Position numbers and translations under genes: made by a program
From: Linanthus parryae
Lineage: Eukaryota; Streptophyta; Magnoliopsida; Ericales; Polemoniaceae
Direction: 5' to 3'
DNA length: 64,000 nt
Assembly (NCBI GenBank): GCA_023055425.1
Contig: JALGPY010000005.1
Coordinates: 8,395,501-8,459,500, forward strand
Notes under the pieces: model-generated
The model's database searches: none
What the model was told of the DNA's origin: nothing
The model's input: only the letters and a program-made list of their open reading frames with translations
In this document: positions 1-64,000 of the stretch, piece after piece
How positions within the stretch are numbered: the stretch's first letter is position 1
Layout of the letters: each line of letters starts with the position of its first letter

Positions 1-1
1 G

Positions 2-289
2 AAGCGAGAACAAGCCAAAAGGACTAACAAGCGGTACCAGGAAAGAATCGCTCGCGCATACAACAAGACAGTCCAGCGAAGGGATGTCGCAGTCAGAGAC
101 CTGGTCTTGCGCGCATCTGATCACTGCATGCGAGAAGCAACTCACCCAAAGTTCGCAGCTAATTGGGAAGGACCCTTCGAAGTCACAGAAGTCTTCGATA
201 GTGGCTACTGCAGCATACGAAGGTTGCACGGTACAACCTCAACTCCCAGTTCAATCAACATGCGTTGGATCAAGAAGTACTATCCCTGA
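2..289 (+). CDS. Ty3/gypsy integrase C-terminus (element A, partial)
   Basis: Open frame that enters from the left edge and stops at 287-289. It encodes the last ~95 residues of a Ty3/gypsy integrase: a basic, Tyr-rich stretch, then the KFAANWEGPFEV box, a GYCSIRRLHG strand pair and the terminal RWIKKYYP. This layout (W-E-G-P-F followed by a terminal K-Y-Y) is the usual end of Tat-lineage pol polyproteins, and no chromodomain follows. It shows that element A is a + strand, originally autonomous element whose gag-pol lies left of the window. A minisatellite and an antisense gene follow it. The lineage call rests on a short piece and on the antisense extra gene, which is typical of Tat elements. 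Confidence 0.8.
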   Translation, partial: KREQAKRTNKRYQERIARAYNKTVQRRDVAVRDLVLRASDHCMREATHPKFAANWEGPFEVTEVFDSGYCSIRRLHGTTSTPSSINMRWIKKYYP

Positions 290-358
290 CTTCTCTCATT
301 TCATACGTTTTATGATAACGTGCTTAATGTCTCATGTGGCTATGATTTACGCAATCTC

Positions 359-436
359 CTCTCCCATATGAGAGGATTGTAATCCCATCTCTCCCATATG
401 AGAGCGTTATAATAAAAGAATTCTCCCAAATGAGAA
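359..436. repeat. Three spaced copies of a 16-bp quasi-palindrome
   Basis: CTCTCCCATATGAGAG occurs at 359-374 and 389-404, and a variant TTCTCCCAAATGAGAA at 421-436, spaced 30-32 bp apart. Each copy can form a CTCTC/GAGAG stem. The variant changes both ends of its stem together (CTC/GAG to TTC/GAA). They lie just after the pol stop of element A. Function unknown; a transcript-end signal or protein site are possibilities. Confidence 0.6.
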
Positions 437-527
437 GTTCATATTTCTAGCCGTTTATGTTGCTCTACTTAATTTGTTATTACTATTAACAATGATTTAT
501 TCGCTGCAATAGCAATCCATACAAAAC

Positions 528-1560
528 GCGATCTTAAGTGATCATCTAAAGCCTATCTCTTACCATAGCAGCTAATGCAAACGCGATCTTAAGTGATCAT
601 CTAAAGCCTATCTCTTACGATAGCAGCTAACACAAATGCGATCTTAATTGATCATCTAAGCCTATCTCTAACGATAGCAGCTAATGCAAATGCGATCTTA
701 ATTGATCATCTAAGCCTATCTCTCACGATAGCAGCCAACACAAATGCGATCTTCATTGATCATCTAAGCCTATCTCTCACGATAGCAGCCAACACAAATG
801 CGATCTTCATTGATCATCTAAAGCCTATCTCTTACGATAGCAGCCAAACGCAAATGCGATCTTAATTGATCATCTGAAGCCTATCTCCTACGATAGCAGC
901 CAAGCGCCAATGCGATCTTAATTGATCATCTAAAGCCTATCTCTCATGATAGCAGCCAACGTAAATGCGATCTTAATCGATCATCCAAAGTCTATCTCAT
1001 ACGATAGCAGCCAAGCGCCAATGCGATCTTAATTGATCATCTAAAGCCTATCTCTCATGATAGCAGCCAACGCAAATGCGATCTTAATTGATCATCCAAA
1101 GTCTATCTCATACGATGGCAGTCAAACGAAAATACGATCTTAGTTGATCATGTAAAGCCTATCTCTCACGATAGCAGCTAAACGCAAATGCGATCTCAAT
1201 TTATCATCAAAGCCTATCTGTTACGATAGCAACTCATACACGAAACGATTTTACCTGATTCTCTCAAGCCTATCTGTTACGATAGCAACTCATATGCAAA
1301 GTGATTTTAATTGATCACCCAAGCCTCTGTTACGATGGCAACGCATGCGCAAGACGGTCTTACTGGATCTTCTAAAAGCCTATCTGTTGCGATAGCAATT
1401 TATGCGAGAAACGATCTCAAGCAGTTTGCTAATAAAGCCTATCTTTTGTGATAGCAGTTCGCACCACTTAATGATCTTAATCGATCTGCTAAAGACTATC
1501 TGTTACGATAGCAATGTTGTGAACATGATCTTAAATGATTTGCAACGGCCAACTGCAAGC
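528..1560 (+). repeat. 55-bp minisatellite of element A, ~18 units
   Basis: Tandem units of about 55 bp (unit starts at 528, 583, 638 and on), each built as GCGATCTTAA, TGATCATC, AAGCCTATC, a 6-nt spacer, then GATAGCAGC. The CTATC/GATAG pair forms a 5-bp hairpin stem in almost every unit. Units become more divergent to the right, after about 1200. Such arrays in the 3' untranslated region are known for Tat-type Ty3/gypsy elements. Element C carries a related, more homogeneous array. Confidence 0.9.
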
Positions 1561-3016
1561 CCATCCGCCAAGATGGCACAGCTGCGCAGATACGATCTCG
1601 AACGGTCTAGTGAAACACCCGCGAATCAATATATCGCAGATGCGAAACAGTTACATAGCATTATGCAAGGAGAAATATGCCGAAACGCGTGCGAAATTGT
1701 ATTCTGTTGTAAAGAGATAGCAGATAATACAGAAAGCTATTTATCATTACGAGTCAAATGACTTACAATTTATCTGTCTAGATAGCAGCTTACAAGCGAA
1801 AAGCTCGAATCTAACTACGCAGCCAACATGGCTTACAATACATTCGAAAAGTGGCTGGTAAGCCAACAGAGACACAGTACGGAAACCCGGACTGCAAAGG
1901 ATGAACCCACCGGTTTCAACACCGGCTACGCAATACGCAGATCTGCGGCCAAAGATCCATAGCAAAAGGGATGCTGCCGCGAAGAGATCAGCTTGTCATT
2001 CGCTACATCCCTAGCCGCGAAACCTGGGAAACGATAAGCCCAGGACCCTAAGGGGTGACAAAAGCCTCTGTCTGATCAAGATAGGCGCGGGAGGAGCTTC
2101 CTGTTTCGACGTATGCTACTCTGCAAAACAGGCGAAGCAGTCATTCCTCTGGTGATGGATTCCTTGTCATGTTGGACAAGGGCATTGACGAGCACCCTGA
2201 GTTCAAGAACGAAGAGGCAAGAAATCCTCCTCCAGGGATGCTGGAGGAGAATTCCGCCGTTCATTACGAGACGGTAGCACGGTCACTTCGGCGCTGCACC
2301 TCGCCACGAGGCGGCCGGAAACATGACCTGCACACATAATACACGAAGAAATTTCTTCGAACACACATGAGATGTTATCTGCATCTTCTTTATGATGGTT
2401 ATAAAGAGCAATAAGCCTCATAAAGTGGATCTTGGAAACTATTTCTATAGCACAAAGCGCAAACTCAGGATTCAAAACTTGGAGTTGCCATGAATCAACG
2501 AAAAATAAGCGTTGAAGCCAGCAGTCGTAAGGACTCACGGCAAAGCACATGTTTGGGATGAAGAACCCAAATAGCAAAGACAGGGTTTATATAGACCCTG
2601 TACAGACTCTTCGGTTGCCTAAGATGAGTCAGCAAAATTCAAAAAAGAGGGTAAGTTCAATCACTTACGCCTTGAAAAGCGGTAAACAATCAATTACCCT
2701 ACTAAAGGCTACGACGATTCAGTTGCGTATCCTAATAAATGACGGATAGTCATGATTCGGATGGACTTCCCAACGGAAGCGTGCTTATCTACCGAGAAAT
2801 TAGCGCGAAAATCAAGCAGAGAATCAATTACTGATGTCATAATTGGATATGCACAGAAATGTCCAATCAAATCCCGGAAAAGGGCAAAACGGGCAAATTC
2901 ATTGTTCGTTGTTAAAAAAAAAGGGGGGAGAAACCCTAGCAACATTACATTAATGTTTCAAAACGTTACATTAATGTTTCAGCTATTTCCTTGCTATTTT
3001 TCAAGACTCAGAAAAA
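1561..3016. other. Element A spacer between minisatellite and antisense gene
   Basis: No recognised gene. The first 250 bp hold degenerate minisatellite-like pieces (for example ATCTGTCTAGATAGCAGC near 1770). The remainder is the 3' flank of the antisense gene on the - strand and includes one conserved open frame, listed separately. The matching stretch in element C is 11841-13274 and aligns for most of its length. Confidence 0.5.
2203..2577 (-). CDS. Conserved small ORF downstream of the antisense gene (element A)
   Basis: A 124-residue open frame that I do not recognise. It is listed because the corresponding - strand frame in element C (12450-12833, 127 residues) is open too, and the two proteins agree at nearly all positions across FAVSPYDCWLQRLFFVDSW, the central MRLIA region and GHVSGRLVARCSAEVTVLP. 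It has several Cys residues but no clear zinc-finger spacing. It lies on the same strand as, and 3' of, the coiled-coil exon of the antisense gene, so it could be part of that gene's 3' UTR or a second antisense reading frame. Two close relatives stay open easily by chance, so this is weak. Confidence 0.25.
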   Translation of the reverse strand: MLFGFFIPNMCFAVSPYDCWLQRLFFVDSWQLQVLNPEFALCAIEIVSKIHFMRLIALYNHHKEDADNISCVFEEISSCIMCAGHVSGRLVARCSAEVTVLPSRNERRNSPPASLEEDFLPLRS

Positions 3017-5862
3017 TCAAAGCAAATTCTTGATTAAGGAGTCTTGGGGCGCGAACTGCTCGCTCAGCTTCTCCACCTGTTCCACTTCTTGCTTCAATTG
3101 CTCGCACCTGGCATTCATCTCATGATACAGCTTCAGAGCTTCATCAACCCTTTGCTTCTGCTGCTCCACCTTTTGCATCTCAGCTGCGAGATTCTGGTGA
3201 CCGAGTTTCAAAGTTACAGCCGCGCGAATCAGCGTGACTCTGTCCTTAAGAAACTTGAAGCCCATTCTGCCTTGGACTTTGGTCACGAGGTTTTGGCACA
3301 TGCCGCATAGCAATTCAGCACTCTGGACCGAAATGGTCGCAGGCGTAGCCGCAGACAGCTGCTCCAGTATCCAGATGGCTTCAGTGAGGAACAACCTCCT
3401 GTCAAAGGGCCCGATCTCCAGAGATCTCACAAACGAGCGAGGATACCTGAGACGCATTCGAACCACCCAGTCTACATCGGTTTGCTTCAAACCTGAGGAG
3501 ACGTCAAAGATAAGTTATGATGTCAAAATTCGCAAGCAAACAATGCGACGTGCGAACAGTAAAACTCTACTTACCAGTTCCTTCCAGAATCTCATGAAGA
3601 GAAGGAATGCGAGCTGCCGGGTTGTTCGAGGACTGCCCTCGCTCCATGACTCTCCTATCAGCTGCGAGCTCTAATCTCTCGTAGTCGGGAGGAAGAATGT
3701 AGGCCGCGCCAGCTGCGACTACATTCCCAACCTGCGAGCCCCAAAAGCTCCACGCAGGAATGGGTGCCTCTGACTCAGTCATCACCGGAGGCGAAGGGAC
3801 AGTCGAAGTCGTTTGTCGTAGGACACTCTCGGATGCGGAAGCATTAGCAGCAGTTGTCCTTACCTCGTTAGCACTAGCATGGACATCTTCTTCCATCAAC
3901 ACAGTGTCAGCACCAGCATCGTCGGAAAGCTCGATGATGTCCTCACGAGGCTCACCCGTGTGGTCAGCAGCTGCGACGGGCTTCTCGGTATGGGAGCTCG
4001 GAATCGGAACATAGGACGCAGAAGACTGGCTTCTCTGCTCCAGCGCAGGTTCCTCAGCACGACCTGCGATATTAAGTGCGATGATATGAGGTAACTTGTG
4101 TTATAAGTTATTTTCGCTATCTTTACTAAAGCTAAGAGTAAGCACCTCCACGCGAAGGTGGGATTGAGGTATCCTTGTCATACACTAAGGACGTGGAACC
4201 ATGTCCTATCAGTGTGTCTTTACTAAGCAAGTCTGCAAGAGGAGCGTGACCTGGGACGCGAATAAACCAGTCATGATTTTGCCTCAAGTTGCTAAAGCCT
4301 AGTACGCGCATATCACTCAAAATAATTACCTGAGGGTTCTCCGCATTTGCCTACTAACCAACGGCGAATGTCAGCCTTTGACACACCATGCTTTAACGCA
4401 CCCACAATAACATCTCTATAAGTTACTGCGAGATTGAAGATCTCACCTTTATCGCCGCCTGCGATCTCTTCGAAGTCCGCTTGGACTTGCTCTAGTGCTG
4501 CTGCATCCTCTCCGGGAACCTCATCTTCCTCCTCCACATGAGGAGCCACTTCTTCGGGAAGTTCGTCTTCCTCGCTAACTGGACGCACTAAGTCGTCAAC
4601 ATGCTGCTCTTCGAGGCTCCGCTGTTTCACACGCTCGAGCTCCTCTTCCTCTCGCCGCCTTCTTCTCTCAGCAGCCTCCGCGGCTGTCTTCCGGGACTCA
4701 GCAAGAACGTCCTCGCTTATGGGCTCATCTGAAATGCCAGAAGGGACATCTCTCTTTTGTCTTTTGGCCGCGAGGCCACCAATGGTCTCATCATCATCTG
4801 CGAATGCACGAATGGTTTAAAGAAAAGAAGTGCAAAGAAGTTACGATGACGGGAAAGGAAATGCGACGGAGGTACCTCCTGAATCTTCCTCATGCATTAC
4901 AACTGTTGCTTCTTCTTCTTCATCACTTGCCTGGGGCTCCTGCCTCTCTTCCTCTCCCTCTTGATCGAAGGGAACGAAAGACTCAACTGCGAGCTCTTTC
5001 CGCACCTTGCTGGGCATGCGACCTTTGCCTTTGTCCTTGATAGAAAGGGACCTCACTGGAGGAGAAGCTGGAGCGCTTCTAGGGGAAGAAATCGTAATTC
5101 CCTTTTGCCTAGGTCTCTTCACTCTTGGCGCCGCAGTCGCTGGAGGAGACGGGTCATCTCCGGGAGGAGACGAAGCCGGAGGATTGTCTATCAGCGAGTC
5201 AGCAAAAACATTCATGACTGCGCGAACCTTTGTTTCAACCTCAGCGTCCATCCTCCATGAAAGCCGGAACGGCTGCTGTCGTCTTCTGGTGGCAACAATG
5301 GTGTTGACCAGCGACTTGGAGCGATCACCAGCTGCGAATCTCCGTACATGACACTACAACAATACAGAATAATAGTGTCAGCACAAGGAAATTGAGGAAA
5401 CTTAACACATGCGAAGTAATTGCTTACATCAGCAAAAGCCTTGCTGTATCTGACGACCTGCGCGTCGCCTTTCTTGATTGCGGCGACCTGCTCCTTCAGA
5501 ATGAAATCGGGGCACAAATGGTTCTCACGGTCCCACAGTGAGTAGCAACCATACTCAGACTCGCTCAGACTGCAAGTGGGGCGAAACGGAAAAGAATTTC
5601 TTTTGATCAAGGGAGCTTTACCCGGCTGCGCGGCCGACTCTGTCTCGATCCTCGTTCGTTGGGCAACCCAGTATGCGAGCCAGTTCTGGGAACAACCACC
5701 CTCGCGGGTTCCCGCAGGCTGCTCAAAAGGGAGATTGTTCATGAAAACCGTCTCGCACTCCTTTGTTAGCAAGCGCTTGTAGCATCCTCTGACAATGGAC
5801 TGGGGCCAGATTGATGGGGCCACCGCATCAAAACCAAACTGAGGAGAAACTCTAGTGGGGTC
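3017..5862 (-). pseudogene. Antisense plant-mobile-domain/coiled-coil gene of element A, 3' part
   Basis: Downstream part of a multi-exon gene that runs against element A's own gag-pol. Element B splits its first coding exon, and the other half is at 29606-31046. Exons read from GT..AG borders shared with element C: rest of exon 1 5862-5428, exon 2 5353-4876, exon 3 4797-4330, an optional exon within 4132-4300, next exon 4063-3575, last exon 3492-3017. Introns are short (74-82 bp) except the ~265-bp one. Exon 2 is Pro/Ser/basic (a DPSPPATAAPRVKRPRQKG region), exon 3 is very acidic, and the last exon ends in a Gln/Lys/Glu-rich coiled coil. Where element C has a TAG stop in exon 1, this copy has CAA (Gln), so the frame was open here before B inserted. 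Function unknown. Confidence 0.7.
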
Positions 5863-5867
5863 AACGT
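5863..5867. repeat. Target-site duplication of element B, left copy (AACGT)
   Basis: AACGT directly before the TGACACGC end of the left LTR of element B, repeated at 29601-29605 directly after the TTATCA end of the right LTR. The uninterrupted site can be seen in element C's homologous exon, where GTGGGGTCAAC runs straight into CCACTG near 16100. Confidence 0.95.
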
Positions 5868-7332
5868 TGACACGCTCCAACTGCAAGTGCACAGTTGTCG
5901 GTGTAGTAATAATCGGAAAAGTCCGGTTTGTCGAACCCAAGGGACTTCGTGTAAACTAACTATTAAGTTTGTTCTTTATGTGGGCAAAACGCAGTTGTTT
6001 TGTGGTTCCTAATTCTACTAAAAATTCAAATAACAATTATCTCAAATAATTCAAAGAATTATTTCAAGATTAACGAGCACGAGTTGATATTGTTGTGTAT
6101 CAAGTTTGATTAAATTCAGGATATCTCTACGGATCACTAGGAATGTCACACTACGTTGGATTTATGTTTTACTAACACGATAATTTCTTATTCTAGTTAA
6201 ACGAGCAATTGCATATTGAAGATGTCTCAACCAATAACTATGCCTAAACTATCGTAACTAATTCCTCTAGCTTACTCAAGTTCAAACACGCATTACGATA
6301 CTAATTTCTACTCTTGTTCTTAGCTAACTAGCAAGATTCCTCAACCCTAGATACGGCTAGTGTGTATTTCAATTTTCCGGGCAACGAACGTAGATTCCTC
6401 TATCGTTCATAACCTAGCACAATCCTATTGACACGTCTATCAATAAAAAAGATAAATTAGAAACATAAAATACACATAACTAAAGAAGAAATCATCAATT
6501 AAGCTCAAAAGCATGAGAGTAAATCCATAAACCACAAGTTGTAGCGATCAAACCCTAGTTTCCTACGAGATATCCCAAAATAAGGGTTAGCTACTCATAA
6601 TCATGTTCATAATACAAAGTTTCATGATCAAGTATCAAAAACTAGAGAAGAAAAGAAGAAGAGAAGCCAAACGGATGATCCAAGCTCTCGACCTAGCTCC
6701 CAAGCACTCCAAGCACGACTCCCAAGGTGTGTTCTGATGTTGAATGTCGTTCCCCAATGTTTCCTAAGTCTTTTGTGGCTTCAAACTCCCAAAACTATGC
6801 CAAAATAGCGAAAACAGCCCAAAAATTCGATCCTGGCCGCAGAGGTAATCGTACGATTACCTTGATGTAATCGTACGATTACTTGCCTCATAGGTAATCG
6901 TACGTTTACATCTAAGTAATCGTACGATTACTTCTGGATGAAGGTAATCGTACGATTACCTTGAGGTAAACGTACGATTACTTCTGGTCTTCCACCATTC
7001 AATCTTCAACTTCTTGCTCTTTTTCCTTTCGTCTTCACTTCCCGAGCATCCCTTTGAGCCTCCAACCTTTCCGAAGTTCACTTTTGCTCCAATGTCACGT
7101 CCCGAGCTCCCGGTTCCTGAAAACCACAACACGAGAAACATACCGGAAGATCAAACGTGATAAAATATAGCCAAAATCAATGCAAAAAGTGCCCGGACTC
7201 ATCATTAACGTGCAAAGGCTCAACATGCTCAACTTTAGCAAGAAATGATCCAAAATCTATCAAAACGCATCGGAATACACGCAAAACGGTAAGGAAACAT
7301 ATAAGAATATAACTCCAAATATGGAGTTATCA
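5868..7332 (-). repeat. Left LTR (3' LTR) of element B
   Basis: 1465-bp terminal repeat, nearly identical to 28135-29600. It carries six copies of a 16-bp palindrome at 6845-6981. It ends on the internal side at ATGGAGTTATCA, followed by a purine-rich stretch on the - strand. Because the element runs on the - strand, this is its 3' LTR. Confidence 0.95.
6845..6981. promoter_or_regulatory. Array of six GTAATCGTACGATTAC palindromes (left LTR)
   Basis: Perfect or near-perfect 16-bp palindromes at 6845, 6867, 6894 (GTTTAC end), 6916, 6944 and 6966 (GTAAACG start), spaced 22-28 bp between starts. Each has a CGTACG core. The same motif is in the right LTR (29113-29249) and in twelve variants at 20933-21303. 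GTAC is the core of SBP-box/SPL protein sites, but binding here is a guess. Confidence 0.8.
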
Positions 7333-7350
7333 AATATCCCCACACTTACC
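7333..7350 (-). other. Polypurine tract of element B
   Basis: Read on the - strand, the bases abutting the 3' LTR are GGGTAAGTGTGGGGATATT, a G-rich tract in the position of the plus-strand primer and of the kind common in Athila elements. Confidence 0.6.
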
Positions 7351-9654
7351 CGTTGCGCGTCCCGAGCAACAATTCAAGTCTCAAACTATCTCAAATCATC
7401 CGAACCTTCCTCCTCTCATCTCACCTCTCAAGTCAACTATTCCAACCAAGACCATTGCATACTTTTCAACTTACCAATTGCATACTAACCTCAATTAGCC
7501 GACTCAACACACGACGACTCAATACAAGACTCAACGATGCAACAATATGATGCAATGCAAATATATGACTCGATCCTACACAACACATATATACACAAAA
7601 CGTCTTTTTAGGCGAGATCGAGCAATCTCAATTAGCTCAAATCGGTTCTCATGGAGTGATGAAGAATCTAGGAACGAGGTATGAATTGTAACCAAACTCG
7701 ACAACTAGAATTTCCCTTAGTTGGTATAGAAAGTCTAGCTTTACTACGTGTAAGAATAACCTACCTCTTCGCATGTGCCGATAAATAAGAGGCTACGCTA
7801 GGCTAAGCCACATTCAAGGTCCGAGCTCCTATTCCGCTAACGGGTTAAAATGTAGAGGCTTAGGGACAAAAGGATAATCATGTAGTAGCAAGTCCTAAGC
7901 GTCACATTCTCACGTTAAAACCCACATCTCACACACCCTCACCACGATGATAGGAACCGCAACCCGAAACTCACCATCTCCGGCCCTCGATCCCCTCAAA
8001 CCCCGGTACAATAACGATCTCCGTGGCCACCGTCGTGAAACATGCATAAAATGAACATCGCCGTCAATGAAATAGTTGCTTCCACCACTCGGTCTTCATT
8101 AAGCTCCAACTGTCTTCCTTTATTTCATCTCTCCTTTTTTTCTCTCTTTTTTTTTTTTTTTCATTTTTTCATTTGTTTTTTTTTTTTTTTTTTTTTTTTT
8201 AAATCTCTCAAAATCCAAAAATCTACAATATATATCTCGAGTGGTCTTCCAAGTGTCAAGCCATAAAAAACGTTAAGGGGAGGAAGTAAACAATCCAAGG
8301 AATATGTATCACACGTAAAATCCATCTCCCCCTAACTCAACGGAATATACGGTGCCACTAAACAAAGCCGCAAACAAATCCAAGCACATGTATGGGGATG
8401 GAGTCGTCAAAAGCTCAATCTCTATGTCCGTAGTCAAAAGTCGACATCCCCACACTAGAATATACCCACGTCCCCTCTCAAGTAGTCAAAGCAATGTAAG
8501 TCTCGTGCTTAATCCAACCGATCCTCCTACACCAAATGATAAAAAGAAACGATCCCTAGCACGATCCACCAATTAAATCACCCAACCCAATTTGTGCGCA
8601 TTAGATGCCACGCACTCACGGCTCTCCACAACTGTGTCCATGGTGTAATGACATGGAACACCGCCACACCGAAGTGCGCAAGCCTACTCTCACTCACCCT
8701 CGCATTCCCCTCGATAATCAGAAATGAAGCATATGCGATACGTAAGACTCACACAAATATATCGTGAAGCACTCCCTCATCGAACCCCCTCAACTACAAA
8801 CACCCTCGTGACGCACTAAAGCGGTGATTCTAACCAATCGATGATGAAGGCCAAGAATCGTCACCCTAAGTCCAGAGGTTATCAAAGAATCCAAGGTTCA
8901 AAACAGGGTTTACTAGTGGTCCTACAAGGTAAGTTCTATAAGCAGTGAGTGCTCTAATACACACCTCGCACAGCTGTTCTGTGTGCCACTACGAGGCGGG
9001 TTGGCGACTACCTAAGACGTACACATGAATGTTCGGCTTGTTTAGCTCACACCTAGCTCAACTCTTGTAAGAAAACAAGGCACACACTTTAGATTTTGAA
9101 AATCATTCAAGTGTTTTTTTTTTAAAAAAATAGGCAGGTATTCCCGTAAAGAAAGTCTCTCTATACATACTAAGGGGAACTCAAATTGTCATTCTCGGTC
9201 ACATCTCATACCCTATGCCTAAAGTTCTCACACTCCTCGATTTTCCAATTTCAAGCTTCTTTTGATTGCCCTTTCTCAATTTTCAATTTGTTTTCAATTT
9301 TTTTTTAGATTTTTTTTTTTTTGTTTTTATAATATTCCCTACTCTATATGCATGGGCCGACTCGAAAGAAGACTCGAATCTGACTCGATTTGGTTAGGTG
9401 GACTCAATTAAATAAAACGTGCTCTAAACATAAACTACTCACAATATGACACACACAATATGTAGAAACACGACACGGACTACAAAAACTGACTCACGAC
9501 ACGACACAAACAACCTATATGTAACTGGTGAATGCAGACACGGATTTGGCTAATAAAGGCTGAGGAACCCCCCCACACTTGAACGCGTCGTTGTCCTCAA
9601 CGAATGCATAGGCAAGCGAAAAGACTCAGCATTCAAATGCAGGGAGTGGTAAGT
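7351..9654. other. Element B 3' non-coding region
   Basis: No convincing gene. The stretch contains long T runs on the + strand (8143-8200 and 9292-9322), pyrimidine-rich sequence and scattered short frames with no family resemblance. It lies between the stop of the third ORF (9655-9657) and the polypurine tract, where Athila elements usually have long non-coding sequence. Confidence 0.6.
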
Positions 9655-9777
9655 CTACTCGGACGAATCCTCGTCGTCCTGGTCCTGGTCTCCGGAATAG
9701 GCATCCGAATGGTACTCGTAGGCACCAGGGTAGGTCTCTTGGCCACTAGGCCACTGATCTCTCGGGAATCCCACATG
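9655..9777 (-). pseudogene. Element B third ORF, C-terminal end (cut by element C)
   Basis: The last ~41 codons of the ORF whose main part is 18686-20123. When the 5-bp duplication AGTGG is counted once, the frame continues without a shift and ends at a TAG at 9655-9657. The tail is Tyr/Asp/Glu-rich and very acidic, ending in SGDQDQDDEDSSE. That the frame is open on both sides of the insertion shows the ORF was intact when element C landed. Confidence 0.75.
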
Positions 9778-9782
9778 AGTGG
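9778..9782. repeat. Target-site duplication of element C, left copy (AGTGG)
   Basis: AGTGG immediately before TGTAGATACTGC, with its partner at 18681-18685 immediately after the CTTGTGCACA end of the right LTR. Confidence 0.95.
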
Positions 9783-10045
9783 TGTAGATACTGCTTTATG
9801 ACATGGCAGATCTAGGCCACGTGGCAACCATCCAGCACACCATATTGTGCTCCATACACACTGGATCACCAGCCGCGCTGATCCATGTGGGGGCTGCGAG
9901 ACAGAGCCCTCGCATACCACTGCACGGGACTTGTAGGGACTTTGTGGTCTGGAGGCTAGAGTAAGCCCTGTCGCGTGCGAGCCAAGCCCGCGCGCGACCT
10001 TTAGTAACTGTTTTGAGAGATATATGGCACGAGCTCCCTAGACCC

Positions 10046-10115
10046 GGTCAATCCGGTCAAACCCGGTCAACCTCGTAACGGTTCCGGTACTCGCGCACCA
10101 CGTGCTCTAACGGTT
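10046..10115. promoter_or_regulatory. Cluster of W-box, G-box and MSA-like motifs in the LTR
   Basis: GGTCAA at 10046-10051, 10055-10060 and 10065-10070 is TTGACC (the WRKY-binding W-box) on the other strand, three times in 25 bp. A CACGTG G-box lies at 10099-10104, and TCTAACGGTT at 10106-10115 fits the mitosis-specific activator consensus. All are also in the right LTR (18317-18341 for the W-boxes) and in element A's LTR (from 31998). Motif matches only; no function is shown. Confidence 0.5.
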
Positions 10116-10209
10116 CCTATATACTCGGACGAACGTGCCGTTATGGTTAAGCTAATTAAGCCGCCATTAATGGGCGCATTAACCACACTACAACGGTCAT
10201 GTTCTCCAG

Positions 10210-10217
10210 TATATATA
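10210..10217 (+). promoter_or_regulatory. Probable TATA box of element C LTR
   Basis: TATATATA followed by CCTCGTTAACC, about 190 bp before the LTR end. This suits a U3/R border shortly downstream. Element A has a longer TA run at the same place (32161-32172). Confidence 0.6.
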
Positions 10218-10412
10218 CCTCGTTAACCTTTCCATACAAAGGAGAACAACACGGCCATACGCGGAAGCTCTGCCAAACCTCTGTCTCTCTCTCAGACATT
10301 GCTACTGACTTGCTCTCTCCCTACACACACCCCTATTCTTCCTGTGCGATCCCTGATCCACTACGTACGGTGTACACGGAGGTCTCCCCGCCGGAATCTC
10401 TTGTGCACATTT

Positions 10413-10430
10413 TGGTGAACCCGACGTGAA
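10413..10430 (+). other. Primer binding site of element C, tRNA-Trp type
   Basis: TGGTGAACCCGACGTGAA, three bases after the LTR. Its reverse complement ends in CGGGTTC-A-CCA, which fits the acceptor and T-stem 3' end of plant cytosolic tRNA-Trp as I remember it (acceptor 5' strand GGATCCG pairs with it). The site orients the element on the + strand. Element A's PBS is outside the window. Confidence 0.7.
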
Positions 10431-11840
10431 TGCGATCTTACGATAGCAGCTACACGCGAATGCGATCTTAAGTGATCATCTAAAGCCCATCTCCTACGAT
10501 GGCAGCCAATACAAATGTGATCTTAAGTGATCATCTAAAGCCTATCTCTTACGATAGCAGCTACACGCGAATGCGATCTTAAGTGATCATCTAAAGCCCA
10601 TCTCCTACGATGGCAGCCAATACAAATGTGATCTTAAGTGATCATCTAAAGCCTATCTCTTACGATAGCAGCTACACGCGAATGCGATCTTAAGTGATCA
10701 TCTAAAGCCCATCTCCTACGATGGCAGCCAATACAAATGTGATCTTAAGTGATCATCTAAAGCCTATCTCTTACGATAGCAGCTACACGCGAATGCGATC
10801 TTAAGTGATCATCTAAAGCCCATCTCCTACGATGGCAGCCAATACAAATGTGATCTTAAGTGATCATCTAAAGCCTATCTCTTACGATAGCAGCTACACG
10901 CGAATGCGATCTTAAGTGATCATCTAAAGCCCATCTCCTACGATGGCAGCCACTACAAATGTGATCTTAATTGATCACCTAAAGCCTATCTCTTACGATA
11001 GCAGTTACACGCGAATGCGATCTTGAGTGATCATCTAAAGCCCATCTCCTACGATGGCAGCCAATACGAATGTGATCTTAATTGATCATCTAAAGCCTAT
11101 CTCTTACGATAGCAACAAACGCAAATGCGATCCTAATTGATCATTTAAAGCCTATCTCTCATGGTAGCAAACAAATGCAAATGCGATCTTGAGTGATCAT
11201 TAAAGCCTATCTCTTACGATAGCAGCCAAACGCAAATGCGATCTTAAGTGATCATCTACAGCCTATCTCTCATGGTAGCAATCAAATGCAAATGCGATCT
11301 TAAGTGATCATTAAAGCCTATCTCTTACGATAGCAGTCAAACGCAAATGCGATCTTAAGTGATCATCTAAAGCCTATCTCTCATGGAAGCAATCAAGTAC
11401 GAATGCGATCTTAAGTGATCATTAAAGCCTATCTCTTGCGATAGCACCCAAACGAAAATACGATCTTACATGATCATCCAAAGCCTATCTTTTGCGATAG
11501 CAGCGAAATACAAAAACGATCTCAATCGATCATCTAACGCCTATCTCTTGAGATAGCAGGTTATACAGATGCGATCTTATAATGATCTTCTCAAGCCTAT
11601 CTGTTACGATAGCAATTTTGGTTAATTACCCAAACCCGTTTGATATGATGACAACACGAGTGCAGAATCATCTTATTACATCTTCTAAAGATCTGTCTGC
11701 TATGATAGCAGTTTATACGAGAAACGATCTCAAACAAAGCCTATCTTCTATGATAGCAATTTGCACAGCTCAACGATCTTGATTGATCTCTCGAAGATTA
11801 TCTGGAACGATAGCAACGTTGTGAACTCATACAATTTACA
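10431..11840 (+). repeat. 55-bp minisatellite of element C, ~25 units, partly dimeric
   Basis: Same unit family as 528-1560. From 10461 to about 11126 it is a higher-order array of 111-bp dimers (starts at 10461, 10572, 10683, 10794, 10905, 11016). One monomer has a CTATC/GATAG stem and the other a CCATC/GATGG stem, so both arms of the stem changed together. Beyond 11126 the units are monomeric and more diverged. The array begins at the base after the primer binding site. Confidence 0.95.
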
Positions 11841-13274
11841 ACGACAAACTACAAGCCCATCCGTCAAGATGGCACAGCTGCGAAATTACGATCTCGAATG
11901 ATCTAGCGAAATATCAGAAATATCTGTAAATTGACATCGCATATGTGAAATCATTACATGTCATTATGCAAGGCAAAACGAGCCGAAACGCATGCGAAAT
12001 TGTATTTTGTTGCAAAGAACAGATGATACAAATACTATTTATCATTATGAGTCAAATGACTTACAATTTATCTATCTAGATAGCAGCTTACCAGCGAAAA
12101 GCTCGCATCTAACTACACAGCCAACATGGCTTACAATACATTCGAAAAATGGCTGATAAGCCAGCAGAAACGCGATACGGAAACCCGGACTGCAAAGAAT
12201 TAACCGCCCTGGCTTCAAGCGCCGACTACACGATGCCCAAATCTGTGGGTGACATCTGTAGCAAAGGGGATCTCGCTCTGAAAAGAGCCACATGAAACCA
12301 TACGCTCGAGATTCCGCTATCCGACAAGACCGTTGTCAGATACGCTCCCCATAACATTTGCCCAAGGAACCACCGGTTCCAGCAATCAAGCTGCAAGCAG
12401 AAGCTCCAACGGGCAAGGGCTCCTTGTAGACGGGGATGAACACAGCGGTTTACAACCCTGAGTTCAAGAACGTGGGGGGCGATGAGTTCTCCTCCAGGGA
12501 TGCTGGAGGAGAATCACGCCGTTCATTACGAGACGGTAGCACGGTCACTTCGGCGCTGCACCTCGCCACGAGGCGGCCGGAAACATGACCTGCACACATA
12601 ATACACGAAGAAATTTCTTCGAACACACATGAAGTATTATCTGCATCCTCTTTATGACGGTTATAAACAGCAATAAGCCTCATAAAGTGGATCTTGGAAA
12701 CTATTTCTATAGCACAAAGCGCAAACTCAGGATTCAAAACTTGAAGTTGCCATGAATCAACGAAAAGCAAGCGTTGAAGCCAGCAGTCGCAAGGACTCAC
12801 GGCAAAGCACATGTTTGGGATAGAAGAGCCCAAATGGCAAAGACGGGGTTTATATAGGCCCTGTGAGAACTCTCCGGTTGCTTAAGATGAGTCAGCAAAT
12901 TCAAAAAGAGGGTAAGTTCAATCACTTACGCCTTGAAAAGCGGTAACAATCAATTACCCTACTAAAGGCTACGACGATTTGGTTGCGTATCCTAATAAAT
13001 GACGGATAGTCATGATTCGGATGGACTTCCCAACGGAAGCGTGCTTATCTGCCGAGAAATTAGCGCGAAAATCAAGCAAAGAATCAATTGCTGATGTCAT
13101 AATTGGATATGCACAGAAATGTCCAATCAAATCCCGAAAGGGGCAAAACGGGCAAACTCATTGTTTGTTGTTAAAAAAGAAGGGGGAGAAACCCTAGCAA
13201 CATTACATTAATGTTTCAAAATATTACATTAATGTCTCAACCATTTTCCTGTTTTCTTTTCAAAATTCGAAAAG
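11841..13274. other. Element C spacer between minisatellite and antisense gene
   Basis: Counterpart of 1561-3016 in element A. Degenerate minisatellite pieces to about 12090, then the 3' flank of the antisense gene. The only notable content is the conserved small frame at 12450-12833. Confidence 0.5.
12450..12833 (-). CDS. Conserved small ORF downstream of the antisense gene (element C)
   Basis: 127-residue frame, partner of 2203-2577. The two proteins are nearly the same through the middle 110 residues and differ at the ends. Unrecognised. No start context or splice signal makes it clearly a gene, and its conservation may only reflect the close relationship of the two elements. Confidence 0.25.
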   Translation of the reverse strand: MGSSIPNMCFAVSPCDCWLQRLLFVDSWQLQVLNPEFALCAIEIVSKIHFMRLIAVYNRHKEDADNTSCVFEEISSCIMCAGHVSGRLVARCSAEVTVLPSRNERRDSPPASLEENSSPPTFLNSGL

Positions 13275-16200
13275 TCAAAACAAATTTTTGACTAAGGAGT
13301 CCTGGGGCTCGAACTGCTCGATCAGCCTCTCCACTTGTTGCACTTCTTGCTTTAGTTGCTCGCACTTGGCATTCATTTCATGATACAGCTTCAAAGCTTC
13401 ATCAACCTTTTGCTTCTGCTGCTCCACCTTCTGCATCTCAGCTGCGAGATTCTGGTGCCCGAGATTCAGAGTTACAGCTGCGCGAATCAGTGTAACTATG
13501 TCCTTGAGGAATTTGAAACCAAGTCTGCCTTGGACTTTGAGCACGAGATTTTGGCACATGCCACACAGCAATTCGGCACTCTGGGCCGAAATGGTCGCAG
13601 GTGTAGCCGCGCACAGCTGCTCTAGTATCCAGATGGCTTCAGTAAGGAATAGCCTCCTGTCAAAAGGACTGATCTCCAGACACCTCACAAACGATCGGGG
13701 GTATCTGAGGCGCATCCGAACCACCCAGTCTACATCGGTTTGCTTCAAACCTGAGACATCAAAAACAAGTCATGATGTCAAAACTCGCAAGCAAATAATG
13801 CGACGTGCGAATGGTAAAATCTCTGCTTACCAGTGCCTTCCAGAATTTCATGAATAGAGGGAATGCGAGCCACCGGGTTGTTCGAAGACTGCCCTCGCTC
13901 CATGGCTCTCCTATCAGCTGCAAGCTCCAACCTCTCATAATCAGGAGGAAGAGTGTAGGCCGCACCAGCTGCGACTACATTCCCAACCTGCGAGCCCCAA
14001 ATACTCCACGCAGGAATAGGTGCTTCCGGTTCAGTCATCGCCGGAGGCGAGGGGACAGCCGAAGTCGCTGGATGGACACTCCCAGATGCGAAAATATTAG
14101 CATCACTTGTCCTTTCTTCCTCACCGCCAGTACGGACACCTTCGTCCATCGGCACAGCATCAGCTTCGACATCATCGGAAAGTTCGATGACATCCTCGAG
14201 ACGCTCACTCACGTGTCCAGCAGCTGCGACGGGCTTCTCGGTATGGGAGCTCGAAATCGGAACATGGGATGCAGAAGGCTGACTTCTCTGCTCCAGCTCA
14301 GGCTCCTCAGCATGACCTGCGATACCGAATGCGATAATATGAGGTAACTTGTGTTATAAGTTATTTCACTATCTTTACTAAAGCTAAGAATAAGCACCTC
14401 CACGCGAAGGTGGGATTGAGGTATCCTCATCATACACTAGGGACGTGGAACCGTGCCCTATCAGTGTATCCTCACTAAGCAAATCTTTAAGAGAAGCGTG
14501 ACCTGGGACGCGAGTAAACCAGTCATGATTTTGCCTCAAGTGACTAAAGCCTAGTATGCGCATATCACTCAAAATAATTACCTGAGGGTTCTCCGCATTT
14601 GCTTACCAACCAACGGCGAATGTCAGGCTTTGACACACCGTGCTTTAACGCACCCACAATTACATCTCTATAAGTAACCGCGAGATTGAAGATCTCACCT
14701 TTATCGCCACCTGCGATCTCTGCGAAGTCCGCTTGGACTTGCTCTAGCTCTGCTGGGTCCTCTCCAGGAACCTCATCTTCCTCCTCCACATGAGGAGCCA
14801 CTTCTTCGGGAAGCTCGTCTTCCTCGCCAGCTGGACGCACTAAGTCGTCAACATGCAGCTCCTCGAGGCTCCGCTGTTTCACAAGCTCGAGTTCCTCTTC
14901 CTCTCGCTGCCTTCTTCTTTCAGCAGCCTCCGCGGCTGTCCTCCGGGACTCAGCAAGAACATCCTCGCTTATGGGATCATCTGAAACGCCAGAGTGGGCA
15001 TCTCTCTTTTGCCTCTTGGCCACGAGGCCACCAACGGCTTCATCATCATCATCTGCGAATACAAAATTGGTTCAAAGAAAAGAACTGCACAGAAGTCATG
15101 ATAAAGGGCAAGGAGATGCGACGGAAGTACCTCCTGATTCTTCCTCGCACATCACAACTGTTGCTTCTTCATCACTTGCCTGGGGCTCCTGTCTCTCTTC
15201 CTCCTCTTGGTTGAATGGAACGAAAGTCTCAACTGCGAGATCTTTTCGCACTTTGCTGGGCATACGACCCTTGCCTTTGTCCTTGATGGAAAGGGACCTC
15301 ACTGGGGGAGAAGCTGGAGCGCTCCTAGGGGAAGAAATCGTAATCCCCTTTTGCCTAGGTCTCTTCGCTCTCGGCGCCGCAGTCGCCGGAGGGGACGGGT
15401 CATCTCTAGGAGGAGACGGAGCCGGAGGGTTGTCTATCAGCGAGTCAGCAAAGGTGTTCATGACCCCGCGAACTTTTGTTTCGACCTCGGCATCCATCCT
15501 CCATGCTAGCCGATACGACTCCCCCCTCCTTCTGGTGGCAACAATGGTATCCACCAGCGATTTGGAACGGTCACCAGCTGCGAACCTCCGCACATGACAC
15601 TAGACAATACAGAACAAAAAGCATCAGTGCAAGCAAATCAAAGAGCTCAAAGCACACAAGGAAACTGCTTACCTCAGCAAACGCCTTGCTATATTTGATG
15701 ACCTGCGTGTTACCCTTCTTGATTGCATCGACCTGCTCCTTCAGAATGAAATCGGGGCACAAATGATTCTCGCGGTCCAACAACGAGTAGCAACCGTACT
15801 CAGACTCGCTCAAACTGCAATTGGGACGAAACGGAAAAGAGTTTCTCTTGATCAAGGGGGCCCTTCCTGGCTGCGCCGCCGCCTCCGTCTCCATCCTCGT
15901 CTGCTAGGCGATCCAGTATGCGATCCAGTTCTGGGAACAACCACCCTTGCGAGTTCCCGCAGGCTGCTCGAAGGGAAGATTGCTCATGAGGACCGTCTTG
16001 CACTCCTTTGTCAGCAAGCGCTTGTAGCACCCTCTGACGATAGACTGGGGCCAGATTGATGGGGCCACCGCATCGAAACCAAACTGAGGCGAGACCCGAG
16101 TGGGGTCAACATCCACTGTAAGCCTTTCATATCGTGGCGCGAGCTCACGAATGTGCTCTGCAAGTGCGGGAAGAGAACCTCGCAGACACCAGCAAAAGAA

Positions 16201-17555
16201 CTCACGATAGCGCTCGTGGAAATGCGGCCCCTTTTCAAAGAGAAGGTCTTCTGACAAGACCATACCTCTAGAAGGGTATAGCTTTGGAAACCACCGCACA
16301 TTCTCGACACGTGTGGCGTAGGGCCTGGCAGTGAACTCCCTTCGTTTGTCGCATATCAAGCTCCAAGTACACTTGGTGTTGCTTGCTCCAAACCATCTCG
16401 CAGCTCTCCCGCTGTTGAACGCCTCCGTCTCGCCTGGGGGACACCACTTCTCAAGTGGGAGGGGAGTTGGAGCATAAGACGGCCAGCGCTCAAAAACCCA
16501 CATTGTCAAAAAGCTGATATTGACAAAGGTCAGAACATCGAGACGGCCGCGCGATTCCCTCATCGCCAGAACCAGCTGGTCCAGCCTATAATACAACGTA
16601 CCCAAGACCAAGGGTCCAAGCGCGACTCTCTGGCCAAGAGCGAGCCTCACCGCAAGTGGCAGCACATGGTAGAAGACCCCGTCATGGGGGTGACCATCAA
16701 TCAGATACCTCGACAGCCAAGCACAAAGAAAGGCGCAAAGGGTCAGATGATAACCCTTGCCCTCTACGTAATTCTCGGCCTTCGGGTTTCCGCTCAGGAG
16801 CTTCTTAGTAATGCTGTTGCTCGCATAGTCTCGGAAGAAATACTGCAACCACTTGTTCCAGGTATTCTTCGCAGATGTATCAACCAGCTGCCAGTTCGGA
16901 AGAGGTTTCGTACTGGTCCACCGAGTGGAGATTTTCTTTACCTCTGCTAGGCACTCCTCCATCTGCGCGTACAAGGCCAATTCCGCAGGTGTTCTTAAGC
17001 GACTCAAGGGGTCCACCTCGCCTATGGGGGAAAGCTCATACAGCATTTGAACGTCCTCGAGCGTGGGGGCAGCCTCGAACTCAGCAAAGTGAAACGTGTG
17101 AGTCGCAGGCGAATAGCGGGACAGAAGGTCTAGAAGCATGGACTGATCCAGCTTCACGGCAGCACCCTTCATAGCACGGACAGCGAAGAAAATGCCGGCT
17201 TTATCGAGAGTTTCGGCGTAATTACCCAACACGTGGTCAGTCCACTCATCCATATAGTCCAACTTCTGGACAAACGCCTGAGTAGAAATTGCAGTGTATG
17301 GGAAGTGCCCATTCTCGATTCCCAATCGAACCACATCCTCGGAGCCAACTAACTCGAGCAAGGCTGAGTTAACTGGGCGAGTCAGCGTTAACAACTGCTC
17401 AATGGGAACAGGATCAGGCATCCTCTTCGCCTTCACCCTCGCGTGGTAAAAATCTTTCCCACCCAGAAAGGGGGCTTTTCGCCACAGAGCCTGCGGAAGC
17501 TCCGGCATCTCTTCATCTTCCTTGACGGGTCTGGTTACTCTTGTTTTGGCCATTC
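13275..17555 (-). CDS. Antisense plant-mobile-domain/coiled-coil gene of element C
   Basis: Spliced gene opposed to the element's own direction. Start ATG at 17553, right after a polypyrimidine tract and CAG (17556-17558) that looks like the 3' end of a 5'-UTR intron. Coding exons: 17553-15673, 15599-15131, 15052-14582, 14316-13831, 13750-13275, with GT..AG introns of 73, 78, 265 and 80 bp; all but the first are phase 1. An extra open piece at 14398-14550 could be an exon. Exon 1 carries an aminotransferase-like plant mobile domain (PMD): THTFHF and PTLEDVQML near residues 151-171, then the Trp/Leu-rich helical core. Exon 2 is Pro/Ser/basic, exon 3 acidic, and the last exon ends in a ~50-residue coiled coil. 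An in-frame TAG at 15904-15906 truncates exon 1 at ~550 residues; element A has CAA there. PMD proteins are found in plant silencing factors (MAIN, MAIL1) and in transposons. What this one does is unknown. Confidence 0.7.
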
Positions 17556-17558
17556 CTG

Positions 17559-18037
17559 CGAAAGGGCAAAAAAAAAGGGGGGGAGAAATACCACACTTCA
17601 GTTTGAATTTTGGAATTCGAGATCTATGCAAAGGAAAGCAGACAGTTCCGGTGCCGATTTCAGAAATTGGGGATTTGCAAGACCCAATATTGTTGAAAGA
17701 TTAAAAACGAAGCAGGTTTAAAGATCAAAGCCTCTTCACAGATTTCATGAGTTTACAGATTCAACGCAGTTCAAGGCAAACACTGGCCACTCCAGAAGAA
17801 TGAAGGGTTGCGTCCCTTCAGTAGTCGAATCGCAACCGTCACCGTCGTGTCGCGCAATCACAGGACGGGCTGACGTCACGCCTAAAACCCTAGAGGTCAG
17901 ACGGCACGACTCTAGGGGTTTTAGGTCATAATTACACGCACGGGGGCTGAATCTACCCGTATTTGAATTGGTGCGTGACGACGACGCGCATGTTGGTTTC
18001 CGCGCATGGAAGCCTATACAGCTATGAGCCTTCACGC
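17559..18037 (-). other. 5' region of element C antisense gene
   Basis: No coding frame of interest. It corresponds to 31050-31721 in element A but lacks roughly 200 bp found there. At 17951-17957 the probable 5'-UTR splice donor reads GGGTAGATT, where element A has GGGTAAGTT, so the first intron may not be spliced in the same way in this copy. Confidence 0.4.
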
Positions 18038-18053
18038 GCAGAAAGGGGGCTAA
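18038..18053 (+). other. Polypurine tract of element C
   Basis: GCAGAAAGGGGGCTAA directly precedes the TG of the 3' LTR. The same tract precedes element A's LTR at 31719-31734. It confirms + orientation, opposite to the gene the element carries. Confidence 0.85.
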
Positions 18054-18680
18054 TGTAGATACTGCTTTATGACATGGCAGATCTAGGCCACGTGGCAACC
18101 ATCCAGCACACCATATTGTGCTCCATACACACTGGATCACCAGCCGCGCTGATCCATGTGGGGGCTGCGAGACAGAGCCCTCGCATACCACTGCACGGGA
18201 CTTGTAGGGACTTTGTGGTCTGGAGGCTAGAGTAAGCCCTGTCGCGTGCGAGCCAAGCCCGCGCGCGACCTTTAGTAACTGTTTTGAGAGATCTATGGCA
18301 CGAGCTCCCTAGACCCGGTCAATCCGGTCAAACCCGGTCAACCTCGTAACGGTTCCGGTACTCGCGCACCACGTGCTCTAACGGTTCCTATATACTCGGA
18401 CGAACGTGCCGTTATGGTTAAGCTAATTAAGCCGCCATTAATGGGCGCATTAACCACACTACAACGGTCATGTTCTCCAGTATATATACCTCGTTAACCT
18501 TTCCATACAAAGGAGAACAACACGGCCATACGCGGAAGCTCTGCCAAACCTCTGTCTCTCTCTCAGACATTGCTACTGACTTGCTCTCTCCCTACACACA
18601 CCCCTATTCTTCCTGTGCGATCCCTGATCCACTACGTACGGTGTACACGGAGGTCTCCCCGCCGGAATCTCTTGTGCACA
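18054..18680 (+). repeat. 3' LTR of element C
   Basis: 627 bp, one difference seen from the 5' LTR. Ends CTTGTGCACA before the AGTGG duplication. An antisense promoter here or just outside could serve the - strand gene, but I see no clear TATA in that direction. Confidence 0.95.
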
Positions 18681-18685
18681 AGTGG
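18681..18685. repeat. Target-site duplication of element C, right copy (AGTGG)
   Basis: AGTGG after the LTR end, pairing with 9778-9782. Confidence 0.95.
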
Positions 18686-20123
18686 CCAATGCCTCTAACC
18701 ACTGGTCCTGACGGTGCTGATGCAGACTCACCTGACATAGTCCCTGACCGAGGTTACGCATGCTACTGCGATGATGCTCAAACTGCCTAGCACTCATGTC
18801 AACCACATAGTCACGGGACCGACCCTGGGATGTGAGGGTCATAGTCCTAGTCAGTCGCAACTCGGACATCAAGTCCGCTAAGGTCACACTCGGCTGGCCA
18901 GGGTCAACGACAGGGGCTGGTACAGGCGGAGGTGGAACGGGAGTAGGAGCTGGAGGAATAGGAGCTGGAGGAGTAGGAGCTGGAGGAGTAGGAGCCGCTC
19001 GCGAGGAAGAGGCTCTTTTCTTAGCCTTTCCTGTAGGAGGTCTAGAACTAGCTCCTGCCTCCATCACCACTACATCCTTGAACGGGTCCGGGATTTTGTC
19101 AAACATTCTCGGAGCCTTGGGTGCGATGTCTAGCTCTCCATCAGGTACGGCAGCCCCGCAATCCTTAGCTAAGTGCAAAAGTAAGAAACTATGGCCCACA
19201 AACTTCCTATTTTTCTCTTCAAATCTCTCATGCAAATACAGGAAAATCCGCCTAGGGATGTCTATCCGATGCCCCCTCGATAGACACAGAGCCATGACAC
19301 ACACCTCAAAATCAACGTAATTGGGAGCCGAAACTCCCAACACCCATGACGCCAACAGCTCAATGAGCCACCGTGGCTTAGGTAGCAAGTATCCGACTGG
19401 GAGCTTCCAATGCCTGATATTGGTTTTAGACCTGTCCCAGTCGGCCCCTGGCACTCCCGGAAAACAAAACGCTGACACCTCATTAATGAGCGTCTGCTGG
19501 TCTTTCTTCAGATAAACCTTAAATTGACAGGGTGCTGTCAACGGGGGCCACTTAAGCGCTGCGGCGATGTTCTCAGAGGACAAAACTAGCCAGTTCCGAC
19601 GACAATAAATGACACGAGGGTCATTGAGCCTAGCCGTCTCACCCTCATCAGTGTGTCTCGCATTTGCATAAATTTCACGAGTCAGCACAGAACTGGCTTT
19701 CTCTTTCACTAATTCCATCCACCCCGCAAAATTTTCAGCCTCCGCGACCTTTTGTAGGTCTTCGGGCAACCCCTCTAGTGGAAACAGTTTCTCAACCTGG
19801 ACACCTCTATTAATCCTAGGGTTTGACGTGTAAAAACCTTGGGCATTTGCCGAAATAAACCTAAAGTCGCAATAAACCCCGCCCCTATCAATTGCCAACT
19901 TGTTGTCGTCCGGCGCATGACCACGACCCTTTCGAATTGGGGGCAAGGAGGATGGAACGGGTGTACTAAAAACCCTAAGCTCGGGGGATAACGGGATGAC
20001 CAATTGGGCACCCGAGTCACCCCCCTCAGCAGCAGACTCATTCTCAGACACGTTCACCCCACTTCCCCCAGGTAATGTATAATCGGGGTCGTTGTCACGA
20101 CTCGTTCTCGCACGTTTGCTCAT
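18686..20123 (-). pseudogene. Element B third ORF (Athila-type 3' ORF), N-terminal and central part
   Basis: Long frame starting at ATG 20123 (MSKRARTSRDNDPDYTLP), which I prefer to the in-frame hydrophobic extension upstream (to 20225). It codes for ~480 residues before element C interrupts it, then continues at 9777-9655 for a total near 520. Content: an acidic/Ser N-terminus, a globular centre with many Trp, Leu and basic residues (YCRRNWLVLSS, LASWVLGVSAPNYVDF), a Pro-rich linker of PTPPAP repeats, and an acidic tail. The position after pol on the sense strand is where Athila elements carry an extra, so-called env-like ORF. The centre resembles the putative plant transposon protein families seen in such elements, but I cannot name it securely. 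No transmembrane segment is evident in the main part. Confidence 0.65.
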
Positions 20124-20225
20124 TTTAACCAAGGAGAACAAGATAAAGCAAGTAATGTAACAAAAACAAGCACGTGCACAGTGACAAGTTGTGTACAAAT
20201 ATACGGCAATTAAACACGTAAGCAC

Positions 20226-20932
20226 ACAATCCTAGGACTTTAATCAATCGCCCCCAAGCACGCTTCTAAGCGCAACAAAAAGTAAATTGGGCTTTTACTC
20301 AATTGTGCCTAGACTCGAGTATTGAAATTGTGCGAGAGATTAGGACGTACCTACGTGCCCGGAGCAAGTCTTACGGGCACGAATTTTCAGAATTTCGACA
20401 ACCCGGGCTGTTTTAGGGTCGCCGAAATTTTTGTTCCGAATTGTTCAATTGACGTGTGCCTTTTGCTCCTTGCGGTGTCCCCGTCGAAACCCTAGAATAG
20501 CTCCTTCGAATTCGACCTCAATCGCCCCCAATTTCAGATTCTTCCTCAAACCCTAGTCTTGCCTCCTTCTTCGATTCACCACCAATTTGAGTTGTGGTAG
20601 TGGTGGTGATGGTCCTGTGATGGTGATGGTGGTGGTTGGAGATGGTGGTCGTGGCTGAGAGAGAGAGTTGGCGGCGGCGATGAGGGTTTGCGATGGTGAA
20701 GGAGAGCTCTGCTGTGAGAGGGAGAGAAGGCTGCTGGGTTTTGTGAGAGAGAGAGAAGAGACGAAGCTGGTGGCGTTGGTGAGAGATTGTGCGGACGGTG
20801 AGGCGGCGGTGGTTACAGGTGGTGGTGGCTGGGGGTGGTGATTGCAGAGGAGAGGAGAAAGGTTCGACGGGATGAAGTTGGAGAGAATAGTAGAAAAAGC
20901 TTTGTTTTAACCCATTGACTGCCCGTAAGAAA
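20226..20932. other. Element B spacer upstream of third ORF, with telobox-like motifs
   Basis: Read on the + strand this looks like a plant gene leader: AAACCCTAG at 20489-20497 and 20551-20559 (telobox-like), then CT-rich sequence, then a GGT/GGAGA-rich stretch (20588-20880). Relative to the third ORF on the - strand it is upstream DNA and would hold its promoter or a leader intron. No protein recognised. Confidence 0.35.
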
Positions 20933-21303
20933 GTAATTGTACGATTACTTTCAGGTAATCGTACGATTACTTGAAAGTAATCGTGCGATTACTTGTGCTA
21001 CGAATGGGCAGTGAGTTTTCATGAAAATTCACCAACAAAATTTTTCTAAGTAAGAAGTAATCGTACGATTACTTCTGAGTGATCGTACGATTACTTTTAA
21101 AGTAACCGTACGATTACTTTTAAGTAATCGTGCGATTACTTTTAAGGTAACCGTACGATTACTTTAAGGTAATCGTACGATTACATTAAAGTAATCGTGC
21201 GAATACTTTCGTACGAATGGGCAGTGAGTTTTCTCCAAAATTCCACCCCAAAAATTTTTCTAAGTCAAAAGTAAACGTACGATTACCCTAATCGTACGAT
21301 TAC
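20933..21303. promoter_or_regulatory. Internal array of twelve GTAATCGTACGATTAC-type palindromes
   Basis: Twelve perfect or one- to two-base variants of the 16-bp LTR palindrome in 371 bp, upstream of the third ORF. Part of the cluster is duplicated: each half contains ACGAATGGGCAGTGAGTTTT followed by a related stretch ending AAATTTTTCTAAGT. Shared placement in the LTR and ahead of the only other separate ORF suggests a common control element. Confidence 0.75.
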
Positions 21304-21586
21304 TTTTGTGCAGGAGAAAATTTTTAATATCCAAAATATAACCTTTTACCTCGTATTTTGATCCCGAACTCCGATGAATGTGATTTTTGCACCTTTGGAT
21401 CCCTTTTCCGACGTATGTCTTGGTCATAAAAATAACGTCCCGTTTCCGGATCGTTTTTCCGTCTTTCCTCAATTATCGCTTAATTACGCGAAAAATATCC
21501 AAATTGTGCCTAATTTGCCGCTTTCTTCAAAATTTTGCAATCACCTTCATCAAGATGGGGAGTGCGGGACCTCTTCTCATGTAGAA

Positions 21587-21840
21587 AAATTCCCAAAGTC
21601 CGGGGAACCTTTCATTCTTCAATTTTGCGCTTCCAAAGACTTGTTTTGCATTTCCGGATGCTTTTGGACGCCTTTTAGCATCCTTTTTCGTCGTTTTTGC
21701 TCGTTTCTTTGATTTTTCGTGGATCTCCTCGACCTCGAGACTCCATTTATGGTATAAAAGATTCCCAAAGTCCGGGGAACCTTTCATTCTTCAATTTTGC
21801 GCTTCCAAAGACCCGTTTGGCAATTCCGGATGCTTTTTGG
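21587..21840. repeat. ~75-bp direct duplication
   Basis: CCCAAAGTCCGGGGAACC followed by TTTCATTCTTCAATTTTGCG and on to TTCCGGATGC occurs at ~21592 and again at ~21767, 175 bp apart. A shorter related repeat (TATCAAGAAGGGG) occurs at ~22048 and ~22201. All lie in element B's spacer between pol and the palindrome array; no gene seen. Confidence 0.7.
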
Positions 21841-22422
21841 CTCCCTTTTCCTCTTCGCAACATCCTTTTTGGCATAACTTCTTCGTCCGGACTCCGATAT
21901 ACGCAATCCACCTATCCACAGAAAGCTCTCGAGCACCCCCACACTATGGCACTGTTCAAATCAGCTCACAGTCCTGTCTTCAAAAATTTACCTCGTAATC
22001 CGTGCCATTGTCCCAGCTTTCTCATTTTCTTTACGTCTTCTTCGCGTATATCAAGAAGGGGAGTCCGGAAACTTGATCTCCCCCAGGTGCGAGTGTTGAG
22101 TACGTGTAAGAATAGCGTCATTCATCCATTTCTTCATTCCGGGTCCCGATACGCGTTTTGGCTTGCTTTTTCTCGTTGTTCGTGCAATTCTTCACTCGCG
22201 TATCAAGAAGGGGGATCCGGAATAGGCCTTCCACCTAGAATTCCTGCACATACTCATTGAAAATATTAAATCCACTCTCTCGCACCTCTCAAATAGTTAG
22301 AACAAAATCAAATAACAAAACAGTATTGAAATCTACACTATGCAGTAAATAGGTTGGGTTGCCTCCCAACAAGCGCTTTGTAATTTAAGGTCGACGGCCC
22401 GACCAAGTTACCTCAAATGAGC

Positions 22423-24417
22423 TCAGATATCGGGAATTGGTTTGAGGCTCTCGATAACCCCAATGAAATTCCCGTCCACGTACGGTTTTGCTCGCTGTCC
22501 ATTTACCTTGAACCTGTTCCCATTCTCAGCTTCTACCTCGAGCGATCCCCATGGGTAAACCTCTGTAATTGTAAATGGACCACTCCACCTTGATTTCAGC
22601 TTGCCCGGAAACAGTTTCAGTCGGGCGTTGAATATCAATACCTTCTGGCCCACTCTGAAATCTCGTGGAATGATATGCTTGTCATGCCATTGCTTGGTCC
22701 TCTCTTTGTATATCTTGGCACTCTGATATGCCATCAATCTGTGTTCTTCTAACTCAAGCAATGCCTGCTTCCTTTGCTCACCAGAGAGCTTAGCATCCAA
22801 GTTTAATTTCTTTAGCGCCCAAAACGCTTTGTGCTCAAGTTCTACCGGCAGATGACATGATTTCCCGAAAACTAGTTGGTAGGGAGACATGCCTAGGGGA
22901 GTCTTGTATACAGTCCGGTATGCCCATAAACTATCATCCAAGTGTAGAGCCCAGTCTTTGCGCCCTGGATTGACAGTTTTCTCTAGAATCCCCTTTATCT
23001 CACGGTTAGACACTTCAGCTTGTCCATTGGATTGTGGATGGTAGGCCAATGAGATTTTGTGTGTTTTTACCCCATACTTGCTCAAGGTATTGGCAAAAAC
23101 CTTGTTCACAAAATGTGATCCCTCGTCGCTAATAATGGCTCTGGGAGTTCCAAATCTTGTGAAGATATTCTTGCGTAAGAATCTCTCGACTGTAGCACTA
23201 TCATTCTTTGGACAAGCCAGAGCCTCCACCCATTTGGTGACATAATCAACAGCCAACAAAATATACAGATTACCAAGCGACGATGGGAATGGCCCCATAA
23301 AATCAATCCCCCACACATCAAACGGTTCTACTTCTAACACGAAATTTTGAGGCATTTCATTTCGACTAGAAATATTACCTGTTCTTTGACATCGGTCACA
23401 TTGCTGCACAAATAGATGGGCGTCTTTATGCAAGGTTGGCCAATAGAAACCACTCTGCAGTACCTTCGCAACTGTGCGTGATTTGCCGAAATGTCCCCCA
23501 CAGTTCAACTCGTGGCAGTGTCTAAGGATCTCCAACGTGTCCGGTTCCGCAACACATCTCCGCAATACATTGTCCGCCCCCAACTTGAACAAATAAGGAT
23601 CATCCCTGAAATACTGTCGCGCGTCTGCAAAGAACTTCTTCCTCTGGTGATAATTCAGGTCCTTGGGCACAATGTTGAGTGCCTTGAAATTTGCCAAGTC
23701 AGCAAACCAAGGCACAGCTGCAGCCACAACCATGAGCTGCTCATCTGGAAAATCCTCTCGAATCGGCAAATCTTCCTGCTTATCGTTCTCCAGTCTCGAC
23801 AAATGATCTGCAACCACATTTTCTACCCCCTTTTTATCTTTGATCACCACATCGAACTCTTGCATCAACAACACCCACCGGATCAATCTTGGCTTGGCGT
23901 CCTTCTTGGTGAGAAGGTACTTGAGGGCTGAATGGTCCGTGAAGATCGTCACCTGAGAACCCACAAGATATGGACGAAACTTGTCCAACGCAAATATGAT
24001 AGCCAACATCTCTTTCTCCGTGGTAGCATAATTAACCTGTGCATCATTAAGAGTACGACTGGCATAATAAATGACGTGAGCTACCTTATCTTTCCGCTGG
24101 CCTAGAACTGCTCCCACCGCATAGTCACTAGCATCACACATGAGCTCAAATGGTAGGGACCAGTCTGGTGTGGTGATGATAGGCGCGCTAATCAGCTTTT
24201 CCTTGAGCAAATCAAAAGCCGACTTGCACTCCGCATTAAAATCAAAAACTGCGTCCTTCTCAAGCAATCCACACAAAGGTTTCGTGATCTTCGAGAAGTC
24301 TTTAATGAAGCGCCGATAGAACCCTGCATGTCCCAAGAAACTCCTTACCCCTTTAACAGAGGTAGGGTAAGGAAGCTTCTCAATAACTTCAATCTTGGCT
24401 CTATCCACCTCTAATCA
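22423..24417 (-). pseudogene. Element B pol, second half: RNase H and integrase
   Basis: 661-residue frame after an in-frame TGA (24415-24417) that separates it from the RT. The codon is Gly in related elements, so this is a nonsense change and not a frameshift. RNase H acidic residues are visible near D92, E131-E133 and D158. Integrase follows with the zinc motif (H297/H306, C337/C340) and the catalytic triad D369 (GIDFMGPF), D428 (ISDEG) and E465. The integrase C-terminal region, with [15 protein letters not shown], ends at 22423. All catalytic residues are present. A polyprotein reaching this part would need readthrough, so this copy likely relies on others. Confidence 0.9.
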
Positions 24418-26268
24418 TTTGCTGGAGATCTTGTGGCCCAAAACAATACCCTCGGTAACCATGAAGTGACACTTCTCCCAGTTGAGCACTAGGTTGGTGT
24501 CAATGCATCTATCAAGAACCCGGGCCAACTGCTGCAGGCAGTCTTCGAATCCATCACCATAGAGCGAGAAGTCGTCCATGAACACTTCAAAGTTCTGCTC
24601 CATCATATCAGAGAAGATCGACATCATACACCTCTGAAACGTAGCAGGTGCGTTGCATAACCCAAAAGGCATGCGTCTAAAAGCGAAAGTCCCATAAGGA
24701 CAAGTGAATGTCGTCTTCTCCTGGTCAGCTGGCTCAATTGCTATCTGGTTGTACCCGGAGTACCCATCCAAAAAGCAATAATGAGAGTGATGTGCTAGCC
24801 TATCAAGCATCTGATCAACGAATGGAAGGGGAAAATGATCCTTCAAAGTGGCATCATTGAGCTTGCGGTAATCCATGCAAACTCTCCACCCAGTAACAGT
24901 ACGCGTAGCGATTTGATCACCTTTTTCCCCTTCCACCACAGTTATACCCCCCTTCTTAGGGACACATTGTACCGGGCTAGTCCATGTGCTGTCGGAAATC
25001 GGATAAATGATGCCCGCCTCCAACCATTTAAGCACCTCTTTCTTCACCACCTCCTGCATGTGAGGATTGAGGCGGCGCTGAAACTGAACTACCGGCTTCT
25101 TGTCTTCCATGAGCCGAATCTTGTGCTGGCAAACTGTGGGGCTGATCCCCTTGATATCCGCTACGGTCCATCCCATAGCTGCCTTTCTCTCCTGTAGTAC
25201 CTTGAGAAGCTGCTCCTCCTGTTCCCTGTCCAAACATGCAGACACAATCACAGGTAAAGACTCATTAGATCCCAAGTATAGATATTTTAAATGTACAGGT
25301 AAAGGCTTTAATTCTAAAATAGGAGCAGTAATAAGAGAAGGAGTAAGAATCTTCCTGCTTCCCTCATTAAAGAGGGGTAGGGGCTGACGCCAATGAACAT
25401 CAAATGCTTGCTCTTTCTCGCTGGAATCAAGTAGAACAAGCTCCTCATATAGATGCTCCAATAAAATATCATCCTCTTCGTCCGGCGTGTAGGCCTCCAC
25501 CCCGAAGCACTGCTCACTTACCGCATATGCGGGAAACTTCATAGTCTCAAATACATTGAAGGCCACCTTCTCATCGTTGATCTGCATAGTCAGCTCTCCA
25601 TTGGCCACATCAATGATAGTCCTCCCAGTAGCTAGGAATGGGCGACCCAAAATAAGAGGAACATCATCGTCAGCCTCCATGTCTAAGATCACAAAATCCG
25701 CTGGGAAGATGAGTCCTTCAACTCTCACTAATACGTCCTCCAAAACACCCCTGGGGCGTTTTATAGTGCGATCAGCCATCTGCAAACACATCCTGGTAGG
25801 CTTAGGATCTCCCACACCAAGTTGCTCAAAAACCGATGTGGGCATCAAATTAATACTTGCACCCAGATCACATAATGCCCTCCCATGAAATGCATCACCC
25901 AATGTAACAGGAATGATGAAACCGCCCGGATCTTTCATCTTCTTTGGTAGCGCCTTTTGCACAACTGCGCTACACTCCTCATTCAGGGTCACGGTTTCAA
26001 AGTCATCCATGCGCCTCCTATTAGAAAGGAGGTCCTTGAGAAACTTGGCATATTTCGGCATTTGTGAAATGGCCTCCGCAAAAGGTATATTAATGTGCAG
26101 TTTCTTGAAGATATCCACAAACTTCTTGAAATGCTTGGCATCTTCTTGACTCTTCAATCTCTGCGGGTATGGCACTCGCACACTGTATTCCTCCCTTGGC
26201 TTCTGCTTCTCATCCGACTTCCTCACTGTGTCCTTTGATTGGGGAATCACGGTAGGCACGGGAATCTC
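24418..26268 (-). pseudogene. Element B pol, first half: protease and reverse transcriptase
   Basis: Continues gag's frame after a TAA at 26269-26271. No ATG follows near the stop, so it is part of a gag-pol polyprotein. It has the Athila-type linker (YPQRLK, KLHINIPFAEAI, MPKYAKFLKD), aspartic protease with CDLGASINLMP at about residue 131, GRPFLATGRTIIDV, then RT with TSPVQCVPKKGG, WRVCMDYRKLN, FLDGYSGYNQI, FRRMPFGLCNAPATFQRCM and the catalytic FMDDF near residue 560. The segment ends at the TGA at 24415. Catalytic residues are intact on both sides of the stops. Confidence 0.9.
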
Positions 26269-27996
26269 TTAATCTAAGGCTTTTTCAGTGGCCTTGGTCG
26301 CCTCAGCTCGCGCATGGGTAGGATATGGGGGATCCTGGGTAGTGGTCCCACTGCGAGTAGTAATAGCCTTCAATTGCTCAGTTGGAGTAATAGTGTTAGA
26401 CGGGAGTATACCTGGCGGAAGTCGAGGATTCTGATTAGCTATTTGGCCAATTTGTGTCTCATGATTCTTTAACGAGGCTTCCATTGCAACAATTTTACTC
26501 TCAATCTTGTCGTTGCTAGCTAACAGTTTCCTCAACATCGCATTTGTATCATGTTCTTCTGAGGGTGGGGCTGAAGCCTGTTGTTGTGGAGCCTGTCTCT
26601 GAGCTTGGTATGGAACATTTGGCCTATGACCTGGCGCATATAAACCACTATTCGGATTGGCATAGCTAAAGTTGGGGTGATTGCGATTGTTAGGATGATA
26701 GGTGTTTGGCCATTGCTGCTGTCTTTGTTGACCCATGTAATTCACGTCTTCAATGCCATCCCCATATCCCTGATTTGCATCTGCTACCATCTCTCCCACT
26801 GACTTCACCTGTGCCGATGGATTCAAATGACTGAAAGCCGATGTCATAACTGCCATCTGATGTTCAAATTTCTGTTCCACCATAGACTCAATCTGACTAA
26901 CCAATGCTCCATCTGACTTCGTGCTTCTACGAGTTTCAGACCTCGTGGATTCACGTTTTGCTACATTATCTAGCAAATCACGACATCTCTGTAGTCCCAT
27001 CCCCATAAAATTGCCTTGAGCCATCATGTCTAGTTCACTAGCAGTCTCCCTGTCCAAAGCATTATAAAAATAGTGAAGAAGTTTATACCATGGCTCCCCA
27101 TGAGTAGGGCATCTGCGAAGGAGCTGGTTGAACTTTCTCCACGTGTCACCCAGAGAATCATCTTCCTGCTGTTTAAATGTGGTTATGTCGGCCATCCGTT
27201 GAGCAACCTTAGATGGTGGAAGATACTTCCTGAGAAACTCTCTGCTACAATCTGCCCATGTAACTATGCTGCCTGCTGGAAGTTCCATAAGCCATGTCTT
27301 TGCCTTTCCCGATAAAGAGAAGGGGAAAAGCATGAGCTTTAAAGTCTCGATTGGCACTCTCTGGTCATACATGGTAGAAGTAATCTGCTCGAAGTTGAGC
27401 AAGTGCTGATGTGGATCATCACTCGGGGCTCCCGTGAATAAGCACTCATCCCTAACCATATTAATCAACGGTTGGCGAATCTCGAAATGCGCGGCATTAA
27501 TCTGCGGCCTGACAATGGTAGGCTGATATCCATCCGGTGTAGTTCTGAAGTAGTCCACCAAAGGACGGTCATCCTCCTCAGCATTGTTGACTTGCTCTAC
27601 TACGTTCCGGCCGTTATTGTTCCGATTATTACCCCCATTGTTCCCATTGCCACCGTTGTTTCCACCATTAACTCCTCCATTGTTCCCATTAACTATTTCT
27701 GCACCAGGGAGTTGTTGTGGATTCTGGGGATTCATGCGATCAATCATGGCTTGCATCGCAGCCATTTGAGCCCTAAGCTCCTCAGTTTCCCTTGCTCGAT
27801 TTGCTGCATCCTCCACAGCTGCAGCTCTAGCTGCTTCCGCATCTTCGAGGCCCTTGCGGAACCTCTCAAACTCAGCTCTAGTTTGCTCGTCCATTTGAAC
27901 TGAATTTGCTTTCCTCTTGTCTCTATTCTGTGCTCGCAATAAGGATTCCGGGTCTTCAAGTGTTGGATGCAAAGGCTCGTCTCTAGAACGTGACAT
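26269..27996 (-). CDS. Element B gag
   Basis: 575-residue gag starting at ATG 27996, ~120 bp after the PBS in element orientation. N-terminal charged coiled coil (REEAEAAR-type Ala/Glu-rich), an Asn/Gly-rich linker, then the capsid-like retrotransposon gag domain with PLINMVRDECLFTGAPSDDP, LMLFPFSLSGKAKTWLMELP, GSIVTWADC and EFLRKYLPPSK, followed by a Gln/Asn-rich region. No CCHC zinc knuckle is visible, which is common for Athila gags. It ends with TAA at 26269-26271; pol follows in the same frame, so the stop is either a termination/readthrough site or a disabling mutation. Confidence 0.9.
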   Translation of the reverse strand: MSRSRDEPLHPTLEDPESLLRAQNRDKRKANSVQMDEQTRAEFERFRKGLEDAEAARAAAVEDAANRARETEELRAQMAAMQAMIDRMNPQNPQQLPGAEIVNGNNGGVNGGNNGGNGNNGGNNRNNNGRNVVEQVNNAEEDDRPLVDYFRTTPDGYQPTIVRPQINAAHFEIRQPLINMVRDECLFTGAPSDDPHQHLLNFEQITSTMYDQRVPIETLKLMLFPFSLSGKAKTWLMELPAGSIVTWADCSREFLRKYLPPSKVAQRMADITTFKQQEDDSLGDTWRKFNQLLRRCPTHGEPWYKLLHYFYNALDRETASELDMMAQGNFMGMGLQRCRDLLDNVAKRESTRSETRRSTKSDGALVSQIESMVEQKFEHQMAVMTSAFSHLNPSAQVKSVGEMVADANQGYGDGIEDVNYMGQQRQQQWPNTYHPNNRNHPNFSYANPNSGLYAPGHRPNVPYQAQRQAPQQQASAPPSEEHDTNAMLRKLLASNDKIESKIVAMEASLKNHETQIGQIANQNPRLPPGILPSNTITPTEQLKAITTRSGTTTQDPPYPTHARAEATKATEKALD

Positions 27997-28110
27997 GCAC
28001 CAAATGAATCAGACCTGAAACGCGAATCACACACACATAACAGGTGAGTAAAAAATATAAACTGAAAAGTAAATCCCTAAAGAGAAAACTAATAGCTAAT
28101 TCAACCGAAG

Positions 28111-28128
28111 TCCCCGGCAACGGCGCCA
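28111..28128 (-). other. Primer binding site of element B, tRNA-Asp type
   Basis: On the - strand TGGCGCCGTTGCCGGGGA, six bases inside the 5' LTR. This is the classic Athila primer site, complementary to the 3' end of plant tRNA-Asp. Confidence 0.9.
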
Positions 28129-28134
28129 AAAACT

Positions 28135-29600
28135 TGACACGCTCCAACTGCAAGTGCACAGTTGTCGGTGTAGTAATAATCGGAAAAGTCCGGTTTGTCG
28201 AACCCAAGGGACTTCGTGTAAACTAACTATTAAGTTTGTTCTTTATGTGGGCAAAACGCAGTTGTTTTGTGGTTCCTAATTCTACTAAAAATTCAAATAA
28301 CAATTATCTCAAATAATTCAAAGAATTATTTCAAGATTAACGAGCACGAGTTGATATTGTTGTGTATCAAGTTTGATTAAATTCAGGATATCTCTACGGA
28401 TCACTAGGAATGTCACACTACGTTGGATTTATGTTTTACTAACACGATAATTTCTTATTCTAGTTAAACGAGCAATTGCATATTGAAGATGTCTCAACCA
28501 ATAACTATGCCTAAACTATCGTAACTGATTCCTCTAGCTTACTCAAGTTCAAACACGCATTACGATACTAATTTCTACTCTTGTTCTTAGCTAACTAGCA
28601 AGATTCCTCAACCCTAGATACGGCTAGTGTGTATTTCAATTTTCCGGGCAACGAACGTAGATTCCTCTATCGTTCATAACCTAGCACAATCCTATTGACA
28701 CGTCTATCAATAAAAAAGATAAATTAGAAACATAAAATACACATAACTAAAGAAGAAATCATCAATTAAGCTCAAAAGCATGAGAGTAAATCCATAAACC
28801 ACAAGTTGTAGCGATCAAACCCTAGTTTCCTACGAGATATCCCAAAATAAGGGTTTAGCTACTCATAATCATGTTCATAATACAAAGTTTCATGATCAAG
28901 TATCAAAAACTAGAGAAGAAAAGAAGAAGAGAAGCCAAACGGATGATCCAAGCTCTCGACCTAGCTCCCAAGCACTCCAAGCACGACTCCCAAGGTGTGT
29001 TCTGATGTTGAATGTCGTTCCCCAATGTTTCCTAAGTCTTTTGTGGCTTCAAACTCCCAAAACTATGCCAAAATAGCGAAAACAGCCCAAAAATTCGATC
29101 CTGGCCGCAGAGGTAATCGTACGATTACCTTGATGTAATCGTACGATTACTTGCCTCATAGGTAATCGTACGTTTACATCTAAGTAATCGTACGATTACT
29201 TCTGGATGAAGGTAATCGTACGATTACCTTGAGGTAAACGTACGATTACTTCTGGTCTTCCACCATTCAATCTTCAACTTCTTGCTCTTTTTCCTTTCGT
29301 CTTCACTTCCCGAGCATCCCTTTGAGCCTCCAACCTTTCCGAAGTTCACTTTTGCTCCAATGTCACGTCCCGAGCTCCCGGTTCCTGAAAACCACAACAC
29401 GAGAAACATACCGGAAGATCAAACGTGATAAAATATAGCCAAAATCAATGCAAAAAGTGCCCGGACTCATCATTAACGTGCAAAGGCTCAACATGCTCAA
29501 CTTTAGCAAGAAATGATCCAAAATCTATCAAAACGCATCGGAATACACGCAAAACGGTAAGGAAACATATAAGAATATAACTCCAAATATGGAGTTATCA
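28135..29600 (-). repeat. Right LTR (5' LTR) of element B
   Basis: 1466 bp, partner of 5868-7332. In element orientation it starts TGATAACTCC and ends GCGTGTCA next to the PBS. The six-palindrome array is at 29113-29249. Confidence 0.95.
29113..29249. promoter_or_regulatory. Array of six GTAATCGTACGATTAC palindromes (right LTR)
   Basis: Same order and same variants as in the left LTR. Being in the 5' LTR, this copy is about 350 bp from the upstream end of the LTR, a plausible position for promoter or enhancer sites of gag-pol transcription. Confidence 0.8.
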
Positions 29601-29605
29601 AACGT
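29601..29605. repeat. Target-site duplication of element B, right copy (AACGT)
   Basis: AACGT after the LTR's TTATCA end, pairing with 5863-5867. Confidence 0.95.
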
Positions 29606-31046
29606 CCACGGTAATCTTCTCATACCTCGGCGCGAGCTCACGGATATGCTCTGCGAGGGCAGGAAGGGAACCTCGCAGACACCAGCAAAAGAACTCGCGA
29701 TAGCGCTCATGGAAGTGAGGTCCCCTTTCAAAGAGAAGCTCTTCTGAAAAGACCATGCCTTTAGAGGGGTACAGCTTTGGAAACCATCTCACATTCTCAA
29801 TACGCGTGGCATAGGGCCTGGCAGTAAACTCCTTCCGTTTGTCGCATATCAAACTCCAAACGCACTTGGGGTTGCCTGTTCCGAACCATCTCGCAGCTCT
29901 TCCGCTGTTACGTGCTTCTGTCTCGCCTGGGGGACACCACTTTTCAAGTTGGAGAGCAGTTGGAGCATAAGACGGCCAGCGCTCGAACACCCACATTGTC
30001 AAAAAAGAAATATTGACAAAGGTCAGTACATCGAGGCGGCCACGCGACTCCCTCATAGCCAGAACCAGCTGATCAAGCCTATAGTACAGCGTGCCCAAGA
30101 CCAAGGGTCCGAGTGCGACCCTCTGGCCAAGAGCGAGCCTCACAGCAAGAGGCAACACATGGTAGAAGACTCCATCATGGGGGTGACCATCAATCAGATA
30201 CCTTGACAGCCAGGCACAGAGAAAAGCACAAAGGGTCAAATGATAGCCCTTGCCCTCTACGTAATTCTCGGCCTCCGGGTCCTCGTTCAGAAGCTTCTTA
30301 GTAATGCTGCTGTTCGCATAATCGCGAAAGAAGTACTGCAACCATTTATTCCAGGTATTCTTCGCGGATGTATCAACCAGCTGCCAGTTAGGAAGAGGCT
30401 TGGTAGTGGTCCACCGAGTGGAAATTTTCTTCACCTCTGCCAAGCATTCCTCCATCTGCGTGTACAAGGCAATCTCCGCAGATGTCCTCAAGGGAGTCAG
30501 AGGGTCTACTTCGCCCATGGGGGAAAGCTCGTACAGCATTTGCACGTCCTCGAGCGTAGGGGCAGCCTCGAACTCAGCAAAATGGAACGTATGAGTCGCA
30601 GGCGAGTAACGGGACAGAAGGTCTAGAAGCATGGACTGATCCAACTTCACGGCAGCACCCTTCATAGCCTGGATAGCAAAGTATACGCCGGCTTCATTAA
30701 GAGTCTCGGCGTGATGATCCAATACGTGGTCAATCCACTCATCCATATAGTCCAATTTCTGGACGAACGCCTGAGTAGAAATCGCAGTGTATGGGAAGTG
30801 CCCGTTTTCGATTCCCAATCGAACTACATCCTCGGAACCAACCCACTCGAGCAGGGCTGAGTTAACTGGGCGATTCAACGTCAGCAATCGCTCAACTGGA
30901 ACAGGATCAGGCATCCTCTTCGCCTTTACCCTCGCATGGTAATAATCTTTGCCGCCTAAAAAGGGGGCTTTTCGCCACAAGGCCTGCGGAAGGTCGGGTA
31001 TCTCTTCATATTCCTTGACGGGTCTGGTTACTCTTGTCTTGGCCAT
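29606..31046 (-). pseudogene. Antisense plant-mobile-domain gene of element A, 5' part
   Basis: First coding exon up to the point where element B is inserted. ATG at 31046 (MAKTRVTRPVKEYEE), two bases after a polypyrimidine-CAG splice acceptor, as in element C. The plant mobile domain is complete here: THTFHF and PTLEDVQMLYELSP near residues 151-175, the WLQYFFRDY and FLCAWLSRYLIDGHPHDG helices, LALGQRVALGPLVLGTLYYR, and TMWVFERWPSYAP. The last residues before the break are RYEKITVDV; the exon resumes with DPTRVSPQFGFD at 5862. It shares most residues with element C's exon, and the reading frame has no stop. Confidence 0.75.
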
Positions 31047-31049
31047 TCC

Positions 31050-31718
31050 TGCGAAAGAGCAAGAAAAAAAGGGGGAGAAATACCACACTTCAGTTTGAAT
31101 TTTGGGATTCAAGATCTATGCAAAGGAAGACGAGCAGTTCCGGTATCGATTTCAAAAATTGGGGAGTTGCAAGATCCAATATTGTTGAAAGATTAAAACG
31201 AAGCGGGTTCAAAGATCAAAGCCTCTTCACAGATCTCATGGGTTTACAGATTCAACGCAGTTCAAGGCAAACACTGGTATTTTAAATCAAAAGTAAACGA
31301 GGCCAACCTTGTTTTCTTGAAGCCTGCTTGGATATGCACAATTGGAGAATACGATTTGCAGTTCTGAACTGGTGATTGATTATCTGGATCTGCTCTCGAA
31401 GATCTCCGGGTACCATTCACTTTAAGAGAAAGAAGTGATGCTTTGCAATAATGGGGGATGCAAGTTATTTACCCAAAACAATGAAGGGTTGCGTCCTTTC
31501 GATAGTCGAATCGCAACCGTCACCGTCGAATCGCGCAATCACAGGACAAGCTGACGTCACGCCTAAAACCCTAAAGGTCAGACGGCACGACTCTAGGGGT
31601 TTTAGGTCATAATGACACGCACGGGGGCTGAACTTACCCGTATTTGAATTGGTGCGTGGCGGCGACGCGTATGTTGGTTTCCGCGCATGGAAGTCTATAC
31701 GGCTATGAGTCTTCACGC
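31050..31718 (-). other. 5'-UTR intron and leader of element A antisense gene
   Basis: On the - strand a strong donor (ACGG then GTAAGTT) lies at 31631-31637 and a pyrimidine-rich acceptor ends at 31049, giving a possible ~588-bp 5'-UTR intron. That would place the transcript start between 31640 and the LTR, or inside the LTR. Element C's donor is altered. No other gene in this stretch. Confidence 0.4.
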
Positions 31719-31734
31719 GCAGAAAGGGGGCTAA
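31719..31734 (+). other. Polypurine tract of element A
   Basis: GCAGAAAGGGGGCTAA next to the 3' LTR, identical to element C's. Confidence 0.85.
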
Positions 31735-32363
31735 TGTAGATACTGCTTTCTGACATGACAGATCTTGGCCACGTGGCAGCCATCCAGCACACCATATTGT
31801 GCTCCGTACACACAGGATCACCAGCCGAGCTGATCCATGTGGGGGCTGCGAGACAGAGCCCTCGCATACCACTGCACGGGACTTGTAGGGACTTAGTGGT
31901 TTGGAGGCTAGAGTAAGCCCTGTCGCGTGCGAGCCAAGCCCGCGCGCGACCTTTAGTAACTGTTTTGAGAGATTTATGGCACGAGCTCCATAGACCCGGT
32001 CAATCCGGTCAAACCCGGTCAACCTCGTAACGGTTCCGGTATTCGCGCACCACGTGCTATAACGGTTCCTATATGCTCGGACGAACGTGCCGTTATGGTT
32101 AAGCTAATTAAGCCGCCATTAATGGGCGCATTAACCACACTACAACGGTCACGTTCTCCAGTATATATATATATCGTTAACCTTTCCATACAAAAGGGAA
32201 CACACTTGTCATACGCGGAAGCTCTGCCAAACCTCTGTCTCTCTCTCAGACATTGCTACTGACTTACTCTCTCCCTACACACACCCCTATTCTTCCTGTG
32301 CGATCCTTGATCCACTACACACGGTGCACACGGAGGTCTCCCCGCCGGAATCTCTTGTGCACA
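31735..32363 (+). repeat. 3' LTR of element A
   Basis: 629-bp LTR of the family seen in element C, with scattered substitutions and a longer TA run at the TATA box. TGTAGATACT to TTGTGCACA, followed by GGGTT, the expected TSD; the other copy is left of the window. Together with the integrase end at 1-289 it frames element A, which is split by B. Confidence 0.9.
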
Positions 32364-33094
32364 GGGTTGATTCTAATTTGAAGGCTAGCTGGGGGATTGA
32401 TGCTTCAGTTTCTTGGCCAGTCATTTTCACTGCTGCCACCAACTTATTCTGGTTTTGTCACAATGTGAAGCTCCATGACCATGCTTGGCCCATTCCTACT
32501 AATATGGCTTTCCATATCCTTAATCAGGACAGGTTTGTGGAGAAGGGTGGTGAGCTACCTGGGTTTAAACATGCTAGGCCTGTGATGATTAAGTGGGTGA
32601 AGCCTTCTTCAGGTAAGGTGAAAGTTAATGTTGATTGTGTTGTTTGTTCCCTTTCTGGTAAAATGGTTGTGGGCTTGGTTTGTAGGAATGATCAGGGTTT
32701 TTAGATGTGGGGCTTGATTAGGAGGATTGATCAGGTAGATGTGTTGAGTGGGGAAACTTGGGTCATCCTTGAAAGAGTAAATGCTCTTGCTGACCTGGGT
32801 TTGAGGGATGCTATTGTGGATTCTGATTCAGCCATGTCAGTTCAGCTAGTGAATGGTGTTTTTCAGAACCAGTATTGGCCTCAAGTTAGCAAAATTCAAG
32901 ACCTTATTGCTCTCTCTGATGGTTCTATGATTTCTGGTCACATGGAAGGTAACAGAGTGGTTGATCTCATGGCTCATGAAGGTCTTTTAGTTTATCATTT
33001 TGATAAATCTTTTGTTTTTTACCCTCCCCTCTCTTGTCAAGAGCTGTTGGAGGATGATATTAGTGGTTCTGGTTGTGTTAGACTTCTGTTTTAG
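32364..33094 (+). pseudogene. LINE (L1-type) C-terminal RNase H-like domain, broken by element A
   Basis: The right flank of element A is the 3' end of a plant LINE ORF2. Residues KWVKPSSGKVKVNVD, then VVGLVCRNDQGF and VDSDSAMSVQLVNG, are the hallmarks of the RNase H-like RVT_3 domain that ends many plant L1 ORF2 proteins. The frame runs from the LTR border to a stop at 33092-33094, with one internal TAG at 32702-32704 between DQGF and MWGL. The upstream part (RT, endonuclease) must lie beyond element A's left end, outside the window. One conserved Asp-Gly of the family reads Asp-Cys here (NVDCVV). Confidence 0.75.
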
Positions 33095-33344
33095 AGTTTA
33101 ACCCTCCTTTTGTACACCAAAAAAAGCTCTTAAATAGCTATTTTGAAAATAAATTGAAAGAAATAAAGAAAAAAACATACAAATATAAGTTTACTATTTT
33201 TGAATCAAATATCTAGATAATCAAATATGGAATGTGCAAATAAAAAAAAAATAGACTGAGATGATGTTCATGGACCCACCAGAAAGTAGTTGACAGTGAT
33301 AGTGATAGATTGTTTTTTGTTAGGAAAAATATTGTGTATGAGAG

Positions 33345-33521
33345 GGGCGCTATGCTTCACCATTTTTTCTTCACCCTTAAAGTTCACCTTCTATGTGTCA
33401 AAATATGATTGTTGGGAGTATTTATTTTAAGATATTTATATAATTACACCACCAACCAAAAACATCCACATAAGAGGTGAAATTAAAGGGTGAAAAAAAA
33501 TGGTGACGTTTAGCATTTCCC
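33345..33521. mobile_element. MITE-like inverted repeat, ~177 bp
   Basis: GCTATGCTTCACCATTTTTT then CTTCACCCTT at the left end is mirrored by AAAGGGTGAAAAAAAATGG then TGACGTTTAGC at the right end, forming ~34-bp terminal inverted repeats with mismatches. No coding capacity. The exact ends and target duplication are unclear. Confidence 0.6.
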
Positions 33522-33876
33522 TTTTATTAAGGGTTCGTCACACCCACAGAATCCTCAAGGATTACATCATTAGCCCAACAAGGCGTTACAGCATAGAAAC
33601 TAGAATCACCTTCTTCTAAACCTTTGCTAGCAAACAAGTGAGCTGATTTGTTGACTTCGAGATTAACATGCATCACTTCTACATCTTCAAAATTTGTCAT
33701 TAATCCCCTGCCTCTGTCAAGTAACTCTCGCAGCTCTCATAAGGCATTAAAGCCTTGAATTCGACCACATTTGCCAGTATTAAAAAGTGAGACGCCTACC
33801 AGCGAATCAGTTTCCACTTGCAGCTTTTTGACCTTCAATTCGAGAGCGAACTCCAGTCCGTCAACCATGGTCGAGA

Positions 33877-34171
33877 CAGGGTCGTCTCTACCATTAGGCC
33901 AACTTAAAGTTTGCCTAGGACCCCAATAATGGGAATGGCCCAATTTTCAATAACAATGGGGGTTATATAGTAAAATTTACGCAAGTATGACTTGATTTAC
34001 ATATTTCTGTGCTATATTGAATTACAATCAATTATATTGTTTATGAAATAAAACTGAATCTTAAACTTTCTTAAAGTAATATGTCATGCCGCTATACATA
34101 TTTTTCTTTTACAAAGGGGGGCCGAGGAGTTGGATTTGCCTAGGACCTCTGTAAACCTAGAGACGGACCTG
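33877..34171. mobile_element. hAT-type MITE with 8-bp TSD
   Basis: 295-bp element with 14-bp terminal inverted repeats CAGGGTCGTCTCTA and TAGAGACGGACCTG (two mismatches), flanked by a perfect 8-bp duplication GGTCGAGA at 33869-33876 and 34172-34179. An 8-bp TSD and CAGG ends are typical of the hAT superfamily. It carries no gene and sits inside the LINE RNase H remnant. Confidence 0.9.
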
Positions 34172-34180
34172 GGTCGAGAC

Positions 34181-34258
34181 TTCGGCAAGCAGAGGGGTTC
34201 GAGCCGGTGATAAGCAGATCATGGCAAGCAGAGGGGTTCGAGCCGGTGATAAGAAGAT
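34181..34258. repeat. 39-bp tandem duplication
   Basis: GGCAAGCAGAGGGGTTCGAG and the following CCGGTGATAAG..AGATCAT occur twice in a row with one difference (C/A). It duplicates a piece of the LINE remnant. Confidence 0.8.
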
Positions 34259-34700
34259 CATTCGCCCTCCAACAAAGTTCGTCGTCTCATTGCGCAACAC
34301 AACGCCTATTCCCATTGCTGGACCACCCACACTCCATGAGGCATTTGTGTTTCTGTTCATGAACTGAGCTGTCGGAGGAAGCCATTTTTTGGCGACTGGA
34401 GAGTTGGAGAGCCGTCATCCTCTTTACTTTTTCGTTTCCAGAAAGACATTGCCCATCATAATCTCCCAGACCCTCTTGACTTTCTTGCAACCTGTGAATT
34501 GGTGATCCTCATCCTCTTGTACATTCTGACAAATTTGACAAATGGGATTCACTGTAGTCTCTCTTCGAGCCAATTTTGTAGTAAGTGAAAAGAAATTGTG
34601 GAAGATCCTCCAAATCGGGAAGATTAGTTTTTTTTGGAATACGAAGTGACCACAATTTCTGCACGTCCTTTGGAGTTTGCCGGAACTGAAGACGGGGATG

Positions 34701-35253
34701 CTATAGTGATAGATTGGCGGATGGAGACCGTTAGATTAAAAAGAATTTAACGTTGTAAATTGAAATAACATGCCACTAATCTACAATAAAACACATAAAT
34801 GAACTAGTATTTTCTTTGTGATAATTTTTTTATTATTAATAGCTTACTTGATTTTGTTTATGTGTGAACCACGAGACAGTGCCGAGGCTTACAGATCACT
34901 GAAGTTTCCATACGCAAGCACGGGGATTCAATATATTAGTTAATGCAAGTCTTTCTCACAAGCGTGTCATATACACATGGACCGTGGCAAGTTCAACTTC
35001 AAGTCTTCAGGAATTCGTCACCGGCCTTACTCCAAAATTAATTGTAGAATCGAGTGGATTTTGAATTGACCCTAAAATTCCAACAATGAACGTGGTTTGT
35101 ATGAACTCCTAAGTGATATATCTACGTTTTTTATGATTTTCCGTGAGTAGGTGTTTTCTACGACCTCTGTGAAAACATCAATTATGTACCTGAAAGAGTA
35201 TCTTGATTGAATAGTTTGGTTTAATCTTAACTAATCGGAGTGTGTAACTTCAT
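34701..35253. other. AT-rich intergenic DNA
   Basis: No gene, repeat or element recognised. Confidence 0.5.
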
Positions 35254-35503
35254 ACCACTATGTTCCCTCTCTTTGTCCCAAATTTGACTTTTACCACTAT
35301 TCACTGGGTCACTTTAATCCGGAGATTTGGATAGCAATATGATGCAATTTTTTGATAATCTGTTCATGGTGTTGTGGAGTAAAAGTTCATCTATAAAACG
35401 TTGAAAAAAACATCAAACAATTGCATTGTTTTGCGAACCAAATCACCCACCCAGATACGAGTCAAAAAATTAAATTGGGAACAAAGAGAGGGAACGGAGT
35501 GGT
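35254..35503. mobile_element. Stowaway-like MITE
   Basis: About 250 bp with ends ACCACTATGTTCCCTCTCTT and its near inverse (AAGAGAGGGAACGGAGTGGT). The TIR resembles the CTCCGTTCCCTCTC ends of Stowaway (Tc1/mariner) MITEs. No coding capacity. Confidence 0.75.
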
Positions 35504-35993
35504 GGGAGCCTAAAATTATCTATAAACGTATATGAACTACAATTATTTTTTTTTCTGAGAGATAGGCTACCATATAGGGTGTAATAGTATTTATATTCGC
35601 TCGCCGAGTAGCAATGGAAGTTATGGATATTAAGGTTTTATTAGTTGCTTAAATAGTGAAGGCAATAGCGAAGAAGTACTAACCAAATTTCTTGCTTAAC
35701 CTCTCATTTGAATATGTCAACATTGTTTGTTTGGTTGTCGGTACATATAGTTTGAATGGGTAATTCGTCAATCCCTAAAACGGAGCTTCTTTGTTCGTAG
35801 ACAAAGCGGATTCGGAAATTTTCTGATAGATATAAGGATATACTAATATATCTTGCAAATGCGATGCTCTAACCTTTGAGCTAAGCGGGGCTACGACAAT
35901 CTACTTTCCAAATGTGCCTGATTCGAATACTCGAGCCCCACTGTTATCCTTAAGGTGTTGGGTTAAGTCCCGCATTTATTTGGACTTATAATA
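35504..35993. other. AT-rich intergenic DNA
   Basis: Nothing recognised between the two Stowaway-like MITEs. Confidence 0.5.
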
Positions 35994-36258
35994 TACTACC
36001 TCTGTTTCTTCTCTTTCAATGGGGTTAACTTTTGTTACCCGTAACTGCGTCTCTTTGATTCAATGATTTGGATAGCGAAACGATGTAATTTTTTGACATT
36101 TTTTTACATAGTATTGTACAGGAAAGTTTACTCTACAAGATCATGCAAAGATTATCAAATTCGTGTATCGTTTTGCTAACCAAATTATCGGGTCAAAGTG
36201 ACCCAATAAATAGTGTCAAAAAGTGAAGTAAGCTGAAAGAGAAGAAACAGAGGTAGTA
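35994..36258. mobile_element. Stowaway-like MITE
   Basis: About 265 bp; ends TACTACCTCTGTTTCTTCTC and GAGAAGAAACAGAGGTAGTA are exact inverted complements for about 20 bp, including the TA target. Internal sequence (GATTTGGATAGCGAAACGAT, CGTTTTGCTAACCAAAT) is related to the MITE at 35254-35503, so both belong to one family. Confidence 0.85.
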
Positions 36259-37301
36259 GAAGGTATAAGGCTTTTGCAAAAAGGGAGTCTAATTTCTCAT
36301 TTTTTCTGAATTCTTAATACATGAGTTGTAGAGAGGGAGTTTGACTTTAGCATTCAGAAGGAGAAATTGAAATGCCCATAAATGGTATTTTACGGAAAAA
36401 CCATTTTCATATTTTTACTTTGATCTCGATGAACGAAATTCAGTTTTATTTATTAATAGTCTAGATTAGAATTAATATTTGTATCCGGAATATAAACATT
36501 GAAACTTTTTGATTAGGAAGACGAGGTGTTATTTATTTTTTAGTATGGCATGGTCTACCAAATTATGTTGCGTAATTTTTAAATATTTCTTATTACAATA
36601 AATTTCATCAGTGTCCAATGACCATGCGTCATTTATTTATATAGGTATGTTGTCGACTATATTTAATTTCCATTGACTTCAACTTGTCAGTATTTGGGTT
36701 TGGACCCGAGCTGACCCACGAGAACTTTGTCAGTATGCTATAAGACCTGGACCCATACACATATCCTACAGGTCTAACCCGAACTAGCTTTATTCTTAAT
36801 CTCTATCTCTCTCACATTAAGGGCAATCTCATCCCAACCCCTCTCTCATTAACGACAATCTCAGCCCAAATTAAATTTTTATTAGAGACCATTTAATATT
36901 TTTGCTATGATATAGAAATTCTCACACACACACATATGTATATAATGCGCAAATGACGATTTATACATTCATGTTGGCTCATATTCATTTAGTTTGATTG
37001 AGTTACCTAGTTGTGATTTTTTCATGTATATTTGTGAGTTTTTAAAGTTTTTCAGGACTAAATTTCAATTATAGAAAAATATTATTAGGTTAACAGTGAT
37101 TTGAACCGGAACTGAACCGTTTATAGGCGAATCAAACCGTTTATAAATGGTTCGGTTTAGGTTCAGATGTTTTCCAAACCGAGAATTTAGGTTCATTTCG
37201 GGTTTTGGTGCAACTCGGACCGTACCGAACCATTTACACCCCTACTTGCTGCATTACTTAGAACTGAGCTTCTCTCTTCTTCACCGTCAAGAAGAAAAAA
37301 T

Positions 37302-37994
37302 TTGGATAGCCTGCTTCAGAAGCGCAAAAGATCAGAGGGTTGCTCAAGGAGGTTATTGGGTGGTAAGAAAGAGCAAACCCGTAGTGATAATCCTATGATA
37401 GGCTATGGAGTACCACAGAACCAGAACTAGTCCCCCTATCTAAGAATTGAAACCTTCCCGTAGGCGCCATGGGGGCTCCTTATTTTTACTGTGAGAATAT
37501 TGCGCGAGCACCAATAGAGGTTTGGGACAGCATGAGGAGGTCCCTTTTTGAAATTGGTCATGAGTTTGTTGATTCCAAGTATTTCTTTTTGGCAACTAGG
37601 AAAAGAGGGTACATCCATAATCTACCCATTGCCAAAAGATTCCCAATTCTTTCATTTGCGTCCCGAAGAATTCAGGAGGCATTTCCATCGATGGGGAAGT
37701 GGTGGCCAGTTTGGGATACTAGAGAGCACTTGAACTGTTTGCGAACTAGGGTCGCCGGAGACGAAGTCGTGAAGGGAGTTCGAAAGATTATTGAGAAATG
37801 GGGTGGAAATCCCCATCCGGTCGTGCAGAGAAAAGTGCTAGAGGTGGTTCGGAAATGGAACATTGTCTGGGTTGGGTTGAATAAGGTTGCTAAACTAGAA
37901 CCTGATGAGGTAGAAAAAGTTATTTGGGTTACCGATTGACCATATCAAGGGTATCATCTTGACAAACAAATACAAATCACTCGGTAATTCATTT
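37302..37994 (+). pseudogene. DRM-type DNA methyltransferase fragment, unit 1 sense arm
   Basis: Coding-like fragment of a domains-rearranged (DRM) de novo cytosine-5 methyltransferase, the RNA-directed DNA methylation enzyme. Recognisable: APYFYCENI (motif VI, ENV-like), HEFVDSKYFFLATRKRGYIHNLP, KWWPVWDTREHLNCL, VWVGLNKVAKLEPDE (before motif IX), then in the next frame LGLPIDHIKG and KYKSLGNSF (motif X). DRM enzymes have motifs VI-X before I-V, so this is the first half of the catalytic domain; the SAM-binding and Pro-Cys catalytic motifs are absent. Broken by a 1-bp loss near 37409 (GAGTACCACAG against GAGTACCCACAG in later units) and by a 1-bp gain before LGLP that all copies share. No introns seen. 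Confidence 0.85.
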
Positions 37995-38029
37995 TGTATT
38001 TGTTCGTCAAGATGATACCCTTGATATGG

Positions 38030-38667
38030 TCAATCGGTAACCCAAGTAACTTTTTCTACCTCATCAGGTTCTAACTTAGCAACCTTATTCAACCCAACCC
38101 AGACAATGTTCCATTTTCGAACCACCGCTAACACTTTTCTCTGCACGAACAGAGGGGGATTGCCACACCATTTCTCAAGAATCTTTTGAAGTCCCTTCAC
38201 GACTTTGTCTCTGACGAACCTAGTTCGCAAACAGTTCAAGTACTCTCTAGTATCCCAAACTGGCCACCACTTCCCCATCGATGAAATGCCTCCTGAATTC
38301 TTCGAGGCGCAACGGGAAGAATTGGGTATCTTTTGGAAATGGGTAGATTATGGATGTACCCTCTCTTACTAGTTGCGGCAGAGAAATACTTGGAATCAAG
38401 AAACTCAGGATCAATGTAAAAAAGGGACCTCCTCACGATGTCCCAGACCCCTATTGCTGGTCGCTCAATATTCTCACAGTAAAAATAAGGTTGCCCCTTG
38501 GAGCCTACTGGAAGGTTTCTATTCGTAGTTAGGGGGACTAGTTCTGGTTCTGTGGGTACTCCATAGCCTATTATAGAATTATCACTACAGGTTTGTTCTT
38601 TCTTACCACCCAATAACCTCCTTGAGCAACCCTCTGACATTTTACGCTTCTGAAGCAGGCTATCCAA
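38030..38667 (-). pseudogene. DRM-type methyltransferase fragment, unit 1 antisense arm
   Basis: Inverted copy of the same DRM fragment: PYFYCENIERPAIGVWD, DPEFLDSKYFSAAT, RGYIHNLPISKRYPILPV, then a frameshift (one C lost in CATTTCATCGATGG) before MGKWWPVWDTREYLNCL and EPDEVEKV. Several residues (DPEF, GVWD) are closer to DRM proteins than those of the sense arm, so the arms have diverged independently. It would pair with the sense arm in RNA. Confidence 0.85.
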
Positions 38668-39614
38668 TATTTTTCTTCCTTACAGTGAAGAAGAGAGAAG
38701 CTCAGTACTAAGTAATGCAACAAGTAGGGGTGTAAATGGTTCGGTTCGGTTCGAATTGCACCATAAACCGAAATGAACCTAAATTCTCGGTTTGGAAAAA
38801 ATCTGAACCTAAACCGAACCATTTATAAACGGTTTGGTTCGCCTATAAACTGTTTGGTTCCGGTTCAAATCACTGTTAACCTAATAACATTTTCTATAAT
38901 TGAAATTTAGTCTTGACAAACTTCAAAAACTCACAAGTGTACATGAAAACATCACAACTAGGTAACTCAATATAACTAAATGAATATAAGTCAACATAAA
39001 TGTATAAATCGTCATTTGCGCAATATATACATTTGTGTGTGTGTGTGTGGATTTAAATAACAGAGCAAAAATTGATATGGTCTCTAATAAAAGTTTAATT
39101 TGGGCTGAGATTGTCGTTATTGAGAGAGGGGTTGGGCTGAGATTGCTCGTAATGGCATAGAGGGAGAGATTAAGAATCAAGCTAGTTCGGGTCAGACCTG
39201 TCGGATCTGTGTATGGGTCCAGGTTATAGCATGTGGGTTAAGCACATATAGGCCGAGTTTATGTCAAGCTCTCGTGGGTCAGCTCGGGTCCAAACCTAAA
39301 TACTGACATGTCGAAGTCAATAAAAATTAATTGTGGTCGACAACATACATATACAAATAAATGACACATGGTCATTGGACACTGATGAAATTGATTGTAA
39401 TAAAAATAAATTGAAACAAAATTTGGTAGACCGTGCCATACTCAAAAGAAGAACATAACACCTCGTCTTCATAGTCAAAAAGTTCCAATGCGTAGATTCC
39501 GGATAAAAATTTGATTTTTTTTAGGGAATAAAAATATGAATTCTAATCTAGACTATTAACAAATAAAAATGAATGTCGTTCGTCGAGATCATAGTAAAAA
39601 TAAGAAAACAGTTT

Positions 39615-39875
39615 ATACATACATACATACATACATATATACATACATATACACACATGTATGTGTATACATACATACATATATGCACACACACACACAC
39701 ACTATATATATACACACACACAAAATACACACACATCTGTATGTATATGTATGTTTATATATATATGTATATGTATGTGTGTGTGTATGTGAGTATATGT
39801 ATATATTCATATATATATATTATATATATATAAATACACATAAACATACATATACGTGTGTGTGTAATATACATA
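39615..39875. repeat. Unit 1 microsatellite (TACA/CATA, CA, TATG)
   Basis: Alternating purine-pyrimidine tract of TACA, CACA, TATA and GTAT runs directly at the end of the right foldback arm. Tyr/Thr/His-rich frames across it are artefacts. Confidence 0.9.
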
Positions 39876-40135
39876 TATATAGACATATATGGCACCTACC
39901 TATGTATTATATACGAAAATTAGGTATTAATGGTTTCTCGATGTACGATATAAGATTACATTGTCTACATTTTCTTGTTTGTTGATTACAAAATACTTCT
40001 TTCTTCTCATTATCAAGGAGGATATTGGCTGGCCAACGGCTAACCAAACAAGCACATTATATTTACTATGATATAAATTTGAGCTCGTTCACCTTGCGTG
40101 ATCCATGTGATAATGTAGATGACAGTAATCTATAA

Positions 40136-40398
40136 AAAAATATATAACGGATATTAGATATATAAGATAAATACACAAGCAATTTCACAAAAGGACACTG
40201 ATGAATCATCACACTCACATGTACCAAGCAAGGTGAAATATTTTTATACCAAATCGTCTTTGTATCTTCATTTACCGAATTTACATAACACGTTTCACCT
40301 TGCTCGGTACATGTGAGAGTGTCGATGCGTTATTGTCATTTGTGAAACTGCTTTTGTACTGAATTCAGTCAACTAATTTCCGTTATATCTTTTGTTAC
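40136..40398. mobile_element. Unit 1 small hairpin element (MITE-like)
   Basis: About 260 bp. AAGCAATTTCACAAAAGGAC through TCACATGTACCAAGCAAGGTG on the left is mirrored by CACCTTGCTCGGTACATGTG through GTGAAACTGCTT on the right. Outer ends (TATAACGGA / TCCGTTATA) also pair. No gene. Confidence 0.7.
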
Positions 40399-41399
40399 GT
40401 TTTTTTTTTTTTTTGAGGGAACGTTGTCTTTATTTATTGAATTAATTGGCAATTTTCACACATGGTATGATGCACGTGAGTGTGAGCTTAAATAATTTCC
40501 TTGTTGTGATATTACATTTGAATTTATCTCACTAATCTAAATAAATTATTAAATGTAGTGTCACTAATTAAGAAATAAATATGCATTATCTTATTTATTT
40601 ATTTGATTTTAGATCGATATGGTCATTAATTATGAAATGAATACTTGGTATCATTAATTAAAAGGTAATAATGAAAATTCTAAAAATGAACAAGAGGCAG
40701 TAGTGAAATATTAACTTGACGTGTCATTGGCTAGCAAATGTGATGCAACAGAACATAACTTATAGAGTGTATATTATATTAACTGCAAGTATTTGGTGGA
40801 AATTGGAGTTTTCTACAAGTTTGAGGACAACATAAGTCATATTAGCCATAAATTAACGAGTGATTGTTTGTAAATCAAAAATTATTAGAGGTAACAGTAT
40901 TTTCTTGGTAGAGAGTTGATCTCTCTCTCGCCTCCTTTTGATTTGCGAATTCACGAGATAAAGACGAGATCAATCTTGTGTTTGTTGATCATATGCTCAG
41001 TGTAACATGTTATCGAAGTGAGAAGTGGAAGAAAAATTTGGGATGAAATTAAGGCGTAATTTGTCATTTTGGTGTATATTGGAGATTTGATAACTTAAGA
41101 GGGGTATACTTATAAATAACACTAATTTTAATGAACCTGGTTAGAAGGTGCAAACAATCCAAATCGAGACGAGTACGACCTGGTTCGGCTCGACTCCTTG
41201 GAGAATATTCTAGGCTCTGGTTTGGCTTGAGCTCACTTGGACCTTAACATGCGAGGTTCAAGCTTGGCTCTGAAATATTACCAGTTAGAGCATGGCACCA
41301 CCTCGTCGACTAAAGAACTCGAGCTTTCAGACTCGTTAGGTCTGAGCTTGTCTAGAAGTGTATGTAAGTACTAACTAATAATGTGTACAACCCTTAATC
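40399..41399. other. Unit 1 AT-rich spacer
   Basis: No gene recognised. Starts with a T run (40400-40415). Near 41140-41350 there is a GC-richer stretch with degenerate CTCG/GAGC repeats. Units 2 and 3 have the same content at 48805-49806 and 57374-58374. Confidence 0.5.
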
Positions 41400-42765
41400 T
41401 AAAACAAACTCACGATATGTGCGGAAAGCATCACAACAAGCCTAATCATGGTAAAGAAAAACATCATATGGTCATCACGCAACGGTGAAAACATCGGCGC
41501 TTTCAGAGATGCCTAGCTCTATAAGCCTCATTCTTTCACGACAATTACCCCAGATTAGAGACCATGACAATGGTCAATGAGCTCATCATCGTATAAATCA
41601 GTTGGGATCTAGGAAAATTTAACATCATGTTTTGAAAAGAAGATATAGCATAAGTCACTAGAGTCTCTATCCCAAACACTGAAGAAGCAACTAGATGAAA
41701 GGTGGGATGCACACGATAAAATCTGGGTATCAACTCATGCAACATATTGAAGAAATGCAGAATCAATATAAAATAAGGGAGAGATCAAGTACACTACCCA
41801 CCAAATCATGGTGGTCCACCTTCTGCAACTAAAAAATACCAAAAATATTGCTATTTTTATCTGAAGGGGAGTCAATAAAAGCTTACCGGTAAAATGGAAC
41901 ATCAAGAAAATATAAATGGGCTTGAACACCACCTACCCAATTTGCGGCCGAGAAGAAGAAACAGAAGGCCACATTTTCTTGTTTATCCTATCTCCAAATA
42001 GATCTGGATCGTCAGGCAAGTATGGACCACCTAAAAGAGATATATGAAGATTTCAACATTTGCTTTCTGCTATACATAAAAGGAAAGAGAAGATATTTTC
42101 ACACCTTTAGGAATAATTTGGAAAACAAAAATAAGATCCATAGCAGAAGAGATTATCGGAGAAGGAAGAAGAATCTTACCGGAGTATAGATCAGCAACTA
42201 TGTGACATAATTGTTGACCCGAATCAGAACAACGCTCCGGTAAACTGCACTTGGTCAAATCCCCCTCCAAGCTAGGTTAAGATAGATGTGGATGCGCTAT
42301 GAGACAACCAGAGGAAGAAATCTACCGTCGGGTAGTCATCGGAGCAACAAAGGTGTCTTTATCTCCGATAAAAGGCATAGTGATCCCCTCTAGATCAACG
42401 ACAAAAGAACGAGAGACCGCATCCATGAAGGAAGGGATGATTCTAGCCATGGAGATGAATCTCCAAACGGTACTATTTGAGATTGTCAGTATCAATGTTG
42501 TGAGAGAAGTGAGTCGAAGAAGAGAAAGAGGACCAAGGGGTATTGACCACTCATATAGTGGAAGAGGCATCGAGATGTGCGTGAAGCAGTTACATCACAT
42601 CGGAAGCGCTATAGTGCATTATTACTCAGAGCGCACTAACCAGTGTGCTCATCTTTTCTATAGACATAGATTATTATATGATAGATTTGGTGTATGTCAC
42701 CAAAAAAAAGTCTCCGTGATTTTATGCATGTATTACTAAATGACATACTATGCCCAATGGCCCAT
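41400..42765 (+). pseudogene. Unit 1 decayed LINE ORF2 tail
   Basis: Fragmented frames in consistent order match a plant L1 ORF2 C-terminus: NGENIGAFRDAWLY-like, then MHTIKSGYQLM and WWSTFCNLKIPKILLFL (zf-RVT region), then TWSNPPPS and VKIDVDAL (start of the RNase H-like domain), and, after a frameshift, GATKVSLSPIKGIVIPSRST, EGMILAMEMNLQTVLFEIVS and ERTNQCAHLFYRHRLLYDRF (42299-42739). The 3' end runs into an A/T-rich tract near 42780. Many stops; no function. Confidence 0.65.
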
Positions 42766-43747
42766 CAATAAAGAACAAAATTTATTTTTTTTTTACAAAA
42801 AAAAAAATCAAGATATCACTCTTTAGGGCATTTTTTTTATTATTTGACATTACATTAGCTTTTTTAAGTATTTTAAATGTTACAAAGAAATTACATTAAC
42901 TATCATTAGTGAATGACTCGTCGATAAATGTAATAGACAAATTTAGAAACTATATTAGTTTTAAACAATAAAATATAAACAAAAATTATGACAATAATAA
43001 TGCGTTAATAAATAAACTTAGATAAATGAATTTAGATCACACTGGTCGTACGTGAAAATATAATAGAAATGATAAACTGCCTAAGAAAATACATAGTTAC
43101 TAAAAATAACAATAAACCACACAAATGACAAAAACACAATCAAGAACAATAGAATTAACATAATAATGGAATACACGGTGACTTTCCGTCACAATCTAGA
43201 TGAAATCCTTGTCTTGGTAGAAGAAGTCTTTTTGCACAGTTATGGGATAATCATGGTTAAATAGATTAGATTGGTCAATTAAACTTCTTGAAGTGTTATT
43301 CAAGTTTCTTTTATCTACATAAATTTGCGTACTGATTTATTATATTATTGTGGTTGTATAAACATTTTTTTTTCAATTTAATTATTTTGTAATTTCGTAT
43401 AATATAATTTCAGTAATAAAATGAATATTTATTTTGATAGTTATGAAATTCATGATTTTGTGTCAAATTTGGTGATTTAATGTGGGGGTCAAAAACATAA
43501 TTATCAAATTTGATGAAATGGTTAGATACTAATATTTAAATATCTGTTGCAAAAATGGTGAAAATTGTATGAGGGCAAAAATACCATTTAAAATGGTGAA
43601 ATGATGTATTTGAGGGTCAATTGTGGGAGACCAAACCATTATCCTCCACCTAGTATAGATTTTGATTGAAATTAAACCTCAATTGTGGAAGATATACTTG
43701 TGACTCTCCTAAGCCCAAACCTCATGCACAGACAAGTGGATATGTTC
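42766..43747. other. Unit 1 AT-rich spacer
   Basis: No gene recognised; strongly AT-rich. Equivalent stretches in units 2 and 3 are 51169-52154 and 59736-60722. Confidence 0.5.
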
Positions 43748-43750
43748 TAA

Positions 43751-44958
43751 GGCCTCGTTTAGGTAGCGGATATAGTACACTGGACATGATGTATGCCAGG
43801 ATATGAGGTATGATATGTATGTTGTGGGATAAGGGAGAATATAAAGTTTTATTTTCTTGTGTTTGGGTGATGCAACAAACTCATAAGCAACTTACCAAAA
43901 AGGGACGAAAGTGCAACTATGAATCTCATGGAGAGTTCGGTCATGGCTCATGATGAACCTCCTACCAAAAGAGAATATGAGTCTTTGTACCACCTAGAAT
44001 TGGGGGAGCTATCCTTCTTTGAATGAGGCGTCATGCTGGGCATATCATTTTTCTAGAAGAGTCGGAAATGACAGATGCGGCGGGATATGATTCATGATAT
44101 GAACAACTGTTAGTGTGAAAATGACCCCACCGTCCTGCAATGTCAAGAATTTGGAAGCAAAACTGTTATCTTATGATTTTTCCAACACTACTACTACTAA
44201 ATACTTGAACAGGAAAATTTGCTACTAAAATTTCAACTCAAGGTATTGGCAGTAGCAACTATAAAAATTGGATCTTCACATCCCTAATCTTACCACAAAA
44301 GAACCCATAACACAGCATCGTAACTTAAACGTGTGAAAATTGAAAACCCACCATGGGAGCGCCTTCCCGCCGATTTTCTTTGATGGGACGAACTATTTTT
44401 AGAGAGAGAAAGCCCTAATATTTGTTGGAGGAGTAATCAATCAGTAAGCTATGGAGACAATCAAGTCTTTGCGAATTATAACCCACCAATCTTTCTTTGA
44501 CGCCGTTCGAAAGGAACATGATGCCAATTTTGCTGAAGCCGTCTATTATCGTCATCGCCCACGATCTGAGTCTCTTAGTTTGACATGATGATGATGGTGG
44601 TGGTGCGGTGGGAGGAGGAGGGAGAGGAGGGCAGAGGATGTGGAGGTGGAGATACGTCGACCAGAGACGAGGGGGAGAAAGAGTGAAGGGTAGAGGGAGA
44701 GGAAAGTGAACATTTGAGGATTTTGTGTATTTATAGTGTGTTATTTTGTGATTTTGATGAGGGCATCAATAAAAAAGAACCCAAATTATATCCCACTTAT
44801 ACCATTGTGGGGGCTATATGTTTCAAGGAAATAATGGGGGAGGGGGGATATGGATGAGATTTGATATCCCTCCAATACCCGCCTCTCAAACAAAAGAAAT
44901 GATTTGGGAGAGATATCATATCAAATCCCTCCCCCATATCCGCTACCCAAACATGGCC
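43751..44958. mobile_element. Unit 1 PIF/Harbinger-type non-autonomous element
   Basis: 1208 bp between GGCCTCGTTTAGGTAGCGGA and the inverse end ATATCCGCTACCCAAACATGG CC, with the 3-bp duplication TAA at 43748-43750 and 44959-44961. TAA targets and GG(C)CCTGTTTGG-like ends are characteristic of Tourist/Harbinger elements. It contains no transposase. It holds a 45-codon frame (44451-44588) and a GA-rich stretch. Confidence 0.85.
44451..44588 (+). CDS. Small ORF inside the Harbinger-type element, unit 1
   Basis: ATG to TGA, 45 residues (METIKSLRIITHQSFFDAVR and on, ending RPRSESLSLT). Open and apparently unchanged in units 2 (from 52864) and 3 (from 61429). I do not recognise it; it could be a captured first exon, as the flanking sequence (AAAGCCCTAATA leader-like, GATG/GGTGG downstream) looks gene-like. 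Too short to be sure. Confidence 0.3.
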   Translation: METIKSLRIITHQSFFDAVRKEHDANFAEAVYYRHRPRSESLSLT

Positions 44959-45869
44959 TAAGGGAATCTCCAACCATATCCGCTACTTTGATCTCGATGA
45001 ACGACATTCAGTTTTATTTATTAATAGTCTAGATTAGAATTAATATTTCTTTCCGGTTTATACACATTAAAACTTTTTGATTAGGAAGACGAGGTGTTAT
45101 TTATTTTTTTAGTATGGCATGGTCTACCAAATCATGTTGCGTAATTTTTAATTATTTCTTATTACAATAAATGTCATCAGTGTCCAATGACCATGCGTCA
45201 TTTATTTATATAGTTATGTTGTCGACCATATTTAATTTCCATTGACTTCAACTTGTCAGTATTTGGATTTGGACCCGAGCTGACCCACGAGAACTTTGTC
45301 AGTATGCTATAAGACCTGGACCCATACACATATCCTACAGGTCTAACCCGAACTAACTTTATTCTTAATCTCTATCTCTCTCACATTAAGGGCAATCTCA
45401 TCCCAACCCCTCTCTCATTAACGACAATCTCAGCCCAAATTAAATTTTTATTAGAGACCATTTAATATTTTTTCTATGATATAGAAATTCTCACACACAC
45501 ACATATGTATATATTTTGCAAATGACGATTTATACATTCATGTTGGCTCATATTCATTTAGTTTGATTGAGTTACCTAGTTGTGATTTTTTCATGTATAT
45601 TTGTGAGTTTTTAAAGTTTTTCAGGACTAAATTTCAATTATAGAAAAATATTATTAGGTTAACAGTGATTTGAACCGGAACTGAACCGTTTAAAGGCGAA
45701 TCAACCGTTTATAAATGGTTCGGTTTAGGTTCAGATGTTTTCCAAACCGAGAATTTAGGTTCATTTCGGGTTTTGGTGCAACTCGGACCGTACCGAACCA
45801 TTTACACCCCTACTTGCTGCATTACTTAGAACTGAGCTTCTCTCTTCTTCACCGTCAAGAAGGAAAAAT

Positions 45870-46508
45870 TTGGATAGCCTGCTTCAGAAGCGCAAAAGAT
45901 CAGAGGGTTGCTCAAGGAGGTTATTGGGTGGTAAGAAAGAGCAAACCCGTAGTGATAATCCTATGATAGGCTATGGAGTACCCACAGAACCAGAACTAGT
46001 CCCCCTATCTAAGAATAGAAACCTTCCCGTAGGCGCCATGGGGGCTCCTTATTTTTACTGTGAGAATATTGCGCGAGTACCAATAGAGGTTTGGGACAGC
46101 ATGAGGAGGTCCCTTTTTGAAATTGGTCATGAGTTTGTTGATTCCAAGTATTTCTTTTTGGCAACTAGGAAGAGACGGTACATCCATAATCTACCTATTG
46201 CCAAAAGATTCTCAATTCTTTCATTTGCGTCCCGAAGAATTCAGGAGGCATTTCCATCGATGGGGAAGTGGTGGCCAGTTTGGGATACTAGAGAGCACTT
46301 GAACTGTTTGCGAACTAGGGTCGCCGGAGACGAAGTCGTGAAGGGAGTTCGAAAGATTATTGAGAAATGGGGTGGAAATCCCCATTCGGTCGTGCAGAGA
46401 AAAGTGCTAGAGGTGGTTCGGAAATGGAACATTGTCCGGGTTGGGTTGAATAAGGTTGCTAAATTAGAACCTGATGAGGTAGAAAAAGTTACTTGGGTTA
46501 CCGATTGA
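45870..46508 (+). pseudogene. DRM methyltransferase fragment, unit 2 sense arm
   Basis: 212-codon frame without an ATG (it opens at a TTG before DSLLQKRKRSEG). In this numbering: NPMIGYGVP at 30-38, motif VI ENI at 65-67, RKRRYIHNLP at 100-109 (the usual G is R here), KWWPVWD at 133-139, VGLNKVAKLEPDE at 191-203, ending by the shared frameshift at VTWVTD. The motif X codons present in units 1, 3 and 4 are deleted here. Confidence 0.85.
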
Positions 46509-46515
46509 CCATATC

Positions 46516-47065
46516 CGAACCACCTCTAACACTTTTCTCTGCACGAACGGAGGGGGATTGCCATCCCATTTCTCAAGAATCTTTTGAAGTCCCTTCAAGA
46601 CTTTGTCTCTGACGAACCTAGTTCGCAAACAGTTCAAGTACTCTCTAGTATCCCAAACAGGCCACCACTTCCCCATCGATGAAATGCCTCCTGAATTCTT
46701 CGAGGCACAACGGGAAGAATTGGGTATCTTTTGGAAATGGGTAGATTATGGATGTACCCTCTCGTACTAGTTGCGGCAGAGAAATACTTGGAATCAAGAA
46801 ACTCAGGATCAATGTCAAAAAGGGACCTCCTCATGATGTCCCATACCCCTATTGGTGGTCGCTCAATATTCTCACAGTAAAAATAAGGTGGCCCTTTGGA
46901 GCCTACTGGAAGGTTTCTATTCGTAGTTAGGGGGACTAGTTCTGGTTCTGTGGGTACTCCATAGCCTATCATAGGATTATCACTACGGGTTTGCTCTTTC
47001 TTACCACCCAATAACCTCCTTGAGCAACCCTCTGACATTTTACGCTTCTGAAGCAGGCTATCCAA
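46516..47065 (-). pseudogene. DRM methyltransferase fragment, unit 2 antisense arm (centre deleted)
   Basis: Antisense copy that starts inside the FVQRKVLEVVR region: the arm's central ~150 bp, coding for the EPDEVEKV and motif X end, are gone. It keeps PYFYCENIERPPIGVWD, the frameshift before MGKWWPVWD, and LNCLRTRF. The hairpin can still form, with a loop of unpaired sense sequence. Confidence 0.85.
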
Positions 47066-48010
47066 TTTTTTTCTTCTTGACAGTGAAGAAGAGAGAAGCT
47101 CAGTACTAAGTAATGCAACAAGTAGGGGTGTAAATGGTTCGGTTCGGTTCGAATTGCACCATAAACCGAAATGAACCTAAATTCTCGGTTTGGAAAATAT
47201 CTGAACCTAAACCGAACCATTTATAAACGGTTTGGTTCGCCTATAATTTGTTTGGTTCCGGTTCAAATCACTGTTAACCTAATAACATTTTCTATAATTG
47301 AAATTTAGTCTTGACAAACTTCAAAAACTCACAAATGTACATGAAAACATCACAACTAGGTAACTCAATATAACTAAATGAATATAAGTAAACATAAATG
47401 TATAAATCGTCATTTGCGCAATATATACATTTGTGTGTGTGTGTGTGAATTTTAATAACACAGCAAAAATTAATATGGTCTCTTATAAAAGTTTAATTTG
47501 GACTGAGATTGTCGTTATTGAGAGAGGGGTTGCGCTGAGATTGCTCGTAATGAGAGAGAGAGAGATTAAGAATCAAGCTAGTTCGGGTTAGACCTGTCAG
47601 ATCTGTGTATGGGTCCAGGTTATAGCATATGGGTTAAGCACATATAGGCCGAGTTTATGTCAAGCTCTCGTGGGTCAGCTCGGGTCCAAACCTAAATACT
47701 GACATGTCGAAGTCAATAAAAATTAATTGTGGTCGACAACATACCTATACAAATAAATGACACATGGTCATTGGACACTGATGAAATTGATTGTAATAAA
47801 AATACATTGAAACAAAATTTGGTAGACCGTGCCTACTCAAAAGAAGAACATAACACCTCGTCTTCATAGTCAAAAAGTTCCAATGCGCAGATTCCGGATA
47901 AAAATTTGATTTTTTTTTAGGGAATAAAAATATGAATTCTAATCTAGACTATTAACAAATAAAAATGAATGTCCTTCGTCGAGATCATAGTAAAAATAAG
48001 AAAACAGTTT

Positions 48011-48041
<31 letters not shown>

Positions 48042-48283
48042 CATACATACACATACATGTATGTGTATACATACATACATATATGCACACACACACACTA
48101 TATATATACACACACACACACAATACACACACATCAGTATGTATATGTATGTTTATATATATATATATGTATATGTATGTGTGTGTGTATGTGAGTATAT
48201 GTATATATATATTATATATATATATATATAAATACGCATAAACATACATATACGTGTGTGTGTGTGTGTGTAATATACATATA
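48011..48283. repeat. Unit 2 microsatellite
   Basis: Counterpart of 39615-39875 with different repeat numbers (longer TATATA and GTGTGT runs). Confidence 0.9.
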
Positions 48284-48539
48284 TATAGACATATATGGCA
48301 CCTACCTATGTATTATATACGAAAATTAGGTATTAATGGTTTCTCGATGTGCGATATAAGATTACATTGTCTACATTTTCTTGTTTGTTGATTACAAAAT
48401 ACTTCTTTCTTCTCAATATCAAGGAGGATATTGGCTGGCCAACGGCTAACCAAACAAGCACATTATATTTACTGTGATATAAATTTGAGCTCGTTCACCT
48501 TGCGTGATCCATGTGATAATGTAGATGACAGTAATCTAT

Positions 48540-48804
48540 AAAAAAATATATAACGGATATTAGATATATAAGATAAATACACAAGCAATTTCACAAAAGG
48601 ACACTTATGAATCATCACACTCACATGTACCAAGCAAGGTGAAATATTTTTGCACCAAATCGTCTTTGTATCTTTATTTACCGAATTTACATAATACGTG
48701 TCACCTTGCTCGGTACATGTGAGAGTGTCGATGCGTTATTGTCATTTGTGAAACTGCTTTTGTACTGAATTCAGTCAACTAATTTCCGTTATATCTTTTG
48801 TTAC
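48540..48804. mobile_element. Unit 2 small hairpin element (MITE-like)
   Basis: Counterpart of 40136-40398; the stem is kept with a few substitutions. Confidence 0.7.
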
Positions 48805-49806
48805 GTTTTTTTTTTTTGAGGGAACGTTGTCTTTATTTATTGAATTAACTAGCAATTTTCACACATGATATGATGCACGTGAGTGTGAGCTTAAATAATT
48901 TCCTTGCTGTGATATTACATTTGAATTTATCTCACTAATCTAAATAAATTATTAAATGTAGTGTCACTAATTAATAAATAAATATGCATTATCTAATTTA
49001 TTTATTTGATTTTAGATCGAGATGGACATTAATTATGAAATGAATACTTGGTATCATTAATTAAAAGATAATAATGAATATTCTAAAAATGAAGAAGAGG
49101 CAGTAGTGAAATATTAACTTGACGTGTCATTGGCTAGCAAATGTGATGCAACAGAACATAACTTATAGAGTGTATATTATATTAACTGCAAGTATTTGGT
49201 GGAAATTGGAGTTTTCTACAAGTTTGAGGACAACATAAGTCAAATTAGCCATAAATTAACGAGTGATTGTTTGTAAATCAAAAATTATTAGAGGTTACAG
49301 TATTTTCTTGGTAGAGAGTTGATCTCTCTCTCTCTCGCCTCCTTTTGATTTGCGAATTCACGAGATAAAGACGAGATCAATCTTGTGTTTGTTGATCATA
49401 TGCTCAGTGTAACATGTTATCGAAGTGAGAAGTGGAAGAAAAATTTGGGATGAAATTAAGGCGTAATTTGTCATTTTGGTGTATAGTGGAGATTTGATAA
49501 CTTAAGAGGGGTATACTTATAAATAACACTAATTTTAATGAACCTGGTTAGAAGGTGCAAACAATCCAAATCGAGACGAGTACGACCTGGTTCGGCTCGA
49601 CTCCTTGGAGAAAATTCTAGGCTCTGGTTTGGCTTGAGCTCACTTGGACCTTAACATGCGAGGTTCAAGCTTGGCTCTGAAATATTACCAGTTAGAGCAT
49701 GGCACCACCTCGTCGACTAAAGAACTCGAGCTTTCAGACTCGTTAGGTCTGAGCTTGTCTAGAAGTGTATGTAAGTACTAACTAATAATGTGTACAACCC
49801 TTAATC

Positions 49807-51168
49807 TAAAACAAACTCACGATATGTGCGGAAAGCATCACAACAAGCCTAATCATGGTAAAGAAAAACATCATATGGTCATCACGCAACGGTGAAAACA
49901 TCGGCGCTTTCAGAGATGCCTAGCTCTATAAGCCTCATTCTTTCACGACGATTACCCCAGATTAGAGACCATGACAATGGTCAATGAGCTCATCATCGTA
50001 TAAATCAGTTGGGATCTAGGAAAATTTAACATCATGTTTTGAAAAGAAGATATAGCATAAGTCACTAGAGTCTCTATCCCAAACACTGAAGAAGCAACTA
50101 GATGAAAGGTGGGATGCACACGATAAAATCTGGGTATCAACTCATGCAACATATTGAAGAAATGCAGAATCAATATAAAATAAGGGAGAGATCAAGTACA
50201 CTACCCACCAAATCATGGTGGTCCACCTTCTGCAACTTAAAAATACCAAAAATATTGCTATTTTTATCTGAAGGGGAGTCAATAAAAGCTTACCGGTAAA
50301 ATGGAACATCAAGAAAATATAAATGGTCATGAACACCGCCTACCCAATTTGCGGCCGAGAAGAAGAAACAGAAGGCCACATTTTCTTGTTTTATCCTATC
50401 TCCAAATAGATCTGGATCGTCAGGCAAGTATGGACCACCTAAAAGAGATATATGAAGATTTCAACATTTGCTTTTTGCTATACGTAAAAGGAAAGAGAAG
50501 ATATTTGCACACCTTTAGGAATAATTTGGAAAACAAAAATAAGATCCATAGCAGAAGAGATTATCGGAGAAGGAAGGAAAATCTTATCGGAGTATAGATC
50601 AGCAACTATGTGACATAATTGTTGACCCGAATCAGAACAACGCTCCGATAAACTGCACTTGGTCAAATCCCCCTCCAAGCTAGGTTAAGATAGATGTGGA
50701 TGCGCTATGAGACAACTAGAGGAAGAAATCTACCGTCGGGTAGTCATCGGAGCAACAAAGGTGTCTTTATCTCCGATAAAAGGCATAGTGATCCCCTCTA
50801 GATCAACGACAAAAGAACAAGAGACCGCATCCATGAAGGAAGGGATGATTCTAGCCATGGAGATGAATCTCCAAACGGTACTATTTGAGATTGTCAGTAT
50901 CAATGTTGTGAAAGAAGTGAGTCGAAGAAGAGAAAGAGGATCAAGGGGTATTGACAACTCATATAGTGGAAGAGGCATCGAGATGTGCGTGAAGCAGTTA
51001 CATCACCTCGGAAGCGCTATAGTGCATTATTACTCAGAGCGCACTAACCAGTGTGCTCATCTTTTCTATAGACATAGATTATTATATGATAGATTTGGTG
51101 TATGTCACCAAAAAAAAGTCTCCGTGATTTTATGCATGTATTACTAAATGACATACTATGCCCAATGG
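49807..51168 (+). pseudogene. Unit 2 decayed LINE ORF2 tail
   Basis: Counterpart of 41400-42765. Here the zf-RVT piece is most readable: MHTIKSGYQLMQHIEEMQNQ and WWSTFCNLKIPKILLFL in one frame (50102-50299), followed by the RNase H piece at 50707-51147. Confidence 0.65.
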
Positions 51169-52157
51169 CCCATCAATAAAGAACAAAATTTATTTTTTTT
51201 TTACAAAAAAAAATCAAGATATCACTCTTTAGGGCATTTTTTATTATTATTTGACATTACATTAGTTTTTTAAAATATTTTAAATGTTACAAAGAAATTA
51301 CATTAACTATCATTAGTGAATGACTCGTCGATAAATGTAATAGACAAATTTAGAAACTATATTAGTTTTAAACAATAAAATATAAACAAAAATTATGAAA
51401 ATAATAATGCGTTAATAAATAAACTTAGATAAATGAATTTAGATCACACTGGTCGTACGTGAAAATATAATTGAAATGATAAACTGCCTAAGAAAATACA
51501 TAGTTACTAAAAATAACAATAAACCACACAAATGACAAAAACATAATCAAGAACAATAGAATTAACATAATAATGGAATACACCGTGACTTTCCGTCACA
51601 ATCTAGATGAAATCCTTGTCTTGGTAGAAGAAGTCTTTTTGCACAGTTATGGGATAATCATGGTTAAATAGATTAGATTGGTCAATTAAACTTCTTGAAG
51701 TGTTATTCAAGTTTCTTTTACCTACATAAATTTGCGTACTGATTTATTATATTATTGTGGTTGTATGAACCTTTTTTTTTCAATTTAATTATTTTGTAAT
51801 TTCGTATAATATAATTTCAGTAATAAAATGGATATTTATTTTGATAGTTATGAAATTCATGATTTTGTGTCAAATTTGGTGATTTAATGTGGGGGTCAAA
51901 AACATAATTATCAAATTTGATGAAATGGTTAGATACTAATATTTAAATATCTGTTGCAAAAATGGTGAAAATTGTATGAGGGCAAAAATACCATTTAAAA
52001 TGGTGAAATGATGTATTTGAGGGTCAATTGTGGGAGGCCAAACCATTATCCTCCACCTAGTATAGATTTTGATTGAAATTAAACCTCAATTGTGGAAGAT
52101 ATACTTGTGACTCTCCTAAGCCCAAACCTCATGCACAGACAAGTGGATATGTTCTAA

Positions 52158-53368
52158 GGCCTCGTTTAGGTAGCGGATATAGTACACTGGACATGATGTA
52201 TGCCGGGATATGAGGTATGATATGTATGTTGTGGGATAAGGGAGAATATAAAGTTTTATTTTCTTGTGTTTGGGTGATGCAACAAACTCATAAGCAACTT
52301 ACCAAAAAGGGACGAAAGTGCAACTATGAATCTCATGGAGAGTTCGGTCATGGCTCATGATGAACCTCCTACCAAAAGAGAATATGAGTCTTTGTACCAC
52401 CTAGAATTGGGGGAGCTATCCTTCTTTGAATGAGGCGTCATGCTGGGCATATCATTTTTCTAGAAGAGTCGGAAACGACATATGCGGCGTGATATGAATC
52501 ATGATATGAACAACTGTTAGTGTGAAAATGACCCCACCGTTCTGCAATGTCAAGAATTTGGAAGCAAAACTGTTATCTTATGTTTTTTCCAACACTACTA
52601 CTACTACTACTAAATACTTGAACAGGAAAATTTGCTACTAAAATTTCAACTCATGGTATTGGCAGTAGCAACTATAAAAATTGGACCTTCACATCCCTAA
52701 TCTTACCACAAAAGAACCCATAACACAACATCGTAACTTAAACGTGTGAAAATTGAAAACCCACCATGGGAGCGCCTTCCCGCCGATATTCTTTGATGGG
52801 ATGAACTATTTTTAGAGAGTGAAAGCCCTAATATTTGTTGGAGGAGTAATCAATCAGTAAGATATGGAGACAATCAAGTCTTTGCGAATTATAACCCACC
52901 AATCTTTCTTTGACGCCGTTCGAAAGGAACATGATGCCAATTTTGCTGAAGCCGTCTATTATCGTCATCGCCCACGATCTGAGTCTCTTAGTTTGACATG
53001 ATGATGGTGGTGGTGCGGTGGGAGGAGGAGGGAGAGGAGGGCAGAGGATGTGGAGGTGGAGATACGTCGACCAGAGAGGAGGGGGAGAAAGAGTGAAGGG
53101 TAGAGGGAGAGGAATGTGAACATTTGAGGATTTTGTGTAATTATAGTGTGTTATTTTGTGATTTTGATGAGGGCATCAATAAAAAAGAACCCAAATTATA
53201 TCCCACTTATACCATTGTGGGGGCTATATGTTTCAAGGAAATAATGGGGGAGGGGGGATATGGATGAGATTTGATATCCCTCCAATACCCGCCTCTCAAA
53301 CAAGAGAAATGATTTGGGAGAGGTATCATATCAAATCCCTACCCCATATCCGCTACCCAAACATGGCC
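52158..53368. mobile_element. Unit 2 PIF/Harbinger-type element
   Basis: 1211 bp, same ends and TAA duplications (52155-52157 and 53369-53371). Carries the same 45-codon frame starting at 52864. Confidence 0.85.
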
Positions 53369-54279
53369 TAAGGGAATCTCCAACCATATCCGCTACTTTG
53401 ATCTCGATGAACGACATTCAGTTTTATTTATTAATAGTCTAGATTAGCATTTATATTTGTATCCGGAATATACACATTGAAACTTTTTGAATAAGAAGAC
53501 GAGATGTTATTTATTTTTTAGTATGGCATGGTCTACCAAATCATGTTGCGTAATTTTTAATTATTTCTTATTACAATAAATTTCATCAGTGTCCAATGAC
53601 CATGCGTCATTTATTTATATAGGTATGTTGTCGACCATATTTAATTTCCATTGGCTTCAACTTGTCAGTATTTGGGTTTGGACCCGAGCTGACCCACGAG
53701 AACTTTGTCAGTATGCTATAAGACCTGGACCCATACACATATCCTACAGGTCTAACCCGAACTAGCTTTATTCTTAATCTCTATCTCTCTCACATTAAGG
53801 GAAATCTCATCCCAACCCCTCTCTCATTAATGACAATCTCAGCCCAAATTAAATTTTTATTAGAGACCTTTTAATTTTTTTGCTATGATATAGAAATTCT
53901 CACACACACACATATGTATATATTGCGCAAATGACGATTTATACATTCATGTTGGCTCATATTCATTTAGTTTGATTGAGTTACCTAGTTGTGATTTTTT
54001 CATGTATATTTGTGAGTTTTTAAAGTTTTTTTGGACTAAATTTCAATTATAGAAAAATATTATTAGGTTAACAGTGATTTGAACCGGAACTGAACCGTTT
54101 ATAGGCGAATCAAACCGTTTATAAATGGTTCGGTTTAGGTTCAGATGTTTTCCAAACCGAGAATTTAGGTTCATTTCGGGTTTTGGTGCAACTCGGACCG
54201 TACCGAACCATTTACACCCCTACTTGCTGCATTACTTAGAACCGAGCTTCTCTCTTCTTCACCGTCAAGAAGGAAAAAT

Positions 54280-54973
54280 TTGGATAGCCTGCTTCAGAAG
54301 CGCAAAAGATCAGAGAGTTGCTCAAGGAGGTTATTGGGTGGTAAGAAAGAGCAAACCCGTAGTGATAATCCTATGATAGGCTATGGAGTACCCACAGAAC
54401 CAGAACTCGTCCCCCTATCTAAGAATAGAAACCTTCCCGTAGGCGCCATGGGGGCTCCTTATTTTTACTGTGAGAATATTGCGCGAGCACCAATAGAGGT
54501 TTGGGACAGCATGAGGAGGTCCCTTTTTGAAACTGGTCATGAGTTTGTTGATTCCAAGTATTTCTTTTTGGCAACTAGGAAGAGAGGGTACATCCATAAT
54601 CTACCCATTGCCAAAAGATTCCCAATTCTTTCATTTGCGTCCCGAAGAATTCAGGAGGCATTTCCATCGATGGGGAAGTGGTGGCCAGTTTGGGATACTA
54701 GAGAGCACTTGAACTGTTTGCGAACTAGGGTCGCCGGAGACGAAGTCGTGAAGGGAGTTCGAAAGATTATTGAGAAATGGGGTGGAAATCCCCATCCGGT
54801 CGTGCAGATAAAAGTGCTAGAGGTGGTTCGGAAATGGAACATTGTCTGGGTTGGGTTGAATAAGGTTGCTAAACTAGAACCTGATGAGGTAGAAAAAGTT
54901 ACTTGGGTTACCGATTGACCATATCAAGGGTATCATCTTGACAAACAAATACAAATCACTCGGTAATTCATTT
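54280..54973 (+). pseudogene. DRM methyltransferase fragment, unit 3 sense arm
   Basis: Open for 212 codons (54280-54918), then, one frame on, LGLPIDHIKG and SLGNSF across the loop to about 54973. Has RKRGYIHNLP with the usual Gly. Two changes shared with unit 4: Thr in FETGHEF and Ile in VVQIKVLEV. Confidence 0.85.
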
Positions 54974-55008
54974 TGTATTTGTTCGTCAAGATGGTACCCT
55001 TGATATGG

Positions 55009-55646
55009 TCAATCGGTAACCCAAGTAACTTTTTCTACCTCATCAGGTTCTAGTTTAACAACCTTATTCAACCCAACCCATACAATGTTCCATTTCCGAA
55101 CCACCTCTAACACTTTTCTCTGCACGAACGGAGGGGGATTGCCACCCCATTTCTCAAGAATCTTTTGAAGTCCCTTCATGACTTTGTCTCTGACGAACCT
55201 AGTTCGCAAACAGTTCAAGTACTCTCTAGTATCCCAAACTGGCCACCACTTCCCCATCGATGAAATGCCTCCTGAATTCTTCGAGGCGCAACGGGAAGAA
55301 TTGGGTATCTTTTGGCAATGGGTAGATTATGGATGTACCCTCTCGTACTAGTTGCGGCAGAGAAATACTTGGAATCAAGAAACTCAGGATCAATGTCAAA
55401 AAGGAACCTCCTCATGATGTCCCATACCCCTATTGGTGGTCGCTCAATATTCTCACAGTAAAAATAAGGTGGCCCATTGGAGCCTACTGGAAGGTTTCTA
55501 TTCGTAGTTAGGGGGACTAGTTCTGGTTCTGTGGGTACTCCATAGCCTATCATAGGATTATCACTACGGGTTTGCTCTTTCTTACCACCCAATAACCTCC
55601 TTGAGCAACCCTCTGACATTTTACGCTTCTGAAGCAGGCTATCCAT
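55009..55646 (-). pseudogene. DRM methyltransferase fragment, unit 3 antisense arm
   Basis: Antisense arm with frameshift at EAFHRWGSG as in other units. Unlike the others this arm has a true ATG (55646-55644) before DSLLQKRKMSEG, and a long frame reaches upstream to 55742. It includes PPYFYCENIERPPIGVWDIM and RGYIHNLPIAKRYPILPV. Confidence 0.85.
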
Positions 55647-56587
55647 TCTTTTTCTTCTTGACAGTGAAGAAGAGAGAAGCTCAGTACTAAGTAATGCAAC
55701 AAGTAGGGTGTAAATGGTTGAGTTCGGTTCGAATTGCACCAAAAATAGAAATGAACCTAAATTCTCGGTTTGGAAAAAATCTGAACCTAAACCGAACCAT
55801 TTATAAACGGTTTGGTTCGCCTATAAACAGTTCGGTTCCGGTTCAAATCACTGTTAACCTAATAACATTTTCTATAATTGAAATTTAGTCTTGACAAACT
55901 TCAAAAAATCACAAATGTACATGAAAACATCACAACTAGGTAACTCAATATAACTAAATGAATATAAGTCAACATAAATGTATAAATCGTCATTTGCGCA
56001 ATATATACATTTGTGTGTGTGTTTGGATTTTATTAACACAGCAAAAATTAATACGGTCTCTAATAAAATTTTAATTTGGTGAGAGATTGTCGTTATTGAG
56101 AGAGGGGTTGGACTGAGATTGCTCGTAATGAGAGAGAGAGATTAAGAATCAAGCTAGTTCGGGTCAGACCTGCCGGATCTGTGTATGGGTGCAGGTTATA
56201 GCATATGGGTTTAGCATATATAGGGCGAGTTTATGTCAAGCTCTCGTGGGTCAGCTCGGGTCCAAAACCTAAATACTGACATGTCGAAGTCAATTAAAAT
56301 TAATTGTGGTCGACAACATACCTATACAAATAAATGACACATGGTCATTGGACACTGATGAAATTGATTGTAATAAGAAATAATTGAAACAAAATTTGGT
56401 AGACCGTGCCATACTTAAAAGAAGAACATAACACCTCAGTCTACATAGTCAAAAAGTTCCAATGCGTAGATTCCGGATAAAAAATTGATTTTTTTTAGGG
56501 AATAAAAATATGAATTCTAATCCAGCCTATTAACAAATAAAAATGGATGTCGTTCGTCGAGATCATAGTAAAAAGAAGAAAACAGTT

Positions 56588-56852
56588 TATACATACATAC
56601 ATACATATATACATACATATACACACATGTATGTGTATACGCACATACATTCATATATGCACACACACACTATATATATATACACACACACACAATACAC
56701 ACACATCTGTATGTATATGTATGTTTGTAAATGTATGTTTATATATATATATATATGTGTATGTGAGTATATGTGTGTGTGTGTGTGTGTATATATATAA
56801 ATACACATAAACATACATATACGTGTGTGTGTGTGTAATATACATATATATA
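56588..56852. repeat. Unit 3 microsatellite
   Basis: Counterpart of 39615-39875, again with altered repeat numbers and an extra GTAAATGTATG block. Confidence 0.9.
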
Positions 56853-57111
56853 GACATATATGGCACCTACCTATGTATTATATACAAAAATTAGGTATTA
56901 ATGGTTTCTCGATGTACGATATAAGATTACATTGTCTACATTTTGTTGTTTGTTGATTACAAAATACTTCTTTCTTCTCATAACCAAGGAGGATATTGGC
57001 TGGCCAACGGCTAACCAAACAAGCACATTATATTTACTATGATATAAATTTGAGCTCGTTCACCTTGCGTGATCCATGATGTAATAATGTAGATGACAGT
57101 AATCTATAAAA

Positions 57112-57373
57112 AAATATATAACGGATATTAGATATATAAGATAAATACACAAGCAATTTCACAAAAGGACACTTATGAATCATCACACTCACATGTACCA
57201 AGCAAGGTGAAATATTTTTGCACCAAATCGTCTTTGTATCTTTATTTACCGAATTTACATAACACGTTTCACCTTGCTCGATATATGTGAGAGTGTCGAT
57301 GCGTAAATGTCATTTGTGAAACTGCTTTTGGACTGAATTCAGTCAACTAATTTTCGTTATATCTTTTGTTACG
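57112..57373. mobile_element. Unit 3 small hairpin element (MITE-like)
   Basis: Counterpart of 40136-40398. The right arm has ATATATGTGAG where the other units have GGTACATGTGAG, weakening the stem. Confidence 0.7.
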
Positions 57374-58374
57374 TTGTTTTTTTTTTAGGGTACATTGTCT
57401 TTATTTATTGAATTAACTGGCAATTTTCACACATGGTATGATGCACGTGAGTGTGAGCTTAAATAATTTCCTTGTCGTGATATTACATTTGAATTTATTT
57501 CACTAATCTAAATAAATTATTAAATGTAGTGTCACTAATTAAGAAATAAATATGCATTATCTAATTTATTTATTTGATTTTAGATCGAGATGGTCATTAA
57601 TTATGAAATGAATACTTGGTATCATTAATTAAAAGATAATAATGAATATTCTAAAAATGAACAAGAGGCAATAGTGAAATATTAACTTGACGTGTCATTG
57701 GCTAGCAAATGTGATGCAACAGAACATAATCATAGAGTGTATATTATATTAACTGCAAGTATTTGGTGGAAATTGGAGTTTTCTACAAGTTTGAGGACAA
57801 CATAAGTCAAATTAGCAATAAATTAACGAGTGATTGTTTGTAAATCAAAAATTATTAGAGGTTACAGTATTTTCTTGGTAGAGAGTTGATCTCTCTCTCT
57901 CTCTCGCCTCCTTTTGATTTGCGAATTCACGAGATAAAGACGAGATCAATCTTGTGTTTGTTGATCATATGCTTAGTGTAACATGTTATCGAAGTGAGAA
58001 GTGGAAGAAAAATTTGGGATGAAATTAAGGCGTAATTTGTCATTTTGGTGTATAGTGGAGATTTGATAACTTAAGAGGGGTATACTTATAAATAACACTA
58101 ATTTTAATGAACCTGGTTAGAAGGTGCAAACAATCCAAATCGAGACGAGTACGACCTGGTTCGGCTCGACTCCTTGGAGAAAATTCTAGGCTCTGGTTTG
58201 GCTTGAGCTCACTTGGACCTTAACATGCGAGGTTCAAGCTTGGCTCTGATTATTACCAGTTAGAGCATGGCACCACCTCGTCGACTAAAGAACTCGAGCT
58301 TTCAGACTCGTTAGGTCTGAGCTTGTCTAGAAGTGTATGTAAGTACTAACTAATAATGTGTACAACCCTTAATC

Positions 58375-59735
58375 TAAAACAAACTCACGATATGTGCGGA
58401 AAGCATCACAACAAGCCTAATCATGGTAAAGAAAAACATCATATGGTCATCACGCAACGGTGAAAACATCGGCGCTTTCAGAGATGCCTAGCTCTATAAG
58501 CCTCATTCTTTCACGACGATTACCCCAGATTAGAGACCATGACAATGGTCAATGAGCTCATCATCGTATAAATCAGTTGGGATCTAGGAAAATTTAACAT
58601 CATGTTTTGAAAAGAAGATATAGCATAAATCACTAGAGTCTCTATCCCAAACACTGAAGAAGCAACTAGATGAAAGGTGGGATGCACACGATAAAATCTG
58701 GGTATCAACTCATGCAACATATTGAAGAAATGCAGAATCAATATAAAATAAGGGAGAGATCAAGTACACTACCCACCAAATCATGGTGGTCCACCTTCTG
58801 CAACTAAAAAATTCCAAAAATATTGCTATTTTTATCTAAAGGGGAGTCAATAAAAGCTTACCGGTAAAATGGAACATCAAGAAAATATAAATGGGCATGA
58901 ACACCGCCTACCCAATTTGCGGTCGAGAAGAAGAAACAGAAGGCCATATTTTCTTGTGTAATCCTATCTCCAAATAGATCTGGATCGTCAGGCAAGTCTG
59001 GACCACCTAAAAGAGATATATGAAGATTTCAACATTTGCTTTCTGCTATACGTAAAAGGAAATAGAAGATATTTGCACACTTTTAGGAATAATTTGGAAA
59101 ACAAAAATAAGATCCATAGCAGAAGAGATTATCGGAGAAGGAAGAGAATCTTACCGGAGTATAGATCAGCAACTATGTGACATAATTGTTGACCCGAATC
59201 AGAACAACGCTCCGGTAAACTGCACTTGGTCAAATCCCCCTCCAAGCTAGGTTAAGATAGATGTGGATGCGCTGTGAGACAACCAGAGGAAGAAATCTAC
59301 CGTCGGGTAGTCATCGGAGCAACAAAGGTGTCTTTATCTCCGATAAAAGGCATAGTGATCCCCTCTAGATCAACGACAAAAGAACGAGAGACCGCATCCA
59401 TGAAGGAAGGGATGATTCTAGCCATGGAGATGAATCTCCAAACGGTACTATTTGGGATTGTCAGTATCAATGTTGTGAGAGAAGTGAGTCGAAGAAGAGA
59501 AAGAGGACCAAGGGGTATTGACCACTCATATAGTGGAAGAGGCATCGAGATGTGCGTGAAGCAGTTACATCACATCGGAAGCGCTATAGTGCATTATTAC
59601 TCAGAGCGCACTAACCAGTGTGCTCATCTTTTCTATAGAAATAGATTATTATATGATAGATTTGGTGTATGTCACCAAAAAAAAGTCTCCGTGATTTTAC
59701 GCATGTATTACTAAATGAAATACTATGCCCAACTG
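58375..59735 (+). pseudogene. Unit 3 decayed LINE ORF2 tail
   Basis: Counterpart of 41400-42765, RNase H piece at 59274-59714. It starts with GTG where units 1 and 2 have ATG (GCGCTGTGAGAC). Confidence 0.65.
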
Positions 59736-60725
59736 CCCATCAATAAAGAACAAAATTTATTTTTTTTTACAACAAAAAATCAAGATATCACTTTTTAGGG
59801 CATTTTGTTTTATTATTTGACATTACATTAGCTTATTTGAATATTTTAAATGTTACAAAGAAATTACATTAACTATCATTAGTGAATGACTCGTCGATAA
59901 ATGTAATAGACAAATTTAGAAACTATATTAGTTTTAAACAATAAAATATAAACAAAAATTATGACAATAATAATGCGTTAATAAATAAACTTAGATAAAT
60001 GAATTTAGATCACACTGGTCGTACTTGAAAATATAATAGAAATGATAAACTGCCTAAGAAAATACATAGTTACTAAAAATAACAATAAACCACACAAATG
60101 ACAAAAACATAATCAAGAACAATAGAATTAACATAATAATGGAATACACCACGACTTTCTGTCACAATCTAGATGAAATCCTTGTCTTGGTAGAAGAAGA
60201 CTTTTTGCACAGTTATGGGATGATCATGGTTAAATAGATTAGATTGGTCAATTAAACTTCTTGAAGTGTTATTCAAGTTTCTTTTATCTACATAGAATTG
60301 CGTACTGATTTATTATATTATTGTGGTTGTATGAACATATTTTTTTTCAATTTAATTATTTTGTAATTTCGTATAATATAATTTCAGTAATAAAATGAAT
60401 ATTTATTTTGATAGTTATGAAATTCATGATTTTGTGTCAAATTTGGTGATTTAATGTGGGGGTCAAAAACATAATTATCAAATTTGATGAAATGGTTAGA
60501 TACTAATATTTAAATATCTGTTGCAAAAAATGGTGAAAATTGTATGAGGGCAAAAATACCATTTAAAATGGTGAAATGATGTATTCGAGGGTCAATTGTG
60601 GGAGGCCAAACCATTATCCTCCACCTAGTATAGATTTTGATTGAAATTAAACCTCAATTGTGGAAGATATACTTGTGACTCTCCTAAGCCCAAACCTCAT
60701 GCACAGACAAGTGGATATGTTCTAA

Positions 60726-61933
60726 GGCCTCGTTTAGGTAGCGGATATAGTACACTGGACATGATGTATGTCGGGATATGAGGTGTGATATGTATGTTGT
60801 GGGATAAGGGAGAATATAAAGTTTTATTTTCTTGTGTTTGGGTGATGCAACAAACTCATAAGCAACTTACCAAAAAGGGACGAAAGTGCAACTATGAATC
60901 TCATGGAGAGTTCGGTCATGGCTCATGATGAACCTCCTACCAAAAGAGAATATGAGTCTTTGTACCACCTAGAATTGGGGGAGCTATCCTTCTTTGAATG
61001 AGGCGTCATGCTGGGCATATCATTTTTCTAGAAGAGTCGGAAACGACATATGCGGCGTGATATGAATCATGATATGAACAACTGTTAGTGTGAAAATGAC
61101 CCCACCGTTCTGCAATGTCAAGAATTTGGAAGCAAAACTGTTATCTTATGTTTTTTCCAACACTACTACTACTACTAAATACTTGAACAGCAAAATTTGC
61201 TACTAAAATTTCAACTCATGGTATTGGCAGTAGCAACTATAAAAATTGGACCTTCACATCCCTAATCTTACCACAAAAGAACCCATAACACAACATCGTA
61301 ACTTAAACGTGTGAAAATTGAAAACCCACCATGGGAGCGCCTTCCCGCCGATATTCTTTGATGGGATGAACTATTTTTAGAGAGAGAAAGCCCTAATATT
61401 TGTTGGAGGAGTAATCAATCAGTAAGATATGGAGACAATCAAGTCTTTGCGAATTATAACCCACCAATCTTTCTTTGACGCCGTTCGAAAGGAACATGAT
61501 GCCAATTTTGCTGAAGCCGTCTATTATCGTCATCGCCCACGATCTGAGTCTCTTAGTTTGACATGATGATGGTGGTGGTGCGGTGGGAGGAGGAGGGAGA
61601 GGAGGGCAGAGGATGTGGAGGTGGAGATACGTCGACCAGAGAGGAGGGGGAGAAAGAGTGAAGGGTAGAGGGAGAGGAATGTGAACATTTGAGGATTTTG
61701 TGTAATTATAGTGTGTTATTTTGTGATTTTGATGAGGGCATCAATAAAAAAGAACCCAAATTATATCCCACTTATACCATTGTGGGGGCTATATGTTTCA
61801 AGGAAATAATGGGGGAGGGGGGATATGGATGAGATTTGATATCCCTCCAATACCCGCCTCTCAAACAAGAGAAATGATTTGGGAGAGGTATCATATCAAA
61901 TCCCTACCCCATATCCGCTACCCAAACATGGCC
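60726..61933. mobile_element. Unit 3 PIF/Harbinger-type element
   Basis: 1208 bp with TAA duplications at 60723-60725 and 61934-61936, and the same 45-codon frame from 61429. Confidence 0.85.
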
Positions 61934-62844
61934 TAAGGGAATCTCCAACCATATCCGCTACTTTGATCTCGATGAACGACATTCAGTTTTATTTATTAAT
62001 AGTCTAGATTAGAATTTATATTTGTATCCGGAATATACACATTGAAACTTTTTGAATAAGAAGACGAGATGTTATTTATTTTTTAGTATGGCATGGTCTA
62101 CCAAATCATGTTGCGTAATTTTTAATTATTTCTTATTACAATAAATTTCATCAATGTCCAATGACCATGCGTCATTTATTTATATAGGTATGTTGTCGAC
62201 CATATTTAATTTCCATTGACTTCAACTTGTCAGTATTTGGGTTTGGACCCGAGCTGACCCACGAGAACTTTGTCAGTATGCTATAAGACCTGGACCCATA
62301 CACATATCCTACAGGTCTAACCCGAACTAGCTTTATTCTTAATCTCTATCTCTCTCACATTAAGGGAAATCTCATCCCAACCCCTCTCTCATTAACGACA
62401 ATCTCAGCCCAAATTAAATTTTTATTAGAGACCATTTAATATTTTTGCTATGATATAGAAATTCTCACACACACACATATGTATATATTGCGCAAATGAC
62501 GATTTGTACATTCATGTTGGCTCATATTCATTTAGTTTGATTGAGTTACCTAGTTGTGATTTTTTCATGTATATTTGTGAGTTTTTAAAGTTTTTTAGGA
62601 CTAAATTTCAATTATAGAAAAATATTATTAGGTTAACACTGATTTGAACCGGAACTGAACCGTTTATAGGCGAATCAAACCGTTTATAAATGGTTCGGTT
62701 TAGGTTCAGATGTTTTCCAAACCGAGAATTTAGGTTCATTTCGGGTTTTGGTGCAACTCGGACCGTACCGAACCATTTACACCCCTACTTGCTGCATTAC
62801 TTAGAACTGAGCTTCTCTCTTCTTCACCGTCAAGAAGGAAAAAT

Positions 62845-63538
62845 TTGGATAGCCTGCTTCAGAAGCGCAAAAGATCAGAGGGTTGCTCAAGGAGGTTATT
62901 GGGTGGTAAGAAAGAGCAAACCCGTAGTGATAATCCTATGATAGGCTATGGAGTACCCACAGAACCAGAACTAGTCCCCCTATCTAAGAATAGAAACCTT
63001 CCCGTAGGCGCCATGGGGGCTCCTTATTTTTACTGTGAGAATATTGCGCGAGCACCAATAGAGGTTTGGGACAGCATGAGGAGGTCCCTTTTTGAAACTG
63101 GTCATGAGTTTGTTGATTCCAAGTATTTCTTTTTGGCAACCAGGAAGAGAGGGTACATCCATAATCTACCCATTGCCAAAAGATTCCCAATTCTTTCATT
63201 TGCGTCCCGAAGAATTCAGGAGGCATTTCCATCGATGGTGAAGTGGTGGCCAGTTTGGGATACTAGAGAGCACTTGAACTGTTTGCGAACTAGGGTCGCC
63301 GGAGACGAAGTCGTGAAGGGAGTTCGAAAGATTATTGAGAAATGGGGTGGAAATCCCCATCCGGTCGTGCAGATAAAAGTGCTAGAGGTGGTTCGGAAAT
63401 GGAACATTGTCTGGGTTGGGTTGAATAAGGTTGCTAAACTAGAACCTGATGAGGTAGAAAAAGTTACTTGGGTTACCGATTGACCATATCAAGGGTATCA
63501 TCTTGAAAAACAAATACAAATCACTCGGTAATTCATTT
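62845..63538 (+). pseudogene. DRM methyltransferase fragment, unit 4 sense arm
   Basis: 212-codon open frame (62845-63483), nearly identical to unit 3, with VKWWPVWD in place of GKWWPVWD, then the shared frameshift and the motif X codons across the centre to about 63538. Confidence 0.85.
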
Positions 63539-63573
63539 TGTATTTGTTCGTCAAGATGGTACCCTTGATATGG

Positions 63574-64000
63574 TCAATCGGTAACCCAAGTAACTTTTTC
63601 TACCTCATCAGGTTCTAGTTTAGCAACCTTATTCAACCCAACCCATACAATGTTCCATTTCCGAACCACCTCTAACACTTTTCTCTGCACGAACGGAGGG
63701 GGATTGCCACCCCATTTCTCAAGAATCTTTTGAAGTCCCTTCACGACTTTGTCTCTGACGAACCTAGTTCGCAAACAGTTCAAGTACTCTCTAGTATCCC
63801 AAACTGGCCACCACTTCCCCATCGATGAAATGCCTCCTGAATTCTTCGAGGCGCAACGGGAAGAATTGGGTATCTTTTGGAAATGGGTAGATTATGGATG
63901 TACCCTCTCGTACTAGTTGCGGCAGAGAAATACTTGGAATCAAGAAACTCAGGATCAATGTCAAAAAGGAACCTCCTCATGATGTCCCATACCCCTATTG
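63574..64000 (-). pseudogene. DRM methyltransferase fragment, unit 4 antisense arm (partial)
   Basis: Antisense arm from the EPDEVEKV end to about MRRFLFDIDPEFLDSKYF, where the window ends. Same frameshift before MGKWWPVWD as in other units. Confidence 0.85.

Follow-up and report, generated by a model that had tools for sequence, protein, structure and literature searches.

The stretch of Linanthus parryae DNA analysed here (64,000 nucleotides, referred to as the window) contains a tandem array of at least four long hairpins, lying head-to-tail about 8.5 kb apart and built from inverted copies of a DRM methyltransferase exon fragment. The fourth is cut by the window end, as seen from self-BLAST and unit alignment. 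The array is probably derived from a DRM pseudogene fragment that was inverted by fold-back, decayed neutrally and was amplified in tandem close to retrotransposon DNA. If transcribed, it should give rise to siRNAs, which would most probably act on the array itself. The features of the window are as follows.

36391–64000: tandem array with a unit of 8.4–8.6 kb, copies starting at 36416, 44984, 53394 and 61959, running past the window end.
36391–37976, plus strand: left arm of unit 1, about 0.9 kb of non-coding sequence and then the sense part of the DRM exon (inverted pairs I1–I8).
37310–37985, plus strand: sense copy of the DRM exon fragment, with a frameshift and a stop in unit 1 and a frameshift near the 3′ end.
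37977–37992: loop of 16 nt, itself DRM exon sequence (SLGNSF).
37993–39621, minus strand: right arm of unit 1, the inverted copy, with its DRM part at 37993–38660.
39622–44982: spacer of unit 1, with a microsatellite and a presumed PIF/Harbinger-like element at 43751–44958.
43751–44958, 52158–53368 and 60726–61933: the presumed PIF/Harbinger-like element, one per array unit.
44984–48000: hairpin of unit 2, from which about 170 bp of the tip and right arm are missing.
53394–56590: hairpin of unit 3, left-arm frame open at 54280–54918.
61959–64000: hairpin of unit 4, cut by the window end, left-arm frame open at 62845–63483.
5868–29600, minus strand: LTR retrotransposon of 23.7 kb, LTRs at 5868–7332 and 28135–29600.

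The palindrome of unit 1 consists of two arms of 1.6 kb each, at about 36,391–37,976 and 37,993–39,621. The repeat finder returned eight inverted pairs (I1–I8), which run outwards from the 16-nt centre at 37977–37992 to 36391 and 39621. An initial annotation had described inverted copies, sense then antisense, around this loop and had recognized DRM sequence in the arm, and both observations hold. The inverted repeat is real but larger than the 1.37 kb given there, with a true size of about 3.2 kb (36391–39621). The check proposed in that annotation did name 36.4–39.6 kb and “the array”, although the interval annotated was the core of unit 1 only. Its estimate of about 95% identity for the DRM part is too high, as 605/666 positions (90.8%) were found identical between the arms of unit 1. 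The corresponding values are 493/548 (90.0%, with 119 gap columns) for unit 2 and 612/666 (91.9%) for unit 3. Over the ungapped columns of unit 1 (left arm 36404–37976), the arms share 1401/1559 positions (89.9%), and in the outer non-coding part 580/659. In the self-BLAST of the window, 36404–39516 aligns with 39608–36470 in reverse, with 87.1% identity across 3186 columns when gaps are included. Within 36000–41999, 801 14-mers also occur in the reverse complement of that segment; 20 shuffles preserving mononucleotide content only gave 1.05 on average and 5 at most, so the inverted repeat is not a product of chance.

A segment at 37075–37245 occurs in both arms of unit 1, with 159/170 positions identical, and ends in CCATTTACACCCCTA, an ending taken here to be reminiscent of hAT-type elements. 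Just beyond the array, at 35994–36258, is a separate small inverted repeat (I9) with 40-nt arms of 83% identity that are 185 nt apart; as an impression only, it looks like a MITE.

The left-arm frame of unit 2 (212 residues) matches DRM chains of the PDB with E-values of 7.6e-58 to 1.6e-50. The matches to 4onq and 4onj stand at about 8e-58, and those to chains named DRM2 at 5e-52 to 1.6e-50. No Pfam family was found for the two arm frames tried. Among the 16 relatives displayed, 13 terminate at NSFQV or NAFQV or shortly past it and have differing residues after that point, two continue and one stops earlier. The fragment would therefore fit nearly all of one exon, and the loop would sit a few codons from the exon end. 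Full-length relatives go on into LSLFSGIGG and GGSPCNNL, presumably motifs I (SAM-binding) and IV (catalytic). The arm fragment ends before both segments and thus cannot encode a methyltransferase.

The reading frame is shifted in the final codons ahead of the loop (LFGLPIDHIKGIILTNKYKSLGNS). SLGNSF, which the initial annotation had counted among the DRM signatures, is indeed present but lies behind an A-run, in a frame that differs from that of the remaining signatures. This A-run is the same in all seven arms that span it and is absent from the right arm of unit 2. A 1-nt deletion is common to all four right arms. The left frames of units 2, 3 and 4 (three of the four) are open over 212 codons and start with TTG, not ATG. 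The left frame of unit 1 carries a private frameshift and one stop.

Identity to the DRM proteins found is 35–56% (best 56%), across two protein searches that returned 7 and 75 proteins, with P0005 in both, and that gave a reference set of 81 distinct proteins. As no match equals the window's own frame, the host is probably outside that protein database, and the lack of a closer parent therefore says little. Conservation was scored over 200 columns for arms L3 and R3, with the 56 of 81 reference proteins whose coverage reaches at least 85% as the comparison set. Either arm keeps 41/44 near-invariant positions; conserved positions are kept at 46/71 and variable positions at 34/85. When a DRM exon part of 202 residues was decayed at random in simulation down to 55% identity, a mean of 5.3 stops arose, and 1% of 300 runs had none. 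There are no stops in the left arms of units 2–4 nor in the in-register right arms, and one in the left arm of unit 1. The near-invariant positions kept and the scarcity of stops make a real, fast-diverging DRM gene the most likely source. The pattern indicates that the arm sequence was under protein constraint before the inversion. Judged by the matches, the fragment is of DRM1/2-type descent, DRM3 being left out of the comparison. In the tree, where DRM3 was also left out, the fragment stands on a long branch (0.92) with an unsure placement, and its join with P0045 (support 75) is flagged as a possible long-branch join. No DRM was found in viral contigs, and the Rfam and tRNA scans of the window found no matches.

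Fifteen of the 75 protein matches are Hibiscus syriacus proteins with DRM pieces. Seven of these are named DRM1 or DRM2, and two carry the names of a DEAD-box helicase and a shaggy-like kinase. It seems that multiplication of DRM fragments has taken place in Hibiscus syriacus too.

Pairwise identity of the array units is 97.5–99.1% by unit alignment. Arm homology reaches about 25 bp further out in unit 1 only. In units 2–4 the left arm begins at a common junction with the spacer end, which suggests that the amplified unit ran from about 36414 to 44982. The loss in unit 2 is joined at 46509–46515, a short string common to both sides. Tip loss of this kind is expected of long palindromes. The spacer holds no convincing coding sequence among the 28 frames listed, three of which were searched against Pfam; the sole match was to RVT_3, below its cut-off (E 0.074). 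The element near the spacer end, presumably PIF/Harbinger-like by its features, has imperfect GGCC...GTAGCGGATAT ends with TAA flanks. In unit 1 the TAA flanks are found on both sides, and units 2 and 3 again have the left end with TAA as well as the right end.

The arms record the order of events. Identity is 95–99% between left arms, 95–99% between right arms and 85–92% between left and right arms, with some unit 1 flank included. There are 104 fixed left–right differences in 1433 ungapped columns. As the left arms cluster apart from the right arms, the inversion is older than the array. The left–right dN/dS is 0.92–1.23 across all 16 pairs, which are non-independent, with a dS of 0.08–0.11. 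As far as can be seen, the arms have drifted neutrally since the inversion. Conversion between the arms of one unit was considered and rejected, as the sites at which the two arms of a unit resemble each other are few; their tightest cluster is a group of three in the right arm of unit 3. The run at alignment columns 120–131 is unit 1 flank past the array junction. A rate of about 6.5e-9 per site per year, possibly too fast for a woody plant, would place the inversion at about 6–8 million years ago and the amplification at 1–2 million years ago.

Between units 1–3, the left DRM part differs by 1.05–1.72% (on 7–11 differences), the right DRM part by 1.29–3.44%, the outer arms by 2.3–4.8% and the spacer minus the PIF-like element by 1.5–2.2%. 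Of all parts of the hairpin, the left DRM part shows the lowest divergence, slightly under the spacer; the right DRM part and the outer arms equal or exceed the spacer in divergence. The left–left dN/dS is 0.29–0.77, on 2–3 synonymous and 2–8 non-synonymous changes, and the right–right value ranges from 0.38 to 2.01 with one undefined. The low divergence of the left DRM part, the left–left dN/dS below 1 and the three open left frames of four may be read as weak hints of constraint. The neutral drift of the arms and a hairpin that as a whole is no better conserved than the spacer argue against a maintained function.

The 23.7-kb retrotransposon has AACGT flanks on both sides and LTRs that are 99.8% identical (BLAST). 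A gag search yielded three matches, at 30–45% identity. Ty3-type gag, protease, RT, RNase H and integrase are encoded at 22.4–28.0 kb. Behind pol there are about 15 kb of extra sequence with a 111-bp tandem array, a plant-mobile-domain frame (15904–17631) and a sub-threshold Transposase_32 frame (18573–20225). An older element at 2194–5865 and 29601–32363 is split by the retrotransposon and resembles its interval 12455–18680 (about 88–95%, BLAST). It would seem that the retrotransposon inserted into DNA related to the cargo it carries. The palindromic string AGTAATCGTACGATTACT forms tandem repeats at 6836–6983 and 29104–29251, in both LTRs, and at 20929–21209 in the retrotransposon interior.

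The preferred explanation begins with a divergent DRM1/2-type exon which, together with some 0.9 kb of neighbouring non-coding DNA, would have been duplicated head to head. The turning point would lie inside the exon and leave the 16-nt loop, as by fold-back template switching. The 3.2-kb palindrome would then have decayed neutrally. The left–right dN/dS, the common A-run frameshift, the private frameshift and stop of unit 1 and the 1-nt deletion of the right arms speak for this history, as do retrotransposon genes in the vicinity and palindrome ends (unit 1) at which no direct repeat of at least 6 bp was found. The stretch of about 8.5 kb with the palindrome would later have been amplified in tandem, probably by unequal exchange, and one copy (unit 2) would afterwards have lost its tip. 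Any polymerase read-through could yield a near-continuous duplex open to cutting by Dicer-like enzymes. Most of the siRNAs would be expected to match the array they came from and to guide methylation of that DNA, in line with plant RdDM in general. Should a host DRM gene be affected at all, this would be a by-product and would depend on the continued presence of a parent gene of close similarity.

The hairpins would have the capacity to form small RNAs. The RNA of 37302–38667 is predicted to form a near-continuous duplex of -1105.7 kcal/mol, a value computed without shuffled sequences of equal length for comparison. Units 1–3 contain 186, 157 and 237 windows of 21 nt that pair perfectly from arm to arm, and the cut unit 4 contains 97; the 24-nt windows number 127, 119, 192 and 81 in units 1–4. 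With this many perfect 21-nt windows the hairpin would be a good Dicer substrate if transcribed, and the persistence of perfect 21-nt pairing counts against a reading of free decay. The 1.6-kb arms and the 16-nt loop have the form of a hairpin siRNA locus, that is, long inverted gene copies with a short spacer. The duplex and its paired windows, together with the reported precedent of miR820 and OsDRM2 (PMC3459959), favour a working natural RNAi locus whose siRNAs lower a host DRM gene, the divergent parent, as a counterpart of the rice system. Such a locus is unlikely, however, given a best DRM protein identity of 56% and arms that drift neutrally. No TATA-like string was seen in the left flank of either unit 1 or unit 2, and the TATA-like strings of the right flank fall within an AT microsatellite. 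The long-hairpin model is reported to be disputed even for Mu killer (PMC3440606). At 35–56% protein identity, canonical DRM2 is an unlikely target, which would leave only a closer, unseen parent gene in that host as a candidate. By analogy with rice, the hairpins might silence a host DRM gene. There is a slim chance that the array is an independent counterpart of miR820, in which siRNAs hold down the fast-evolving DRM paralogue whose coding exon gave rise to the hairpins, so that a pseudogene array would set the dose of part of the silencing machinery.

Capture of a DRM exon by a transposon of the foldback or Mutator-like kind, with very long inverted ends, would account for a gene fragment within a long inverted repeat, and the neighbourhood is rich in retrotransposons. 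This origin was rejected as improbable on account of the palindrome ends, since no direct repeat of at least 6 bp was found between 36371–36420 and 39591–39650 (the ends of unit 1), where the ends are blurred and a short or decayed repeat could escape. The copies are moreover tandem in one array with none seen dispersed elsewhere in the 64-kb window by self-BLAST, and the spacer frames tested (3 of 28) show no transposase. The open 212-codon frames of units 2, 3 and 4 and the left–left dN/dS, on its few changes, would suit a translated, truncated DRM-like protein under selection. This is very unlikely and was rejected, as the left–right dN/dS is about 1 and the frame of unit 1 is broken; the TTG start and the absent catalytic half also speak against it, although the left–left values leave a small doubt. 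Palindromes and tandem arrays are common forms of assembly artefact. An artefact is very improbable here and was rejected, since the arms differ at about 10% of positions, the spacers differ by 1.5–2.2% between units and unit 2 has a private deletion.

Were siRNAs from these hairpins to act on a DRM gene, the locus would represent a further, apparently independent case beside miR820 in which a genome element throttles de novo methylation, and differences in array copy number between accessions would provide a natural test. Even without DRM silencing, the array is a clear record of how a hairpin locus may form, through inversion in an exon, neutral decay, amplification and tip loss.

Among the papers listed, no natural DRM hairpin array is described in the titles or abstract openings. 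In the PAI inverted repeat of Arabidopsis, inverted gene copies trigger methylation of homologues. The PAI copies are near-identical and belong to an expressed gene, whereas the arms described here are 91% alike. Rice pseudogenes have been reported as possible sources of siRNAs acting on themselves or on their parents, with more than half of the antisense RNAs being 24 nt in length (PMC2708354). That work is a genome-wide survey and does not concern a long DRM hairpin. The soybean I locus shares with the present array its repeated gene copies and changes in copy number, but it involves chalcone synthase (CHS) genes, siRNAs and a seed-coat phenotype, in contrast to the gene fragment considered here (PMC6710647). 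The Mu killer locus of maize is a large head-to-head partial gene duplication for which a hairpin RNA was proposed. It derives from a transposase gene that it was shown to silence, and the long-hairpin route has been doubted in favour of short antisense transcripts (PMC3440606). Both loci are reported as examples in which head-to-head or repeated gene copies can silence homologues (PMC3440606, PMC6710647). Another of the closest systems is rice miR820, which is carried by CACTA transposons, represses OsDRM2 and co-evolves with its site (PMC3459959). Both cases feature hairpin-forming DNA that is homologous to a DRM gene and lies in a repeat context. The miR820 stem is homologous to an OsDRM2 intron and gives a 22/24-nt miRNA, whereas the present hairpins have 1.6-kb arms from a coding exon, and no transposon ends were found by the direct-repeat test at the palindrome ends. 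This precedent makes the feedback loop proposed in the initial annotation, with the silencing machinery targeted by a repeat, a plausible idea that has already been published in one form.
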